59,068 nt of DNA from Rhodospirillales bacterium. GTDB lineage: Bacteria; Pseudomonadota; Alphaproteobacteria; Rhodospirillales; Defluviicoccaceae. The translations under genes were made by a program, and so were the position numbers. Below the pieces are notes generated by a model. It saw only the letters and a list, made by a program, of their open reading frames with translations. It had not been told where the DNA came from and did not search any database. Numbering within the stretch: position 1 is the stretch's first letter; each line of letters begins with the position of its first letter. Location of the stretch: positions 1 through 59,068 of the forward strand of contig REEP01000023.1 in NCBI GenBank assembly GCA_007695045.1. The letters run 5' to 3'. Of the stretch, positions 1 through 59,068 are shown in pieces.

Positions 1-2
1 TG

Positions 3-2093
3 GTGGCCGACCAGGCGGAGACGGTGGACGCGGCGATCACCGATTTCACCACCTCGCTGTGGCAGGCGATTCTCATCGTCCTCAGCATCAGCTTCCTGGC
101 TTTGGGCGTGCGCGCCGGCACGGTTGTTGCCATCGCCATCCCCCTGACCCTCGCCGTGGTCTTCCCGGTGATGGATTTGGTGAATATCGATTTGCAGCGA
201 ATCTCGCTGGGCGCCTTGATCATTGCCCTGGCCTTGCTGGTTGACGATGCCATGACCACCATCGACGCCATGACCCGGCGTCTGGCCGCCGGCGACCGGA
301 TGGAGGTGGCCGCCGTGTTCGCTTACAAGGCGCTGGCGTTCGCCATGCTGGCTGGCACCCTGGTGACCATTGCGGGGTTCGTGCCCATCGGCTTCGCCCA
401 GAGCTCCGCCGGGGAATACACCTTCTCCATCTTCGCGGTCGTGGGGATCGCGCTGATCGCCTCCTGGTTCGTGGCGGTGATCTTCGCGCCACTGCTCGGC
501 ACCATGCTGTTGCGCCCCCCGAAACCGGAGCAGGCCGACAAGCCCAATCGGGTGGTCAACCTGTATCGCAGTGTCCTTGCAAGCGCGATCCGCATGCGCT
601 GGCTCACCATCGGGGTGACCCTCGGATTCTTTGCCCTGGCCGTCCTGTCGCTCAGCCTGGTGCCGCGCCAGTTCTTTCCGCCCTCGGACCGGGTGGAATT
701 GCTGGTGGACCTCACCCTGCCGCAGAACGCCTCCATCCATGCCACCCGCAGAACGGTCGAACAGCTCGACCAGATTCTGGCCGACGATCCGGACATCGCC
801 AGCTGGAGCAGCTACGTCGGACGCGGCGCCATTCGGTTCTACCTGCCCCTCAACGTCCAGCTGGCCAACCCGTTCTTCGGCCAGATCGTGATCGTGAGCG
901 AGAGCATTGCCGCGCGTGAACGGCTGCAACCCCGGCTGGAACAGTTGCTGGCCGAAGCGTTCCCCCATGTGGTCGGCCGCGTCTATCCACTGGAGCTGGG
1001 GCCACCGGTAGGCTGGCCGCTGCAATACCGGGTGATCGGCCCGGATCCCAGCGAGGTTCGCGAGATCGCCCTGGAACTCGCGCAGGTGATGGCAACGTCC
1101 CCCGATGCCCGGCTGATCAATTTCGACTGGATGGAACCGGCTCGCCAGTTGCGCGTCGAGATCGATCAGGACGAGGCGAGGCGGCTCGGCCTCAGCTCGG
1201 GCGCCGTGGCCTCGATGCTGAACACCACGGTTTCCGGCGTCGCTGTGACCCAGGTGCGGGATTCGATCTATTTGATCGATGTGTTGGTGCGCGAAGCCGA
1301 AGGGCCGACGTTGTCCATCCAGACGCTGCGTACCCTGCAGCTCCCCCTGCCGGACGGGCGCACGGTACCGCTCAACCAGATCGCCACGTTCGCGTATGAA
1401 CAGGAATTTCCGCTGGTTTGGCGCCGGCTCAGGGAACCCACCTTGACCGTGCAGGCGGATGTGGCGTCCGGGGTTTTGCCGGAAACCGTGATCGCCGCGC
1501 TGGCCCCGGGCATCAACGATCTGGAGGCCGACTTGCCGTTGGGCTATCGCATCGAGCTCGGCGGCATAGCCGAGGAAAGCGCCGAAAGCCAAGCCTCCGT
1601 GTTCGCCGTGGTGCCGCTGATGCTGTTCCTGGTCCTGACCATCTTGATGATCCAGCTGCGCAGTTTCCAGCGTCTGTTCCTGGTGCTGAGCGTGGTGCCG
1701 CTGGGATTGATCGGGGTGGTTCTGGCGCTTCTCGTGTCGGGTCAGCCGCTCGGTTTCGTGGCCATCCTGGGCGTGCTGGCTTTGGTCGGCATGATCGCCA
1801 AGAACGCAGTGATCCTGATCGAAACCATCGAGGCGGAACGGAAGGCCGGGCGGACCGTCACCGACGCGGTGATCGAGGCCAGCAGTTCGCGTTTCCGCCC
1901 GATCATGCTGACCGCCGCGTCCACTGTCCTCGGGCTGATCCCGATCGCCTTCACCATCTTCTGGGGGGCCATGGCGTTCGCCATCATGGGCGGGCTGCTG
2001 ATTGCCTCGCTACTCACGCTGGTCTTCCTGCCGACCCTGTACGTGACTTGGTTTGGCAGCCGCGAGGGCGCCTCGGCGGCCGACGTCCCTTAA
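3..2093 (+). CDS. RND multidrug/metal efflux transporter, inner-membrane subunit (5' truncated by window edge)
   Basis: The reading frame is open at the left edge and gives 696 residues ending in TAA. It matches the last two thirds of an AcrB/MexB-type RND pump (family about 1,030 aa), so roughly the first 330 residues lie outside the window. Visible: the transmembrane helix with paired Asp at local residues 81-82 (LLVDDAM), equivalent to the proton-relay Asp pair of TM4; a large periplasmic domain at about residues 220-510; and a second helix bundle from about 515 to 685 with the Gly-rich GFVAILGVLALVGMIAKNAV segment. It should export substrate by proton antiport with a periplasmic adaptor and an outer-membrane channel. 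The adaptor is presumably upstream, outside the window. Substrate cannot be told from sequence. The family call is secure. Confidence 0.93.
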   Translation: MADQAETVDAAITDFTTSLWQAILIVLSISFLALGVRAGTVVAIAIPLTLAVVFPVMDLVNIDLQRISLGALIIALALLVDDAMTTIDAMTRRLAAGDRMEVAAVFAYKALAFAMLAGTLVTIAGFVPIGFAQSSAGEYTFSIFAVVGIALIASWFVAVIFAPLLGTMLLRPPKPEQADKPNRVVNLYRSVLASAIRMRWLTIGVTLGFFALAVLSLSLVPRQFFPPSDRVELLVDLTLPQNASIHATRRTVEQLDQILADDPDIASWSSYVGRGAIRFYLPLNVQLANPFFGQIVIVSESIAARERLQPRLEQLLAEAFPHVVGRVYPLELGPPVGWPLQYRVIGPDPSEVREIALELAQVMATSPDARLINFDWMEPARQLRVEIDQDEARRLGLSSGAVASMLNTTVSGVAVTQVRDSIYLIDVLVREAEGPTLSIQTLRTLQLPLPDGRTVPLNQIATFAYEQEFPLVWRRLREPTLTVQADVASGVLPETVIAALAPGINDLEADLPLGYRIELGGIAEESAESQASVFAVVPLMLFLVLTILMIQLRSFQRLFLVLSVVPLGLIGVVLALLVSGQPLGFVAILGVLALVGMIAKNAVILIETIEAERKAGRTVTDAVIEASSSRFRPIMLTAASTVLGLIPIAFTIFWGAMAFAIMGGLLIASLLTLVFLPTLYVTWFGSREGASAADVP

Positions 2094-2268
2094 GCCGCAC
2101 GGCGGTCGGACGCGGCGCCGCAGCGACGTCATGTTGACAGCAGGCGGGCGGCAGACCAACTCTGCCGGGAATCTTTGTGCGCAGGAGATGATGTTACCGA
2201 GCGTTCCGGTGCCGCAGGAAGCATGGGCCGGCCCGCTCAAGGCTCGCTCGCAAGAGGAGGCACATGCC

Positions 2269-2748
2269 GTGACCCGAGTGACGACGTTCAATAGCCCGCT
2301 ATTGCTGGGGTTCGATCACCTGGAACGGGTGCTCGAGCAGATCTCCAAGACGTCATCCGAAGGCTACCCCCCGTATAACATCGAACAGATCGGTGCCGAC
2401 CGGCTGCGTATCACCCTGGCGGTTGCCGGTTTCGCCATCGCCGACCTGTCCATCGTGGTCGAGGACAACCAGCTCGCGATCCGCGGCCGCAAGCCGGAGG
2501 ACGGGACGGACCGCGTGTTTCTCCATCGCGGCATCGCCGCGCGCCAGTTCCAGCGTCATTTCGTGCTGGCGGAAGGGATCGAGGTAACCGGCGCAACGCT
2601 GGACAACGGCCTGTTGCACGTGGACTTGAAGAAACGCCTGCCGGAACCGGCGGTTCGCACCATCAGCATCCGCAATGGCGCGGCAGACGAATCGGCAGGC
2701 CCGACACGTGATCAGGCCGTGACGGTGGAACGCGCATCCGCACGATAG
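2269..2748 (+). CDS. Small heat-shock protein, Hsp20/IbpA family
   Basis: 159 aa from a GTG start chosen because a strong AAGAGGAGG ribosome site (2252-2260) lies 8 nt upstream. Longer in-frame extensions have no such signal and would run into the 3' end of the RND gene. The alpha-crystallin domain spans about residues 33-135: it opens with YPPYNIE and closes with the AxLxNGLLxVxLxK signature (about 117-130, TLDNGLLHVDLKK). The C-terminal IxI anchor is present in altered form (TISI). It should be a cytoplasmic ATP-independent holdase that keeps unfolding proteins soluble for DnaK and ClpB. A consensus-like -35 box TTGACA sits at 2134-2139, but no convincing -10 follows. IbpA homologues are usually RpoH-controlled, and no clear RpoH box was seen. 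Confidence 0.9.
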   Translation: MTRVTTFNSPLLLGFDHLERVLEQISKTSSEGYPPYNIEQIGADRLRITLAVAGFAIADLSIVVEDNQLAIRGRKPEDGTDRVFLHRGIAARQFQRHFVLAEGIEVTGATLDNGLLHVDLKKRLPEPAVRTISIRNGAADESAGPTRDQAVTVERASAR

Positions 2749-2776
2749 GTGCCCGCGACAGGCGTCACGACCGAGG

Positions 2777-3241
2777 TCAGGCCGCCCGGATCCCGGCGGA
2801 TTCGACCAACAGCGCATAGAGCGCTTCCGGATCGTCGGTGCCGCGCAATTTGTCGCAGGCGCCCTTGTCGCGAAGCAGGCGCGATACCCGGGCCAAAGCC
2901 TTGAGGTGGTCGGCTCCCGCCGCCTCCGGCGCCAGCAGCAGAAAGATCAGGTCCACCGGGCGTTCGTCGATGGCATCGAAGTCGATGGGGTGTTCCAGCC
3001 TGGCAAACATCCCGTACAGCCGATCCAGGCCGGACAGCTTGCCATGCGGTATGGCGATGCCGTTGCCGACGCCGGTGGTCCCCAGACGCTCGCGCTCCAT
3101 CAAGACATCGAAGATGGCGCGTTCGTGCTGCCCGGTGATCTGAGCGGCGCGCTTGGCCAAGTCCTGCAAGGCTTGTTTCTTGCTCGTTGCGCGAAGGTGG
3201 GCGACCACGTGCTCGGGCCGCAAAAGATCTGCCAGTTCCAT
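2777..3241 (-). CDS. ptsN: Nitrogen PTS phosphocarrier EIIA-Ntr
   Basis: 154 aa, the usual length for PtsN. It starts MELADLLRPEHV, typical of the family, and carries the phosphorylatable His at residue 66 in GNGIAIPHGK, followed by the PVDLIFLLLAPE strand. EIIA-Ntr receives phosphate from PtsP/NPr and signals nitrogen and potassium status by protein-protein contacts; it does not transport sugar. It lies 15 bp downstream of hpf on the same strand, the order seen in many proteobacterial rpoN-hpf-ptsN clusters. Here rpoN is not upstream. The two genes probably share a transcript beginning before hpf. Confidence 0.95.
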   Translation of the reverse strand: MELADLLRPEHVVAHLRATSKKQALQDLAKRAAQITGQHERAIFDVLMERERLGTTGVGNGIAIPHGKLSGLDRLYGMFARLEHPIDFDAIDERPVDLIFLLLAPEAAGADHLKALARVSRLLRDKGACDKLRGTDDPEALYALLVESAGIRAA

Positions 3242-3256
3242 GACGATGCCGGGTCT

Positions 3257-3835
3257 TCAGCGCTTGTCGGTGGCGGACGGATCGATCCATCCGATATTGC
3301 CGTCGGGACGACGATAGACGACGTTGAGCCCTCCGTTCGCCCGATTGCGGAACATCATTGCCGGGACATCACTCAGATCCATACGCATCACCGCTTCGCT
3401 CACGGTCAACGTGGCAATCTCTGTTGGTAATTCCGCGATGATGGCCGGTTGCGCGTCAGCCGGCAACTCCTCGACCTCATCGGTTTCAGCGGCGATCACG
3501 TATTGGAGCGCCGACACGGTGTCTTCCGGGACGCGGCTCCGATGATGATTGGTGATGCGCCGCTTGTAGCGGCGAATCTGCTTGGCGATGTGTTCCAGGG
3601 CAGCATCGAAGGCAGCATAAGCATCTTCCGCCGCCGCATGTCCCTGCGCCAGAACCCCGGCGACGGGGTGGACGGAAATGTCGACCCGGAACAGGTGCGC
3701 CTCCCGCGAGATGGTTACGGTGGCGTCATGTGCTCGGGAAAAATACTTGGTGACTGCCGATTCCAGGTTGGTCAGGACATGGCTGCGCAGCGCCTCGCCC
3801 ACATCCAACTTCTTGCCCTTGACTGCCACGTCCAT
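3257..3835 (-). CDS. hpf: Ribosome hibernation promoting factor, long form
   Basis: 192 aa with two domains. The N-terminal S30AE/YfiA fold (about 1-95) opens with MDVAVKGKKLDVGEALR and binds the 30S decoding centre. The C-terminal dimerisation domain (about 135-190) contains the SEAVMRMDLSDVPAMMFRNR stretch and the RRPDGNIGWIDP end that pairs two 30S bodies to form 100S ribosomes. Length identifies the long HPF rather than the short gammaproteobacterial form. It is followed by ptsN at 15 bp. The upstream spacer carries a terminator for ispE, so hpf has its own promoter within roughly 3836-3940. Confidence 0.95.
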   Translation of the reverse strand: MDVAVKGKKLDVGEALRSHVLTNLESAVTKYFSRAHDATVTISREAHLFRVDISVHPVAGVLAQGHAAAEDAYAAFDAALEHIAKQIRRYKRRITNHHRSRVPEDTVSALQYVIAAETDEVEELPADAQPAIIAELPTEIATLTVSEAVMRMDLSDVPAMMFRNRANGGLNVVYRRPDGNIGWIDPSATDKR

Positions 3836-3940
3836 GGAAAAAGACCTGTTGGCCTTGAAAGCTCTTTTGCCGCGCCGTGGCGCAGATCGGCCTGAGAACG
3901 ATCAGCCGATCCGTCTGCCGCCGAGCGGGACGCCACCGGC

Positions 3941-3966
3941 AAAAACAGGGGAGTAATGCCCCCTGT
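3941..3966 (-). terminator. Rho-independent terminator downstream of ispE
   Basis: Read on the minus strand this is ACAGGGG - 8 nt loop - CCCCTGT followed directly by TTTTT. The 7-bp stem pairs 3945-3951 with 3960-3966 and the T-run is the complement of 3941-3945. It lies about 90 bp after the ispE stop and before the hpf start, so it separates the two transcripts. Confidence 0.8.
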
Positions 3967-4055
3967 GACCGTGAAGCCCCGAACGTTAGTTTCCCGATGC
4001 CGGCGTGTCAAGGCATGACCGGATCGTGTGACAGCCCCATCCTCAAGGGGCGCAT

Positions 4056-4985
4056 TCAGTCCGAAGGCATATGGCGGGGCCGGCCCGGCACTGGGAAGCT
4101 GTCCGCTTCCGTAAGCACGGCGGCCACACGCACCCACCACGCAGGCCGCTCCCGGGCGATCGCTGCCGCAGCGGCCGCTGCGGTATCGGGCTTGGCGAAG
4201 ATCGCAAAGACGGTGGCGCCGCTGCCGGACATCCGGACGAGCAGGGCGCCCGGTGCGGCTTCCAGGCGCGCATGTACCTCGTTGATCGCCGGGGCCAGGG
4301 ACATCGCGGCCGAAGCCAGATCGTTACGGCGTTCGGCCAGGCGCGCGGCAAGTGCCGGCGCATCGGCAGGTGCCTCGACAAGCCGCCCGGCGGCCGAGAA
4401 CGCACCCGCTCGTTCATGAAACACGGCCTGGGTCGATACGGCAATGCCGGGATTCGCCAGCACGAGCCAAGTCGGTGGCAGGGCCGGTGCCGGCGTGATC
4501 TCGTCGCCGACGCCACCAAAGTACGCCGGCCGACGATACATGCAGACCGGCACGTCCGCGCCCAGGGCAAGCGCGATCCGGTGCAGGTCCGAGGGCGGCG
4601 GCCGCACGCCCCAGAGTGCCATCAGCCCATGCAAGGTGGCGGCGGCGTCGGCGGAGCCACCGCCGATCCCCGAAGCCGGCGGCAGGTTCTTGGTCAAGCG
4701 GATCCGGCCATGGGGCGTGACGCCGGTGGCCGTTGCCAGGGCGTTGGCGGCGCGCAGGACCAGGTTGTCCGCATTGATGGGAACCCCGGCGGCGAACGGC
4801 CCATTGACCTCGAAAGACAACGTGCGGTCCGGTGAGACGGTCACCGTGTCGCCGACGTCGGCGAACACCACCAAGCTATCCAGCAAGTGATAGCCGTCGG
4901 CGCGCCGCCCCGTGACGTGCAGGTACAGATTGACCTTGGCCGGAGCGAACATCCGGATCGCGCCGGTATCACCGTCCACGATCAT
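4056..4985 (-). CDS. ispE: 4-diphosphocytidyl-2-C-methyl-D-erythritol kinase
   Basis: 309 aa from the ATG at 4985. The frame is open 27 codons further upstream (to 5066), but that would overlap the preceding TPR gene by 71 bp and has no family similarity. GHMP kinase features: FAPAKVNLYLHV at 13-24 (Lys18 at the substrate site), the ATP loop PPASGIGGGSADAAATL at 102-118, and LGADVPV with catalytic Asp at about 144. The enzyme phosphorylates CDP-methylerythritol with ATP in the MEP isoprenoid pathway in the cytosol. It is the last gene of a same-strand run ETF-QO, TPR protein, ispE, with a terminator at 3941-3966. Confidence 0.93.
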   Translation of the reverse strand: MIVDGDTGAIRMFAPAKVNLYLHVTGRRADGYHLLDSLVVFADVGDTVTVSPDRTLSFEVNGPFAAGVPINADNLVLRAANALATATGVTPHGRIRLTKNLPPASGIGGGSADAAATLHGLMALWGVRPPPSDLHRIALALGADVPVCMYRRPAYFGGVGDEITPAPALPPTWLVLANPGIAVSTQAVFHERAGAFSAAGRLVEAPADAPALAARLAERRNDLASAAMSLAPAINEVHARLEAAPGALLVRMSGSGATVFAIFAKPDTAAAAAAAIARERPAWWVRVAAVLTEADSFPVPGRPRHMPSD

Positions 4986-4995
4986 GGATTGGCGT

Positions 4996-6801
4996 TCACG
5001 GATCGGCGCTGACTTGGTTTGTCGGTCCCGGATCGGGCGTCGCCGGCGGATCGTCGCGGAGCCCATGTTCCAGCTTTTGCTCGATCTCGGTCCGCAACGA
5101 CGGGTCGGGGTCGCGAGTCAGGGCGTTGCGCCACTGCAGTTGCGCCTCCCGCTGCCGGCCGACACGCCAATAGGCATCGCCCAGGTGATCATTGATAAGC
5201 GGGTCATGGGGGCGTAGCGACACAGCCCGCTCCAGTTCGCGCACCGCCCGCTCATAGTTGCCGAGTTTGTAATGGACCCAGCCAAGGCTGTCGACGATGT
5301 AGCCATCATTGGGGCGGAGCGCCACCGCCCGCTCGATCATCGTCAGCGCCTGTTCCAGGTTCTCGCCCCGATCGACCCACGAGTAGCCAAGGTAGTTGAG
5401 CACATACGGCTGATCGGGCTGGAACTCCAGGGCCTTGAGGAAATCCTGTTCGGCCCGCGGCCACATCGAGGAGCGTTCCAGGGCGATGCCGCGAGCGTAC
5501 AACAGAGCCCAATTCTCCGGCCTCAGATCCGGCATCCTGTTGATGGCGTCGTCGTAGGCATCCACCGCATCGCGAAAACGTTCGCGGCTGCGCAGGATGT
5601 CGCCGAGCTCGATCAGGGGATCGGCGCTGTTCGGGCGTTCCGCGCTGAGCGCCCGCAAAGCTTCTTCGGCAGCTTCGAGCCGGTCCAGGCGGTTGAGGTT
5701 GGATGCTCGACTGAGGCGGGCATGCCAGCTCAGATGCGACTCAGGCGCAACCCCGTCGTACAGCGCGTTGGCCTCCCGGTAGCGCCCGAAGGATTCCATC
5801 AGGCCGGCCGCCAGGAGCCTCAGCGGTGTGAGCTCGGGCTGCAGGAACAGGCCATAGCGCGCAAGCGCCAGGGCCTGCTCCAGGGAATCCTGACGGGCCA
5901 GGGCCGACGCGGCACCGAACATCGCCTCGGCGACGCCGGCGCGGGCATTGTCGATCTCACGCGGCAACGGGCTGTCGGTTTCGAGAGCCTTGCGTTCGCG
6001 CGCCATGAACGCATGCCGATCCGGCTGCGCCTCAAGGAATTGCTCAAGAACCGCCGCCGCCGCCGTGACGTCGCCGGTGCGCTGGTAAAATTGTGTCACC
6101 AGTTGCACCAGCCGCATGGGCGGGACGGTGTCGTCCTCGGTAGCCGCGACATAATGTTCCTCCGCGGCCTCGATCCGCCCGGCGGCATCGTTCAGCAGCG
6201 CCATGTGCAGGTGATAGAGCGAGTTTGTCCGCTCATTCCAGGACAACGGCTCCAGTGCCGCCAGGGCATCGTCCAGCCGTTCCTGGTCGAAAAACGCCCA
6301 GGCCCGAAGGAGCGGCCGCAGCACCCGGTGCGCGGCGGTGTCGGGAAGCGCTGCTGCCAAAGCCTCGGCGCGCTCAGGGTCACCATCGCGTAGCGCCACC
6401 ACGGCCAGGGTCAATCGGGCGAAGGGATCGGCGGGCTCCGCCGCGGCGCCGGCACGGGTCACCAGTGGTTCCGCCACGGCGGCCGCGGCATCGATGCGGC
6501 CGGCCAGCACGCGGGCGAAGTGCAGCCGCGAGAGCACGTCATCCGAGGCCGGCATGTCGCGCATCGCGGCGGCGAACAGATCCGCCGCCGCGGCGAAGTC
6601 ACGTTGGATCTGGGCATGGCGGCCGGCCAGGTAGTTGCCGGACCTGGACTGGCCCACATCCAGAGGCTCCGCGCGCGGCAAAGCCTCAATGTCCGGTGCG
6701 GCGCCGATGGCGGCGGCGGGCGCTGCCGCCACGACAGCCATCGCGACCGCCAGAACCGCGGCGAAGCCAGCCGCCAGGAACCATCGAGGGCAGGCGCTCA
6801 C
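4996..6801 (-). CDS. Secreted tetratricopeptide-repeat protein
   Basis: 601 aa from a GTG at 6801, preceded by an AGAGG ribosome site 8 nt away; a GTG at 6822 is an alternative. The first 35 residues form a signal peptide (VSACPRW, a long Ala/Val hydrophobic core, then APAAA), so the protein is exported. The rest is almost entirely helical TPR repeats with the W-x2-LG-x2-Y-x2-G-x3-A-x3-F pattern, clearest at about residues 400-560 (for example YLGYSWVDRGENLEQAL and SLGWVHYKLGNYERAV). It probably scaffolds envelope protein complexes; no enzyme domain is visible. It starts 17 bp after the ETF-QO stop and ends 10 bp before ispE, so it is in the same operon. The link to ETF-QO or IspE is unknown. 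Confidence 0.85.
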   Translation of the reverse strand: MSACPRWFLAAGFAAVLAVAMAVVAAAPAAAIGAAPDIEALPRAEPLDVGQSRSGNYLAGRHAQIQRDFAAAADLFAAAMRDMPASDDVLSRLHFARVLAGRIDAAAAVAEPLVTRAGAAAEPADPFARLTLAVVALRDGDPERAEALAAALPDTAAHRVLRPLLRAWAFFDQERLDDALAALEPLSWNERTNSLYHLHMALLNDAAGRIEAAEEHYVAATEDDTVPPMRLVQLVTQFYQRTGDVTAAAAVLEQFLEAQPDRHAFMARERKALETDSPLPREIDNARAGVAEAMFGAASALARQDSLEQALALARYGLFLQPELTPLRLLAAGLMESFGRYREANALYDGVAPESHLSWHARLSRASNLNRLDRLEAAEEALRALSAERPNSADPLIELGDILRSRERFRDAVDAYDDAINRMPDLRPENWALLYARGIALERSSMWPRAEQDFLKALEFQPDQPYVLNYLGYSWVDRGENLEQALTMIERAVALRPNDGYIVDSLGWVHYKLGNYERAVRELERAVSLRPHDPLINDHLGDAYWRVGRQREAQLQWRNALTRDPDPSLRTEIEQKLEHGLRDDPPATPDPGPTNQVSADP

Positions 6802-6818
6802 CGGCTCAGCCTCTTTGT

Positions 6819-8447
6819 TCACATGTTGGGATAGTTGGGCCCGCCGCCGCCTTCCGGCACCACCCAATGAATGTTCTGCAACGGATCCTTGATGTCGCAG
6901 GTCTTGCAGTGGACGCAGTTGCTGGCGTTGATCTGCAACTGCTTGGCACCGTCGACCTCCACGAATTCATACACACCCGCCGGACAGTAGCGCGCCTCCG
7001 GCCCGTCGTATTCCGCGAGGTTCACCTGGACGGGGATACTCGCATCCTTGAGGGTCAGGTGGATCGGCTGATTTTCCTCGTGCACCGTGCTGGAGAGATA
7101 CACCGACGAGAGTTTATCGAACGTAATGACCCCGTCGGGCTTGGGGTAGCTGATCTTGGGCGCCTCGCTCGCCTTCTTGAGGCGGGTGTGGTCAGCGTGG
7201 TTCTTGAACGTCCACGGTGCACGCCCGCGCAGGACATAGGTGTCGACCGCGGAATAGGCAATGCCGGTCCACATGCCCCAGTGGAAGGATGGGCGGACGT
7301 TTCGCACGCGATATAGTTCGTCCCAGATCCAGCTTTGTTTCAGGGCCGCGGGATAGGCCTCAACCACGTCCGGCGGGCTGTCTTCGGCGAGCGCCTCGAA
7401 CACCGCATCCGCGCATACCATGCCGGATTTCATGGCCGTATGGGTGCCCTTGATCTTGGGCACGTTGAGGAAGCCGGCGGTGTCGCCGATCAGGGCGCCG
7501 CCGGGGAAAACCAGCTTCGGGATCGATTGGAATCCGCCTTCTGCCAGGGCGCGGGCACCATAGGCGATGCGCCGTCCGCCCTCGAACGTGGGGCGGATGG
7601 CCGGGTGGGTCTTGAACCGCTGCATCTCGTCATACGGGCTCAGGTGAGGGTTCTCGTAGTCGAGGCCGATCACGAAGCCCACGGCCACCTGGTTGTTTTC
7701 CAGGTGGTAGATGAAGGATCCGCCATAGGTCTTGCGGTCCATCGGCCAGCCGACGGTGTGGACCACCTTGCCCGGGTGGTGCTTGGCCGGGTCAACCTCC
7801 CACAACTCCTTGATGCCGATCCCATAGGTCTGCGGGTCCGCGCCGTCCGCGAGGTTGAACTTCTGAAGGAGCAGCTTGGTTAGGGAACCGCGGCAGCCTT
7901 CGGCAAACAGCGTATATTTGGCGTGCAGTTCCACGCCGGGCTCGTAATGGTCCGTGGGCTTGCCGTCGCGGCCCACGCCCATATCGCCGGTGGCGATGCC
8001 TTTGACCCGCCCGGCTTCGTCGTACAGCACCTCCGCCGCGGCGAAACCGGGGTAGATCTCCACCCCCACTGCCTCCGCCTGCTCCCCGAGCCAGCGGCAG
8101 ACGTTGCCAAGGCTCACGATGTAGTTGCCGTGGTTGTGCATCTGCGGCGGTGTGGGCAGCTTGATGGCTTTCTTTTCGGTCAGAAACAGAAACTGATCGT
8201 CGCCCGCCGGCGTGAGCAGGGGCGCGCCTTTTTCTTTCCAGTCGGGCATCAACTCGTCCAGTGCCCGGGTCTCGATCACTGCGCCGGACAGGATGTGCGC
8301 GCCAATTTCCGAGCCTTTCTCCACCACACAGACCGAGCACTCGCGGTCCTTCTCGGCAGCGAGTTGGCGCAAGCGGATTGCCGCGCAAAGCCCCGCCGGC
8401 CCGCCGCCGACAATAACCACATCGAATTCCATCGCTTCCCGGTCCAT
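6819..8447 (-). CDS. Electron transfer flavoprotein-ubiquinone oxidoreductase
   Basis: 542 aa from the ATG at 8447, preceded by a GGGAAGGGGA ribosome site; in-frame codons further upstream have no such site. The FAD-binding dinucleotide fold GGGPAG is at 14-19. Four Cys of the C-terminal [4Fe-4S] cluster are at about 488 (CPAGVYEF) and 511, 514 and 517 (CVHCKTC). The length matches the family (about 540-550). The enzyme sits on the inner face of the cytoplasmic membrane and passes electrons from ETF (fatty-acid and amino-acid oxidation, dimethylglycine dehydrogenases) to ubiquinone. It is divergent from the uracil-DNA glycosylase gene with a 140-bp shared promoter region. Confidence 0.96.
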
Positions 8448-8587
8448 GGATTCCCCTTCCCGTGTCGGTGTTGTTCGTGTCCCTCGGATCAATCTCCCAT
8501 AACATAGCGATTTCGGTCAGGGGTCGCAAAATCCCAGGGCTGGCGCAGCACATTTCGCGATGCTGGGCGGCATGTTATCGTTGGGTC

Positions 8588-9493
8588 ATGGAAACGGCGG
8601 ACGCGGCCGAGTTGCGGGCCCTGTTGCAGTGGTATCTGGATGCCGGCGTCGATGAGACGATCGGCCTCTATGCCGTGGATCGGCTTGCTTCGCGGCCGCC
8701 GGAGCCGGTCGGTGTGCCCGACCATCGTGATGCTGCCGCGCCATCGACTGCCCCCCGGCCGAGCCGACCGCCGGGACAGTCCGCCGCTGCGGCGCGGCCG
8801 ACAAGGGCATCGCCGCGGCCGCCGATGCTCGATGCCGATCGGCCGGTCCAAGATGCTACCGCCCTGGCGGGCGCGGCAACCACCCTGGATGCGCTGCGCC
8901 GTGCGCTTGACAGTTTCGACGGCTGTCCGCTCAAACGGACGGCGACCAATCTGGTGTTCGGTCGCGGCCATCCGCAGGCACGCCTGGTGTGCATCGGCGA
9001 AGCGCCAGGGGCCGAGGAAGACCGGCAAGGGCTGCCCTTTGTCGGCCCCAGCGGTCGTCTGCTCGATCGCATCCTGGCATCCATCGACATCAGCGAGAGC
9101 GATGTGTTCATCTCCAACACGGTGTTCTGGCGGCCGCCCGGCAACCGGCCACCGACCTCCGCGGAGACCGCCGCGTGCATGCCGTTCCTGCACCGGCTGC
9201 TGGAACTGATTGCTCCGGCGGTGCTGGTTTGCCTCGGCGGGCCGGCGGCACAGGCGTTGTTGGCGCGAACCGAGAGCGTGGGCAAACTGCGCGGCCGCTG
9301 GTTTTCCTATCAGACCCCGGGATTGAGCCGACCGGTTGCGGCCACGGCCACCTTCCATCCCGCCTATCTGTTGCGCACGCCGCAGCAGAAGCGCTTGGCC
9401 TGGCGGGATTGGCTCGGCGTCCGCGACAAGCTGCATGAACTGGGGGCGAGCGGACGGGCGCCGGCAATCCAGCCAGGCAGCGTTCCGGTGTGA
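8588..9493 (+). CDS. Uracil-DNA glycosylase, family 4 type
   Basis: 301 aa from ATG 8588. A low-complexity Pro/Ala linker fills about residues 38-80, and the catalytic fold runs from 105 to 290. Family motifs: [17 protein letters not shown] (137-153), [14 protein letters not shown] (177-190) and the HPAYLLR loop (257-263). It removes uracil (deaminated cytosine) from DNA to start base-excision repair. In well-studied family 4 enzymes four Cys bind a 4Fe-4S cluster (CxxC near the N-terminus, one Cys before RPPxNR, one 15-17 residues later). Here only Cys113 and Cys197 align and the RPP position is Trp181, so the cluster is probably absent. It is divergent from ETF-QO and followed by moaB. Confidence 0.9.
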
Positions 9494-9541
9494 GTGCCGT
9501 AGCGCAGTGACACGAGCGACAGACAGGGAGACGAGGTGGCC

Positions 9542-10078
9542 ATGACAATCATCGCGAGCGAGCGCCCGTTCCTGCCTGTCAATGTCGCCGTGCTCACGGT
9601 CTCCGACAGTCGCACTCTCGACACCGACACGTCGGGCCAACTCCTGGCCGACCGGATCGCGGGCGCCGGACACCGGGTGGCGGCCCGGGCGATCTCCAAG
9701 GATGATGTCGGCGCCATCGTCGCGCGGTTGCGTGCCTGGATCGATGCCCCGGACGTGGACGTGGTCATCTCTACCGGCGGTACCGGGGTCACCGGACGCG
9801 ACGTCACACCGGAAGCGGTTCGGCAAGTGATGGACAAGGAGATTCCCGGCTTCGGTGAACTGTTCCGTTGGATCAGCTTCGCCAAGATACGCACCTCGAC
9901 GATCCAGTCCCGGGCCCTCGGCGCCGTCGCCGGCGGCACCTATGTCTTCGCGCTGCCCGGGTCCGGCGGCGCCTGCCGCGATGCCTGGGACGAGATCCTG
10001 GTCCACCAACTGGACTCGCGGCACAGGCCCTGCAATTTCGTCGAACTCATGCCGCGGTTGCGGGAACACCTGCGCTAG
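9542..10078 (+). CDS. moaB: Molybdenum cofactor biosynthesis protein B
   Basis: 178 aa from ATG 9542, which follows GAGG at 5 nt; a GTG at 9536 could also serve. It has the MoCF-binding fold with [16 protein letters not shown] (18-32), [16 protein letters not shown] (77-92, with the conserved GGTG and Asp) and the [16 protein letters not shown] segment. MoaB/MogA proteins adenylylate or bind molybdopterin before metal insertion; the RDVTPEA motif and length fit MoaB rather than a MoeA fusion. It lies about 50 bp after the glycosylase and is probably co-transcribed with it. The last 32 bp overlap the convergent cyclase gene. Confidence 0.92.
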
Positions 10079-11627
10079 CGGCGCGCGGTGGCGAGGCCTG
10101 CCGGCTTCCACTCCCGGTCGCCGGTTGCGGCGCCTTCGTCCGCGGTTCCACCCGGTACAACACGACCGGTTCCCGGTATCCCTTGATCGCGTGCGCGCCG
10201 TATTCGCGGAAGGCCGCCGCCGCGGCATCGCGGTCTCCAACGGCATCGCGCACGGCAGCTGTGCACAGGATTTCCGCCGGCGCGGCCGCCTGACACACCC
10301 GGCTCGCCAGATTGACGGTCGCGCCGATCAGGTCCCCCGCTTCGACGATGGCCGGGCCGACGTTGAGGCCGATCCGAACTTGCAGCGTAGGTCCCGGCCG
10401 GCTGCGATTGTGCTCCTCGATGCAGCGCTGGATCACCAATGCTGCCTTGATCCCGGTTGCGGTATCGTCGAACACCGCCAACGTCCCGTCCCCCAGGTTC
10501 TTGACATGCAGTCCGCCAATCTGGTGCAGCACCGTCTCAACGATCTGATTGTGAATACGGATGACCTGGACGGCAGCTTCGTCCCCCTGTTCAGCCGCCA
10601 GCATCGTGGAACCGACGATGTCCGTGAACATCAAGGTCAGCCGGCGTCCCGCGGCACCGCCCGCTGCCTGGGGCTCGGTCCAGCGCTGCAGCGCGGTCTC
10701 CAGGCTGCCGGAACCGCTGATGTTGTGCGCCCGGTACGCCGAGATCGCGGCAACCCCGGCCTGGAACATGGCGAGGTAGCGTCGGTTCTGCATCAGGTAC
10801 TGGCCACATCGTTCGGCGAAGATGCGGGCCCGTGCCGGGGTCAGCCCGACCACGGCGAGACAGTCGGCCAGAAAACCGATGCCGTCGTCGGCGCTCATGT
10901 CGCTGTCGTCTTGGAGCACCGCGCACGCGCCGGCGACGAAGAAACACACGCCGAACAGGCCGAAGTTGTCACGGGTTCGCCGAAAATGATCGATCCGGTC
11001 GCGCGCATCCTCCAGGAAACACCACACCTGAAGCACTTGGTCCCGCCAGCGCGATGGCGGCGGGTCAAGCAGGGGCGGCAGACGATCGGCCTCGGCGCGG
11101 TCTGTCCACCGGTCCGAAGCGGCGGGCGTGGCCTTGGGCGGCCCTGCCGCCGGAGAGGCTGGGGCGTGAGCCTCGCCTGGGCGCAACCGGGCCGGCGACA
11201 GGGTGGCAAGCCGCGCCATCAGTGCCCGCAGTTCTGCCAGAAACCGCGCGCCGCCGCCGACCAGGCTTCGGACGATGGCTTCGGCCGAGCGGCGCCCGGC
11301 CGGAGCGCCGCTCGCTTCCGGCCCGCCTGCTCCCTCGGCCGAAGGGCCTTCAAGCGGGCCGGCTTCCATGTCCAGGCTGGCGGAACGATAGACGGTCACC
11401 GTGGTGGTGTCCTCACCATCCGGATCGAACGTCTCCTTCACCAGTTTGACAGCCGCGATCCCGGCTTGCCGCTCCAGCGAGCGGGCGGCTTCCAGGGCAT
11501 CAGGCCGCTCGGCCGGGGCGTAGACGCCGACGCGCTGCCAGTCGCCGCCGGTGCGGCGGACCCGCAACTCCAGCGTGGCGATCCGGCGGGGCTGTGCGCG
11601 GTCGGGCATGGAGGCCCCTTGCGGCAT
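10047..11627 (-). CDS. Class III (type b) adenylate cyclase-domain protein
   Basis: 526 aa (or 520 from an internal ATG at 11609). The C-terminal cyclase homology domain runs from about 325 to 510. The two metal-binding Asp are at 336 (FTDIVGST) and 380 (NLGDG). The purine-specifying pair is Lys376 and Thr437, and the transition-state residues are Asn439 and Arg443 (GATVNLASR). All catalytic residues are present, so it should make cAMP; Lys/Thr is the class IIIb signature. The N-terminal 320 residues have no recognised sensor: an RCK/flagellin-unlike alpha/beta start (1-85), an Ala/Pro-rich linker (90-190) and a helical Cys-containing part (195-310) with a short hydrophobic stretch at 221-238. 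It is monocistronic and convergent with moaB. Confidence 0.88.
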
Positions 11628-11755
11628 GGACGTCTTTCAAATCATGACCGGAATACGTGCATAGCGCAACCGTCGATGGGCGCATGCCTTGATCGGGACT
11701 TGCAATGCCAGCGGTATCATCCTCAATTAGAGCGGGTGAAAAAGGAGAGTCGCCA

Positions 11756-12085
11756 GTGACAGTTCGCGTCGCGCGCTTTGAGATCGGTCAGGTGGTCCGC
11801 CATCGGGTGTTCCCGTTTCGTGGCGTCATTTTCGACGTGGATCCGGAGTTCGCCAATACGGAGGAATGGTGGCTGGCGATTCCGGAGCACGTGCGTCCTC
11901 GCAAGGATCAACCGTTCTACCATCTGTTGGCGGAGAATGCGGAGACGACGTACGTCGCCTACGTGTCGGAGCAGAACCTGCTGCCCGACGACAGCGGTCA
12001 GCCGGTTTCCCATCCGCAGGTGTCCGAGCTTTTCTGCGGCATCGAGAATGGCCGCTACGTGCGCAGGCCGCATCCCGTCAACTGA
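11756..12085 (+). CDS. hspQ: Heat-shock protein HspQ (hemimethylated-DNA-binding YccV family)
   Basis: 109 aa from a GTG at 11756, chosen because AAGGAG (11742-11747) lies 8 nt upstream. The whole protein is one YccV/HspQ domain: FEIGQVVRHRVFPFRGVIFDVDPEFANTEEWW near the start, then RPRKDQPFYHLLAE, YVAYVSEQNLLPD and HPQVSELF. HspQ is a small cytoplasmic beta-barrel protein, described in enterobacteria as heat-induced and as a specificity enhancer for the Lon protease. The upstream 130 bp contain CTTGAT (around 11687) and TATCAT (around 11714), which may be promoter parts but do not form a well-spaced pair. The last 31 bp overlap the convergent DUF2064 gene. Confidence 0.92.
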   Translation: MTVRVARFEIGQVVRHRVFPFRGVIFDVDPEFANTEEWWLAIPEHVRPRKDQPFYHLLAENAETTYVAYVSEQNLLPDDSGQPVSHPQVSELFCGIENGRYVRRPHPVN

Positions 12086-12708
12086 TGGTCCACTTGGTGA
12101 CGTCGTAATCGCGCCAGTGCGGCGCCGTCGTCGATGTCCTCAAGGGTTTCCAGGAAAGGGGGGACGCGGTCGTTTCCGGGAAGGTTGCGAAGTGTGTCGC
12201 CGAGCGCATGGGGTGTGGACCAGCGCACGCCCGTGAACAGATCGGGGTATCGCGGTCGCCGACGAAGCCCGACCAGCCAGTAACCGCCGTCTGGCGCCGG
12301 TCCGAACACCGCAGCATGACGCCCCAGGTGGCGGAAGGCCTGCACCACATGCTCAGGCCGGATATCGGGGACGTCGGTGCCGACGATTACCGCCGGGCCG
12401 GGAGGGAGTGAGCGCATCACCCGTCCCATGCGGGCGCCAAGGTTGCCCGTCCCCTGGGCCAGGATCTGCCATTCGCGAGGCGCGCAAAACCGTGCTCGTG
12501 AGGTGCCATCCGGCGTGACCGCCAGCCAGCAGAGCCAGCGTCCGCGGCCGGCAAGCCGGTTCAACAGGCTGCGCGTGGCTTCCCGATAGAAACGCCATGC
12601 CGCCACGTCGCCTACGTCCCGGGCCAGTCGGGTTTTCACCCGGCCAAGCCGTGGCGCCTTGACGAAAGCCACCAGATGTCGGGCCGGACGTCCCGTCACC
12701 ACGCTCAC
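12055..12708 (-). CDS. DUF2064 glycosyltransferase-like protein (TIGR04282, arsenosugar type)
   Basis: 217 aa from a GTG at 12708 that overlaps the stop of the upstream gene as GTGA. A longer frame exists but would overlap by 61 bp. The nucleotide-diphospho-sugar transferase fold shows FVKAPRLGRVKTRLARDVG near the N-terminus, IVGTDVPDIRPEHVVQAF with the DxP metal or substrate motif, and GPAPDGGYWLVGL. The family is named for its genetic link with arsenosugar synthesis, but many members lie in genomes without arsenic genes, as seems to be the case here. It is translationally coupled to the GT2 gene, so the pair probably acts on one pathway. Confidence 0.87.
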   Translation of the reverse strand: MSVVTGRPARHLVAFVKAPRLGRVKTRLARDVGDVAAWRFYREATRSLLNRLAGRGRWLCWLAVTPDGTSRARFCAPREWQILAQGTGNLGARMGRVMRSLPPGPAVIVGTDVPDIRPEHVVQAFRHLGRHAAVFGPAPDGGYWLVGLRRRPRYPDLFTGVRWSTPHALGDTLRNLPGNDRVPPFLETLEDIDDGAALARLRRHQVDHQLTGCGLRT

Positions 12709-13433
12709 CGGTACACCCGTGCGATGAGGCGGGGCGGCAGGCCCAGATAGTAAAGCCCGAGACACAGCGCATTGCGCAACGGGCGGCCGAGGTAGCCGTC
12801 TTGGCGGTAACGCCGAGCGGAGGTGAGCGCCGGCGCATCCAGCATGACCAGGCGCCTGCGCCCGATTCGCCGAACCATGTCCACATCCTCCATCAAGGGC
12901 AGCGGTCGATAGCCGCCCAGCGCCCGGTAGAAATCCCGCCGGATCAGCAAACCCTGGTCGCCGTAGGGCAGGCCCAGGACGCGGTTACGCCAAGCCACCG
13001 CCACTTCCAGTCGCCTGGCCGCGGCGGCGGCGTCGTCAAGCGTGAAGCGAAAGTACCCGGCCCGCGCCGCGTTCGCCGGATCGCGCATGAAGGCCGTCGC
13101 CGTTTTGCCCCACTCGGGCGCAAGAGCCGTGTCGGCGTGCAGGAACAGCAGCCACGCGCCGGATGCCGTTGCGGCCCCCGCGGCCAGTTGCGGCCCCCGG
13201 CCGCGCGGGGCGATGATGACCTGGGCGCCGTGGTCCCGGGCGATTGCGGCCGTGTCATCGGTGGAACCGCCGTCCACCACGATCACTTCACGAAGCGGAT
13301 CGGTTGCGCCGGCGGCGAGCGCGTGCAAGGCGGCGGCGATCCCGGGCGCGGCATTCAGTGCCGGAATCACCACGGAAACAGCTTGCGATGGCTGTCGTGA
13401 GGACATCGGGATTTGCGGGTTGCGGTGTTCCAT
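12705..13433 (-). CDS. GT2 glycosyltransferase (TIGR04283, arsenosugar type)
   Basis: 242 aa. It has the GT-A fold with SVVIPALNAAPGIAAALHAL (about 19-38), VIVVDGGSTDDT (about 49-60), the metal-binding LFLHADTALAP (about 95-105) and a C-terminal LPLMEDVDMVRRIGRRRL (ED-x5-R-type acceptor motif). A Cys-poor hydrophobic C-terminus (LCLGLYYLGLPPRLIARVY) may associate with membrane. The usual partner of DUF2064 proteins, it is coupled to one here by a 4-bp overlap. Substrate is unknown; the family name rests on gene neighbourhoods in other genomes. A second in-frame ATG (MSSRQPSQAV, residue 10) is an alternative start. Confidence 0.87.
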   Translation of the reverse strand: MEHRNPQIPMSSRQPSQAVSVVIPALNAAPGIAAALHALAAGATDPLREVIVVDGGSTDDTAAIARDHGAQVIIAPRGRGPQLAAGAATASGAWLLFLHADTALAPEWGKTATAFMRDPANAARAGYFRFTLDDAAAAARRLEVAVAWRNRVLGLPYGDQGLLIRRDFYRALGGYRPLPLMEDVDMVRRIGRRRLVMLDAPALTSARRYRQDGYLGRPLRNALCLGLYYLGLPPRLIARVYR

Positions 13434-13525
13434 CGCTACATAAGCGGTTGGTCATCGTCGAACCAGGCGTTCAGCGCAAACGCAACGCCGGACCTGCACG
13501 ACAGATCGTCGAGGAACACGCTGCC

Positions 13526-14224
13526 ATGCCCGATCAAAGCTTCGAGGACTGGGCCGCCGGCCGGCCCGACCCGCGTTTCACCGACTGGCTGAGGGAACGG
13601 GCCCAACCCCTGTGGACGCAGGCTGTGACCCACCGGTTCGTCCGCGACCTTGCCGAGGGCACCCTTCCCGAGGCGGTGATGGCCCGCTACCTGGTCCAGG
13701 ATTACGCGTTCCTGGATCAGTTCGTCCGCCTCCTGGGCAGCGCCATTGCCAAGGCGCCCGGCTTGGCGGAACGTCTTCCTTTGAGCCGCTTTCTCGCCGT
13801 GGTCACCAGCGACGAGAACACATACTTCCACCGTGCCTTCGATGCCCTCGGCGTCACTGAAACGGAGCGCACAGACCCGGACCTGCGGGAGCCCACGCGC
13901 GGCTTTCACGCGGTCATGGCGGAGGCGGTGGCGGCCAAGACCTATGCAGAGACCCTGGTCCCGTTGGTGGTCTTCGAATGGCTCTATCTGGACTGGGCCA
14001 CCTCGGTCGCTGACCGCCAGCCCGGTAAATTCTACTTGCGGGAGTGGATCGACCTGCATGCCAATCCTGATTTCGCCGCTTTCGTTGCATGGTTGCGCGG
14101 TCAGCTGGATTCGGCCGGGCCCACTTTGTTGCCACGCAAACAGCAAGCCGCCGCGGCCGTGTTCCGTCATACCGTCGACCTTGAGAAGGCGTTCTTCGAC
14201 GAAGCTTTCGTGGAAACCGCCTGA
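13526..14224 (+). CDS. tenA: TenA/thiaminase II family protein, TenA_E-like
   Basis: 232 aa from ATG 13526; the open frame extends 94 codons upstream through the antisense of the GT2 gene but shows no similarity there. All-helical TenA/PqqC fold: FRDWLRE-like start (FTDWLRERAQPLWTQAVTH), LVQDYAFLDQFVRLLG, SDENTYFHRAF and PLVVFEWLYLDWA. The protein has no Cys at all. In canonical TenA the catalytic Cys precedes W-x-Y (PCxWxY); here that place reads FEWLY, as in the TenA_E group where Glu replaces it. TenA_E members work in salvage of damaged thiamine pyrimidine. No TPP riboswitch was seen upstream. Activity is inferred. Confidence 0.85.
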   Translation: MPDQSFEDWAAGRPDPRFTDWLRERAQPLWTQAVTHRFVRDLAEGTLPEAVMARYLVQDYAFLDQFVRLLGSAIAKAPGLAERLPLSRFLAVVTSDENTYFHRAFDALGVTETERTDPDLREPTRGFHAVMAEAVAAKTYAETLVPLVVFEWLYLDWATSVADRQPGKFYLREWIDLHANPDFAAFVAWLRGQLDSAGPTLLPRKQQAAAAVFRHTVDLEKAFFDEAFVETA

Positions 14225-14389
14225 AACGGCCATATTCGGCCGCTTGTCTCGAGTCTGGCAAGCGGTTCAGCTGCCGAATCCGGCGCTGTTCGGAGAACAG
14301 CGCATTGCGGCATTCTACTAGTCATGCACAAATCGCATGGGGGGGATGCGTGGTTTTGGGTTCCGGCGTTCGCGTTACTCGTTTATATC
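14225..14389. other. Non-coding spacer with perfect hairpin after tenA
   Basis: No gene is supported. A 9-bp perfect inverted repeat GCGCTGTTC - GGA - GAACAGCGC lies at 14283-14303, 59 bp after the tenA stop. It could end the tenA transcript or stabilise its 3' end, but there is no T-run after it on either strand. A TATATC hexamer at 14384-14389 lies just before the candidate small RNA and may be its -10 box. Confidence 0.5.
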
Positions 14390-14525
14390 TGAAACCTGAT
14401 GCTGCATTGCAGCATCACGAGTTTCGGGTGCAAGGCCCGGAAGGGGCTCGTTCCGACGGGTCCTACGTCTCCCAGACGTGAAGCCTCCCTGCTAGACTTG
14501 CCGGGCCTTCGTGGCCCGGCTTTTT
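14390..14525 (+). ncRNA. Candidate small RNA with anti-Shine-Dalgarno motifs
   Basis: No open frame explains this segment, but it has the layout of an independent small RNA. The 5' stem-loop pairs GAAAC (14391-14395) with GTTTC (14421-14425) around a perfect GATGCTGC - ATT - GCAGCATC hairpin (14398-14416). A second hairpin exposes a CCC loop (ACGTCT-CCC-AGACGT, about 14465-14480). A single-stranded stretch then contains CCTCCC, and the RNA ends in a strong intrinsic terminator. CUCCC/CCUCCC loops that pair with ribosome-binding sites are typical of alphaproteobacterial trans-acting sRNAs (for example the AbcR and MmgR groups). The family is not identified. The start near 14390 is a guess from TATATC at 14384. 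Confidence 0.5.
14500..14525 (+). terminator. Rho-independent terminator of the candidate sRNA
   Basis: GCCGGGCC (14500-14507), loop TTCGT, GGCCCGGC (14513-14520), then TTTTTC. An 8-bp all-GC stem with a UUCG-like loop and a T-run is a textbook intrinsic terminator. It points rightwards, with no plus-strand coding gene within 270 bp upstream, which supports a separate RNA gene ending here. Confidence 0.88.
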
Positions 14526-14782
14526 CTAAGGTGATTTGCCACCCTCCAGTGCCGCTTGGTCGGTTCGCGACCGCCGCCGCCGCCACCCCTTGCGCGTCTC
14601 TGGCGGCGCGGCCGCAAACCGGCCATCTTTGCGTCGCACCCAAACAGCCGCCGTCAGCAGCTCCCTTAGTTACGCCGCCACAACCGGCTTGGAGGCGGCG
14701 TCGGTAAGGCTTGGCACGCATCGGCCCATGCCGGGAACAGTGGCTGTGGCTGCACGCCGTGCGGTGTTGTTTCGCCTGCGGA
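14526..14782. other. Spacer between candidate sRNA and EF-G-like gene
   Basis: 257 bp with no supported gene. It contains GC-rich low-complexity sequence (CCGCCGCCGCC at 14571-14583). I see no terminator for the EF-G-like gene, whose stop codon adjoins this region on the minus strand. Confidence 0.5.
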
Positions 14783-16807
14783 TCAGTTCGCTTCCGCCCG
14801 CTGGGCAACCACCTCGTCGGCGAGGCGGCCGCTGAGTTCCTGAAGGTGGTCGAATCGCCACTCGAACGTGCCGACGCCCAGCGTGAGAGAGCGCAGTTCC
14901 ACGATCAGGCCGTGCATCTCCGCCTGCGGCAACAGGACGGACACCTCGTCCCAGCCGGGCCAGTCGGCCTTTGGCTCGAAACCAAGAATTTGGCCGCGCC
15001 GGCCGCTCACCAGCCGCTGCACCTTTGACGTGAAGTCGTTGGGGATCGCGACCTTGACGTTGAAGATCGGCTCCAGCAGAACCGGATTGCACTTCGGCAT
15101 GCCTTCGCGCATGGCCAGAGCGCCGGCCTTGCGAAATGCCATTTCCGAACTGTCGACGGTGTGGAACTGCCCGTCGGTCAGGGTGACGGCGACGTCCACC
15201 ACCGGAAAGCCGAGGGCGCCCTGGCGAAGATAGTCGCGCACGCCGGCCTCGACCGCGGGAATATACTGTTTCGGCACCGCACCGCCCGTGATGCTGTCGG
15301 AAAAAGCGAATCCGCCCCCACGCGGCAGCGGCCGGATTTCCAGGTGTACATCGCCGAATTCGCCGTGGCCGCCGGACTGTTTTTTGTGGCGGGCATGCTG
15401 GCTGGCGGTTGTTCGAATCGTTTCCTTGTACGGCACCTGCGGCCGGGTGGCCTCGATCGTCATGTTGTAGCGGTTGCGCAGGCGATCGATGGCGATCAGC
15501 AGATGCATCTCTCCCTGGCCCCAGAGCAGAAGTTCGCCGGTATCCTGGTCGTGGCCGAAACTGAGCGATGGGTCTTCGTCCGCGAGCCGGCCCAACGCAC
15601 CCGTCAGCTTCACTTCGTCAGATCGCTGCGCCGCCCTTACCGCCAGGGCGAACAAGGGGCTCAGCGGCGGCGGCCAGGGGGCGCCGGTGGCCTGACCCGA
15701 CGGCGACAGCAAGCCGCCGGTGACGGCACTGTCCAGACGGCCCAGCGCAACCACCTCGCCCAAGCCCGCCTTGGCGACCTTGTCCAGCTTGGCACCCAGC
15801 GGCCGGCCGACGCCGCTGACGCGTTCGCCGTTCAGCACCGTGCCGTCCGCGATCTCGCCCCGCCATACCCGAGCGTGGGATAGTTTTCCGGTGTGCGCCG
15901 CATGCTGGGTCTTGAAGACCCGCGCGCACGGCTCGCCATTCGGGTCAATGCCGAGGCGGGAGGCACTGGCTTCTGGCCCCGGTACCTCGTGGCGCAAGGC
16001 CTTGAGCAGGCGCGTGACCCCGTGCATGCCCTCGGCTGAACCGAAGAACACCGGTACGATCCGGTCGTGGCTCAACTCTCGGGCGAGATTGCCATAAATC
16101 TCGTCGGTGGCCGGCGTCACGTCCTCCAGCAGTTTTTCCAGCAGGTCGTCGTCGAAATCGGCCAGCGCCTCCAGCATGCCGGCCCGCGCTTCCTGTTCCC
16201 GTTCCGCAACCTCCTCCGGCACCCGGATCAGTTCCGAAGGCTGGCCCGGCTGCCAGCGGAAGGCCCGTTCGCTCACCAGATCGACAAACCCGGTAATCTG
16301 CTCGCCCTCCCGGATCGGGACTTCCCGCAGCACCAGTGGGCGCTCCGACACCGCCTGCAGAGCCTCCAGCGTGCGCGAGATCTCTGTCCCCGGTGCGTCC
16401 ATCTTGTTGATGAACACCATGTGCGGGATTTCCTGGCGATCCAGGAAGCGGAACAATGGTGCCAGAGTCAGGCTTTTCTCCGGTTCCGGTTCGCAGACCA
16501 CCACCGCCGCGTCCACCACTAACAGGGCATTGCGGGCCTCCTGGGCCAGTTCGATGAAGCCAGGGCAATCCAGGAATGTCCACCGCTCTTCCAGGTACTC
16601 GGTACTGGCGATGTTGATCTCCGTGCTCATCTGCCGGTCACGGGCTTCCTGGCTGCTGTCGCCGACGGTATTCCCTTCCTTGACGGTGCCCTTTCGGGTG
16701 ACGGCACCGCAGCGGAACAGGATGCTCTCCAGAAGGGTGGTCTTGCCGCTCAGGTAGGGACCCACCAGGGCTGTGGCACGGGGCGCGGAAAGCGGTCTAG
16801 CGGTCAC
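14783..16807 (-). CDS. Elongation factor G-like translational GTPase (EF-G2/FusA paralogue)
   Basis: 674 aa, slightly shorter than EF-G (about 700). Five-domain EF-G layout: P-loop GPYLSGKT (16-23), G3 DCPGF (80-84), G4 NKMD (134-137), G5 GSA (about 250), then domains II-V with PQVPYKETIR and the domain IV segment GGGFAFSDSITGGAVPKQYIPAVEAG. In canonical EF-G the G3 motif is DTPGH, and the His activates water for GTP hydrolysis. Here it is Phe84, so hydrolysis must be slow or use another residue. Such EF-G-like proteins are widespread in Alphaproteobacteria next to an ordinary fusA elsewhere; their role is not settled. It has its own transcription unit on the minus strand. Confidence 0.9.
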   Translation of the reverse strand: MTARPLSAPRATALVGPYLSGKTTLLESILFRCGAVTRKGTVKEGNTVGDSSQEARDRQMSTEINIASTEYLEERWTFLDCPGFIELAQEARNALLVVDAAVVVCEPEPEKSLTLAPLFRFLDRQEIPHMVFINKMDAPGTEISRTLEALQAVSERPLVLREVPIREGEQITGFVDLVSERAFRWQPGQPSELIRVPEEVAEREQEARAGMLEALADFDDDLLEKLLEDVTPATDEIYGNLARELSHDRIVPVFFGSAEGMHGVTRLLKALRHEVPGPEASASRLGIDPNGEPCARVFKTQHAAHTGKLSHARVWRGEIADGTVLNGERVSGVGRPLGAKLDKVAKAGLGEVVALGRLDSAVTGGLLSPSGQATGAPWPPPLSPLFALAVRAAQRSDEVKLTGALGRLADEDPSLSFGHDQDTGELLLWGQGEMHLLIAIDRLRNRYNMTIEATRPQVPYKETIRTTASQHARHKKQSGGHGEFGDVHLEIRPLPRGGGFAFSDSITGGAVPKQYIPAVEAGVRDYLRQGALGFPVVDVAVTLTDGQFHTVDSSEMAFRKAGALAMREGMPKCNPVLLEPIFNVKVAIPNDFTSKVQRLVSGRRGQILGFEPKADWPGWDEVSVLLPQAEMHGLIVELRSLTLGVGTFEWRFDHLQELSGRLADEVVAQRAEAN

Positions 16808-16904
16808 GGAACTCCTCCCGAGAATCAGTTGTTATCATGACCTTAAAGCGGCGCGTTCACCGCACCGTATCTTGAAACCCTACTGTCACCTTGAGCCGAA
16901 TCAA

Positions 16905-16964
16905 GGAAAAAGGGCGCGCCGCGGCAGCGGCCCCGTTCTGGGCCGTGCCTGGACCGCGGCGCGC
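16905..16964 (-). terminator. Rho-independent terminator after the aspartate aminotransferase
   Basis: On the minus strand an 11-bp perfect GC stem (GCGCGCCGCGG / CCGCGGCGCGC; forward 16914-16924 with 16954-16964) with a branched loop is followed by CCTTTTTCC. The structure begins 8 bp after the aminotransferase stop codon. Confidence 0.85.
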
Positions 16965-16972
16965 GGGTGAGC

Positions 16973-18193
<1,221 letters not shown>

Positions 18194-18262
18194 TTAGGAC
18201 ATCCAAATGACGGCGAAAAGTAGACCGGCGGTGGGGCAGCCGCAAGCAGATCGGGTATGGCT

Positions 18263-18841
18263 TCAGCGCGGCTTGGCCTCGCCCATGTCGTCGGTCAGCG
18301 ACCGCTGCATGAACACGGCGTCCAGCCAGCGACCGAACTTGAAACCCACGGCCGTAAAGGTACCGGTGCGCCGGAAGCCCAGCCGTTCGTGCAACCGGAT
18401 CGAACGGCAGTTGCCGGAGTCGCCCACGACCGCCACCATCTGGCGAAAGCCAAGCGCGGTGCACTGCCCGATCAGCTCCGCCAGCAGTCGCCGGCCCAGG
18501 CCCCGGCCCATGGCGCCCGGCGCGATGTAGATTGAGTCTTCCACGGTGTAGCGGTAGGCGGAACGCGGGCGGAATGGCGCAGCGTAGGCGAAGCCCTGCA
18601 CCTCGACCCCGTCCGTCACCACCAGGAACGGCAGGTTCTTGGCCGTCAAACCCCGGAATCGGTCTTGCATTTCAGCCAGGTCGGGCGGAACCTCTTCGAA
18701 CGAGCCCGTACCGTGCTTCACGTGCTCGGCATAGATCGCCTGCAGCCGCGCCACATCAGCTGCAACAGCGGGGCGCAGGGTGCCCGTTCGGAGCGGGGTG
18801 CGGAGCACCGCGCCGCTGCCCATGCGCGGCTCGAGGCTCAT
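18263..18841 (-). CDS. GNAT N-acetyltransferase, phosphinothricin acetyltransferase-like
   Basis: 192 aa. One GNAT domain: LRPAVAADVARLQAIYAEHVKHGTGSFEE at the start, then VEDSIYIAPGAMGRGLGRRLLAELI carrying the acetyl-CoA pyrophosphate loop (R/QxxGxG/A as MGRGLGRR), and a C-terminal NCRSIRLHERLGFRRTGTFTAVGFKFGRWLD typical of the PAT/Bar/YwnH group. These enzymes acetylate the amino group of small molecules such as phosphinothricin or methionine sulfoximine. The start codon overlaps the stop of the upstream amidohydrolase gene as ATGA, so the two are translationally coupled. Substrate is unknown. Confidence 0.87.
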   Translation of the reverse strand: MSLEPRMGSGAVLRTPLRTGTLRPAVAADVARLQAIYAEHVKHGTGSFEEVPPDLAEMQDRFRGLTAKNLPFLVVTDGVEVQGFAYAAPFRPRSAYRYTVEDSIYIAPGAMGRGLGRRLLAELIGQCTALGFRQMVAVVGDSGNCRSIRLHERLGFRRTGTFTAVGFKFGRWLDAVFMQRSLTDDMGEAKPR

Positions 18842-19749
18842 GCCGCCCTCAGGATGTCCAGGTCCAGGTGGCCGAAGCTGGCGATCAGATCGCGCATCCG
18901 GGCACGCATGACGGCGAGTCCCGGCGTTGGCGTGACCGTCTGTTCGTCCATGTAGAGGGCACGGTTGATCTCGATCTGCAAGGCATGCACCCGCTTGCGC
19001 GGCTGGCCGTAGTGCTTGGTGGTATAGCCGCCGGCGTACGGTACGTTACGGCACACGGAAAAGCCGAGACGACCCAGCGCCGCTTCCGCCGCATCGGTCA
19101 CGCCCGGTGCACATGCCGTGCCGAACCTGTCGCCCAGAACGGTGTCCACCCGCCGCAAGCCTGGATCGGCGTCCATCGGCCCGCCCACCGACGGCATCGA
19201 GTGGCAGTCGATCAAGAGGCACACGCCAAACCGTTCCCGGGTGGCCTCAACGAGCCTGCCGAGCGCGGCGTGATAGGGGAAGTACAGTCGGTCGATGCGA
19301 CGCCGCACCTCGGCGAAATTCAGCTTGCCGCTGTAAATCTCCTCGCCGCTGGTGATCACGCGGGCGACGGTGCCGAGTCCTGCCTGAACCCGGGGCGAGT
19401 TGGTGTTCACGTAGGCCGGCAACGGGCTGTCGAACATTGCCGGATCGAGCTCATAGGGTTCCCGGTTGGGGTCGACGTACGCCCGTGGAAAATTGGCCTT
19501 CAGCAGCGGCGCTCCCAGGCTCACGGCGTCGGCGAAGACCTCGTCGATGAAAGCGTCCTCTGAGCGGCGCAGTGCAATCGGGTCGAGCCGCGACGCGGCG
19601 ATGAACGCCCTCGAATAGCGGATCCCGCTGTGCGGCGAGGCGAACACCAGCGGCATGGTCTGTTCGGCCGGCTCCAGCACCGTCCAAGCCGGACCTTCGT
19701 CGTCCAGCACGCGGGCCGCGGCTTCCACGCCACCGTCGTCGTTGGGCAC
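18838..19749 (-). CDS. N-formylglutamate amidohydrolase family protein
   Basis: 303 aa from a GTG at 19749 with GGGAGGA about 9 nt upstream; a TTG one codon earlier is an alternative. Family motifs: FASPHSGIRYS with the metal-binding His near the N-terminus, SEDAFIDEVFADA, NFPRAYVDPNREPYELD, LLIDCHSMPS (metal ligands) and HALQIEINRALYMDE at the C-terminus. In the histidine degradation pathway HutG-type enzymes hydrolyse N-formylglutamate to glutamate and formate. No hut gene is nearby and this family is broad, so another N-formyl or N-acyl amino acid may be the substrate. Coupled by a 4-bp overlap to the GNAT gene downstream. Confidence 0.85.
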   Translation of the reverse strand: MPNDDGGVEAAARVLDDEGPAWTVLEPAEQTMPLVFASPHSGIRYSRAFIAASRLDPIALRRSEDAFIDEVFADAVSLGAPLLKANFPRAYVDPNREPYELDPAMFDSPLPAYVNTNSPRVQAGLGTVARVITSGEEIYSGKLNFAEVRRRIDRLYFPYHAALGRLVEATRERFGVCLLIDCHSMPSVGGPMDADPGLRRVDTVLGDRFGTACAPGVTDAAEAALGRLGFSVCRNVPYAGGYTTKHYGQPRKRVHALQIEINRALYMDEQTVTPTPGLAVMRARMRDLIASFGHLDLDILRAA

Positions 19750-19932
19750 CAACCTGGTCCTCCCGTGGCCGAACCACTGTCAAAAGGCGCGCTGCGCGCC
19801 TGCGCAGCATGGTTACAAGGCTGTGACGGTCGAGGCAACGCCTTCGGGTGCACAGCTCAAAAGCGCACTTGGGCGCGCCGAACGCCTTCGGCAAGGACTC
19901 GTCGGGCGAGCCCATATCAGCCGACGACCGCG

Positions 19933-20649
19933 CTACGCGCCTTGCGGTTTCCCTCGTGCCGCCAGTCCCATGGCACGTCCATCCCGGGCAGCGGCCACCA
20001 GGGCCCGGAACAGCCGCTGCTGGCCCAGATCGAAAACCATGAATTCCGGATGCCACTGTACCCCCACCAGGAACGGTTCCCGTGGTCGTTCGATCGCCTG
20101 GATGATGCCGTGCTCGTCCCGCGCGACGACGCGGAGGCCATGGCCGATCTGGTCTATGGACTGGTGGTGAAGGGCATTAACCCGGTCGCGTGGCCGCCTG
20201 ATGATCTGCATGAGCCGACTGTCCGGTTCGATCGTCACGGTCTTGCGCGGCAGCGCGGTCTGCATGCGCGGAGCGCTGAGGTATACCTCGTGGATGTCGG
20301 CGTGCAGGGTGCCGCCTAGAAACACGTTGATCATCTGGGCACCACGGCAGATGCCAAGGACCGGCAGGCCGCCGGAAAGCGCCGCCTTCAGAATATTGAG
20401 TTCCAGTTCGTCGCGATCCGGGTCGATCCGCACCCGCGGGCGAAGTTCGGCCCCATACAGTTCGGCATGGATATCATCGCCACCGCCGAGCACGACCCCG
20501 TCGATGCCGTCCAGGCTGACACGGCGTGGGCCGGGTTGCAGGCGCACCGCCCGGCCCCCGGCGCGCCAGACGGTGATCCGATTGAACCACCACATCAGGC
20601 TGCCGCGCCGGCGGGAGGTGGTGACGGCGATCCGGGGGCGATCAGTCAT
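19933..20649 (-). CDS. Class I glutamine amidotransferase-like hydrolase (peptidase C26)
   Basis: 238 aa. The triad of a class I amidotransferase is visible: nucleophile Cys in PVLGICRGAQMINVFLGG (about residue 100) and His-Glu in FLVGVQWHPEFM (about 202-205). GDDIHAELYG and the LxHHQSID segment mark the PuuD/C26 group, which hydrolyses gamma-glutamyl-GABA and related gamma-glutamyl amides. No partner synthase domain is present, as usual for C26. It lies 180 bp upstream of the amidohydrolase on the same strand. The two may form a small amide-hydrolysis unit, but no polyamine genes are seen. Confidence 0.88.
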   Translation of the reverse strand: MTDRPRIAVTTSRRRGSLMWWFNRITVWRAGGRAVRLQPGPRRVSLDGIDGVVLGGGDDIHAELYGAELRPRVRIDPDRDELELNILKAALSGGLPVLGICRGAQMINVFLGGTLHADIHEVYLSAPRMQTALPRKTVTIEPDSRLMQIIRRPRDRVNALHHQSIDQIGHGLRVVARDEHGIIQAIERPREPFLVGVQWHPEFMVFDLGQQRLFRALVAAARDGRAMGLAARGKPQGA

Positions 20650-21135
20650 CCGAAGGGTCTTGGGATCATGGGGCGCCCCTCTCCAATGACAGGCGGCCGG
20701 CGGTTGGTTTCAAGCGCGATGACCATAGAATCGTGGGTGGCGTCCCGTTCGGCAAGGCTCAGTCCGTCGTGGCAGGACCGAATGGCAGCGCCCTATCGGT
20801 GAGGCGACGGCGAAGCGTGGCTGAACCGGAGTCACAGCATGATCACGGGCCGGGCATGGCGCCGGGAGCCATGCCGTGGCATTCCCGGCGTTCGTCCGGA
20901 AAGCGCACGTTGATTCGCCCTAACGGTTCCGGTCGCATCCCGGTTCCGCTCGCGGCGTCGGGGAAAAAACCTGTCGAAATGCATGGGTTGCCGAAGCCGC
21001 CTTCCCGTAGCAGACGTTTCCGGGCACAAGGTTACGCGCGGCGCAGACGTCGGGCGGGGGGAGATCGCACTCTTCGGGATACGGCGGGCGGGCACGCTGC
21101 GACCCGGATGGCCCGCTACGGGTCCGGTCAGATAC
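20650..21135. other. 486-bp spacer without a recognised gene
   Basis: Frames here are short, lack ribosome sites and show no family pattern. The sequence is GC-rich and includes no hairpin with a T-run. It separates two minus-strand genes, so it should hold the promoter of the C26 hydrolase (near 20650-20750). Confidence 0.5.
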
Positions 21136-21873
21136 TCAGGTGCGGGAAAGGCCGCGATGCAGCCACCACGACGACCGGTTGATCGAAAACAGAGGGCGGT
21201 AGCGGTGCACCGTCCGCCAGGCGGTCACCTCCGGAAGCTGGTTGTCGAGCAACCAGGCGTCGCCGTCCAGCCGGACGGCCAGCGTCGCATGTCCGATCTC
21301 GGCGGTGACATCCTCGGCAACGACCAGGCGCAGGGCATCATCGCGCCAGCCGAGCCGCTTCAGCGAGAAGTACTTGGCGATGGCGAAATCCTCGCAGTCG
21401 CCGCCGCCGGCCAGGAATTCGGCAGGAGTCTGCCAAAAATCGGCAACGCCATGGTTGACCGGATCGGGGATGTAGGGTCTCGCATTGACGTAACGGTTGA
21501 CGGCAACCAGTTGATCCCAGGGTTCGGCACCCTTCACCCGGTCGAGGAATGCCATCCAGTCGTGAAAGGCGCAGATTGCCGGCCGGTCGGGCGCGCACGG
21601 CTGGCCTTCGGCGCGGTGGCGCTGTTCCGCGTGTCGGCGAAGTACCGCCGTCCACTTGGTGAAAGGGGTGATGTCGTCGGACCGCCGTTCGGCGATGGCC
21701 AGGAAGCCTGCGGCGCCGGGATCGGCCGCTGCGCCGGGGCGAGCCGTTGCCAGCCCCAGGGCCATCATGAGCCCCATCATAAGGATTGCAAACGGACACA
21801 GGGAAAGTAAAAACAGCCGCACTGCGGCGGCCGCGCCGAAGGGCCGACCAAAGAAAACCATGTGCGCAGTCAC
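21136..21873 (-). CDS. Bacterial transglutaminase-like cysteine protease (BTLCP, DUF920/LapG-like)
   Basis: 245 aa. An N-terminal hydrophobic segment (about 16-50) ending in ATARPGAAA acts as signal peptide or anchor, so the enzyme is periplasmic. The catalytic triad is Cys160 (GGGDCEDFA), His195 (EIGHATLAV) and Asp210 (WLLDNQLPE), the signature of BTLCP proteins. The best-known member, LapG, cuts a biofilm adhesin and is controlled by the c-di-GMP receptor LapD. Neither LapD nor an adhesin is encoded here, so the target is unknown. It is divergent from the small membrane ORF at 21934. Confidence 0.86.
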   Translation of the reverse strand: MTAHMVFFGRPFGAAAAVRLFLLSLCPFAILMMGLMMALGLATARPGAAADPGAAGFLAIAERRSDDITPFTKWTAVLRRHAEQRHRAEGQPCAPDRPAICAFHDWMAFLDRVKGAEPWDQLVAVNRYVNARPYIPDPVNHGVADFWQTPAEFLAGGGDCEDFAIAKYFSLKRLGWRDDALRLVVAEDVTAEIGHATLAVRLDGDAWLLDNQLPEVTAWRTVHRYRPLFSINRSSWWLHRGLSRT

Positions 21874-21933
21874 TCATCCTTAAGGAGAAGCGACTACTAC
21901 CACTGAAAAGTATCCAGCCGATTAACACAGCTC

Positions 21934-22140
21934 ATGGTGGATCAAGTGAGCATTCCAAGCAATGACGAGTCATCCTTACAGCGGTCCGTGGATCGCCGGA
22001 TCGCCTGGGGGGTCGGGGTCTTGGCCGCGGTTGCCGTGCTGGCGGGACTCTCGGCCGTGAATTACGAGGCGCGGGCCTCTTCCGGCCCGGTGGAGGGGGC
22101 GATGGTGGTCGGATACGGCATCGCCGAGGCCCGCCACTGA
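21934..22140 (+). CDS. Small single-pass membrane protein of unknown function
   Basis: 68 aa from ATG 21934. It has a hydrophilic N-terminus, one hydrophobic helix (about residues 24-41, WGVGVLAAVAVLAGLSA) and a short C-terminus. No family is recognised and no clear ribosome site precedes the ATG; GTG at 21946 is an alternative. Amino-acid use (charged start, one clean helix) is consistent with a real gene, but a chance frame in GC-rich DNA cannot be excluded. It lies between the BTLCP protease (divergent) and CtpA (convergent). Confidence 0.42.
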   Translation: MVDQVSIPSNDESSLQRSVDRRIAWGVGVLAAVAVLAGLSAVNYEARASSGPVEGAMVVGYGIAEARH

Positions 22141-22207
22141 CGTCACCCGCATCGCGGCGCGGGTGGCCCTCACGACAAGACCGGCGGCGCGGTCTTGACC
22201 CTGGGGG

Positions 22208-23692
22208 TTATCCTGCCGAAGCGGGACGCGATGACGACAGGAAGTGGTCCAGGGAGCCGGCGTCGAGCACGCCCAGAGCACATCCCAACTGACGGTCGTC
22301 GTCAACCGCTGGGCAGGTTGCCACGTCGATTCTCGCCTGCAGCCGGCGGTCGTCGGATGCGGCGGCGGGCAGGGCGCCCGGGATCGCGCTCTCGCGATGA
22401 TTCTCGTAGATGTCGTCCATCCCGGTCAGCATCACATCAGGCAGCACGCCGCGGGCCTGGATGGCATGGCCGCTTGGCGAATAGTAGAGGGCGGTGGTCA
22501 GCTTGAGGCCGCCGCCATCGGGCAGCATGATCACCATCTGGACCGAGCCCTTGCCGAAAGAGGGCGTCCCCATCACCATCGCCCGGCCGTTTTCCTGGAG
22601 GGCACTGGCCACGATCTCGGAGGCGGAGGCCGACCCGCCGTCCACCAGCACCACGATCGGCAGTCCCTGAGCCAAATCGCCGTGTCGCGCCCGGTACACT
22701 TGCGCCCGGCTGGCATCGCGGCCGCGAATGGCGACGATCATTCCGCTGTCGAGAAAGGAGTCGGTGACCTTATACGACTGGTCGAACAGGCCGCCGGGAT
22801 TGCTCCGCAGGTCCATCACCAGGCCGCGCATCCGGCCATCCAGCTCGTCCTGCATTGCCGCCATGGCATCACCCACGCGGTCCGCTGTGCGTTCGTTGAA
22901 CGCGATGATGCGGAGGTAACCGACTTGGCCGTGCGTGGCCCAACGAACGGGGTCGACGGTGATGATCGCACGGGTGATGGTCACCTCGAACGCGTCCCGG
23001 CCCGGCCGTTCCACGCTCAGCCGGACGCGGCTTCCCGGCTCCCCGCGCATCGCATGGATCGCCTGTGACAGGCTCATCCCGGTGATGTCCCGGCCGTCCA
23101 CGTGAGTGATCAGGTCCCCGGCGCGAAGTCCGGCCCGATCGGCAGGGGTGCCTTCGATCGGTGCAATGACCTTGATCTTGCCTTCTTCCATCGTGACCTG
23201 AATGCCCATGCCGCCGAATTCGCCGGTGGTGACCACCGCAAGGTCACGCATCTCCTCCGCATCGAGGTAATCCGAATGCGGATCCAGGTCGGCGGTCATG
23301 GCATTGAGCGCCGCCGCCACCAGCCGGTCGCCCGGGGCTTGACTTGCATCGCCCAGCTCGGCCACCAGCCCGGCAATCGCCGCATCAATCAACCGGTCGT
23401 CGGCCACCGGGTACACGTAGGCCGCGCGCACGCGCGCGACGGCATCACGAAAATGCTTGAGTGGGCGGCTGTCGCGCGGGTTCTCCGCATAGGTCATGTA
23501 AACCCGCTCGAACCTTGCGATCTCCCGGTTCGAAGTGTCATCGCCGCGTGCGACGATCACGGGCGACAGGCCATCGCGAGAGATGGCGCTGTCGCCGCCC
23601 GCCGGCTCCTTGAAGCAGCCCTGGAGCGCCAGTGTCAGCACCAGCGCAGCAACCGCCAGGGCCGGTATTCGCATCCAACCGTTGAGCCGCAT
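22208..23692 (-). CDS. ctpA: C-terminal processing protease, S41 family, lipoprotein
   Basis: 494 aa from the ATG at 23692. The N-terminus is a lipoprotein signal with lipobox LQGC (Cys26), so it is anchored in the envelope. A PDZ domain covers about residues 155-240 (GEFGGMGIQVTMEEGKIKVIAPIEGTPADRAGL in part), followed by the S41 protease domain with LRSNPGGL, the nucleophile Ser356 in GGSASASEIVAS and the general-base Lys381 in GTPSFGKGSVQ. It should cut exported proteins near their C-termini. The C-terminal 70 residues include two Cys (TCPAVDDDRQLGCAL) that may form a disulphide. A lipoprotein form of CtpA is less common than the signal-peptide form. Confidence 0.92.
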   Translation of the reverse strand: MRLNGWMRIPALAVAALVLTLALQGCFKEPAGGDSAISRDGLSPVIVARGDDTSNREIARFERVYMTYAENPRDSRPLKHFRDAVARVRAAYVYPVADDRLIDAAIAGLVAELGDASQAPGDRLVAAALNAMTADLDPHSDYLDAEEMRDLAVVTTGEFGGMGIQVTMEEGKIKVIAPIEGTPADRAGLRAGDLITHVDGRDITGMSLSQAIHAMRGEPGSRVRLSVERPGRDAFEVTITRAIITVDPVRWATHGQVGYLRIIAFNERTADRVGDAMAAMQDELDGRMRGLVMDLRSNPGGLFDQSYKVTDSFLDSGMIVAIRGRDASRAQVYRARHGDLAQGLPIVVLVDGGSASASEIVASALQENGRAMVMGTPSFGKGSVQMVIMLPDGGGLKLTTALYYSPSGHAIQARGVLPDVMLTGMDDIYENHRESAIPGALPAAASDDRRLQARIDVATCPAVDDDRQLGCALGVLDAGSLDHFLSSSRPASAG

Positions 23693-23774
23693 ACTCACAT
23701 CAAATCTCCGCGTCCACCAAGCCAAAGCGCAGCCCCCGTTGGTGCACGTCTCCAGCGGGGCCGAAGCCCACTTT

Positions 23775-23804
23775 TGTAGGCAGATGGGCTGTAGGCAGAT
23801 GGGC
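23775..23804. repeat. Two tandem copies of a 15-bp unit
   Basis: TGTAGGCAGATGGGC occurs twice in direct succession (23775-23789, 23790-23804) in the spacer between ctpA and the sigma factor gene. The last bases run into GGGCCCAATT (23801-23810), which is repeated inverted as AATTGGGCCC at 23874-23883, a 10-bp perfect inverted repeat with a 63-bp gap. Confidence 0.8.
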
Positions 23805-23944
23805 CCAATTTGCCATCATCTTGCCCCGAATTGCGTCTAGCATGATCCCACAAACAGGGAATGTCGGAACGAGAATTGGGCCCGAGACGCGACGAAAGCA
23901 ACGGCCGCGGCGCTTGGCGTTGGTATCGGTCGGAGATCGTCGGG

Positions 23945-24991
23945 TCACAAGCTTGCGATCTCGGTGCCATGGCCCCCCGCCCCACCCATGTTGGCCGGCG
24001 CCGCGGCGGCACGGGCTGCGGTAGGTCGTGCTCTGGGCCGCCGCGCCGGCGCCATGGAGCGGGCCTGAGCGCTTTCGGTCGGCGGGTGCGGCTCTGTGAG
24101 GAGGCCGGCCGACCGGGCCTCTTCCTGCATGCGGCTTCTGAGTTTGCGCAATGCCATGTTCTCGATCTGCCGCACCCGCTCCCGGGTGACGCCGAACTCT
24201 GCACCGATGTCGGCCAGGCTCCGCGGTTCGTCGCGCAGCCAACGCTGCGCCACGATCTGGCGCTCCCTGGGCTTCAATGACGCCATAGCCGTCTCCATCA
24301 ACGCCATGCGCTTGTCGAGTTGGTCCCTGTGAACAAGCCGATCTTCCACGCTGGCGGTAGGGTCCGGCATGACGTCTTGCCATTCCATCGACCCGCCGTC
24401 GGTGCCCGGCACGGGCGCATTCAGCGACACGTCGCGGAGGGACAGCCGCCGGTTGACCCGAATGACCTCTGCCTCGCTTACGTCCACTTCTTTGGCGATG
24501 GCGGTGACAACGTCCGGCGCGAGATCGCCGGCGCCGTTGGCACCCAGTTTCAACTTGAGGCGGCGCAGGTTGAAGAAGAGTTTGCGCCCCTGCTCGGAGC
24601 CGACGACGCGAACGATAGGGCCCTGCAGCACCGACTCGGCCACGGCCGCACGGATCCACCAAGTGGCATATGTAGAGAGTCGCGCGCCATGGGCCGGATC
24701 GAACCGGTCCAGTGCCCGCAACAGCCCCGTGTTGCCTTCGGCCACCAGGTCGTCGAATGCCACGCCGAGTCCGCGATAGCGCCGGGCGATCCCGGTCACC
24801 AGCGGCTGGTAACGTCGAATCAGGCGATCGGCCGCCCGTTCGTCGCGGCTGGACTGCCACTCCCGGATCAGCCGACGTTCGGTCTCGGCGTCGAGCAGGT
24901 CGGCCCGGGCGCCGAATTTCTGTCGTGGCGACGGCGAGCGGGGCGACGGCGAGCGGGGCGACGGGGAGCGGGTCGTGGCGCGATCGGTCAT
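23945..24991 (-). CDS. Sigma-32 (RpoH)-type RNA polymerase sigma factor
   Basis: 348 aa from the ATG at 24991 (GGAGG ribosome site 6 nt upstream). Sigma-70 regions: 2.1-2.4 at about 60-125 (YQPLVTGIARRY, FDDLVAEGNTGLLRALDRFD, STYATWWIRAA) and region 4.2 at about 270-315 (SLADIGAEFGVTRERVRQIENMALRKLR). An RpoH box is present at about 133-147 (QGRKLFFNLRRLK), so it belongs to the heat-shock sigma group. Two oddities: the N-terminus is a tandem SPSPR repeat encoded by a 15-bp DNA repeat, and the C-terminus has an added Pro/Ala/Arg-rich tail of about 45 residues. It may be an accessory RpoH. Its promoter lies in 24992-25080. Confidence 0.88.
   Translation of the reverse strand: MTDRATTRSPSPRSPSPRSPSPRQKFGARADLLDAETERRLIREWQSSRDERAADRLIRRYQPLVTGIARRYRGLGVAFDDLVAEGNTGLLRALDRFDPAHGARLSTYATWWIRAAVAESVLQGPIVRVVGSEQGRKLFFNLRRLKLKLGANGAGDLAPDVVTAIAKEVDVSEAEVIRVNRRLSLRDVSLNAPVPGTDGGSMEWQDVMPDPTASVEDRLVHRDQLDKRMALMETAMASLKPRERQIVAQRWLRDEPRSLADIGAEFGVTRERVRQIENMALRKLRSRMQEEARSAGLLTEPHPPTESAQARSMAPARRPRARPTAARAAAAPANMGGAGGHGTEIASL
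24927..24971. repeat. Tandem 15-bp repeat coding SPSPR units of the sigma factor
   Basis: The unit CGACGGCGAGCGGGG recurs three times (third copy diverged) inside the 5' end of the sigma factor gene. It encodes repeated SPSPR in the N-terminal arm. Such repeats change copy number by slippage without a frameshift because the unit is a multiple of three. Confidence 0.75.
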
Positions 24992-25381
24992 GGCTGCCTC
25001 CACCTGAGCTGTGACGGCCGTTCGGAGGGATCCGGATGGCCCATATGGGGCAACATCATAAGAACAAAAAGGGAACATTGCAACCCAAGTGCGGTCCGAT
25101 TCGCACGTCTCACGTGTGAGGTGATGTGCGGACGGGAAACATCACCTGATAAGCTTGTTCTTGAACGCGTTCGGCGGTGCCGGGCGATCGCCGGTATCCG
25201 CAGCCGGCCACGTACTTTGCAGTGGCCGACGGCGGCCAGGGCTTGGGTAGGCCACGGACGCGAATTTTTTTTATGTGCAATGGACGGGCATTTCTGGCAT
25301 CGGTAGCGGTCAGGCGATGCCGCAACGTCACGCCAAGCAAGAAAGCCTTAAGGCACGTAACCAACAAAAAAAGGACGGCAT
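24992..25381. promoter_or_regulatory. Divergent promoter region between sigma factor and MarR genes
   Basis: No gene is supported in these 390 bp. It must carry the promoters of both flanking genes. An inverted repeat CTCAC-GT-GTGAG at 25110-25121 and an A/T-rich stretch around 25265-25275 (TTTTTTTTA) are visible. The MarR start has AAGGA 7 nt upstream of its ATG. The palindrome is a candidate operator but nothing in the sequence ties it to a given regulator. Confidence 0.45.
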
Positions 25382-25834
25382 ATGAAACGCGAGTATCTGG
25401 ACCTGATCCGCTCGATCGAACGCCTGCACCGGCGATTCCTTGACGTGCTGAGAGCTGAACTCAACCGTATTGGTATCCACGACATAAACGGGGTTCAAGC
25501 ACTCCTCCTGGCCAACGTCGGCGATGAAGCCGTTGCGATACGCGATCTGGTGGATCGAGGGTACTATCAGGGCTCAAACGTCTCTTATAACATCAAGAAA
25601 CTAAGCCAGATGGGGTATCTCGAACAGAAACGCTCCCCTCACGATCGCAGGTCTATCAGCATTACACTGACACCGAAGGCCATGGACGTCGTCTCTGCAA
25701 TCCATCAACTCGAAGAACGCATCGCCAAAAGCCTTGGCGAGGAGACAGTGAAAATCCAAGACTTGGTATCTGCTGTTCGTACCCTGCGTCAGGTCGAGCG
25801 TGCCTGGACCGAGTTCATACAGTATGGAACGTGA
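25382..25834 (+). CDS. MarR-family winged-helix transcriptional regulator (LdtR-like)
   Basis: 150 aa from ATG 25382. The centre is a winged helix-turn-helix: VAIRDLVDRGYYQGSNVSYNIKKLSQMGYLEQKRSPHDRRSISITLTPKA (about 57-108, quoted only by position as HTH plus DxRS wing). Long helices at both ends (REYLDLIRSIERLHRRFLDVL and the C-terminal QDLVSAVRTLRQVERAW) form the dimer interface. The closest remembered group is LdtR of Alphaproteobacteria, which controls cell-wall and stress genes in response to small ligands. Base composition is lower in GC (about 52%) than most neighbours. The downstream SMR gene is convergent, so no direct target is apparent. Confidence 0.85.
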   Translation: MKREYLDLIRSIERLHRRFLDVLRAELNRIGIHDINGVQALLLANVGDEAVAIRDLVDRGYYQGSNVSYNIKKLSQMGYLEQKRSPHDRRSISITLTPKAMDVVSAIHQLEERIAKSLGEETVKIQDLVSAVRTLRQVERAWTEFIQYGT

Positions 25835-25864
25835 TCGTGCCGGCTTGCGGAGGTCCGGTCCTCC

Positions 25865-26206
25865 TCAGTCCGGCACTCTGGGGGTGATCGTGTCGCTGGA
25901 GAGGTGGAGGCCGACGACGCCGATGACAATCAGACCAAGGAACACCAGCTTGGCAGCGGTGACGGGTTCGCGGAACCAGGCGATCCCGACGGCGGCGATC
26001 AGTGCCGTGCCAACGGCCGCCCAGATGGCATAGGCGACACTGATGGGGATGGTCTTCACCGCAAAGGCAAGGCAGGCGAAGCTGATGCCGTATGCCGGAA
26101 CCATCACCAAGGACGGTGCCAGCCGGGACAGGCCCTCGGACAGCTTAAGGGCGACCGTGCCGGTGACTTCGAAGACGATGGCGCACGCGAGCAGAAACCA
26201 GGCCAT
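25865..26206 (-). CDS. Small multidrug resistance (SMR) efflux protein
   Basis: 113 aa from ATG 26206 with AAGGAGG 10 nt upstream; codons further upstream are unlike the family. Four transmembrane helices fill the protein. The essential proton/substrate Glu is residue 13 in CAIVFEVTGTVALKLSEGL, and the YAIWAAVGT signature of TM3 is present. SMR proteins act as antiparallel dimers exporting cationic drugs, guanidinium or polyamines in exchange for protons. The sequence fits the EmrE/SugE group, without enough to name the substrate. No guanidine riboswitch was found upstream. Convergent with the MarR gene (30 bp apart). Confidence 0.93.
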   Translation of the reverse strand: MAWFLLACAIVFEVTGTVALKLSEGLSRLAPSLVMVPAYGISFACLAFAVKTIPISVAYAIWAAVGTALIAAVGIAWFREPVTAAKLVFLGLIVIGVVGLHLSSDTITPRVPD

Positions 26207-26395
26207 GGGCGAATTGCCTCCTTCGGGTTTCGATCCAACCAATCCCACAAACGGGGGCGTCCGATGCCCTGTCGGGTCGTACCGCCGGGCCAAGGGCGAC
26301 CGGTCGATGATCGTAGGGTGGACGGATCATTCAGCATCCAACGAAAGTCTGGTCGCCGGCAAACGCCACCGGCCCAGGGCATCCGAACCGTGGCG

Positions 26396-27247
26396 GTGAC
26401 GATCCACCCGACGGCAAGCCTCGGCACCCGGGTGAGACTGGGGACCGACGTGTGTATCGGTGCCGGTGCCGTCGTCGAGGACGACGTCGTCCTGGAAGAC
26501 AGGGTGGCGATCGGCCCGCATGCCGTCGTCGGCCGCTTTACCACGGTCGGCGCCGGGTCGCGTATCGGGCTTGCTGCCCTGGTCGGGGGCGAGCCTCAGA
26601 TCGTCGGTTGGACCCCGGTGGACAGTTGCACTGTCATCGGCGCCGGCACCACGATCCGCGAGTATGTCTCGATCCATCGGGCCAAGGCGGCCGGCGACTC
26701 CACGGTGGTCGGTTCCGGCTGCTACCTCATGGCATCCAGCCATGTGGCCCATGATTGCCGCTTGGGGGAGGGGGTCACCCTGGTCAACGGCGCGCTGCTG
26801 GCTGGCCACGTGGAGGTGGGAGACCACGCCTTCATTTCCGGTAATTGCGTGGTACATCAGTTCGTGCGCATCGGCCGCCGTGCGATGGTGCGGGGGTTGA
26901 CGGCAGTCGGCAAGGACGTGGTGCCGTTCGTCATTGTCGATCAGACCAACGCCGTTCGCGGGCTCAACAAGGTCGGCCTCCGCCGGGCCGGCATGGCGCC
27001 GACGGTGATAAAGGCACTGGACCGCCTGTTCCGGGATCTGTTCCGTTCCTCCAGACCCGTCCGGGATGCTCTGGCAGCCATCGAAGACGGTCCGATGATC
27101 GACGAGGTCCGGGAGGTCGTAGCATTCGTCCGCGCCAGCAAACGCGGGATCTGCTCAACCTATTCCAGCCCGGCCCGGCGCATGCAAAGCCAAGCTGGGC
27201 CGACCTCCGAGACCGGCCATCCCGGGCCGGACGATGACGGCCACTGA
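26396..27247 (+). CDS. lpxA: Orphan acyl-ACP-UDP-GlcNAc O-acyltransferase (LpxA-like)
   Basis: 283 aa from GTG 26396 (a GTG at 26390 is an alternative; the long in-frame extension upstream is the antisense of the SMR gene). The N-terminal 190 residues are a left-handed beta-helix of hexapeptide repeats. LpxA signatures: TIREYVSIHRAK, HVAHDC (catalytic His equivalent to E. coli His125), NGALLAGHVEVGDHAFISG, VHQFVRIG, NAVRGLNKVGLRR and the helical tail. It should add the first acyl chain to UDP-GlcNAc for lipid A. It stands alone: lpxD, fabZ and lpxB, usual neighbours, are absent. The last 30 residues are unusual and low complexity. A second copy may exist in the genome. Confidence 0.85.
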   Translation: MTIHPTASLGTRVRLGTDVCIGAGAVVEDDVVLEDRVAIGPHAVVGRFTTVGAGSRIGLAALVGGEPQIVGWTPVDSCTVIGAGTTIREYVSIHRAKAAGDSTVVGSGCYLMASSHVAHDCRLGEGVTLVNGALLAGHVEVGDHAFISGNCVVHQFVRIGRRAMVRGLTAVGKDVVPFVIVDQTNAVRGLNKVGLRRAGMAPTVIKALDRLFRDLFRSSRPVRDALAAIEDGPMIDEVREVVAFVRASKRGICSTYSSPARRMQSQAGPTSETGHPGPDDDGH

Positions 27248-27249
27248 AG

Positions 27250-30096
27250 CTATGCGGGCAGGCGCACCCGTGCCCGCGACAGGCACGGTGCGAGGTAGCG
27301 CCCGGTATGGCTTTCGGGGGCCTGAGCCACATCCTCAGGCCTGCCTTCGGCCACCAGTCGCCCGCCAGCGTTGCCGCCCTCTGGGCCAAGATCGACGATC
27401 CAGTCGGCGGTCTTGATGACCTCCAGATTGTGTTCGATGACGATCACGGTGTTACCGGCATCAACCAGGGCGTGCAGTACCTCCAGCAGTTTGCGCACGT
27501 CGTCGTAATGCAGGCCGGTGGTCGGCTCATCCAGGATGTAGACCGTCCGCCCGGTGGATCGGCGCGCCAGTTCCTTGGCCAGCTTGACCCGCTGGGCTTC
27601 GCCGCCCGACAGCGTGGTCGCCTGCTGCCCCAGATGAATGTAGCCGAGCCCCACCTGTTCCAGCGTCGCCAGCCTGTCGCGGATGGCCGGCACCGCCTTG
27701 AAAAACTCCCGACCCTCTTCCACCGTCATGTCGAGCACGTCGGCGATGGATTTGTTGCGAAAGCTGATCTCCAGGGTTTCGCGGTTGTAGCGGCGACCAT
27801 GGCAGGAGTCACACTGGACGTAGACATCGGGAAGGAAGTGCATCTCGATCTTGATGACGCCGTCGCCCTGGCAGGCTTCGCATCGCCCGCCCTTGACGTT
27901 GAAGGAGAACCGACCGGGTTTGTATCCCCGTGCCTTGGCCTCCGGCAGGTTGGCGAACCAGTCGCGGATGGGGGTGAACGCACCGGTATAGGTTGCCGGG
28001 TTGGAGCGGGGAGTGCGGCCGATGGGCGACTGATCGATGTCGATCACCTTGTCGACGTGCTCGAGACCGTCGATGCGGCCATGTGGAGCCGGATGCTCCC
28101 GGGAACCGTTCAGCCGGCGCGCCAACGCCTTGTACAAGGTCTCGATCACCAGGGTGGATTTGCCGCTGCCGGACACACCGGTGACGCAGATCAGGGTGCC
28201 GAGCGGAAAGGCGACGGTCAGGTCCTTCAGGTTATTGGCGCTTGCGCCAACCAAAGTCAGCTGCCGCTTCGGCACGACGGCCCGGCGCCGGGCAGGTATC
28301 GGGATCGCGCGACGGCCGGTGAGATACTGACCGGTAAGGCTCTCCGGGTGGGACATGACGTCGTTCGGCGTGCCCTCGGCCACAATGCGCCCGCCGTGGC
28401 GGCCGGCACCGGGCCCCATGTCCACAAGGTGGTCGGCGCTGAGGATCGCTTCCTCGTCGTGCTCCACCACCAGCACCGTGTTGCCGAGATCGCGCAAGCG
28501 CTTGAGGGCCGCAAGCAGGCGCCCGTTGTCCCGCTGATGCAGGCCGATCGAGGGCTCATCCAGGACGTAGAGCACGCCGGTCAGACCGGAGCCGATCTGC
28601 GAGGCCAGGCGGATGCGCTGGCTTTCGCCGCCGGACAAGGTGCCCGACGCCCGTGAGAGCGTCAGGTACTCCAGGCCGACATTGGCGAGGAAACTGAGCC
28701 GCTCGTTGATTTCGCGCAGGATGCGGCGGGCGATCTCCCGTTGCTGTTGTTTGAGTCCGTGCCCCACATCAGCGAACCAGGCGGCGGCCGCACCGATCGA
28801 CATGGCGGCTGCATCGCTGATGTCGAGGCCGGCGATCTTCACCGACAAGGCCTCCGGTTTGAGCCGCTTGCCGCCGCAGGCCTCGCACGCGGTGACGGTC
28901 TGGTAGCGGGCGAGTTCCTCATGGATCCACGAGGACTCGGTTTCCCGCCAGCGCCGCTCCAGGTTTGGAACCACCCCCTCGAAGGGTTTCTTGATTTCGT
29001 AGTTGCGCACCCCGTCGTGATAACGCATCGGCACCACATCGGCGCCGGAGCCGTACAGAATGACATGCCGGACGGCCCGATCCAGCCGCCTGAACGGCTC
29101 GTTCAGGTCGAAGCCATACCTGGACGCCAGACCTTCCAAAGTCTGGCGATAGTACTGGGAGGTGCTGTTGGCCCAGGGTGCGATCGCCCCTTCCGCCAGT
29201 GAGAGGCTCTCGTCCGGCACCACGAGGTCGGGATCAAAATACATCTGGGTGCCGAGCCCGTCGCAGGAAGGGCACGCGCCTTGCGGGCTGTTGAAGGAGA
29301 ACAACCGGGGTTCGATCTCATCGATGGTAAAGCCGGACACCGGGCAGGCGAACTTGGCCGAGAACACGGTGCGTTCGCCGCAATCGGCGTCATCCGCGAA
29401 CACCAGCCCGTCGCTCAGGGCAAGGGCCGTCTCCAGGCTGTCGGCCAAGCGTGGTGCCATGCCCGGGCGCACCACCACCCGGTCCACCACCACCTCGATA
29501 TCGTGCTTCACACGCTTGTTGAGGGCCGGTACCGCGTCGATGTCCAACAGGGTGCCGTCGACCCGGACCCGCTGAAAGCCGCGCTTCTGCAGGTCCTGCA
29601 ACTCCTTGCGGTACTCGCCCTTGCGCCCGCGGACGACCGGCGCCAGCAGCAGCAGCCGGCGGCCTTCCTCCATGGCTTGAATGCGGTCGGCCATCTGGCT
29701 TACCGTCTGGCTTTCGATCGGCAGGCCGGTGGTTGGGGAGTGTGGCACGCCCACCCGTGCCCAAAGCAGCCGCATGTAATCGTAGATCTCGGTGACGGTG
29801 CCGACGGTGGAGCGCGGGTTCTTCGACGTTGTCTTCTGCTCGATGGAAATGGCCGGCGAGAGCCCCTCAATGGAATCCACATCCGGCTTCTGCATCAATT
29901 CCAGGAATTGCCGGGCATAGGCGGACAGCGATTCCACGTATCGGCGCTGGCCTTCGGCATAGATAGTATCGAAGGCAAGGGATGACTTTCCGGAACCCGA
30001 CAGGCCGGTGATCACGGTCAGGCGGTCGCGCGGGATCTCGACATCGATATGCTTGAGGTTGTGCTCGCGGGCGCCGCGCACGATGATGCGGTCCAT
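27250..30096 (-). CDS. uvrA: Excinuclease ABC subunit A
   Basis: 948 aa from ATG 30096 (GAAGGGAT upstream); the frame stays open 75 codons further but those residues are not UvrA. Two ABC ATPase modules: first Walker [10 protein letters not shown] (31-39), signature [16 protein letters not shown] at about 490; second Walker [11 protein letters not shown] at about 645, signature [15 protein letters not shown] at about 835. Two zinc modules: [11 protein letters not shown]...CPSCDG and CEACQGDG...CDSCHG. The damage-recognition dimer loads UvrB in nucleotide excision repair. Divergent from ssb with an SOS box between them, so induction by DNA damage is likely. Confidence 0.98.
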
Positions 30097-30247
30097 ACTG
30101 ATCCCTTCTCGAGGCGCGTCCCGAATGTCCCCGGCTCGGAGATGCCTGATATAGCGGCGGGGATGCGCCAGCGCTACCGGCAGGCAGGAGGGCCCGAAAA
30201 GTCCGGGCAAGGGCTTGCGTTTTCCGGCGGGGCACTGTAGGAGAATA

Positions 30248-30262
30248 GAACAGGAGTGGAAC
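30248..30262. promoter_or_regulatory. LexA binding site (alphaproteobacterial SOS box)
   Basis: GAAC - AGGAGTG - GAAC matches the direct-repeat SOS box GAAC-N7-GAAC known for Alphaproteobacteria. It sits in the 242-bp gap between the divergent uvrA and ssb starts (152 bp from uvrA, 77 bp from ssb), a typical place for LexA control of both genes. Confidence 0.75.
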
Positions 30263-30338
30263 ACGGCGCGCTTCGAACTGCCTCCGGCCGGTTCCGGGAT
30301 AGGGCGGGAGGTGTGCCACAACGGGGTGGGGACAGTCC

Positions 30339-30836
30339 ATGGCAGGCTCGGTCAACAAGGTTATTCTCGTCGGCAACCTCGGGCGGGATCCGGAGGTGCG
30401 GTTCATGCAGGACGGCGGCAAGGTGGTGAATCTGTCGGTGGCGACGTCGGAGCGCTGGAAGGACCGTCAGAGCGGCGAACCGCGGGAACGAACCGAGTGG
30501 CACCGGGTGGTGATCTTCAACGACCGCATCGGTGAGATTGCCGAGCGCTACTTGCGCAAAGGCTCCAAGGTCTATCTCGAAGGATCCCTGCAGACCCGGA
30601 AATGGGCCGGCAACGACGGCCAGGAACGCTATACCACCGAGGTGGTGCTGCAACGGTTCCGCGGGGAACTCACCTTGCTCGACAGCCGCGGCGAGTCCGC
30701 GTCCTACAGCGGCGGGCCGGCCGGGCCGGATCCGTCGATGGACAGCGATCACCGTGGTGGCAGCGCCGGCAGTGACACGGGTGGCGGCCGGGAACGCGCG
30801 ACGGTCACGGACCTGGACGACGATATTCCGTTTTGA
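30339..30836 (+). CDS. ssb: Single-stranded DNA-binding protein
   Basis: 165 aa. OB-fold at about 1-110 opening with [21 protein letters not shown] and including [32 protein letters not shown] flexible Gly/Ser/Asp-rich linker (about 115-150) leads to the acidic tail DLDDDIPF that binds partner proteins (the last six residues are the standard DDDIPF). It coats single-stranded DNA in replication and repair as a tetramer. Divergent from uvrA with the shared SOS box. Confidence 0.97.
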
Positions 30837-31261
30837 TGGCGGCACCGGTTTGATGCCGGCGCCGGCCGATTTCCGCTCACGGTGAAGCCGGCTGCCATCG
30901 CCAGTGCGGCGGGCACGGGATGGGGACGCAGTCGAGGCAAACGTCACCAAAATGACGCATCATTTGCATTGACCGCATGCCGACTGAAGGGCACGCTTGA
31001 GAACAAGCGGCGCCTTGCCTGGACATGGTCGCGCGCACGTTCAATGATCATCAACCTTGGATCATGAACCTTGAGGGCCTCGCCCATGAAATGGCACAAC
31101 ACGTTTCAGAGGCACAAGCTTCCATAATCCGTTTTCTACAGCACCAAACCGCTGCTTTCATCGACGCCAAAAAATAGTCACGAAGCGGTGGAAGCCTGCT
31201 GCGCTCGAAACATGCAGGATCTCCAGGTTGCGCCGCGTTCTGGAAGCGTAAAGGATGCGCC
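30837..31261. other. 425-bp spacer without a recognised gene
   Basis: No frame here has a ribosome site and a family pattern. GC content falls near 55% in 30950-31200. Two AACCTTG(G/A) near-repeats flank TGATC/GATCATG around 31050-31075. No terminator with a T-run is visible after ssb. The promoter of the downstream phosphatase-family gene should lie at 31100-31250. Confidence 0.5.
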
Positions 31262-32284
31262 ATGTCCGCCCTGAGGTTGTCCAACTGGAACATCGAATGG
31301 ATGAATGACTGGTTCGTCCCGATCCGGGAGGGGGCGCCGGCTTGGCGCACCAGCAATCCCGGTCGCGGCATTGGGGACGTGCCGGCCTTGGCTGCACGGG
31401 TGGCGCAGGTGATCCGGCAACTCGACCCCGACGTGCTGACCATCCAGGAGGGGCCGAGCCGCGCGGGCGAGATGCAACTTTTCGTCGACGATCATCTCGA
31501 AGGACGGTTCGAGATCTTCGGGCCCACCGGTCGGGGCAGCCAGCGCCTTTATGTCCTGGTGCGGACGGACCGGTCCGTGGAGACAGCGGCACGGGTATGG
31601 CCGGAGGGTGACCGCATCGACTTCGATGCCGCCTGGCCGGTGGATGTGACCGGCGATCTGATCATCGAAGGCTACGAGTTCACGCGGCCACCGCTGGAGA
31701 TCGCGATCACGGTGAACGGTCGCAAAGTCACCGTCGTTAATCTGCACACCAAGTCCAAGTACATCCATGGTGGTCGCCGTCTCTACCAAGATCCCGCCAC
31801 ACGCTCCCAATACATCGCCCAGGCAGTGCGCAACCGCCGCCGGATCGCCGCCGAGTTGATGCGCATTCGGAACCATCTGGATGCAATCCTGACCGACGAT
31901 CCCGAGTCCCGGATCATTGTCGCCGGTGACCTTAACGATGGCCCCGGCGTGGATTTTTTTGAGCAGCATTACCTGATCCACAATGTGGTCAGTGTGGTCT
32001 CCGGCAGTGCGTTCGCGCCCCGGCGCATGCTTCGGCATGCGTTCATCGATCGTGAGCTGAAAGAGCGCAACTTCACCTCCCGCTTCGACGACTTCATCGA
32101 CAACATTGCGGACCGGCCGCTGCTTCTGGACCATATCCTGCTGTCGCCGGGTCTCTACTGGTCTGGGCTCCGCAATGCCCGCATCGACCACGAGGCGTTC
32201 GATGCCGCGGTGGTGGCCGGAGCCAGTGGCCGCGAGGCGGCCCCCAGCGACCATCGTCCCCAGTCTGCCCAGTTCGAGCTGTGA
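31262..32284 (+). CDS. Endonuclease/exonuclease/phosphatase (EEP) family protein
   Basis: 340 aa. DNase I-like fold: LRLSNWNIEWMND (metal-binding Asn/Glu, residues 4-16), IQEGPSR (about 60-66), VVNLHTKSKY (about 157-166), VAGDLNDGPG (about 220-229, catalytic Asp/Asn) and the C-terminal SDHRPQSAQF (catalytic Asp-His). All catalytic residues are there. No signal peptide is evident, so it is likely cytoplasmic. EEP proteins cleave DNA, RNA or phosphoesters of lipids and sugars; the substrate cannot be told. It stands alone between ssb and the sugar locus. Confidence 0.87.
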   Translation: MSALRLSNWNIEWMNDWFVPIREGAPAWRTSNPGRGIGDVPALAARVAQVIRQLDPDVLTIQEGPSRAGEMQLFVDDHLEGRFEIFGPTGRGSQRLYVLVRTDRSVETAARVWPEGDRIDFDAAWPVDVTGDLIIEGYEFTRPPLEIAITVNGRKVTVVNLHTKSKYIHGGRRLYQDPATRSQYIAQAVRNRRRIAAELMRIRNHLDAILTDDPESRIIVAGDLNDGPGVDFFEQHYLIHNVVSVVSGSAFAPRRMLRHAFIDRELKERNFTSRFDDFIDNIADRPLLLDHILLSPGLYWSGLRNARIDHEAFDAAVVAGASGREAAPSDHRPQSAQFEL

Positions 32285-32422
32285 GCCGCCAATGCAGCAC
32301 TCTTGGGTTGTGTCAAGGGCATGCTTTGGTCGTTGTGATCGGGATGATCATGCGTTAAGGCATGGCGGCAGGCGGGGGGCGCGGCCACGTGCGCTCGGGG
32401 GCGATCGATCGGCGGGCAAGCC

Positions 32423-33523
32423 ATGCAAAAGACGGTGATTGTAACCGGTGGGGCTGGGTTCATCGGATCGGCGGTCTGTCGATATTTTATCGCCGAGACC
32501 GACTACACCGTCGTCAACGTCGATTGCCTGACCTACGCCGGTAACCTGGAGTCGCTGGCGCCGGTTGCCGGTTCCGACCGCCACCACTTCGAACGACTGG
32601 ATATCCGCCACGGCGACGGCTTGGCACGGGTCTTTCGCACCTATCGGCCGAGCGCCGTCATGCATCTGGCCGCGGAGTCCCATGTGGACCGGTCGATCAC
32701 GGGACCCGCTGCCTTCGTCGAGACCAATGTGCTCGGCACGTGCACGCTGCTTCAGGTGGCCCGGCGGTATTGGTCGGAACTGGAGGGACGATCGCGGACA
32801 GCTTTCAGATTCCATCACGTCTCCACGGACGAGGTGTTCGGCTCCCTAGGCGATGCCGGGTATTTCACCGAAGCAACCGCGTATCAGCCCAATTCTCCCT
32901 ATGCCGCGAGCAAGGCGGGCTCGGACCATCTGGTCCGCGCCTGGCATCACACCTACGGCTTGCCGGTGGTGACCAGCAACTGCTCCAACAACTACGGACC
33001 GTACCAGTTTCCCGAAAAACTGATCCCGCACATGATTCTCACCGCACTGGACGGAAAGCCGCTGCCGGTCTATGGCGATGGCGCCAACGTGCGCGACTGG
33101 CTGTTCGTTGACGACCACGTCCGCGCCCTGCATCTGATCCTGGAACAGGGGCGGGTGGGCCAGACCTACAATGTCGGCGGCCGCAACGAGGTGCGCAACA
33201 TCGAGGTCGTGGAAGCGCTTTGCGATCTGTTGGACGAACTCCGGCCCGACCGACTCCGGGCGGTGCAACCGGCCCTCGCCAGCTATCGGGATCTGATCAC
33301 CTACGTCGCCGATCGCCCGGGCCATGACCGTCGCTACGCGATCGACCCGCACAAGGTCATGTCTGAACTGGGGTGGATGCCGCAAGAGTCGTTTGCCACC
33401 GGCCTGCGCAAGACCGTCGACTGGTACCTGAAGAATGCCGCCTGGTGGCAACGTGTTCTGTCCGGCGCCTACACGCTGGAGCGGATCGGCATCGCCGATG
33501 CTCCGGCGACGGCAAGTCCCTGA
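32423..33523 (+). CDS. rfbB: dTDP-glucose 4,6-dehydratase
   Basis: 366 aa. Extended SDR: NAD-binding TGGAGFIGS (8-16), STDEVFG (about 136-142), [10 protein letters not shown] with the catalytic Tyr and Lys (about 160-169), and the RmlB signature [18 protein letters not shown]. It converts dTDP-glucose (product of RfbA, encoded 5 kb downstream) to dTDP-4-keto-6-deoxyglucose, the branch point to rhamnose and to amino-dideoxy sugars. Rhamnose genes rfbC/rfbD are absent, while a WecE-type aminotransferase is present, so the amino-sugar branch is the likely use. First gene of the surface-sugar operon. Confidence 0.96.
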
Positions 33524-33533
33524 GGCCGGCGCG

Positions 33534-34529
33534 ATGGATTTCCCCGAGGCATCGCTGGCCACGACAGCCGCGCCCGGGCATCCGTCCGTTTCCGTCGTGG
33601 TGCCGGTGTACAATGGCGCCGCAACGCTGCCGGAACTGCTGGAACGGGTTCAGGCGACGCTCGCGCCCGTCACGACGGCATTCGAAGTGATCTTTGTCAA
33701 CGATGGCAGCCGCGATGACAGCTGGGCCGTGATCGAAGCCCTGGCAGCCCGTGAGCCGGCCGTGATCGGCCTCGACCTCATGCACAACTATGGTCAGCAC
33801 AACGCGCTGCTGGCCGGCATTCTCAGGTCCTCCCACGACGTCGTCGTCACCATGGATGACGACCTGCAGCATCCGCCGGAGGAGTTGCCGAAGCTGCTGG
33901 CGGCCATCGGCGAAGGGTACGATGTGGCTTACGGCAAGCCGGCCAGGCGGGAGCATTCGTCCTGGCGCAACGTGTCGTCACGACTGGCCAAGGGGGCTTT
34001 GCGGGTGGCGCTGGGCGCCGACATGGCGGAGAAAAGCAGCGCCTTCCGCGCTTTCCGTGCCGAATTGAAAAAAGGCTTCGCCGGCTTCACCGACGCCCGG
34101 GTGTCGGTGGACGTGCTGTTGTCATGGTCGGCCCGGTCGGTGGCCGGGGTGACGGTTGCGCATCACGCGCGCAAGCAGGGCCGGTCCGGATACAGCATGC
34201 GGAAGCTCTTGAGCCTCACCTTGAGCATGATGGTCGGCTACTCGACGTTGCCATTGCGCCTTGCCAGCGGTCTCGGCGTGGTGGCGGCGGCATTCGGGCT
34301 GGTGATCTTCATGGTCGTGGTGATCCAACGCTTGATCCAGGAAGCCTCCGTGCCCGGCTTCGCCTTTATTGCCGCTGCGGTTTCTCTGTTTGCCGGCCTG
34401 CAACTTTTCACCCTCGGCGTGATCGGAGAGTATCTGGCCCGGGTGCATTTCCGCACCATGGGTAAGCCTGCGTTCGTGGTGCGCTCGGAGACTTCAATGA
34501 ACAAGTTCACACGTGGTACCAACCCATGA
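33534..34529 (+). CDS. Membrane-bound GT2 glycosyltransferase, ArnC/GtrB/DPM1-like
   Basis: 331 aa from ATG 33534, 10 bp after rfbB. GT-A domain with SVVVPVYNGAATLPELLERV (19-38), VNDGSRDDSW (55-64), QHNALLAGI (88-96) and the metal-binding MDDDLQHPPEEL (107-118). Two transmembrane helices follow (about 232-260 and 268-298), the layout of enzymes that transfer a sugar from a nucleotide to undecaprenyl or dolichyl phosphate on the cytoplasmic face. In this locus it probably loads the dTDP-amino sugar on undecaprenyl phosphate. Its stop overlaps the ATP-grasp start as ATGA. Confidence 0.9.
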   Translation: MDFPEASLATTAAPGHPSVSVVVPVYNGAATLPELLERVQATLAPVTTAFEVIFVNDGSRDDSWAVIEALAAREPAVIGLDLMHNYGQHNALLAGILRSSHDVVVTMDDDLQHPPEELPKLLAAIGEGYDVAYGKPARREHSSWRNVSSRLAKGALRVALGADMAEKSSAFRAFRAELKKGFAGFTDARVSVDVLLSWSARSVAGVTVAHHARKQGRSGYSMRKLLSLTLSMMVGYSTLPLRLASGLGVVAAAFGLVIFMVVVIQRLIQEASVPGFAFIAAAVSLFAGLQLFTLGVIGEYLARVHFRTMGKPAFVVRSETSMNKFTRGTNP

Positions 34530-35644
34530 AGCGGGCACTGATCCTCGGAACCGGTGCAGCCCAGGTGGACGCCATTCGACACCTGAAGAAGCACGGCTGG
34601 TGGGTTGCCGGGTGCAGCTACCGGCGCGAAGGGCCCGGCTTGACTCTCGTTGACCGATTTCTCCTGATCGACATCGCCGACGTCGACGGCCTGGCAACAG
34701 CCGCGCGGGAAAACGACGTTAACCTGATCTATTCCGTGGGCTCAGACTTGGCCATGCCCACCGTGGCTATGGTGGCGAAGCGGCTGGGGCTGGGGCGCCT
34801 GATTGAGCCGGAGACGGCTACTTTGCTCCAGGACAAGGCCCGGCTCCGCGATTTTCTGGCACGCCATCAGATCAGTCCGGTTGCCTACAGGGTCGTGTCC
34901 GATGCTGGCGACATCGATGGTTGGGACCATTTTCCGGCGATCATCAAGCCCACCGACAGCCAGGGGCAGCGCGGCGTCTTTCAGGTGGAAAGCCGGGCCG
35001 AGGCGAAAGAAAGATTATCGGCTGCCTTGGCGGCATCGCGCGGCGGCCAAGTGATCCTGGAGGAACGTCTCGACGGCCCTGAAGTCTCGGCCAACGTCTT
35101 TGTGCTCGACGGTCGGGTCGTGGTGAACGAGATCTCGGATCGGCTCGTGGTTGCCGATTTTCCGGGCGGTATCCCGCGCGGCCACGTCATTCCGGCACAG
35201 TCGGCGCCGGCGCCGGTGCTGGCTCAGGCCAGGGCGCTCGTCGAGCAGTGTGTCGGCGCGCTCGGCATCACCAATGGACCGGCTTACTTCCAGATGAAGC
35301 TGACGGTGTCCGGTCCGCGCATCATCGAGATCACTCCCAGACTGGACGGCTGTCATCTCTGGCGCTTGCTGCGGCACACCCACGGGGTTGACCTGCTGGA
35401 CGCAAGCTTCCGCATTTTGGCGGGGGAACCCGTGGCCGACGCGATCACGCCGCGGTCGCGGATCGAGGGGTGCAGCCTGATGTTCTTTTTGCAGCCACCG
35501 GGCGAGGTGTTTCAGCGGGCCGACCACCCGGCACCGGCGGAGGCCCTCCATACCGAGTACTATCTCGATGACGGCCAAGTGGTGCCGCCGGTCAACGGGT
35601 ATCTGGAAAAGGTGGGTTACACCATTTGCCGTGGCCAGCCGTGA
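34526..35644 (+). CDS. ATP-grasp ligase of a surface-sugar locus
   Basis: 372 aa. Pre-ATP-grasp Rossmann-like domain (about 1-95; ALILGTGAAQVDAIRHLKK) then ATP-grasp: Lys141 in PAIIKPTDSQGQRGV, the EE pair 179-180 in VILEERLDG, and the metal-binding RIIEITPRLDG near 266-275. The fold is that of carbamoyl-phosphate synthase and D-Ala-D-Ala ligase relatives, which join a carboxylate to an amine through an acyl phosphate. It is coupled by 4-bp overlaps to the GT2 gene before and the SDR gene after. Since the locus makes a 4-amino sugar, it may acylate that amine with an amino or hydroxy acid (inference). Confidence 0.82.
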   Translation: MKRALILGTGAAQVDAIRHLKKHGWWVAGCSYRREGPGLTLVDRFLLIDIADVDGLATAARENDVNLIYSVGSDLAMPTVAMVAKRLGLGRLIEPETATLLQDKARLRDFLARHQISPVAYRVVSDAGDIDGWDHFPAIIKPTDSQGQRGVFQVESRAEAKERLSAALAASRGGQVILEERLDGPEVSANVFVLDGRVVVNEISDRLVVADFPGGIPRGHVIPAQSAPAPVLAQARALVEQCVGALGITNGPAYFQMKLTVSGPRIIEITPRLDGCHLWRLLRHTHGVDLLDASFRILAGEPVADAITPRSRIEGCSLMFFLQPPGEVFQRADHPAPAEALHTEYYLDDGQVVPPVNGYLEKVGYTICRGQP

Positions 35645-36564
35645 GAATCGCCATCACCGGTGCCGGCGGCATGATCGGCCGGGCGTGCGTTCGGCGGTTC
35701 GCGCGACGGGGCGACGAGGTCGTCGCCCTGTCCCGCACGCCGCTGGACTGGCGCACGGGGAGTACCGGGACACCCCGCGCGGTGGCCGGGCGCGTCACGG
35801 ACTACAGCACCGATGACCTCGCTTCGGCACTGCAGGGGGTCGATGCGGTGATCCACCTGGCGGCGATGCGGATGAGCGGCGAGGCCGACGCCATCGGGTT
35901 TCGCCCGTACCAGGAGGCCAATGTCCAGATCACCGAAAACATCTTGCGGGCATGTCTGGAGAGCGGCACGAGAAAGATTTGCCTGGCGTCTACGGTCGCG
36001 GTTTACTTCGGCGCAGGCCAGTCCCCCGTGACGGAGGCATTGCCGCCATGCCCCACGGGTTTCTACGGACTCAGTAAGCTGTGTTGTGAAAACCTTGCAT
36101 TTGTTTATGGCATCCGCTTTCCACTGAATGCAGTCTGCCTGAGGATCGCCCAGGTGATCGGGCTCGACGAAACGCGGACGGACAACATGCTGATGCGGTT
36201 CATGGCATTGGCGGCGCGCAGGCAGCCGTTGCCGCTGTGGGGGGAGGGGGCCGGTGCTCGCGATACGATCTATGTCGAAGACGTGGTCGAAGCGTTCGAG
36301 TGCGCGCTGGCGGCCGATGGCGTTTCCGGTGTATTCAACATTGGCGGTGGGTGTGCCGTCTCCAATCGTGAGGTCGCCGAAACCATCAACGAGGTCTTCG
36401 ACAACGTCGGCAACCTCACGTTCGATCGTACAAGGCGGGAGGACACGAGCAACCTGTTCATGGATTGCAGCCGCGCCGAACGCGAACTCGGCTGGCGTCG
36501 GCAGTGGAGCCTGCGCGCGGCTTTCGCCGATCTGAAACGTGACTTGGCATCAACGGCGCCATGA
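35641..36564 (+). CDS. NAD-dependent epimerase/dehydratase (extended SDR)
   Basis: 307 aa from a GTG at 35641 overlapping the previous stop (GTGA). NAD-binding ITGAGGMIG near residues 5-13, VIHLAAMR (about 77-84), STVAV and the YGLSKLCCE catalytic YxxxK (about 143-147). The GARDTIYVEDVVEAF and NIGGG segments match UDP-glucose 4-epimerase-like proteins. It could epimerise or reduce the nucleotide sugar or the lipid-linked sugar of this locus; the exact reaction is not evident. Its stop overlaps the start of the membrane protein gene. Confidence 0.85.
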   Translation: MRIAITGAGGMIGRACVRRFARRGDEVVALSRTPLDWRTGSTGTPRAVAGRVTDYSTDDLASALQGVDAVIHLAAMRMSGEADAIGFRPYQEANVQITENILRACLESGTRKICLASTVAVYFGAGQSPVTEALPPCPTGFYGLSKLCCENLAFVYGIRFPLNAVCLRIAQVIGLDETRTDNMLMRFMALAARRQPLPLWGEGAGARDTIYVEDVVEAFECALAADGVSGVFNIGGGCAVSNREVAETINEVFDNVGNLTFDRTRREDTSNLFMDCSRAERELGWRRQWSLRAAFADLKRDLASTAP

Positions 36565-37592
36565 CTTCAGCCGAAGCCCGAACCCGGCAGAGAGGCGCCG
36601 GGATGGATCGGCGGCGTCTGCTGGTTGCGTTGCAGATCATTGTCGCGCTCGCGGCTTCGGTCTACGTCGTCTGGCTGATCGACTGGAGTGAAGCGGTCGC
36701 GGTGATGGCGGCGGCCGACCCGCGCTGGTTTCTTCTCGCGTTCATGCTTTCACTCATCGCGTTCATTCCCGCTGCGTTACGGTGGGTCGGGCTGCTACGT
36801 GGCATGGGCGTCGGTTACCGCCTCGTAAGCGGCTACTTGGCGTATTTGACCGGAACCTTCTATAGCCTCGCCATGCCGGGAGTGATTGGTGGCGACGCAG
36901 CCCGCATCTGGCTGTGCCGGCGAGAGACCGGTGCACGCCTGTGGTTGATCGCGGCCTCGGTGCTGACGGAACGGGCGCTGGGCGTGGCCGCCTTGTTGGT
37001 GGTACTCAGTATTGGGCTCGGATTGTTTCCCGCCGCATCCCGTGTTTGGGTGACCGAAGCTGCGCCATTTCTTGCGGTAAGCGTGCTTCTCGGTGTGGCC
37101 GGCTTTCCGTGGCTGCTGCGTCGGCTCGAAACGGCGGCGCTGCCGTCGGGGTATGGCGGGGCGGGTGCCGTTATCAGGCGAGCGGGGACGTGGCTCCTGC
37201 AACGGCTGGCGCCGGTCAAGGACCTCGGCATCGGGCCGATTGCGATCGCGTTGAGCCTGTCGCTCGGCTTCCAACTCCTCGATATCGCCGTCACCTTCGC
37301 GATCGGTCAGGCGCTTGGCCTTGATCTCAATATGATGGTTCTGTTTGTCGCCATGCCGATTGTCTACCTGGCCACCGTTCTGCCGGTATCGCCCGGCGGA
37401 CTGGGCGTTCGGGAGGCCGCCCTGGTGGTGGTCCTGTCGCAGTTCGGTATCGCGGCGGCGGATGCCGCCCTGCTCGCCCTTGCGGTATTCCTGAATCGTG
37501 TCGCCGTCGGCTGTGTCGGCGCCGTGCAGCACATGGCGGGCGGGGTGAGGCTTTCGCGTGAGATGAGAACGATGAGACGCGAGGATGGTTGA
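36561..37592 (+). CDS. Flippase-like membrane protein (LPG synthase TM/UPF0104 family)
   Basis: 343 aa. After a short cytosolic start there are about eight transmembrane helices. The family signatures are visible: RWVGLLRGMG, the LAYLTGTFYSLAMPGVIGGDAARIW segment (about 92-116) and PVSPGGLGVREAALV (about 275-290). The domain is found in MprF (lysyl-PG synthase and flippase) and in AglD-like proteins of glycosylation loci. It may move a lipid-linked sugar across the membrane or act on it. Coupled by overlap to the SDR gene; the next gene follows at 82 bp. Confidence 0.85.
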   Translation: MTSAEARTRQRGAGMDRRRLLVALQIIVALAASVYVVWLIDWSEAVAVMAAADPRWFLLAFMLSLIAFIPAALRWVGLLRGMGVGYRLVSGYLAYLTGTFYSLAMPGVIGGDAARIWLCRRETGARLWLIAASVLTERALGVAALLVVLSIGLGLFPAASRVWVTEAAPFLAVSVLLGVAGFPWLLRRLETAALPSGYGGAGAVIRRAGTWLLQRLAPVKDLGIGPIAIALSLSLGFQLLDIAVTFAIGQALGLDLNMMVLFVAMPIVYLATVLPVSPGGLGVREAALVVVLSQFGIAAADAALLALAVFLNRVAVGCVGAVQHMAGGVRLSREMRTMRREDG

Positions 37593-37674
37593 CGCGGATG
37601 GCCACAACGTCGCCACAAAACGCGCCATGATACGGCCAGCCGAAGGGCAGGGGGACGGCAACGCGGCGGACCGG

Positions 37675-38847
37675 ATGACCATCCCCTTCAACAAGCCGTA
37701 CCTTACGGGCCGGGAGGGTGAGTACATCACCGATGCCCTGGCCCGCGGTCATCTTTCGGGCGACGGGAACTACACGCGGCGGTGCCAAGCCTGGCTGGAA
37801 ACGCGCACCGGGGCGGCCAAAGTCCTGCTCACCCACTCCTGCACCGCGGCGCTGGAAATGGCCGCCATGCTTGCGGACATCGGGCCGGGGGACGAGGTCA
37901 TCCTGCCATCGTACACGTTCGTGTCCACCGCCAACGCGTTCGTGCTGCGCGGCGCCGTGCCCGTGTTCGTGGACATCCGTCCCGATACCCTGAACCTGGA
38001 CGAAAGCCGGATCGAGGCGGCGGTGACCCCGCGTACCCGGGCGATCGTGCCGGTCCACTATGCCGGCGTCGGGTGCGACATGGATCCGATCATGGCGATC
38101 GCGGAACGGCATGGCCTGATCGTGATCGAGGATGCCGCCCAGGGCTTGATGGCGACGTACCGGGGTCGGGGCCTGGGGAGTATCGGCCACCTCGGCACCC
38201 TGTCCTTCCACGAGACCAAGAACATCATCTCTGGCGAAGGCGGGGCGTTACTGATCAACGACCCGGCTCTGGCGCACCGGGCGGAAATCATCCGCGAAAA
38301 GGGCACCAACCGCAGTGCCTTCTTCCGCGGCGCGGTGGACAAGTATACCTGGGTGGATCTCGGCTCGTCCTACCTGCCGGCGGAGATCGTGGCCGCATTC
38401 CTGTGGGCGCAGCTGGAGGAGGCCGAGGCGATCACCCGGCGGCGCCTCGACATCTGGTCCCACTATCACGGCCGTCTCGAAGCGGCCGAGAGGGCAGGGC
38501 TCCTTCGCCGACCCGTCGTCCCCGAAGGGTGCGGCCACAATGCCCACATGTATTACCTGCTGCTGGCCGATCTGGGCCGCCGCACCCGCTTCATCGCCAG
38601 CCTCAAGCAGCAGGATATTCAAGCCACCTTCCATTACGTGCCGCTGGACAGCGCCCCCATGGGCCGGCGGGCGGGGCGCGCGGCCGGGGACCTGACGCAC
38701 ACTCGTGATTTGGCCGATCGGCTGGTCCGGCTGCCGCTCTGGGCAGGCCTGGAACCGCACCAGCAGCGGGTGGCGGCCGCGATCGACACCGCACTGGCCG
38801 GGCTCGACGCCGGGTCGGCAGACACAACCGCAATGGGGCTGACATGA
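37675..38847 (+). CDS. wecE: dTDP-4-amino-4,6-dideoxygalactose transaminase (WecE/RffA type)
   Basis: 390 aa from ATG 37675, where similarity to E. coli WecE begins (IPFNKPYL); an upstream in-frame ATG at 37585 overlaps the previous stop and is possible. DegT/DnrJ/EryC1 fold with Lys182 in SFHETKNI forming the PLP aldimine, and [50 protein letters not shown] and [13 protein letters not shown] shared with WecE. It converts dTDP-4-keto-6-deoxyglucose plus glutamate to dTDP-4-amino-4,6-dideoxygalactose (dTDP-Fuc4N). The acetyltransferase WecD is absent, so the amine is left free or modified by another enzyme. Stop overlaps rfbA start. Confidence 0.93.
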
Positions 38848-39731
38848 AGGGTATCGTTCTGGCGGGTGGCAGCGGCACCCGCCTCTATCCCCTGACTCGG
38901 GTGGTGAGCAAGCAGCTGCTGCCGGTCTATGACAAGCCGATGATCTACTATCCGCTGTCCACGCTGATGATGGCCGGAATTCGGGAGATCCTGATCATCA
39001 GCACGCCCCAGGATATTCCGCGCTTTCGCGACCTGTTGGGCGATGGCAGCCGGTGGGGGCTCGCGCTCGCCTATGCCGAGCAACCCAGTCCCGACGGCAT
39101 TGCCCAGGCCTTCCTGATCGGTGAGCGGTTCATTGGGGGAGCCCCGGTCGCACTCATTCTCGGCGACAACATCTTCTATGGCCAGCAACTGGGCCTGGAT
39201 CTGCAACGGGCGGCGGGCTTCGACCATGGTGCCACGGTGTTCGGCTACCACGTGAGCGATCCCGAGCGGTACGGCGTGGTCGCCTTCGATGCGGACGGGC
39301 GCCCGGCGGCGCTGGTGGAAAAGCCCAAGGACCCGCCCTCCAGCGTCGCCATCACCGGCCTGTACTTCTATGACAACACGGTGGTCGACATTTGCAAGGC
39401 CCTGAAGCCGTCCGGGCGCGGGGAGCTGGAGATCACGGACGTGAATGCCCGTTACCTGGAGGACGGACGGCTGCGGGTGACCATCCTCGGGCGCGGCACC
39501 GCGTGGCTGGACACCGGGACTCACGAGGCACTGCTGCGGGCTTCCAATTTCATCGAGGTGATTGCCGAACGGCAGGGCCTTAAGATCGCCTGCCCGGAGG
39601 AGGTGGCCTGGCGGATGGGCTTCATCGACGATACCGAGCTGGAGGCCCTGGCCAAGCCCCTGCTCAAAAGCGGTTATGGCGAATATCTCCTGGGTCTGCT
39701 GCGCAGCGGCAAGACCTGGCGAGGGCGATAG
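38844..39731 (+). CDS. rfbA: Glucose-1-phosphate thymidylyltransferase
   Basis: 295 aa, the standard length. Nucleotidyltransferase motif [11 protein letters not shown] (8-18), [12 protein letters not shown] (about 31-42), ILGDNIFYG (about 107-115), [19 protein letters not shown] and the [12 protein letters not shown] segment, all characteristic of RmlA/RfbA. It makes dTDP-glucose from dTTP and glucose-1-phosphate and is the first committed step for the sugar of this locus. Last tightly coupled gene of the operon; base composition falls sharply after its stop. Confidence 0.96.
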
Positions 39732-39893
39732 GGCGGCGGGCGAGTCATAATCAATAATGTTGGATCTTTTTAAAATGGAACTGAAATAAGTAATTGACAG
39801 AGATGGTTTTGTCCATTTTTCCATCTTATGGAGTTCGATTGTTTTTGCTCTATCTATTAATGTTTTTATAACACTATGGAAGTGCGTTATATA
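39732..39893 (+). promoter_or_regulatory. AT-rich leader before the membrane glycosyltransferase gene
   Basis: About 70% A+T. A TTGACA hexamer lies near 39793 and T-rich runs follow, but no well-spaced -10 could be chosen with confidence. The segment has the same composition as the gene that follows, so gene and promoter probably arrived together. Confidence 0.4.
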
Positions 39894-41537
39894 ATGAAAA
39901 TTTTTCGGCAGAATTTTTGCATAGGCGCACAACGCCTCCGAGCTCCAGTCGATAGTTTATTCTCTGGGGGTGGGGCGCATAACATACTTTCATTTATTGC
40001 TGCAATATTTTCTCTTGTTGTGCTAGTGTTATTGATATCGCATGTTTTGCTGAGGCCTGAGAATCATGATGAACAGCTTTTTCTGACGACAGGGATTTTG
40101 TGGTCGCAGTTTCATGTTTACCGAGATCTACAATTCGGCCATCTCCCAAACCATCCGTTTTTTATCCACGTGATATTGCAAGCAACATCTTCAGAAAAGA
40201 TCATGCTGACGGGCCGTCTGACCCAAATTGGTATGTGGATTGCGTTGGTAGGGATTGTTATCGTTTTTGCTAAGCGCTTTTCTGGCAGCATTCTAGTCGG
40301 CTTGACGGCGGCTATATTGTTAATGGTGAGTCCAGTTATAACTAAACCTGGATCATATACGTCAAATAATTTGCTCCCTATCATATTTTTATTGTTAGGA
40401 GCCTATGCTCTTCTTGTAGCAATCCAAGAAGAATATCGCTCGCGAGTTGCCCTTTTTGCGGCTGGTGCACTTTTTGCGCTCGCCATGGGCTCGAAGGCAA
40501 ACTATATATTCGGCGTAATTGCGCCGACAATTATAATTATTTTTGCAGCGCTTCGGCGGCCGTTGGGTCATCATGTTTTAAATATACTTTTTCCCTTTGC
40601 GGTCGGCGGGATCATGGGAGGGCTACCGAGCCTCTACTTTTTCATCACAGATCCAGAAATTTTCTGGAGAAGCGTCACTGGCGGCGCCAATCCTGACACG
40701 TTACAAGGTTCACTAGAGGTGGCGACGGATCGGGGTGCAGATTTCGCAGGTCAGTTGCTTTACGGGCGACATCTTTGGTTCGAAGGAGTTGAGTTGCTAA
40801 TATTTGTTTCACTCGTCATTGCGTCCTCGGCTTTTATTTATAGATTTAGGATTGAAACTAAAAATAGAGATATAAAATTTTTGGTGCACGGCATTTTATT
40901 TCTCGTGCTGATGTTAATCGGATCGTTTATCGTACCGTTTCTGATCAAGCCGTCTCATGTGCAGTATTTCCAGCCGCCAATAGTTATTTCGGTCGTTTGT
41001 GCCATATTCATATTTGGGCGTTTTCGCGCTGATACTCGACGCGCAGCTGCCCCGGTCGTTTTCGCCGTTGCCGTGGTGGCGTTCGCAGCAGTACCGACAC
41101 ATTTCTTGGCAGGGTTTCCGTTGCGCACCATTGATAGCTCGCAGTGGACCGGTTCTGTCTTTCATCAAGCGTCACACCGGTTTGCGGAAGAATTACAGAA
41201 TGCGGGCTTGTCTGGCAAGATTACAGTTGCCACGCTGGCACCGATTGTGCCGCTCGAAGCTGGCTTGTCCATATATCCAGAACTTGCTGCTGGACCGTTC
41301 AAGTATCGAACTGCTGACTTTCTTCCCGAGGCGGAGCGTGTGCGGCTAAACAGGGTCTCTGTTAGCACGATGCCCGCATTTCTATCCCAAAAGAGGCCCG
41401 ATGCAATTCTCGTTGGTGTTGCAAACGATCCGGCGCTTGAGATACCATTCATTGAGTTTGCAGAGCAAGCGGGATATATTAGGCGCGATCTTGGTCCCCG
41501 CCCGGGTGGTGTGTTGTATATTCGGCCATATTTTTGA
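39894..41537 (+). CDS. GT-C type membrane glycosyltransferase, AT-rich, apparently acquired
   Basis: 547 aa from ATG 39894 (GGAAG 11 nt upstream; ATG 39876 in frame is the alternative). About ten transmembrane helices. After the first helix comes the loop PENHDEQLFLTTG with an acidic DE pair, the place of the catalytic Asp in GT-C enzymes (PMT/ArnT-like), followed by HPFFIHVIL. The C-terminal 130 residues are hydrophilic and probably periplasmic. GC is about 42% against about 66% around it, with A/T-ending codons, indicating transfer from another lineage. It most likely transfers the lipid-linked sugar of this locus to an acceptor outside the inner membrane (inference). Confidence 0.72.
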   Translation: MKIFRQNFCIGAQRLRAPVDSLFSGGGAHNILSFIAAIFSLVVLVLLISHVLLRPENHDEQLFLTTGILWSQFHVYRDLQFGHLPNHPFFIHVILQATSSEKIMLTGRLTQIGMWIALVGIVIVFAKRFSGSILVGLTAAILLMVSPVITKPGSYTSNNLLPIIFLLLGAYALLVAIQEEYRSRVALFAAGALFALAMGSKANYIFGVIAPTIIIIFAALRRPLGHHVLNILFPFAVGGIMGGLPSLYFFITDPEIFWRSVTGGANPDTLQGSLEVATDRGADFAGQLLYGRHLWFEGVELLIFVSLVIASSAFIYRFRIETKNRDIKFLVHGILFLVLMLIGSFIVPFLIKPSHVQYFQPPIVISVVCAIFIFGRFRADTRRAAAPVVFAVAVVAFAAVPTHFLAGFPLRTIDSSQWTGSVFHQASHRFAEELQNAGLSGKITVATLAPIVPLEAGLSIYPELAAGPFKYRTADFLPEAERVRLNRVSVSTMPAFLSQKRPDAILVGVANDPALEIPFIEFAEQAGYIRRDLGPRPGGVLYIRPYF

Positions 41538-42078
41538 CGATCTCGGGCGATTTAATCGGCGTGAGCCGGCGTTGTCTCCAATGGCGGCCTGCAGTTGCTG
41601 GCACGATTACTCTTTACCTGGGGGAGTACCGCGTTCGCATCTCCCGCTTCAGGGTCTTGCCAGTGACGTTGCGGGAAGTTCGTCATAGAACACTGCGTCG
41701 TGCAGCCGCAGCAACCTAAGCAGTGCCTCGATGCCACATTGTTTCGCTCGGTGGCTTGCGGATGATGGCGCTTCTTGTTCGGGGGCGCCTCATGGATCGT
41801 TTGCCAAATAAGTTGCCAGGTAGTGTGCAGAACACCCGTCGAGGCGCGGCGTTGCCTTCGGCGGAGCGGCGACGGCAGCGGAGCTGGGAAGGCAAGGCCT
41901 GGCCTGGGCAGCTTGCCAGGTGAAGCGCGTCGGGTTTGCCGGAGATTAATTGTCGGGCACCTCGAAAAATCTTTCGGCTTGGTCGAGTCGTAAGCGATGG
42001 TCCAATGGCACCGGTTGTTCGCTTGCTTGTCTTGGGTGGATATGATGGCGGTGGATGTGATGGCGCCGCCGCACCGGC
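41538..42078. other. 541-bp spacer without a recognised gene; imperfect tandem repeat
   Basis: No supported gene. GC rises again from left to right. GGTGGATATGATGGC (42035-42049) and GGTGGATGTGATGGC (42050-42064) form an imperfect direct tandem repeat just before the truncated transposase. The missing 3' part of that transposase is not found here. Confidence 0.55.
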
Positions 42079-42939
42079 TCAGGGCCGGGCGATGCAGCGG
42101 GCGCGATGGGGCTGGCCGCCGAGCGGGGGACTGTCGGCGGTGTTGCCGCCCATGACCTCATAGGCCAGCGGGAAGCCTTCCGGCGTGACAATCAGGGCGA
42201 TCACCACCTGCACACAGTCGGGCCGTTTGTCCCGGCTGTAGCCGAACTGGCGTTTGCCTGCACCCGGCGGGTCGCTCTCGAAATAGGTGCTGGTCAGATC
42301 ATAGAGGAGGACGTCGAAGCGCGCCCAGAACAGCGCCTGCCAGCGCGCCTTCAGCGCCGCGAAGAAATCTTCCTTGTGGGCCAGCACCTTGTCGAGACAG
42401 CGATAGAGCGTATCGGCCTTGGCCACGGCGAAATCCTCGCCCAGCAGATCGACCATCGCACTTGCGTCGAACCAATGGCGGTGCAGCCGCCACTCGCTGC
42501 CGGGGTCGAGCAGGCGGTAAAACACCAGCGTCTTCAGAACATTGAGCCAGCGCGTGCCCTTGCGGCTGATGGGCAACCGCGGCGTCCAGAAGGCGTCGAG
42601 TTCCAGCTGATCCCACAGCACCGAGGCCAGCCAGCACCCGCCCCATTGCCGCGGCCGATGCAGCTGCAGATCGCCAAGGCGGATCTGCACCAGCTCGTGC
42701 TCGCTGGCCGGCACCGCAGCCCCGTCCGCAAACAGCGCCAGCTGCTTCGGGCGGCTCTGCCCGTCGGCGAACACGTCGACCGTCCGCTGCCAAGCGGCTT
42801 GCTGGCCGTCGTTGATCTCGCCCAGATACAGCACCTGACGCTGAACCGTGCGGTTGCCGCGCACCCGCCGGTTTTCGACGAGGCTCCAGTAGCGGTGCGT
42901 CTTGCCGTCCTTGCGGCGGGTTCGGGAGCGCAGGAACAT
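42079..42939 (-). pseudogene. 3'-truncated IS1634/IS4-type transposase
   Basis: About 286 aa from ATG 42939 (MFLRSRTRRKDGKTHRYWSLVENRR). The sequence matches the N-terminal half of DDE transposases of the IS1634 group (usually 500-600 aa): the YLGEIND segment, then the first catalytic-Asp region LLYDLTSTYFES and GYSRDKRPDCVQV, ending in FPLAYEVMGGNTAD. After that the frame reads unrelated residues to a stop at 42079, so the second Asp and the Glu of the triad are missing. It cannot transpose. It marks an old insertion and deletion at the left edge of the defence island. No terminal inverted repeats could be assigned. Confidence 0.85.
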
Positions 42940-43661
42940 GGCCGAACCTTCCGGTCCGACCACCCGCCAGTCAACCGGGTGGGTCGGCACCGCACGGCCA
43001 TTTCGCCCCGATCCCCCAGCGAAAACCGCAGAAATCCGTCATCCCGTGCCGCTCAAAATCGGCGATTTTGCCGAAACCGCCGGCGAATAGCGGAAGTCGG
43101 CTTAGGGTACCCAGAAACGTAGGTGAATACCTGGGTCACAAATCACAGGCCTGCCAAATTCTGTTTTATTTCAGTCACATGGATTGCCTTAATGGCGGAG
43201 GGCAAAGACCCTTGCGCCAACTCGCTCTTCGCAATCGCGCGTGAGCGCCGCGCACGCACGAGAAATGATGAGAAGAGGTCCCCTGCCACAAGGGTTTCGC
43301 TTCTACTGCCTTCCGCTCGCCTACGCTCTTGGATACTCGGTCTCTACAGCCTGGCCGAGTAGATCGCCACAGCCGAGCAGATCAACCCTTCCTGCATCCA
43401 CCCAGCCCCTGCAGATGACCCTACTGGCGCCAGAGATCGTCGAAGCGATGATCTGCGGCCCCGGTAGCCGGCGAAATGACGCTGGCGGGCTGACAAAGCC
43501 TTTGCCGCCAAGCCGGCAGGAGCCAAGCATAGGCGCCTTCCGGTTGCTCGAAGGGCACCTTCCTCCATGACGGGACCCCATCCTTCGCATCTTCCGCTGC
43601 CACAGGCGGTTGCAAATTCGGCCATATTGGCCAAAACTGGCATGAAGCTCGGGGAACCTGG
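42940..43661. other. 722-bp region without a supported gene at the island border
   Basis: Contains the 5' flank of the broken transposase, a perfect 7-bp inverted repeat AAAATCG-G-CGATTTT (about 43051-43065), and then unremarkable mixed-GC sequence. Frames across it are antisense or short and show no family pattern. The right end carries the palindrome before the antitoxin gene. Confidence 0.55.
43620..43632. promoter_or_regulatory. Palindrome upstream of the antitoxin and defence operon
   Basis: GGCCA-TAT-TGGCC, extended on both sides by TT/AA with one mismatch, lies 29 bp before the Phd/YefM-like gene. Antitoxins of this family repress their own promoters through palindromes in this position, so it is a plausible operator. 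Another TTGGCCAAA/ACTGGC element overlaps its right arm. Confidence 0.42.
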
Positions 43662-43856
43662 ATGAAGACCCTGACTGCGAAGGATGCCAAGTACGGCTTC
43701 GGCCGGCTGATCGACCTTGCCCGGGCCGAACCAGTGGCGGTTGCCAAGCATGGTCGGCCGGTCGTCGTCGTCATGGCAGTGGAGGAGTACGAGCGGCTGA
43801 AGGCATTGGACCAACCCACGATGGTCCCGGCCCGCGCAAAGGAGGCGCAGGAATAA
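43662..43856 (+). CDS. Phd/YefM-family antitoxin without a toxin partner
   Basis: 64 aa. Standard Phd/YefM N-terminal DNA-binding domain: KTLTAKDAKYGFGRLIDLARAEPVAVAKHGRPVVVVMAVEEYERL (described here by its conserved features: small alpha/beta fold, KHGRPVVVV strand, EEYERL helix), then a short C-terminal tail that would bind a toxin. No RelE, Doc or PIN toxin gene follows; the next gene is the helicase 22 bp downstream on the same strand. It may be an orphan left from a toxin-antitoxin pair, or a repressor of the defence operon. Confidence 0.88.
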   Translation: MKTLTAKDAKYGFGRLIDLARAEPVAVAKHGRPVVVVMAVEEYERLKALDQPTMVPARAKEAQE

Positions 43857-43878
43857 CGATGCCGTACGGGGGGCCAGC

Positions 43879-46800
43879 ATGACGAAGGACGCACCTCCGC
43901 CGGGTGTCGGTCAGATCCTCACCGGTCCGCTCTTCAACGAGCCGATGCGGGTGGAGACGGTACAAGCCAACGGACCGGCCAGCTGGATTGTGGGGCTCGT
44001 GGGCACGAACTCCGAGCGGTTCCGCAAGGTGACGATGACCGCCGGCGATCTGGAGCGCCTCACCGTTCTGGAGCCGCAGCATTCCTTCAACGGTGACGGC
44101 CGGCTGCTCCGCCTTGGGCTTCAGTCCTACGCCCTGGGCATCGCTTATGAATTCGATCCCTATTTCGGCCTCTCGATATCGCGGGTCGATCCCCTGCCGC
44201 ATCAGCTCGAGGCGATCTACGACTATCTGCTCAAGCTCGCGCGCGTGCGCTTTCTGCTGGCCGACGATGCCGGCGCGGGCAAGACGATCATGTCGGGGCT
44301 CCTCATTCGCGAACTGGAGCTTCGCGGACTCGCCGAACGCATCCTGATCGTCTGCCCGGCCAACCTCGCCTTCCAATGGCAGCGCGAGCTGAAGGAGAAG
44401 TTCGACGCGAAGTTCCTGGTGATGAAGGGCCAGGACATCCGCGATCAGTTCGGCGTGAACCAGTGGCTGGAGCGCAATCGGCTGATCACGTCGCTCGATC
44501 TGGCAAAGCGGTCCGAAATCCTTCCCGGGTTGCGACAGGTTCACTGGGACCTCGTCATCGTCGACGAGGCGCACCGAATGTCGGCCGCCGACGAATCGCA
44601 CAAGAGCCTGCGTTACCGGCTGGGCGAGCTGCTGCGGGACAGCTCGGATCACATCCTGTTGCTTACGGCGACGCCCCATAAGGGCGATCCGGTGAACTTC
44701 AGCCTATTCCTGCAACTCCTTGACGCCGACGCCTACGCCGACGTGAAGTCGATCCGGGAAGCAATGGACCGCCGGCGCGCACCCTTCTACCTGCGCCGCA
44801 CCAAGGAGGCGATGGTTTACTTCCCCGAGCGGCGGGCTGACGGATCGTGGGCAGCCGAGCCGATCTTCACCAAGCGTATTCCGCACACGGTGGACTTTCA
44901 GATCGACGGCGCCGAGTTCGACCTTTACCGCGACGTGACGCGCTTCGTGAAGCGCGAGAGCGCCCGCGCCGCGGCCGAGGGCGAGGATCCACGCGCCCGC
45001 GCGATCGGCTTCCTGATGTCCCTCTACCAGCGCAGGCTCGCGTCGAGCACCTACGCGATGCGCCGCTCGCTTGAAAATCGCGCGCGTCGGCTGGAGGAAG
45101 GCCTCAAGCGGGCGCAGGACCTCGCCCGCCAGGCGCCGCCGGATCTACCCGATCCGGAGGAACTGGAGGAGATGGAGGAGAGCGAGCGCGAGCGGCTGGA
45201 GGCGATGCTCGAGGCGATCACGCTGGCAGGCAGCGCCGACCAAGTCCGGCAGGAGGTTCAGGAATTGCGCCGCCTAGCCGCCCAGGCGCAGTTGGTCGAA
45301 GAAGCCGGCACCGAAGCGAAGCTCTCGAAGTTCAAAGAGTTGCTGCAAAAGGAGGGCTTTTTCGATCATCCCGACCAGCGGCTGCTCCTATTCACGGAAT
45401 TCAAAGACACGCTGGACTACCTCGTTGACCGGCTGAAATCCTGGGGCTTCCGCGTCGGCTGCATCCATGGCGGCATGAAATCGGGTTCGCGCGACGAGCC
45501 GGGCACGCGCCTTCATGCCGAGCAGCAGTTCCGCGAAGGCGCCATCCAGATTCTGGTTGCCACCGAGGCCGCCGGCGAGGGCATCAACCTTCAGGTCTGC
45601 AACATCCTCTTCAACTACGACATCCCCTGGAATCCGAACCGCCTGGAACAGCGGATGGGGCGTATCCACCGCTACGGCCAGCGCAAGGACTGCCTGATCT
45701 TCAATTTCGTCGCGACCAACACCATCGAGGGCCGCGTCCTGCAGCGTTTGCTGGAGAAGCTGCAGGAGATTCGCGACGCGCTGGAGGACGACGCCGTCTT
45801 CAACGTAGTGGGCGAGGTCCTGCCTGCAGCCCACGTCGAGCGCATCCTGCGCGACTACTACGCTGGCCGTCTGGGCGACGCCGATCTCGAAGATCGTCTG
45901 CTCCGCAACGTGGACGAGGGCCAGTTCCGCGCCATCTGCCAAAACGCGCTTGAGGGGCTTGCGAGCAAGAAGCTCAATCTCGAAATGCTGATCGAACGAC
46001 GCGCGCGGGCGCAGGAGCGCCGCGTTGTGCCCGAGACCATCGCCCGCTTCCTGCGGGAGGCGGCCGACTTCGTGCCGTTCACGCTCAAGCCCGTGCCGAG
46101 CCTGCCGCACACCTTCGAGCCGGCACGCACGCCCTCGGTGCTCCGTCGCTACGAGAAGGAAGCGGACTGGAAGCTCCCGGCTCTCTCGGACCGCTACCCG
46201 CGCTGCTCGACCGACCGCGATACGGCCGAGACGGAGAAATTAGAGTGGGTCACGCCCGGCCATCCGCTGTTCGAGGCTATCCGGCGGCACACCCACGCCC
46301 AGGCATTGGACGTCCTCGGCAAGGGCGCGACCTTCTATTCGTTGCAGCACGAGCACCCGGCCCGCGTCGATTTCTACCGTGCCCGGGTCGTGGACGGGCT
46401 GGGGCAGGTCATCCATGAGCGCCTTTTCGCGGTGGAGATTGCCGAGGATGGCACGCCCCGGCTCCAGGAGCCTGGGCTGCTCGGCAACTTCGCCCCTGCC
46501 GACCCGCCGGCCGAGATGCCGACGGTCGCGAGCCACCCTGAGGTAGCGAGCTGGCTCCACGAGCATGCGCTCGCGCCGTTCCTCGAAGAGACGCGCAAGG
46601 ACCGCCTCACCGAGGTTGAGCGGGTCAGCGCGCACGTCGAATTGTCGCTCACTGAACTGCTCCAGCGGGCCGACGAGGAGATCGGCCGTGCGGCCGCCGA
46701 CGTCGAACAGAAGCTCCCCGGCTCAGAAGGCCGACTAGCGCAGGCCGAGACGCGCCACGCCGATTTGCTCGCTCGTCGCGACCGCCGCAGGACCGACCTC

Positions 46801-47319
46801 GAACGCCAGCGGGCGCTCACGCTTCAAGCCGTCGAACGGCTGGCCAGCGTTCTCGTCCTGCCGCATCCCGAGCGGGAGGCGCCCGAGGTCAGGCGTCTCA
46901 AGCCGAACTTCGAGACCGAGGCTGCCGCGATGCAAGTCGTCATGGAGCATGAAGCGGCCCAGGGCCGGCAGGTCTACGACGTTTCCGCAAAGAACCTCGG
47001 CTACGACATCACCAGTCTCGATCTCGCTTCGGGCGAGCTGCGCCTGATCGAGGTGAAGGGGCTCGGGGCTTCGACCGGCACCATTCTGCTCACGCCCAAC
47101 GAGCGACGCGTCGCCGAGGATCGGCGCGACTGCTATTGGCTCTACGTCGTCACCGACTGCGACACCGCTCCCCGCCTGCAGGAGCCGATCCGTGACCCGG
47201 CGCGTCTCGATTGGAACGAGGTGATTAAGGTCGCTCACTACTACCTGTCGGTGAATGCGATGACGAAGCCGATGGAGCTCCGCGAGGACCCGGCGCCATT
47301 CAAGGGACAGAACGAATGA
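43879..47319 (+). CDS. SNF2-type superfamily 2 helicase with C-terminal DUF3883 domain
   Basis: 1,146 aa. Helicase core: DDAGAGKT Walker A (129-136), VCPANLAFQWQREL motif Ia, DEAH Walker B (229-232), TATPHKG motif III (263-269), then the second RecA lobe with LLLFTEFKDTLDYL (about 502-515), VATEAAGEGINLQ (560-572) and NRLEQRMGRIHRYGQ (587-601). A charged coiled-coil insert (395-480) separates the lobes. The C-terminus (about 1010-1110) resembles DUF3883: YDVSAKNLGYDI then LIEVKGLG, whose E-x-K pattern resembles the PD-(D/E)xK nuclease fold. SNF2 helicases of this size with a DNA methylase are found in BREX- and DISARM-like systems. Its stop overlaps the methylase ATG by 4 bp. Confidence 0.88.
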   Translation: MTKDAPPPGVGQILTGPLFNEPMRVETVQANGPASWIVGLVGTNSERFRKVTMTAGDLERLTVLEPQHSFNGDGRLLRLGLQSYALGIAYEFDPYFGLSISRVDPLPHQLEAIYDYLLKLARVRFLLADDAGAGKTIMSGLLIRELELRGLAERILIVCPANLAFQWQRELKEKFDAKFLVMKGQDIRDQFGVNQWLERNRLITSLDLAKRSEILPGLRQVHWDLVIVDEAHRMSAADESHKSLRYRLGELLRDSSDHILLLTATPHKGDPVNFSLFLQLLDADAYADVKSIREAMDRRRAPFYLRRTKEAMVYFPERRADGSWAAEPIFTKRIPHTVDFQIDGAEFDLYRDVTRFVKRESARAAAEGEDPRARAIGFLMSLYQRRLASSTYAMRRSLENRARRLEEGLKRAQDLARQAPPDLPDPEELEEMEESERERLEAMLEAITLAGSADQVRQEVQELRRLAAQAQLVEEAGTEAKLSKFKELLQKEGFFDHPDQRLLLFTEFKDTLDYLVDRLKSWGFRVGCIHGGMKSGSRDEPGTRLHAEQQFREGAIQILVATEAAGEGINLQVCNILFNYDIPWNPNRLEQRMGRIHRYGQRKDCLIFNFVATNTIEGRVLQRLLEKLQEIRDALEDDAVFNVVGEVLPAAHVERILRDYYAGRLGDADLEDRLLRNVDEGQFRAICQNALEGLASKKLNLEMLIERRARAQERRVVPETIARFLREAADFVPFTLKPVPSLPHTFEPARTPSVLRRYEKEADWKLPALSDRYPRCSTDRDTAETEKLEWVTPGHPLFEAIRRHTHAQALDVLGKGATFYSLQHEHPARVDFYRARVVDGLGQVIHERLFAVEIAEDGTPRLQEPGLLGNFAPADPPAEMPTVASHPEVASWLHEHALAPFLEETRKDRLTEVERVSAHVELSLTELLQRADEEIGRAAADVEQKLPGSEGRLAQAETRHADLLARRDRRRTDLERQRALTLQAVERLASVLVLPHPEREAPEVRRLKPNFETEAAAMQVVMEHEAAQGRQVYDVSAKNLGYDITSLDLASGELRLIEVKGLGASTGTILLTPNERRVAEDRRDCYWLYVVTDCDTAPRLQEPIRDPARLDWNEVIKVAHYYLSVNAMTKPMELREDPAPFKGQNE

Positions 47320-50300
47320 TTCCCAAAGACTGCAAGCGTCTGGCCGAAGTGGATTTCCCGATCGCCGCTGTGTCGCGGCACGCGGCGCGCGAGAAGTCGA
47401 TCCGTCACGGGCACCCGAGCACGCTGCATCTGTGGTGGGCGCGACGGCCGCTGGCGTCGAGCCGAGCGGTGCTGCTCGGGCTCCTCTGGCCGGACCCGTG
47501 CGATCCGCTGTGCCCGACCGAGTTCAAGGAACAAGCGCGAAAGCTCCTGCGGCAGGTCGCAGGCTGCAATCCGGGCACCACGGACGAGGACCTGCGCAAG
47601 GCGCTGCTCAGGTTCATCGCCGACTTTGCGAACTGGGATCTTGCCTCGAACCGCACCTATCTCGACGTCAGCCGGGCGCTGGTGAATGCGGCGCACGGCG
47701 AGGAGCCGCCGTTGGTGGTGGACCCGTTCGCTGGTGGCGGCTCGATCCCGTTAGAGGCGCTGCGCGTGGGCTGCGAAGCATTCGCGAGCGACCTCAACCC
47801 CGTCGCCTGCCTGATCCTCAAGGTCATGCTGGAGGACATCCCGCGCCACGGCCCGAAGCTCGCCGAGGAGCTGCGTCGCGTCGGCGCGGAGATCAAGAAG
47901 CAGGCGGAAAGTGAGCTTGCGGACCTCTACCCGAAGGAACCAGTCAACGCGACGCCGATCGCCTATCTCTGGGCGCGCACCGTGCGCTGCGAGTCACCGA
48001 ACTGCGGCGCGGAAATCCCGCTCATGCGCTCGTTCTGGCTCAGCAAGAAGGCCAGCCGCAAGCGAGCGCTCCGTTACCGGATCGAACGGTCAAAGGACGC
48101 GCCATCGCGCATCGAGTTCGAGCTCTTCGAGCCGAAGACGGAGAAGGATGTACCCGGCGGCACGGTAACCCGGGCAAAAGCGACCTGCGTCTGCTGCCGC
48201 ACGGTGCTGCCGCCTGACCGCGTCCGCGCGCAGCTCGCCGCCCAGCGCGGCGGGGCGGATGTCGTCTTCGATGCGAAAGGCCGACGCACGGGCGGGGCGC
48301 GGATGCTGGCGGTGGTGATGCTCAAACCTGGAGAGCAAGGGCGGCACTACCGTCTGGCCACCGAACGCGATTACGACGCGGTGCGTAAGGCGCAGGCGCG
48401 GGCCGCGAGGATATTGGATGAATGGGAACGCGGCGGGAAACAGAGCCTCTGTCCGGTGCCCAGCGAATCGCTGCCGGATCGCAACACTCTTGGTTTACGG
48501 GTTCCCAACTATGGTGTGAAATCCTGGGTTGATCTGTTCTCACAAAGACAAAATTACTCCTTGGCTTCGCTCGTCGGTTTAGCGCGCGCTGGTGGTTTCA
48601 AGGAAGAACATATTCGACGGTTGCTTGCTTTGGCCATTAGCCGAACAGCGGACTACTGTTCCGCTAACTGCTCACTCCATGTCGGGCGGGATGTTGTTCG
48701 TAATACATGGGCGAGGAATGCCTTGCCAATTGTCTGGGATTTTTACGAGATCAATCCGATTGGTGGCGGTTCCGGTGACTTCAGCGGGGCCGTGGAATGG
48801 ATTGCGCGCGTGGTAGAGCACGTTTCTATACTTGGGGGAAACAATGGAAGCGCAGAACAAGCTGACGCTGTTGAATCTCCTCTTCCGAGCCAATCCAGCA
48901 GCGTCTGGTTCACAGATCCTCCGTATTACAGCGCGATCGGTTATGCCGAGTCATCCGACTTCTTTTACGTATGGCTTAAGCGGGCACTGGACGACAGCGC
49001 GTTTGGCAATCCGTTCGAACCCAAAAGCCCTGTCACACCAAAAACGAGGGAAATCATTCAAGACGACACCTTCGAAGCTGTCTACAGCATAAGAAAGGAC
49101 GCTGCCTTCTTTGAAGGCAAGATGTCAAAAGCCTTCGCTGAAGGTCGTCGTGTGACACGCGAGGATGGGGTCGCATCGATAGTATTTGCCCACAAGACGA
49201 CGGAAGGCTGGGAAGCCCTCATTGCGGCAATCTTGAAGGCCGGATGGACAGTGACCGGGTCTTGGCCGATTCAAACTGAAATGGAGAACAAGGTCAGTGG
49301 CAGCCAAGCCGGCGATAAGAAGGCCATGCTGCTTGCCAGCGTGCACCTCATCTGCCGCCCACGCCCGGACGACGCGCCCATCGGCGACTGGGCTGACGTG
49401 CTGCGCGAACTCCCGAAGCGGGTGGGTGACTGGATGGAGCACCTACAGAGCGAGGGCGTGCGCGGCGCCGATCTCGTCTTCGCCTGCATCGGGCCCGCTC
49501 TCGAAATCTTCAGCCGCTATGCCAAGGTCGAAACGGCCGACGGTCGGGAGGTCAAGCTCGATGAGTACCTGGAAAAAGTCTGGGAGGTCGTGGGTCGGAG
49601 CGCACTCGGCCAAGTGCTCGGCACCGCCGAAGCGCGTGCCCGCAACGGGGCGGCCGGAGCCGTCGAAGAGGACGCACGGCTCACGGCGTTGTTCCTCTGG
49701 ACACTGCAGAGCACCAACGGCGAAGCGGTGAAAAACGGAAATGATGACAGCGAGGACGAGGAGCCGGCGGACGACGAGGAGGACGAAGAAGGAGCGTCCC
49801 GCGGCAAGACGAAGGGCTTCACGCTGGTCTTCGACGTGGTACGCCGCTTCGCGCAGCCGCTCGGTATCGAGCTGCCCAAGTGGGACGGCCGCGTCATCGA
49901 GACGAAGAAGGGCGTCGTCCGGCTGCTGCCGATCGCCGAGCGGGCGAAGCAGCTCTTCGGCGAGGACGGCGGGCAGGCGGTGGCCACCCGACTCGAGTTG
50001 GGAACCACGGCCGGGGCCAATCCCCTTCAGGGAATGCTGTTCCCCGAAATGGAGGCGGACCCGAAGGTGCGCGGCCGTGCGGCACGAGGCAAGAGTGGGC
50101 GCTTGGCCGTCGACATCTCGGATGAAAGCCTGACTGCCGCTCGCGAGGCCACGACCCTCGACCGCGTTCACGCGGCCATGCTGCTCCAGGCCGGCGGCCG
50201 CACCAACGCGCTGCGTGCACTGCTCAAGGCCGAGCAGGAGCGCAGCCCGGACTTCCTGCGTCTCGCCAACGCCCTTTCGGCCCTCTACCCCAGGGGCAGC

Positions 50301-50348
50301 GAAGAGAAGCGCCTGCTCGACGCGATGCTTCTCGCGGTGCCGCGATGA
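47316..50348 (+). CDS. DUF1156 adenine-specific DNA methylase with Zn-ribbon (COG1743 type)
   Basis: 1,010 aa. The N-terminal DUF1156 region holds SLHLWWARRPLASSRAVLLG-like residues (38-56, THLWWARRPLASSR in essence), SAM-binding DPFAGGGSIPLEALR (136-150) and ASDLNPVACL. Cys pairs at about 225-230 (CESPNC) and 290-293 (CVCC) look like a zinc ribbon. The catalytic motif DPPYY is at 534-538, which marks an N6-adenine (or N4-cytosine) methylase. An acidic linker (about 810-830) and a C-terminal helical domain complete the protein. It should methylate adenines in a defined sequence; COG1743 methylases occur beside DUF499 ATPases in many genomes. GC drops to about 50% in 48440-49330 while both ends are about 66%. 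Confidence 0.88.
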   Translation: MIPKDCKRLAEVDFPIAAVSRHAAREKSIRHGHPSTLHLWWARRPLASSRAVLLGLLWPDPCDPLCPTEFKEQARKLLRQVAGCNPGTTDEDLRKALLRFIADFANWDLASNRTYLDVSRALVNAAHGEEPPLVVDPFAGGGSIPLEALRVGCEAFASDLNPVACLILKVMLEDIPRHGPKLAEELRRVGAEIKKQAESELADLYPKEPVNATPIAYLWARTVRCESPNCGAEIPLMRSFWLSKKASRKRALRYRIERSKDAPSRIEFELFEPKTEKDVPGGTVTRAKATCVCCRTVLPPDRVRAQLAAQRGGADVVFDAKGRRTGGARMLAVVMLKPGEQGRHYRLATERDYDAVRKAQARAARILDEWERGGKQSLCPVPSESLPDRNTLGLRVPNYGVKSWVDLFSQRQNYSLASLVGLARAGGFKEEHIRRLLALAISRTADYCSANCSLHVGRDVVRNTWARNALPIVWDFYEINPIGGGSGDFSGAVEWIARVVEHVSILGGNNGSAEQADAVESPLPSQSSSVWFTDPPYYSAIGYAESSDFFYVWLKRALDDSAFGNPFEPKSPVTPKTREIIQDDTFEAVYSIRKDAAFFEGKMSKAFAEGRRVTREDGVASIVFAHKTTEGWEALIAAILKAGWTVTGSWPIQTEMENKVSGSQAGDKKAMLLASVHLICRPRPDDAPIGDWADVLRELPKRVGDWMEHLQSEGVRGADLVFACIGPALEIFSRYAKVETADGREVKLDEYLEKVWEVVGRSALGQVLGTAEARARNGAAGAVEEDARLTALFLWTLQSTNGEAVKNGNDDSEDEEPADDEEDEEGASRGKTKGFTLVFDVVRRFAQPLGIELPKWDGRVIETKKGVVRLLPIAERAKQLFGEDGGQAVATRLELGTTAGANPLQGMLFPEMEADPKVRGRAARGKSGRLAVDISDESLTAAREATTLDRVHAAMLLQAGGRTNALRALLKAEQERSPDFLRLANALSALYPRGSEEKRLLDAMLLAVPR

Positions 50349-51142
50349 TGGAGGCGAGATTGGCAAAAGACGAAAACGAACGCCTGCTCACCCTTCTTAC
50401 TGGCGCGAAGACGCCGTCCGCAGAGGAGTTTAAGGAACTCGTTGTGGCGTTGGACAACCACCGCATCTTGGCCAAGGTGTTTCTCTTGGAGGGTACTCCC
50501 TTCGTTTTCGAGAAAAGCCCAATGAAATACGTCATCTTTCGTGAGCAGGTGGCGGACCAGTTTGGTATCGGCTCACAGGATGTGTGCATCGTCGGTAGCG
50601 CCAAGCTCGGCTTCAGTCCCTCGCCGCACAAGTATGGAACGCCATTCAAAGAGACGTCCGACGTGGACGTCGTCGTCATTTCCGAACCATTGTTCCATAG
50701 AGGCTCCAGAGAACTCTTTGCAGTTCTCAACCGGCTTGACCCACCAGTGCATGCGCTCCGTCCATTTCTCGAAAAGCTTGGCGGTAAAGCGAAGGCTTCT
50801 TCACCACCGGTCGTTCAGCTCAATGACTGGAAGAACGTGAAGGAGGCAATTAGGAACTTTGTATTTCAAAATTTCAACCCAGGTCTCTTGCCAGGCGATC
50901 ATCCTCTTAGGCAGGAAATTTTTGAGAATATTGGCTCAACAGCAGGATTGTTCCTTGCATTGGAGCCGCAAGTGTTCGTGTCGAAGATTCGTGGGCGTGT
51001 CTTCCGAACGTGGAAAGCTGCGGAGGACTACTACGCGAATACGCTCCGTGAGGCCAAACGCGCCTTCCTCGGAGAGACAATTGATCCAGAGCCTGAAGAC
51101 GCTGAGGCGGTTGCTTCCCGGCCAGAAGCCGAAGGAGCTTGA
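50345..51142 (+). CDS. Small nucleotidyltransferase-like protein of the defence operon
   Basis: 265 aa, starting inside the methylase stop (ATGATGG). The central segment has the DNA polymerase beta-type nucleotidyltransferase signature: hydrophobic strand, GS at 84-85 (CIVGSAKLGFS), a loop PSPHKYGTPFKET, and two catalytic-type Asp at 106 and 108 (SDVDVVVIS). A third acidic residue is not evident. The rest is mainly helical with a polar, Glu/Ala-rich end; no known domain is recognised. Possible roles are nucleotide transfer to protein or RNA, or cyclic nucleotide synthesis; none is shown. GC is lower (about 54%) than in the DUF499 gene after it. It lies between the methylase and ATPase with almost no gap. 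Confidence 0.62.
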   Translation: MMEARLAKDENERLLTLLTGAKTPSAEEFKELVVALDNHRILAKVFLLEGTPFVFEKSPMKYVIFREQVADQFGIGSQDVCIVGSAKLGFSPSPHKYGTPFKETSDVDVVVISEPLFHRGSRELFAVLNRLDPPVHALRPFLEKLGGKAKASSPPVVQLNDWKNVKEAIRNFVFQNFNPGLLPGDHPLRQEIFENIGSTAGLFLALEPQVFVSKIRGRVFRTWKAAEDYYANTLREAKRAFLGETIDPEPEDAEAVASRPEAEGA

Positions 51143-51144
51143 GA

Positions 51145-53907
51145 ATGGAACCTTGGTACAAGGTCGCGACGCCGCGCAGGGAAGTCCGCGAGGGACGTTC
51201 ATTCAACCCGGACGAGTTCGCGATCGCTCTTGAGCAGGTCGTAGCCGGCACGGCACCGGAGGATTACCGGAAGCCCGACCAGTTCTTTGCCCGCACCTGC
51301 TTCACCAGGGCGTTGCGAGAGCATGCAGGAATGGTGCTGCGGCGGCTGTCGGGAAAGACCGAGAATACCGCGCCGGTGCTCACGCTGATCACTCAGTTCG
51401 GCGGCGGCAAAACGCACACGCTGACCACGCTCTACCACCTCGCGACCAACGGCGAGGCGGTCGCAGGCTATCCAGGAGTGGGAGATCTCGTGCGGGAAAC
51501 GGGTGTCACATCCGTCCCGAAGGCGAAGGTCGCGGTCTTCGTAGGCAACGCATGGGACCCGCGCGAGGGCCGTGAAACGCCATGGATCGACATCGCTCGC
51601 CAGCTCGCCGGAGACAAGGGCGTCGAGGCGCTGGGTCCCGCAGCGAAGACCACACCGCCGGGCACCGACGCGATCGCGCGGGCCTTCCAAGCGGCCGAAG
51701 CCCCCGTGCTACTGCTCTTCGACGAGGTGCTGAACTTCCTCAATCGGCACCGTGGCAGCGCCGATTCATTCCATGCGTTCATCCAGAACCTGACCGTCGC
51801 CACGACCGGGACCACGCACGGCGCATGCGTCATCTCCCTCCCACGCAGCCAGGTGGAAATGACCGAGTGGGATCAGGAGTGGCAGGACAAAATTTCGAAG
51901 GTCGTGCGCCGCGTCGCCAAGGACCTGATCGCGAACGACGAAACCGAAATCAGCGAGGTCGTCCGCCGGCGGCTCTTCCAGGACCTTGGCAGCGAGAGGA
52001 TCCGCAAGGGCGTCGCCCGAGCCTTTGGCGACTGGTGCTTCGAGCGGCGCGCGCAGCTTCCGCCCGAGTGGACCGCGGTGGACTCCGCGGCGACCGAGGC
52101 CAAGGCGCGCGAGTTCCTCCAGCGCCGCTTCGAGACGTGTTACCCGTTCCATCCGGCGACGCTGTCCGTCTTCCAGCGGAAGTGGCAGGCGCTGCCGCAA
52201 TACCAGCAGACGCGCGGCACGCTTGCGATGCTTGCGCAGTGGATATCGCTCGCGGCGCAGGACGCGTTCCGCAAGGCACGCACCGAGCCGTTGATCACGC
52301 TCGGGTCGGCACCGCTGGCCGAACCGGGCTTCCGCAGCGTGATGCTGGGTCAACTCGGCGAGTCGCGCCTGGTTGCAGCGATCGACACCGATATCGCCGG
52401 CGAGCAGGCTCATGCGAGGGCGCTCGACGCCGACACCAAGGGACCGCTGCGCGACATTCACAGGCGCGTCGGCACCGCGATCCTGTTCGAATCGTCAGGT
52501 GGGCAGACCGACAAGGTCGCGCATCTCCCTGAGCTCCGCTTCGCGCTCGGCGAGCCGGAGCTGGACACGACGACCATCGACAATGCCGCCTTCGCGCTCG
52601 AAGATCGCTCCTACTTCGTGCGCAAGGTTGGGACGGACGGATTCCGGATCGGCTATCAGCCGACGATGAAGAAGGTCGTAAGCGACCGTCGGGCGTCGCT
52701 CGACCACGAGACGGAGGTCAAGCCCGCCATGCGGAAGCTCGTCGAGGACGAGTTCCGGCGTGGCGCCAGCATCCCTGTCGTCCCCTTCCCGCGCGACGGA
52801 GCGGAGATTCCCGACACCCCCAGACTGACGCTCGTCGCGGCAGATCCCGAAACGGAGTGGTCCGGCACCGGCTCGCTGCGCACCCAGATCGCCGTATGGA
52901 CTCGCAGCCGCGGGAAGTCGCCGCGACTTTATCCAGGTGCACTCGTGTGGTGCCTCAAGAAGCCAGGGCGGGATCTGCGGGAGAAGATGGAGCTCGCGCT
53001 CGCATGGAGGCGGGTCGCGCGCGAGGTCGCCGACGGGACGCTCGGTGGCGAGTTCGATCGCAATGACCGGGCGGAGCTCCAATCGAAGGTCAAGGACGCG
53101 GAAGAGGCCGCCAAGGATGAGGTCTGGGGCGGCTACCGCTTCGCCATTCTTGCCGACGGCCAGGAAGCGGATGGGCTCAAGGTCATCGACCTCGGTGCGG
53201 GGCATTCTTCGAGCGGCGAGACGCTTTGCGGGCGCGTCATCGCCGCCCTCAAATCCGAAGCGCTCCTGAATGAGTCGGTTGGCGCTGGATACATCGAACG
53301 CAACTGGCCGCCGGCGCTCAAAGACACGGGCGCTTGGGCCCTTGCGAGCCTTCGACAGAGCTTTCTCAACGGCTCACTGACCCGGCTCGTCGATCCCGAC
53401 GTCACACTGAAGTCCAAGATCGTCGAGTTCGTGACGCGCGGCGATTTCGGCCTGGCATCGGGCAAGAAGGCCGACGGCACGTACGAGCGGATCTGGTTCC
53501 AGGAGATGGTTGCGCCCGACGAGATCACTTTCGACGCCGGCGTTTTCCTGTTGAGAAAGAGCACGGCGGAAGCGCTCAGGGCGGGGAAGCCCGCGACGCC
53601 CACTCCAGGTCCGGAGCCGGAGCCGGGCCCCGTGACCCCGCCTAGTCCAGAACCAGGGCCCTCGCCCGGCCCCGCCCCAGAGCCCACAACTTCAACACGG
53701 ACGCTGCGCGTCACGGGCGCCGTCCCCCCGGAGGTCTGGAACCGCCTTGGCACGAAGATTCTGCCAAAGCTCCGCTCCGGCTCGGAGCTCAGGATCGGTC
53801 TGGAGTTCTCGGTCACCGTCCCTGCCGATTCCGCGACTGGCCTTGCGAACGAGCTTCGACAAGTCCTGCAGGAGCTCGGCCTCGCCGAGGTGGTAAAGGT
53901 GGAATAG
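51145..53907 (+). CDS. DUF499 P-loop ATPase (COG1483 type)
   Basis: 920 aa from ATG 51145 with AAGGAG 7 nt upstream; the ATG lies 3 bp after the nucleotidyltransferase stop. P-loop QFGGGKTHTL (84-93) and Walker B LLLFDEVLNFL (189-199) define an AAA+-like ATPase of the DUF499 group, related in size and motifs to the BrxC/PglY ATPases of BREX. A proline-rich linker of about 35 residues (about 787-825; PGPEPEPGPVTPP in part) connects to a C-terminal domain of about 80 residues. It probably couples ATP hydrolysis to switching the helicase/methylase complex between modification and attack. Last gene of the coupled four-gene operon. Confidence 0.87.
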   Translation: MEPWYKVATPRREVREGRSFNPDEFAIALEQVVAGTAPEDYRKPDQFFARTCFTRALREHAGMVLRRLSGKTENTAPVLTLITQFGGGKTHTLTTLYHLATNGEAVAGYPGVGDLVRETGVTSVPKAKVAVFVGNAWDPREGRETPWIDIARQLAGDKGVEALGPAAKTTPPGTDAIARAFQAAEAPVLLLFDEVLNFLNRHRGSADSFHAFIQNLTVATTGTTHGACVISLPRSQVEMTEWDQEWQDKISKVVRRVAKDLIANDETEISEVVRRRLFQDLGSERIRKGVARAFGDWCFERRAQLPPEWTAVDSAATEAKAREFLQRRFETCYPFHPATLSVFQRKWQALPQYQQTRGTLAMLAQWISLAAQDAFRKARTEPLITLGSAPLAEPGFRSVMLGQLGESRLVAAIDTDIAGEQAHARALDADTKGPLRDIHRRVGTAILFESSGGQTDKVAHLPELRFALGEPELDTTTIDNAAFALEDRSYFVRKVGTDGFRIGYQPTMKKVVSDRRASLDHETEVKPAMRKLVEDEFRRGASIPVVPFPRDGAEIPDTPRLTLVAADPETEWSGTGSLRTQIAVWTRSRGKSPRLYPGALVWCLKKPGRDLREKMELALAWRRVAREVADGTLGGEFDRNDRAELQSKVKDAEEAAKDEVWGGYRFAILADGQEADGLKVIDLGAGHSSSGETLCGRVIAALKSEALLNESVGAGYIERNWPPALKDTGAWALASLRQSFLNGSLTRLVDPDVTLKSKIVEFVTRGDFGLASGKKADGTYERIWFQEMVAPDEITFDAGVFLLRKSTAEALRAGKPATPTPGPEPEPGPVTPPSPEPGPSPGPAPEPTTSTRTLRVTGAVPPEVWNRLGTKILPKLRSGSELRIGLEFSVTVPADSATGLANELRQVLQELGLAEVVKVE

Positions 53908-54011
53908 CGTGCAATGTTCCACGCTGGCTTGGCCCACGCATCGGATGTCTCGTTCGCACAACCATCGGCTGGCCGCGAAAGAGAGGGCCGGTCAAATCGG
54001 AGCGCCGGTTA

Positions 54012-55271
54012 ATGGACGATTCGCACGATCCGCTTCAATGTATCAAACAGCTTCGCCAGACTCTCGCTGCGGACAAGCTATCTCTTGGATTCCTTTTAGG
54101 CGCCGGCTGCCCCTGTGCGATTCGCGTTCCCCGGAGCAACGGCGATGGCGATGCCCCTCTGATCCCTGACCTCGCGGGTTTAACTCGCATTGTCGTGTCG
54201 GAGATATCGAGATCTACCGAATACAAAGCACCTTTTAACACCCTTATGGCAGTACTCAACGAAGATAAATATCCTGACCCGAATGTCGAGATCATTCTGA
54301 GCCGTATTCGCACCCTCCGTGAAGCGGCTGGCAACGCGAAAGTACGGAATCTGTCCGCCAAAGAACTTGATGACCTCGATCGCGAGGTATGCCAAGTCAT
54401 TTCAAAAACCGTAGCATGTGACCTTCCAGGCGATAACACGCCGTATCATTCGCTTGCGCGAATGGCCGGCCGTCACCCTGTACCGCCGTTTGAAATCTTC
54501 ACCACGAACTATGATCTGCTCACTGAGCAGGCCTTCGAGTCACTGCGTCTGCCGTTCTTCGACGGGTTCATCGGTTCGTCACGCCCTTACTTCGACCAGC
54601 GGGCCATTGAGGACGACCCATTGCCGCCTCGATGGTCGCTGCTTTGGAAGCTGCATGGCTCGATTCACTGGCGCTTCAACAATGCATCAAGAGCGATCAC
54701 CCGGAGTCGTGAGCAATCAGACGGCCAGGAACTGCTCATCCATCCCTCTCATCGCAAATATGATGAAAGCCGCCGCATGCCCTATCTGGTTATGGTCGAC
54801 CGCCTGAAGGGTTTCCTGCGGAACCAGAAACAACCGGTCGCCCTGTTTGTAATCGGACATTCCTTTTCCGATGAACATCTCAACGAAACCATCGTTGAGA
54901 GCCTTAAAGCCAATGCGTCTGCAGCCTGCTTTGCGCTTCAATATGATAACATGGCCAAATATCCCATGCTGGCCGCACTCGCCAAGGCGGAAGCCAATCT
55001 AACGGTGCTTGCCAGGGATGTGGCCATTATTCGTCGCCGTGAGGCGCAATGGCTTGCGAGGCCCTCAACCGACATTGCGGCGTTCGGTGGTGCCTTTGAG
55101 TTGATAAAAACCGAAAGCGATACGGCCGACGAGCCGGCTGCCCCGCAATCGCCTGATGAAGACACCGAAACGCCTCGGCCGTGCCGGTTTCACCTGGGAG
55201 ATTTCGCCCGCTTTGGCGCGTTTCTTGACGACCTGGCCGGCTACGTCACACCATCTGAGACTGGAACGTAG
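54012..55271 (+). CDS. SIR2-like NAD-binding effector
   Basis: 419 aa from ATG 54012 (GGAG 9 nt upstream). Sir2 Rossmann motifs: GFLLGAGCPCA (26-36), FTTNYDLLTEQAF (163-175), KLHGSIHW with the catalytic His (213-220) and VIGHSFSDEHL (280-290). The Asn of TTNYD is the residue needed for NAD hydrolysis in anti-phage SIR2 proteins. In defence systems SIR2 domains destroy NAD+ to abort infection. The gene follows DUF499 after 104 bp and is 2 bp before HerA. GC is about 57%, lower than the upstream operon, which suggests a separate module. Confidence 0.9.
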   Translation: MDDSHDPLQCIKQLRQTLAADKLSLGFLLGAGCPCAIRVPRSNGDGDAPLIPDLAGLTRIVVSEISRSTEYKAPFNTLMAVLNEDKYPDPNVEIILSRIRTLREAAGNAKVRNLSAKELDDLDREVCQVISKTVACDLPGDNTPYHSLARMAGRHPVPPFEIFTTNYDLLTEQAFESLRLPFFDGFIGSSRPYFDQRAIEDDPLPPRWSLLWKLHGSIHWRFNNASRAITRSREQSDGQELLIHPSHRKYDESRRMPYLVMVDRLKGFLRNQKQPVALFVIGHSFSDEHLNETIVESLKANASAACFALQYDNMAKYPMLAALAKAEANLTVLARDVAIIRRREAQWLARPSTDIAAFGGAFELIKTESDTADEPAAPQSPDEDTETPRPCRFHLGDFARFGAFLDDLAGYVTPSETGT

Positions 55272-55273
55272 CC

Positions 55274-57199
55274 ATGCATGTCGATCCGACCTTCCTCGGG
55301 ACCGTTGAGGATGTTAGCGGCGCCACCATCCGCGTGCACCTTGCCGAGGGCACGGTCTCCGGCCTGAGCTTCATTGAGGGTCAAAGCTACCGAGTCGGCC
55401 AGGTTGGCGGTTTTGTCCGAATCCCGCTCGGATTTGTGAACCTCTACGGCATCATCTCGCAAGTGGGCGCCAGCGCTGTTCCCGAGCGCCTTGCGGTCGA
55501 GCTGGCGTATGGCAACCGGTGGCTGACGCTTCAGCTTGTCGGCGAAGGTCAACCCGGAGCCGGATTTGACCGCGGCGTGTCGCAATACCCAACAGTCGGC
55601 GACTCTGTCCATCTCGTGACCGACGCAGACTTGCGGACTATCTACGGTCGCCCGCGAGATCCCCAATTCGTCCAGGTAGGTCATCTTGCGAGCGCCGAGG
55701 CCATTCCGGCACTTGTCGACATCGATAAGCTGGTCACGCGTCATAGCGCCGTCGTCGGCACGACCGGATCGGGCAAGTCGACTACGGTTGTCGGAATTTT
55801 GACGGCTTTATCAAACAGCAATCTATATCCGTCCGCACGGATTCTGATCATTGATATTCATGGGGAATATGGCCGTGCGCTGAGCGACAGAGCGGCTATT
55901 TTCCGCGTCAATCCTGATCCGGAACGAGGTGAACGCCCGCTCTACATCCCATACTGGGCCATGACGCTCGATGAACTATTACCGGTCACCCTTGGTCCAA
56001 TCGACGGCTCAGACCGAGGCGCGGTTATTGACCGCATTAGTGACCTTAAACGGCTTGCTCTTGAACAAACAGCCCGCCCCGGTGTTTCTGCAGACAGTCT
56101 CACTGTCGATACGCCGATCCCTTTCAGCATCCACCAGCTTTGGTTCGATCTCCATTGTGAGATGCGGGCAACGCACATTCCCCAACCAGGAGTGCCGCCC
56201 TCACGTGCCACGTGGGCCTTGCAACTAAAGCCGGATGGAACGCCTGTCGAGCCCGGCGATGTGATGCGCGCCGTGCCGCCAAGATTCAGGCCCGTCAAAG
56301 ATGTCGCCGGCGATCCGGAAAAAATTCGCTGGGGCACTTCCACTCTGAATATCGGCCGGCAGGTGGACGGTTTGGGCTCCAAACTCAGAGATCCAAGGTT
56401 CGACTTCATCTTTCGGCCCGGCCCATATCTCCCGGACCCTGAGGGGCAGGTGGTCGAGGATCTTGACAACCTTCTCGCCAGTTGGCTCGGGGAAGTGCAG
56501 CCCGTTACCATCCTCGACCTGTCCGGCATTCCGCCCTCCATCCAGTCAGAACTCGTCGGCGCCCTGCTCCGGATTGTCTACGATGCCTTGTTCTGGGCGC
56601 GCAACATTCCGGAAGGCGGACGTGAGCGTCCCCTTCTCATCGTCCTGGAGGAGGCGCACGCCTATCTTGCTTTGGCGGATCAGTCGACGGGAGCGGCCGC
56701 TCACTCTTCGGGGGCATCGGCCGCTGTGCGCCGCATAGCAAAAGAAGGCCGGAAGTACGGGATCGGCATGATGCTGGTCAGCCAACGCCCCTCGGAGATT
56801 CATCCGACCATCCTGTCGCAATGCGGAACGATCTTCGCGATGCGCCTTACAAATGCAACTGACCGCAGCCATGTCAGAACCGCGGCGAGCGATAGCCTTG
56901 AGGGTTTGTTCTTGATGCTTCCGGTTCTCAGGACAGGTGAAGCCATCATTGTCGGCGAAGCCGTGAATCTTCCGGTTCGGACGCTGATTGATCGCCCGAG
57001 TCCGAGGAGGCGGCCGGAAAGCGCCGATCCTGCCGTCGTCGTAGCCGGCAGCGAAGAAGACGGATTTGATACGCCTGGCGGATGGAACCAGAAGCGGGAT
57101 CCTTCAGACTATGCCGAGGCCGTCGAGCTGTGGCGAAGGCAGGATGCACGGTCGAGGCGTGTTCATGTCGAAGATAGTCAAGATCCGGATGACCAATGA
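55274..57199 (+). CDS. HerA-like hexameric ATPase, partner of SIR2
   Basis: 641 aa. N-terminal HAS barrel (about 5-110), then DUF87/HerA ATPase: Walker A GTTGSGKST (162-170), DIHGEYG (194-200), Walker B LLIVLEEAHAYL (about 450-461) and the arginine-finger loop SQRPSEIHPTIL (about 504-515). HerA forms DNA-translocating hexamers. With a SIR2 protein it forms the SIR2-HerA (Nezha) anti-phage complex, in which HerA assembles with SIR2 and activates NAD consumption. The 2-bp gap to SIR2 and shared composition support one unit. C-terminal 70 residues are charged and disordered. Confidence 0.92.
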   Translation: MHVDPTFLGTVEDVSGATIRVHLAEGTVSGLSFIEGQSYRVGQVGGFVRIPLGFVNLYGIISQVGASAVPERLAVELAYGNRWLTLQLVGEGQPGAGFDRGVSQYPTVGDSVHLVTDADLRTIYGRPRDPQFVQVGHLASAEAIPALVDIDKLVTRHSAVVGTTGSGKSTTVVGILTALSNSNLYPSARILIIDIHGEYGRALSDRAAIFRVNPDPERGERPLYIPYWAMTLDELLPVTLGPIDGSDRGAVIDRISDLKRLALEQTARPGVSADSLTVDTPIPFSIHQLWFDLHCEMRATHIPQPGVPPSRATWALQLKPDGTPVEPGDVMRAVPPRFRPVKDVAGDPEKIRWGTSTLNIGRQVDGLGSKLRDPRFDFIFRPGPYLPDPEGQVVEDLDNLLASWLGEVQPVTILDLSGIPPSIQSELVGALLRIVYDALFWARNIPEGGRERPLLIVLEEAHAYLALADQSTGAAAHSSGASAAVRRIAKEGRKYGIGMMLVSQRPSEIHPTILSQCGTIFAMRLTNATDRSHVRTAASDSLEGLFLMLPVLRTGEAIIVGEAVNLPVRTLIDRPSPRRRPESADPAVVVAGSEEDGFDTPGGWNQKRDPSDYAEAVELWRRQDARSRRVHVEDSQDPDDQ

Positions 57200-57206
57200 G
57201 GAAGTC

Positions 57207-57416
57207 ATGCGACGGCAACCCGTAACATCCAGTAACATAGCTGAAATCGGCTATGACGAAGCGTCTCGTACGTTAGAGGTGCTTTTCCGGAACGGCGGTT
57301 TGTATCAATATTTCGATGTGCCGCTTGCGGAGTACCAGAGCTTGATGAATGCAAGCTCGCATGGTCAATATCTGAATGCGCAAATCAAAGGTCGCTATCG
57401 GTATGCGCGGGTCTAG
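57207..57416 (+). CDS. KTSC-domain small protein
   Basis: 69 aa from ATG 57207, preceded by GAGGA 4-5 nt upstream; in-frame ATGs at 57165 and 57189 would overlap HerA. The whole protein is one KTSC domain: MRRQPVTSSNIAEIGYDE start, LEVLFRNGGLYQYFDVPLAEYQSLM and the QIKGRYRY end. The family is small, beta-rich and often found in phage- and nuclease-related contexts, function unknown. It is 7 bp after HerA and so probably part of the same unit. Confidence 0.8.
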   Translation: MRRQPVTSSNIAEIGYDEASRTLEVLFRNGGLYQYFDVPLAEYQSLMNASSHGQYLNAQIKGRYRYARV

Positions 57417-57466
57417 GGATTTTCCAACAGTGGGCGCTCCTTTACCACCATAGCGTCCATCTGCAT

Positions 57467-58951
57467 TCACGCCCTGGACTGATCCAGATCGCGCAGCCAG
57501 CAGAACACCGCCCAGGTCGCGGCGAGATCTTCCTCGTTGTAACGGAGGATTTCGGCCAGCACCGCATCGCGCCCGCTTTCGTCCTCCATCTCCGTCGCCT
57601 CGATGTAGCGTGCCATGGCCCAATCGCCGCCATACTCCTCCTGGGTGCGGGCGAAGCCAACATAGTCCTCAACCACCTTGAGACTGTAGCTCGGCAGAGG
57701 CAGCGCGACCGCCTTCTGCGTCGCCGGTAAGAGATCGAACAGGTTCTCCTTGACCCGTGCGGCGATGCCGTCGCTGTCGCCATAGCGCCCGATATACAGG
57801 TCGATCTTGACCCGCTCATAATGGTGCCAGTGGACGAACGGTATGTCGCCATAGCGCGCAAATATGACGGCCGCGTCACCCAGATACGCCTCCCATCCAG
57901 CCTGGTCGCCGTTCGTCCCGAAGCCCGCCGTCGCCGCCACGAATGGCGACGGCTCGTCTCCGAAGACCTGCATGCCCCACAGATAGACCTTCTCCAAGTC
58001 ATCAAGTTGCGGCGGCAGGCCCTCAAGATCGAACATGACGTAGTTTGGAGAATCCGGAATTTGCGGCGGGGCGATCAGAATCATCGTGCCCGTCGCAAGC
58101 GCACGGGCCGAGCGCAAAACATCGGTGGCGGCCGCATCGCCGACTTTGCGCATCTGCTGACCCCAGGGGCGCCTGAACGCCGCCAGCGTCGCAACGTCAA
58201 ACGCCGCCAGCAGATCGTCAAAGCTGTTCACCCCGGACTCCCGCAGCGCCCTGACCATCCCCTGATCCGCCTTTGGCACAAGCGCCACGCTGTGCGCGCG
58301 TTCCGCTTCCTGCCAGCAAGGCTGCTGGTAGCCGCACCCGCCGCATTTGCTCCAACCCACGGGCGCGAACGGTGCGGCATCGGCGGTCATGAGATTGGCG
58401 ATCTCTTCGAGCTCGCCGATCAGCAGGCCGGGGTCGATCGGCTCGATAACGACAATCTCCCCGGTACCCGCCAAGACCTCAAGCCGCAGCGGCGCCTGTC
58501 CGGTCGCCTGTTCGAGCAGCCAGCCATACAGCCGCAACTGCCAAAGAATTTCAGGATGGTCTTTGGCGTTGATGCGGCGCGACATTTTCACGTCGCGGAC
58601 CAGATAGCTGCCGTTCTCGCGGATCAAGAAATCGGGTGCCCCGCCAAGATCGCACTCCCGGCCTGCCAATCGCGCCGAGATGTGGAAAAAGGGCTGGTAG
58701 AGAACCGTCACGCCGTCGGCGATCGCCTGCAAGGTTTGCTCCCGCCGTTCCCCCGGGGTCCCCGCGCTCAGATCGCGCACTTCCGGAAATGTCGCGAGGT
58801 GCGCGCGCTCGTAACGTTCACCGAGGCGGCGGATGACTTGCTCATACGGACCAGGCTCGGCTGCGGGGACCCCTTGGTGGTTCAGGTAAAGCCGCAGGTC
58901 GCAAGGTGCCGGCCGATAACGCCGGTAGAGATCACCGCTCGACAGAAACAT
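57467..58951 (-). CDS. TM0106-family RecB-like nuclease
   Basis: 494 aa from ATG 58951. N-terminal PD-(D/E)xK fold: GERYERAHLATFPEVRDL, DLGGAPDFLI and LVRDVKMSRRIN (catalytic Asp and D-x-K), then four Cys (KCGGCGYQQPC region, about 202-213) that may hold a 4Fe-4S cluster as in Cas4/AddB. The C-terminal half has an RNase H-like/DnaQ-type domain (VMFDLEGLPP, VHWHHYERVKID, YNEEDLAATWAVF), shared by the TM0106 group (COG2251). The enzyme is a predicted nuclease linked to phage defence and repair. Convergent with the KTSC gene; it is the right arm of the island. Confidence 0.87.
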   Translation of the reverse strand: MFLSSGDLYRRYRPAPCDLRLYLNHQGVPAAEPGPYEQVIRRLGERYERAHLATFPEVRDLSAGTPGERREQTLQAIADGVTVLYQPFFHISARLAGRECDLGGAPDFLIRENGSYLVRDVKMSRRINAKDHPEILWQLRLYGWLLEQATGQAPLRLEVLAGTGEIVVIEPIDPGLLIGELEEIANLMTADAAPFAPVGWSKCGGCGYQQPCWQEAERAHSVALVPKADQGMVRALRESGVNSFDDLLAAFDVATLAAFRRPWGQQMRKVGDAAATDVLRSARALATGTMILIAPPQIPDSPNYVMFDLEGLPPQLDDLEKVYLWGMQVFGDEPSPFVAATAGFGTNGDQAGWEAYLGDAAVIFARYGDIPFVHWHHYERVKIDLYIGRYGDSDGIAARVKENLFDLLPATQKAVALPLPSYSLKVVEDYVGFARTQEEYGGDWAMARYIEATEMEDESGRDAVLAEILRYNEEDLAATWAVFCWLRDLDQSRA

Positions 58952-58983
58952 CTCTCGCGCCCTCAAAAAGACAGAACTTGAGC

Positions 58984-59067
58984 TTAAGGTGCATCGTCTG
59001 CGGCAGCAACCGAGGTCACGTCCCTGTTGATGGTGTAGCTCGGCGGTAGCGCCGCCGCCCGACCGCG
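58984..59067 (-). CDS. Possible C-terminal end of a further gene (cut by window edge)
   Basis: A minus-strand frame open at the window end reads 27 codons, ending PPSYTINRDVTSVAAADDAP and a TAA. It would lie upstream of the TM0106-type nuclease gene, 32 bp from its start codon, the right spacing for an operon. Too short to recognise; the call rests only on position and plausible composition. Confidence 0.3.
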   Translation of the reverse strand, partial: RGRAAALPPSYTINRDVTSVAAADDAP

Positions 59068-59068
59068 C

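Follow-up and report, generated by a model that had tools for sequence, protein, structure and literature searches.

A strain-variable island in a Rhodospirillales bacterium probably encodes a three-component glycosylation system with its own amino-sugar donor supply

Several described systems resemble the locus reported here. In the Arn pathway of Escherichia coli (arnBCADTEF, L-Ara4N), a UDP-pentose is handled by the aminotransferase ArnB, the ArnA formyltransferase, the ArnC transferase, the deformylase ArnD, the flippase ArnE/F, and the GT-C enzyme ArnT. The dTDP-Fuc4NAc branch of ECA employs RffG, RffH, WecD, and WecE, and wecE genes are usually taken to serve ECA or O-antigen synthesis. 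Three-component glycosylation systems (GtrA/GtrB/Gtr) comprise a polyprenyl-phosphate glycosyltransferase, a flippase-family protein, and a GT-C-like protein; a ribofuranose system has been presented as one of them (PMC11127046). Within the titles and abstract beginnings of open-licence PubMed Central papers, we found no description of a system joining WecE, an ArnC-type transferase, and a GT-C protein.

The window analyzed here is the whole stretch of 59,068 nt from a Rhodospirillales bacterium of the Defluviicoccaceae (assembly GCA_007695045.1, contig REEP01000023.1, positions 1-59,068, forward strand). What we observed is the set of genes and the families they belong to, how they are linked, how their layout recurs, and the variable stretch that holds them. 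Seven closely packed genes occupy positions 32423-39731 (Table 1), those for RmlA and RmlB flanking the remainder, and the gene for a GT-C-like protein follows as the eighth island gene, 144 bases past rmlA. From the coordinates, four gene pairs overlap by 4 bases (GT2/ATP-grasp, ATP-grasp/SDR, SDR/LPG_TM, and WecE/RmlA), which suggests an operon. In the congener, 76 bases separate the end of an exonuclease gene (window 32069-32290, 82% identity) from a match to window 41626-41715 (87%), in a gene that we named by eye from its translation. Compared with this congener, the island is mobile or at least strain-variable. Scanning positions 32200-42100 for promoters and terminators was uninformative, because the counts were near expectation (four promoter-like sites vs 2.7 expected and seven terminator-like sites vs 10.1). 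Profiles and hydrophobic segments place here all the components named in a preliminary description of this DNA, namely WecE, a GT2 with two TM helices, a flippase-like protein, and a GT-C-like protein; the ATP-grasp and GalE-like SDR genes were absent from its list.

Table 1. Features of the variable stretch and its right edge, in window coordinates
Feature	Position	Strand	Basis
Variable 9.3-kb stretch, whole cluster inside	32291..41625	.	missing from congener G001
rmlB, dTDP-glucose 4,6-dehydratase	32423..33523	+	TIGR01181 475.9 bits, cut-off 365; 62% identity to E. coli RffG
ArnC-type GT2, predicted to load sugar on undecaprenyl phosphate	33534..34529	+	start ATG 33534
ATP-grasp ligase, predicted to attach an acyl or aminoacyl group to the 4-amino nitrogen	34526..35644	+	ATP-grasp_4 34.4 bits, cut-off 27
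NAD-dependent SDR, GalE-like	35641..36564	+	Epimerase 137 bits; best solved relative 3m2p
LPG_synthase_TM (UPF0104) membrane protein (LPG_TM), predicted Und-P-sugar flippase	36561..37592	+	directly before wecE
wecE, dTDP-4-keto-6-deoxyglucose 4-aminotransferase	37675..38847	+	profile match begins 37675; ORF open from 37585
rmlA, glucose-1-phosphate thymidylyltransferase	38844..39731	+	TIGR01207 475 bits, cut-off 361
GT-C-like membrane protein, candidate periplasmic transferase	39876..41537	+	PMT_2, DE pair, weak fold matches
Remnant, 3' end of AMP-dependent synthetase gene; right edge of variable stretch	41626..41715	-	matches end of G001 gene

We consider it probable that the island is a variable three-component glycosylation system that also makes its own donor, an N-modified dTDP-4-amino-4,6-dideoxyhexose, and that uses a predicted LPG_TM flippase. 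RmlA and RmlB would produce dTDP-4-keto-6-deoxyglucose, and WecE would aminate it at C4, giving a dTDP-4-amino-4,6-dideoxyhexose that is most likely Fuc4N. A further modification, most likely an amide formed at the 4-amino group, would come from the ATP-grasp ligase, perhaps acting together with the SDR, and the ArnC-type GT2 would transfer the resulting sugar to undecaprenyl phosphate. Flipping of the Und-P-sugar to the periplasm would fall to the LPG_TM protein, and a GT-C enzyme, most simply the eighth gene product, would there hand the sugar on to an acceptor in the envelope, which could be an O-chain, another glycan, a protein, or lipid A. All these reactions are assigned by homology, and for N-modification, flipping, and the nature of the acceptor the proposal goes beyond it. 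The island resembles three-component systems in joining a polyprenyl-phosphate glycosyltransferase to a flippase-family protein and a candidate GT-C, and in that the donor module is constant while the GT-C differs between two examples. Unlike in those systems, the predicted donor, a dTDP-4-amino-4,6-dideoxyhexose, is supplied by the operon itself, the flippase candidate is LPG_TM and not GtrA/SMR or MATE, and an ATP-grasp protein and an SDR are added.

The donor genes are those of the ECA branch, RmlB, RmlA, and WecE being 60-64% identical to the E. coli proteins. WecE scored above the cut-offs of NCBIfam PRK11706 (604.4 bits, cut-off 375) and TIGR02379 (595.2 bits, cut-off 434.85), and it is 60% identical to E. 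coli WecE vs 37% to ArnB, with 206 bits on the ArnB profile PRK11658 (cut-off 631). Sequence suggests Fuc4N (galacto) as its most likely product, the stereochemistry being predicted. The WecE profiles agree with the dTDP-4-amino-4,6-dideoxygalactose named in the preliminary description, but the final sugar is probably not bare Fuc4N, the operon also holding the ATP-grasp ligase and the SDR. Unlike the ECA locus, the window has no match to WecD, WecF, WzxE, or WzyE profiles, and an ArnC-type GT2 stands in the operon instead. We rejected an ECA-type use on the lack of WecF, WzxE, and WzyE matches in the window and on a single weak WecF match (L047, 47.9 bits) in 80 WecE loci, among the matches listed.

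Likeness to the Arn pathway, proposed in the preliminary description, holds in logic and fails in parts. Both have a 4-aminotransferase of the same superfamily, an ArnC-type GT2, a flippase-family protein, and a GT-C-like protein. However, the island handles a dTDP-hexose and not a UDP-pentose, WecE takes the place of ArnB, and LPG_TM that of ArnE/F. No ArnA formyltransferase domain and no polysaccharide deacetylase of the ArnD kind were found by Pfam in the eight island proteins, ArnA matching RmlB (E 8e-10) and the SDR (E 0.004), and an SMR profile including E. coli ArnE and ArnF had no match in the window. A plain Arn pathway was therefore rejected, as the island lacks the ArnA formyltransferase, ArnB, ArnD, ArnE/F, and a sequence-detectable ArnT.

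Among solved proteins, the nearest to the GT2 was ArnC (E 1.7e-49), followed by GtrB (8.5e-35) and DPMS (2e-20), and pairwise comparison gave 31.8% and 177 bits with ArnC vs 25.5% and 134 bits with the GtrB protein YfdH. The ArnC equivalog profile was the best-scoring family, at 198.8 bits vs a cut-off of 529. By these comparisons the protein is ArnC-type, not ArnC, and by homology a polyprenyl-phosphate glycosyltransferase of the GtrB/ArnC/DPMS type; it has two hydrophobic segments close to the C-terminus. Both features argue against the idea, which we hold to be unlikely, that the island does no more than provide a nucleotide sugar to genes elsewhere that build a conventional O-antigen, capsule, or exopolysaccharide, with the GT2 as an ordinary assembly glycosyltransferase. 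RmlA, RmlB, and WecE do feed ECA in the E. coli locus, WecE- and WbqC-domain proteins are reported from an EPS locus with an RfbX/Wzx-type flippase (PMC5532660), and 14/64 WecE loci, among the matches listed, have no ArnC-type GT2 upstream. However, the flippase-family gene lies inside the operon, and the eight island proteins have no Pfam match marking Wzx, Wzy, or an initiating sugar-phosphate transferase.

We compared the neighbourhoods of 80 WecE loci, kept as the nearest relatives among the matches listed, mostly with profiles built from these loci themselves; upstream counts refer to the 64 with at least 6 kb upstream, the other 16 being left out. Among the matches listed, an ArnC-type GT2 lies upstream on the same strand in 50/64 loci, E. 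coli ArnC as an independent query recovered the identical 50, and a GT2 lies downstream on either strand in 3/64. Where 8.5 kb were available on both sides (52 loci among the matches listed), a same-strand GT2 was upstream in 42 and downstream in one. Exactly one recognized flippase type accompanies the GT2 in 43 of the 50 loci (SMR in 26, GtrA in 16, LPG_TM in one), none has two types, seven have none recognized, and 46 have a candidate N-modifier, with none recognized in four (among the matches listed). The arrangement seen in the preliminary description, in which a 4-amino sugar pathway is joined to an ArnC-type transferase, a protein of a flippase family, and a GT-C-like protein, recurs near close WecE relatives. 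Because the layout recurs (50/64 and 43/50, among the matches listed), we infer Und-P loading, flipping, and GT-C transfer with good support.

Solved relatives of the ATP-grasp protein are 4dim and the L-amino acid ligase 3vot. The protein has the ATP-binding lysines and the E...R metal/phosphate motif expected of ATP-grasp carboxylate-amine ligases; in 31 aligned sequences, the window's included, K104 and K141 are each conserved in 30/30, E179 in 31/31, E268 in 29/31, and R272 in 31/31. The SDR, which starts at a GTG overlapping the ATP-grasp stop, may be an epimerase, a reductase, or an enzyme of N-substituent synthesis. Together the two probably modify the sugar, and the amine is more likely left modified than free. 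The change in surface charge expected in the preliminary description does not follow, because the eight island proteins include no deformylase or deacetylase. In 25 ATP-grasp neighbourhoods, some of them short and with six weaker ATP-grasp matches left out, 15 have a DegT/WecE-profile match of at least 200 bits, three an ArnC-type GT2 match alone (183-315 bits), and seven neither.

The LPG_TM protein belongs to Pfam PF03706 (139.7 bits, cut-off 33.4) and TIGR00374 (70.5 bits, cut-off 43.2) and has about eight hydrophobic segments, so that by family membership it is a linked flippase-family membrane protein whose flipping is predicted. The description of the UPF0104/PF03706 family as flippases relies on prediction and on the case of MprF (PMC5898192, PMC12713373), and the portions of the literature searched contained no test of such a protein as an Und-P-sugar flippase. 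Directly before wecE, the commonest recognized neighbours in the nearest loci are SMR or GtrA, 18/65 loci have no recognized gene there, and LPG_TM fills the slot only in this island and in Methylotuvimicrobium buryatense (all among the matches listed).

The M. buryatense 5G locus (L017), ordered rmlA-GT2-GNAT-ATP-grasp-SDR-LPG_TM-wecE, has six genes in common with the island at 52-71% identity, five of them (GT2, ATP-grasp, SDR, LPG_TM, and wecE) in identical order. It differs in its additional GNAT gene (22% to WecD, E 1e-4), in having rmlA at the front and no separate rmlB within the locus stretch, and in a different GT-C. A search with this GNAT in the genome that carries the island, run without a positive control, found nothing, and the open-licence PubMed Central papers listed by one literature search made no mention of M. 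buryatense.

Tentatively, and with less than even confidence, we place the island in a wider class around WecE relatives that would combine dTDP-4-amino-4,6-dideoxyhexoses, exchangeable N-modifiers (GNAT, WbqC/hexapeptide, and ATP-grasp), ArnC-type loading, and exchangeable flippases; here the ATP-grasp enzyme would add an amino acid to the sugar nitrogen, and the UPF0104/LPG_TM protein would flip the Und-P-sugar. The comparison suggests that many near WecE relatives serve Und-P-linked monosaccharide donors and not ECA or O-antigen, which would alter the annotation of polysaccharide loci. The module also lends itself to genetic tests of UPF0104 proteins as flippases of Und-P sugars and of ATP-grasp ligases as enzymes that attach amino acids to nucleotide- or lipid-linked amino sugars; any gain of positive charge at the surface would depend on such an attachment.

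The GT-C-like protein has about ten hydrophobic segments, a DE pair (residues 65-66) invariant in a 6-sequence alignment, and a single Pfam match, PMT_2, at 26.0 bits vs a cut-off of 26.1. AlphaFold reached pLDDT 46 on the protein alone and pLDDT 56 with pTM 0.51 on the 6-sequence alignment, a low-confidence model. The fold matches (DPY19, ArnT, Pmt4, and OST) are weak because pLDDT is just 56; in VIA-align, ranks 1-35 were GT-C enzymes or complexes containing one, the enzyme being presumed within the translocon complex at rank 5. Comparison with ArnT, recommended in the preliminary description, gave ArnT (5f15) at Foldseek rank 2 (E 2.6e-3; VIA-align Z 8.1, rmsd 6.0, 383 residues), as expected if the protein were a functional ArnT putting the amino sugar on lipid A. 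We regard this as unlikely: Pmt, OST, and DPY19 match this low-confidence model about equally or better, E. coli ArnT has no sequence similarity to the protein (best E 0.40), a search with the 6-sequence profile up to E 1 retrieved no solved chain, and the island lacks ArnD. Lipid A is one acceptor option among several, and nothing found favours it. As a variant of the three-component reading, a PMT-like GT-C could transfer the amino sugar to secreted proteins, a minor possibility. VIA-align placed Pmt4 and Pmt1-Pmt2 first (Z 10.7-11.7, rmsd 5.5-6.0, 302-315 residues) and PMT_2 is the only Pfam match, but the model is of low confidence and the score lies 0.1 bit under its cut-off. Moreover, PMT_2 does not point to protein acceptors, because 14/52 proteins of the set downstream of wecE, the window's included and among the matches listed, match it.

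We assign this gene to the pathway for its position in the common variable stretch, and homology plays no part in this: BLAST found no convincing similarity (best E 0.08) to the GT-C of the sister module. Its G+C content is 47.1% vs 63-68% for the other genes, and around three relatives (one in its own genome; G214 and G309 from one other genus) no other query matched in 17-20 kb each. Such a composition and lack of linkage would suit a GT-C unrelated to the rest, the GT2 and LPG_TM then making and flipping a glycolipid, with its sugar on either polyprenyl phosphate or a phospholipid, that remains free in the outer leaflet. The gpgSDF genes, described as serving GlcN-phosphatidylglycerol through a transferase, a deacetylase, and a UPF0104 protein whose flippase activity is predicted but unverified (PMC12713373), offer a precedent, but GpgS is listed there as GT4 and the transferase here is an ArnC-type GT2. 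This reading is also improbable in view of the M. buryatense GT-C gene directly downstream of wecE and of the ORFs of at least 400 aa found soon after wecE in 51/80 loci, strongly polytopic in 29/51 (among the matches listed). Near a fourth GT-C relative, on a short stretch (L143), weak matches to RmlA and RmlB were seen (42 and 24 bits).

The variable ~9.3-kb island of the window carries a run of seven genes on one strand, followed by an eighth gene for a GT-C-like membrane protein (see table). Four adjacent gene pairs of the run overlap by 4 bases, and rmlB and the GT2 gene are 10 bases apart. The start of the SDR gene was checked and is a GTG at 35641. The wecE gene starts 82 bases past the stop of the LPG_TM gene (LPG_synthase_TM, a UPF0104 membrane protein), assuming that its start supported by homology, at 37675, is the true one. 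The G+C content of these seven genes is 63-68%, versus 47.1% in the GT-C gene. The window forms contig 85 in a 3.35 Mb genome of 138 contigs (completeness 97.6%). The best matches to its partial 16S gene (821 bases), in the collection searched, were plasmid-borne copies of Skermanella and Azospirillum (~89% identity), so the host is an alphaproteobacterium of their wider neighbourhood.

Island genes, island edges and neighbouring features of the window
Feature	Position	Strand	Observation
Hexapeptide-protein profile matches	26438-26700	+	two weak matches, 56 bits each; 6 kb upstream of the island
Upstream edge	32069-32290		last 222 bases matching the exonuclease gene of G001, a congener without the island; 82% identity
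Seven-gene run	32423-39731	+	rmlB, ArnC-type GT2, ATP-grasp, GalE-like SDR, LPG_synthase_TM, wecE, rmlA
GT-C-like gene	39876-41537		~10 hydrophobic segments
Downstream edge	41626-41715		remaining part of AMP-dependent synthetase gene, 87% identical to G001
ORF between island and defence genes	42079-42990	-	by eye, a cut transposase; no Pfam match at 1e-3
Hma-type defence system	43879-53907		PADLOC: HmaA 574, HmaB 375, HmaC 318 bits
Extra 265-aa ORF between HmaB and HmaC	50345-51142		no Pfam or PADLOC match at 1e-3
SIR2 and HerA pair	54012-57199		PADLOC: 370 and 504 bits

The WecE protein scored above both curated family cut-offs, with 60% identity to E. coli WecE versus 37% to ArnB. The GT2 protein matched ArnC (31.8%, 177 bits) better than GtrB (25.5%, 134 bits), and its solved relatives were, in order, ArnC, GtrB and DPMS; its score fell below the ArnC equivalog cut-off. 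The SDR is similar to sugar-nucleotide epimerases. Among solved proteins, the ATP-grasp protein was closest to 4dim and to 3vot, an L-amino acid ligase, and residues K104, K141, E179, E268 and R272 were kept in at least 29 of the 30-31 sequences aligned per position.

By homology with established family chemistry, RmlA and RmlB would make dTDP-4-keto-6-deoxyglucose, which WecE would convert to the 4-amino sugar. The predicted ATP-grasp ligase probably forms an amide on the sugar amine. In the Arn pathway ArnC acts on a sugar whose amine already carries a formyl group, so a modified amine ahead of the GT2 step fits. Then, most likely, the ArnC-type GT2 loads the sugar on undecaprenyl phosphate (Und-P), the predicted LPG_TM flippase flips the Und-P-sugar, and a GT-C enzyme transfers the sugar from Und-P. 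For the LPG_TM family, flipping is argued from MprF and AglD in PMC5898192, and in PMC12713373 a UPF0104 protein is named a predicted flippase of unverified activity.

The preliminary description had presented the locus as arranged like the Arn route. As an analogy this is good; the Arn label does not apply, as five of six Arn features were not found in the island. For the sixth feature, ArnT, the GT-C-like protein has no detectable sequence similarity to it, and a low-confidence model (pLDDT 56) gives a weak fold match. Since the island has no deformylase, the suggested change in surface charge does not follow from its genes; a gain of positive charge would follow only if an amino acid were attached by the ATP-grasp enzyme. 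In searches of open-licence PubMed Central, no title or abstract start among the matches listed describes the combination of WecE, ArnC-type GT2 and GT-C.

To evaluate the general layout, GTDB genomes were scanned with WecE, and the best 80 of at least 576 confirmed relatives were kept; the set covers near relatives of a single protein, and the same loci supplied most of the profiles. After setting aside the 16 loci with less than 6 kb upstream, an ArnC-type GT2 lay upstream, on the same strand and within 8.5 kb, in 50 of the remaining 64. Using E. coli ArnC, a query independent of these loci, the same 50/64 were recovered, plus one on the opposite strand. Downstream, on either strand, the GT2 was present in 3/64. 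In the 52 of these best-80 loci where 8.5 kb was available to either side, the same-strand GT2 was upstream in 42 and downstream in one. The flippase of the 50 GT2-bearing loci, also drawn from the best 80, was SMR in 26, GtrA in 16, LPG_TM in one (Methylotuvimicrobium buryatense) and unrecognised in seven, and no locus had two kinds together. A candidate N-modifier was present in 46/50: a single GNAT type and nothing else in 21 (14 for one type, 7 for the second), WbqC, in some cases joined by a hexapeptide protein, in 21, and ATP-grasp alone or with others in 4. Directly before wecE (65 loci, counting the window) we found SMR (17), methyltransferases (11), GtrA (10), LPG_TM (2, the window and M. 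buryatense), others (7) or no recognised gene (18). Against the whole reading, PMC5532660 describes an exopolysaccharide locus with WecE- and WbqC-domain proteins and an RfbX/Wzx-type flippase, indicating that genes of these types are not confined to the layout with an ArnC-type GT2.

A sister module is present in M. buryatense 5G, in the order rmlA, GT2, GNAT protein, ATP-grasp, SDR, LPG_TM, wecE and GT-C gene, with identities to the window of 63% (rmlA), 65% (GT2), 55% (ATP-grasp), 52% (SDR), 53% (LPG_TM) and 71% (wecE). Its GT-C belongs to a different family, present in nine of the best 80 WecE loci, and has no convincing similarity to that of the window (E 0.08). Between the two modules the donor part is thus retained and the final transferase differs, a pattern also seen in the known three-component systems; one such scheme, described in PMC11127046, has a polyprenyl phosphoribose synthase working with a MATE flippase and a GT-C.

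The GT-C gene is the weakest link to the pathway, since it lies 144 bases away, has a divergent composition, and has relatives without pathway matches nearby. Three relatives lie in the same genome (one) and in one other genus (two), and no match to the other queries was present in the 17-20 kb stretches examined around them. The one in the same genome (L129, 8891-10606, on contig 118) has 36% identity and likewise a low G+C content (51%), and the 20 kb around it gave no other-query matches. A fourth relative has weak RmlA (42 bits) and RmlB (24 bits) matches nearby. The location of the GT-C gene in the same variable stretch as the operon speaks for its belonging to the pathway. The protein scored 26.0 bits with PMT_2, 0.1 below the cut-off, and a DE pair is invariant across six aligned sequences. 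With its low-confidence model (pLDDT 56, pTM 0.51), the first six Foldseek matches and the first 35 of VIA-align (rank 5 of the latter presumed) were all GT-C enzymes or complexes containing one.

The window and G001, the one congener searched, share uvrA and ssb (82-84%). In G001 the exonuclease gene is followed, after 76 bases, by the terminal part of an AMP-dependent synthetase gene (named by eye). The two edges are thus common to both, and the cluster and the GT-C gene fill the space between them. G001 has lost most of its exonuclease gene, so an insertion here and a deletion in G001 fit alike. The 7-12 kb around uvrA-ssb in another six genomes from the same family or order (G002, G005, G006, G007, G011 and G013) gave no match to the exonuclease or to any island protein. 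Outside the genome of the window, no ATP-grasp relative above 31% identity was among the matches in 40 relatives, in 385 genomes sampled from the class or in 398 sampled from the phylum (overlapping samples); likewise, the M. buryatense ATP-grasp had no such relative but itself in 201 genomes of its family.

Among 25 ATP-grasp neighbourhoods, 15 had a DegT/WecE-profile match of at least 200 bits, three an ArnC-type GT2 match alone and seven neither. At five loci (L108, L110, L111, L113 and L121), distant ATP-grasp relatives have SDR genes and other DegT-type aminotransferases within a few kb, possibly as nonulosonic acid clusters. A second arrangement was observed in the M. buryatense family (L163, L164 and L166), where ATP-grasp genes adjoin ArnC-type GT2, hexapeptide-protein and SMR genes.

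Just downstream of the island, the Hma-type system and then the SIR2 and HerA pair place the amino-sugar island near a defence island. On the upstream side, the stretch with hexapeptide-protein matches may encode an acyltransferase or nucleotidyltransferase domain.
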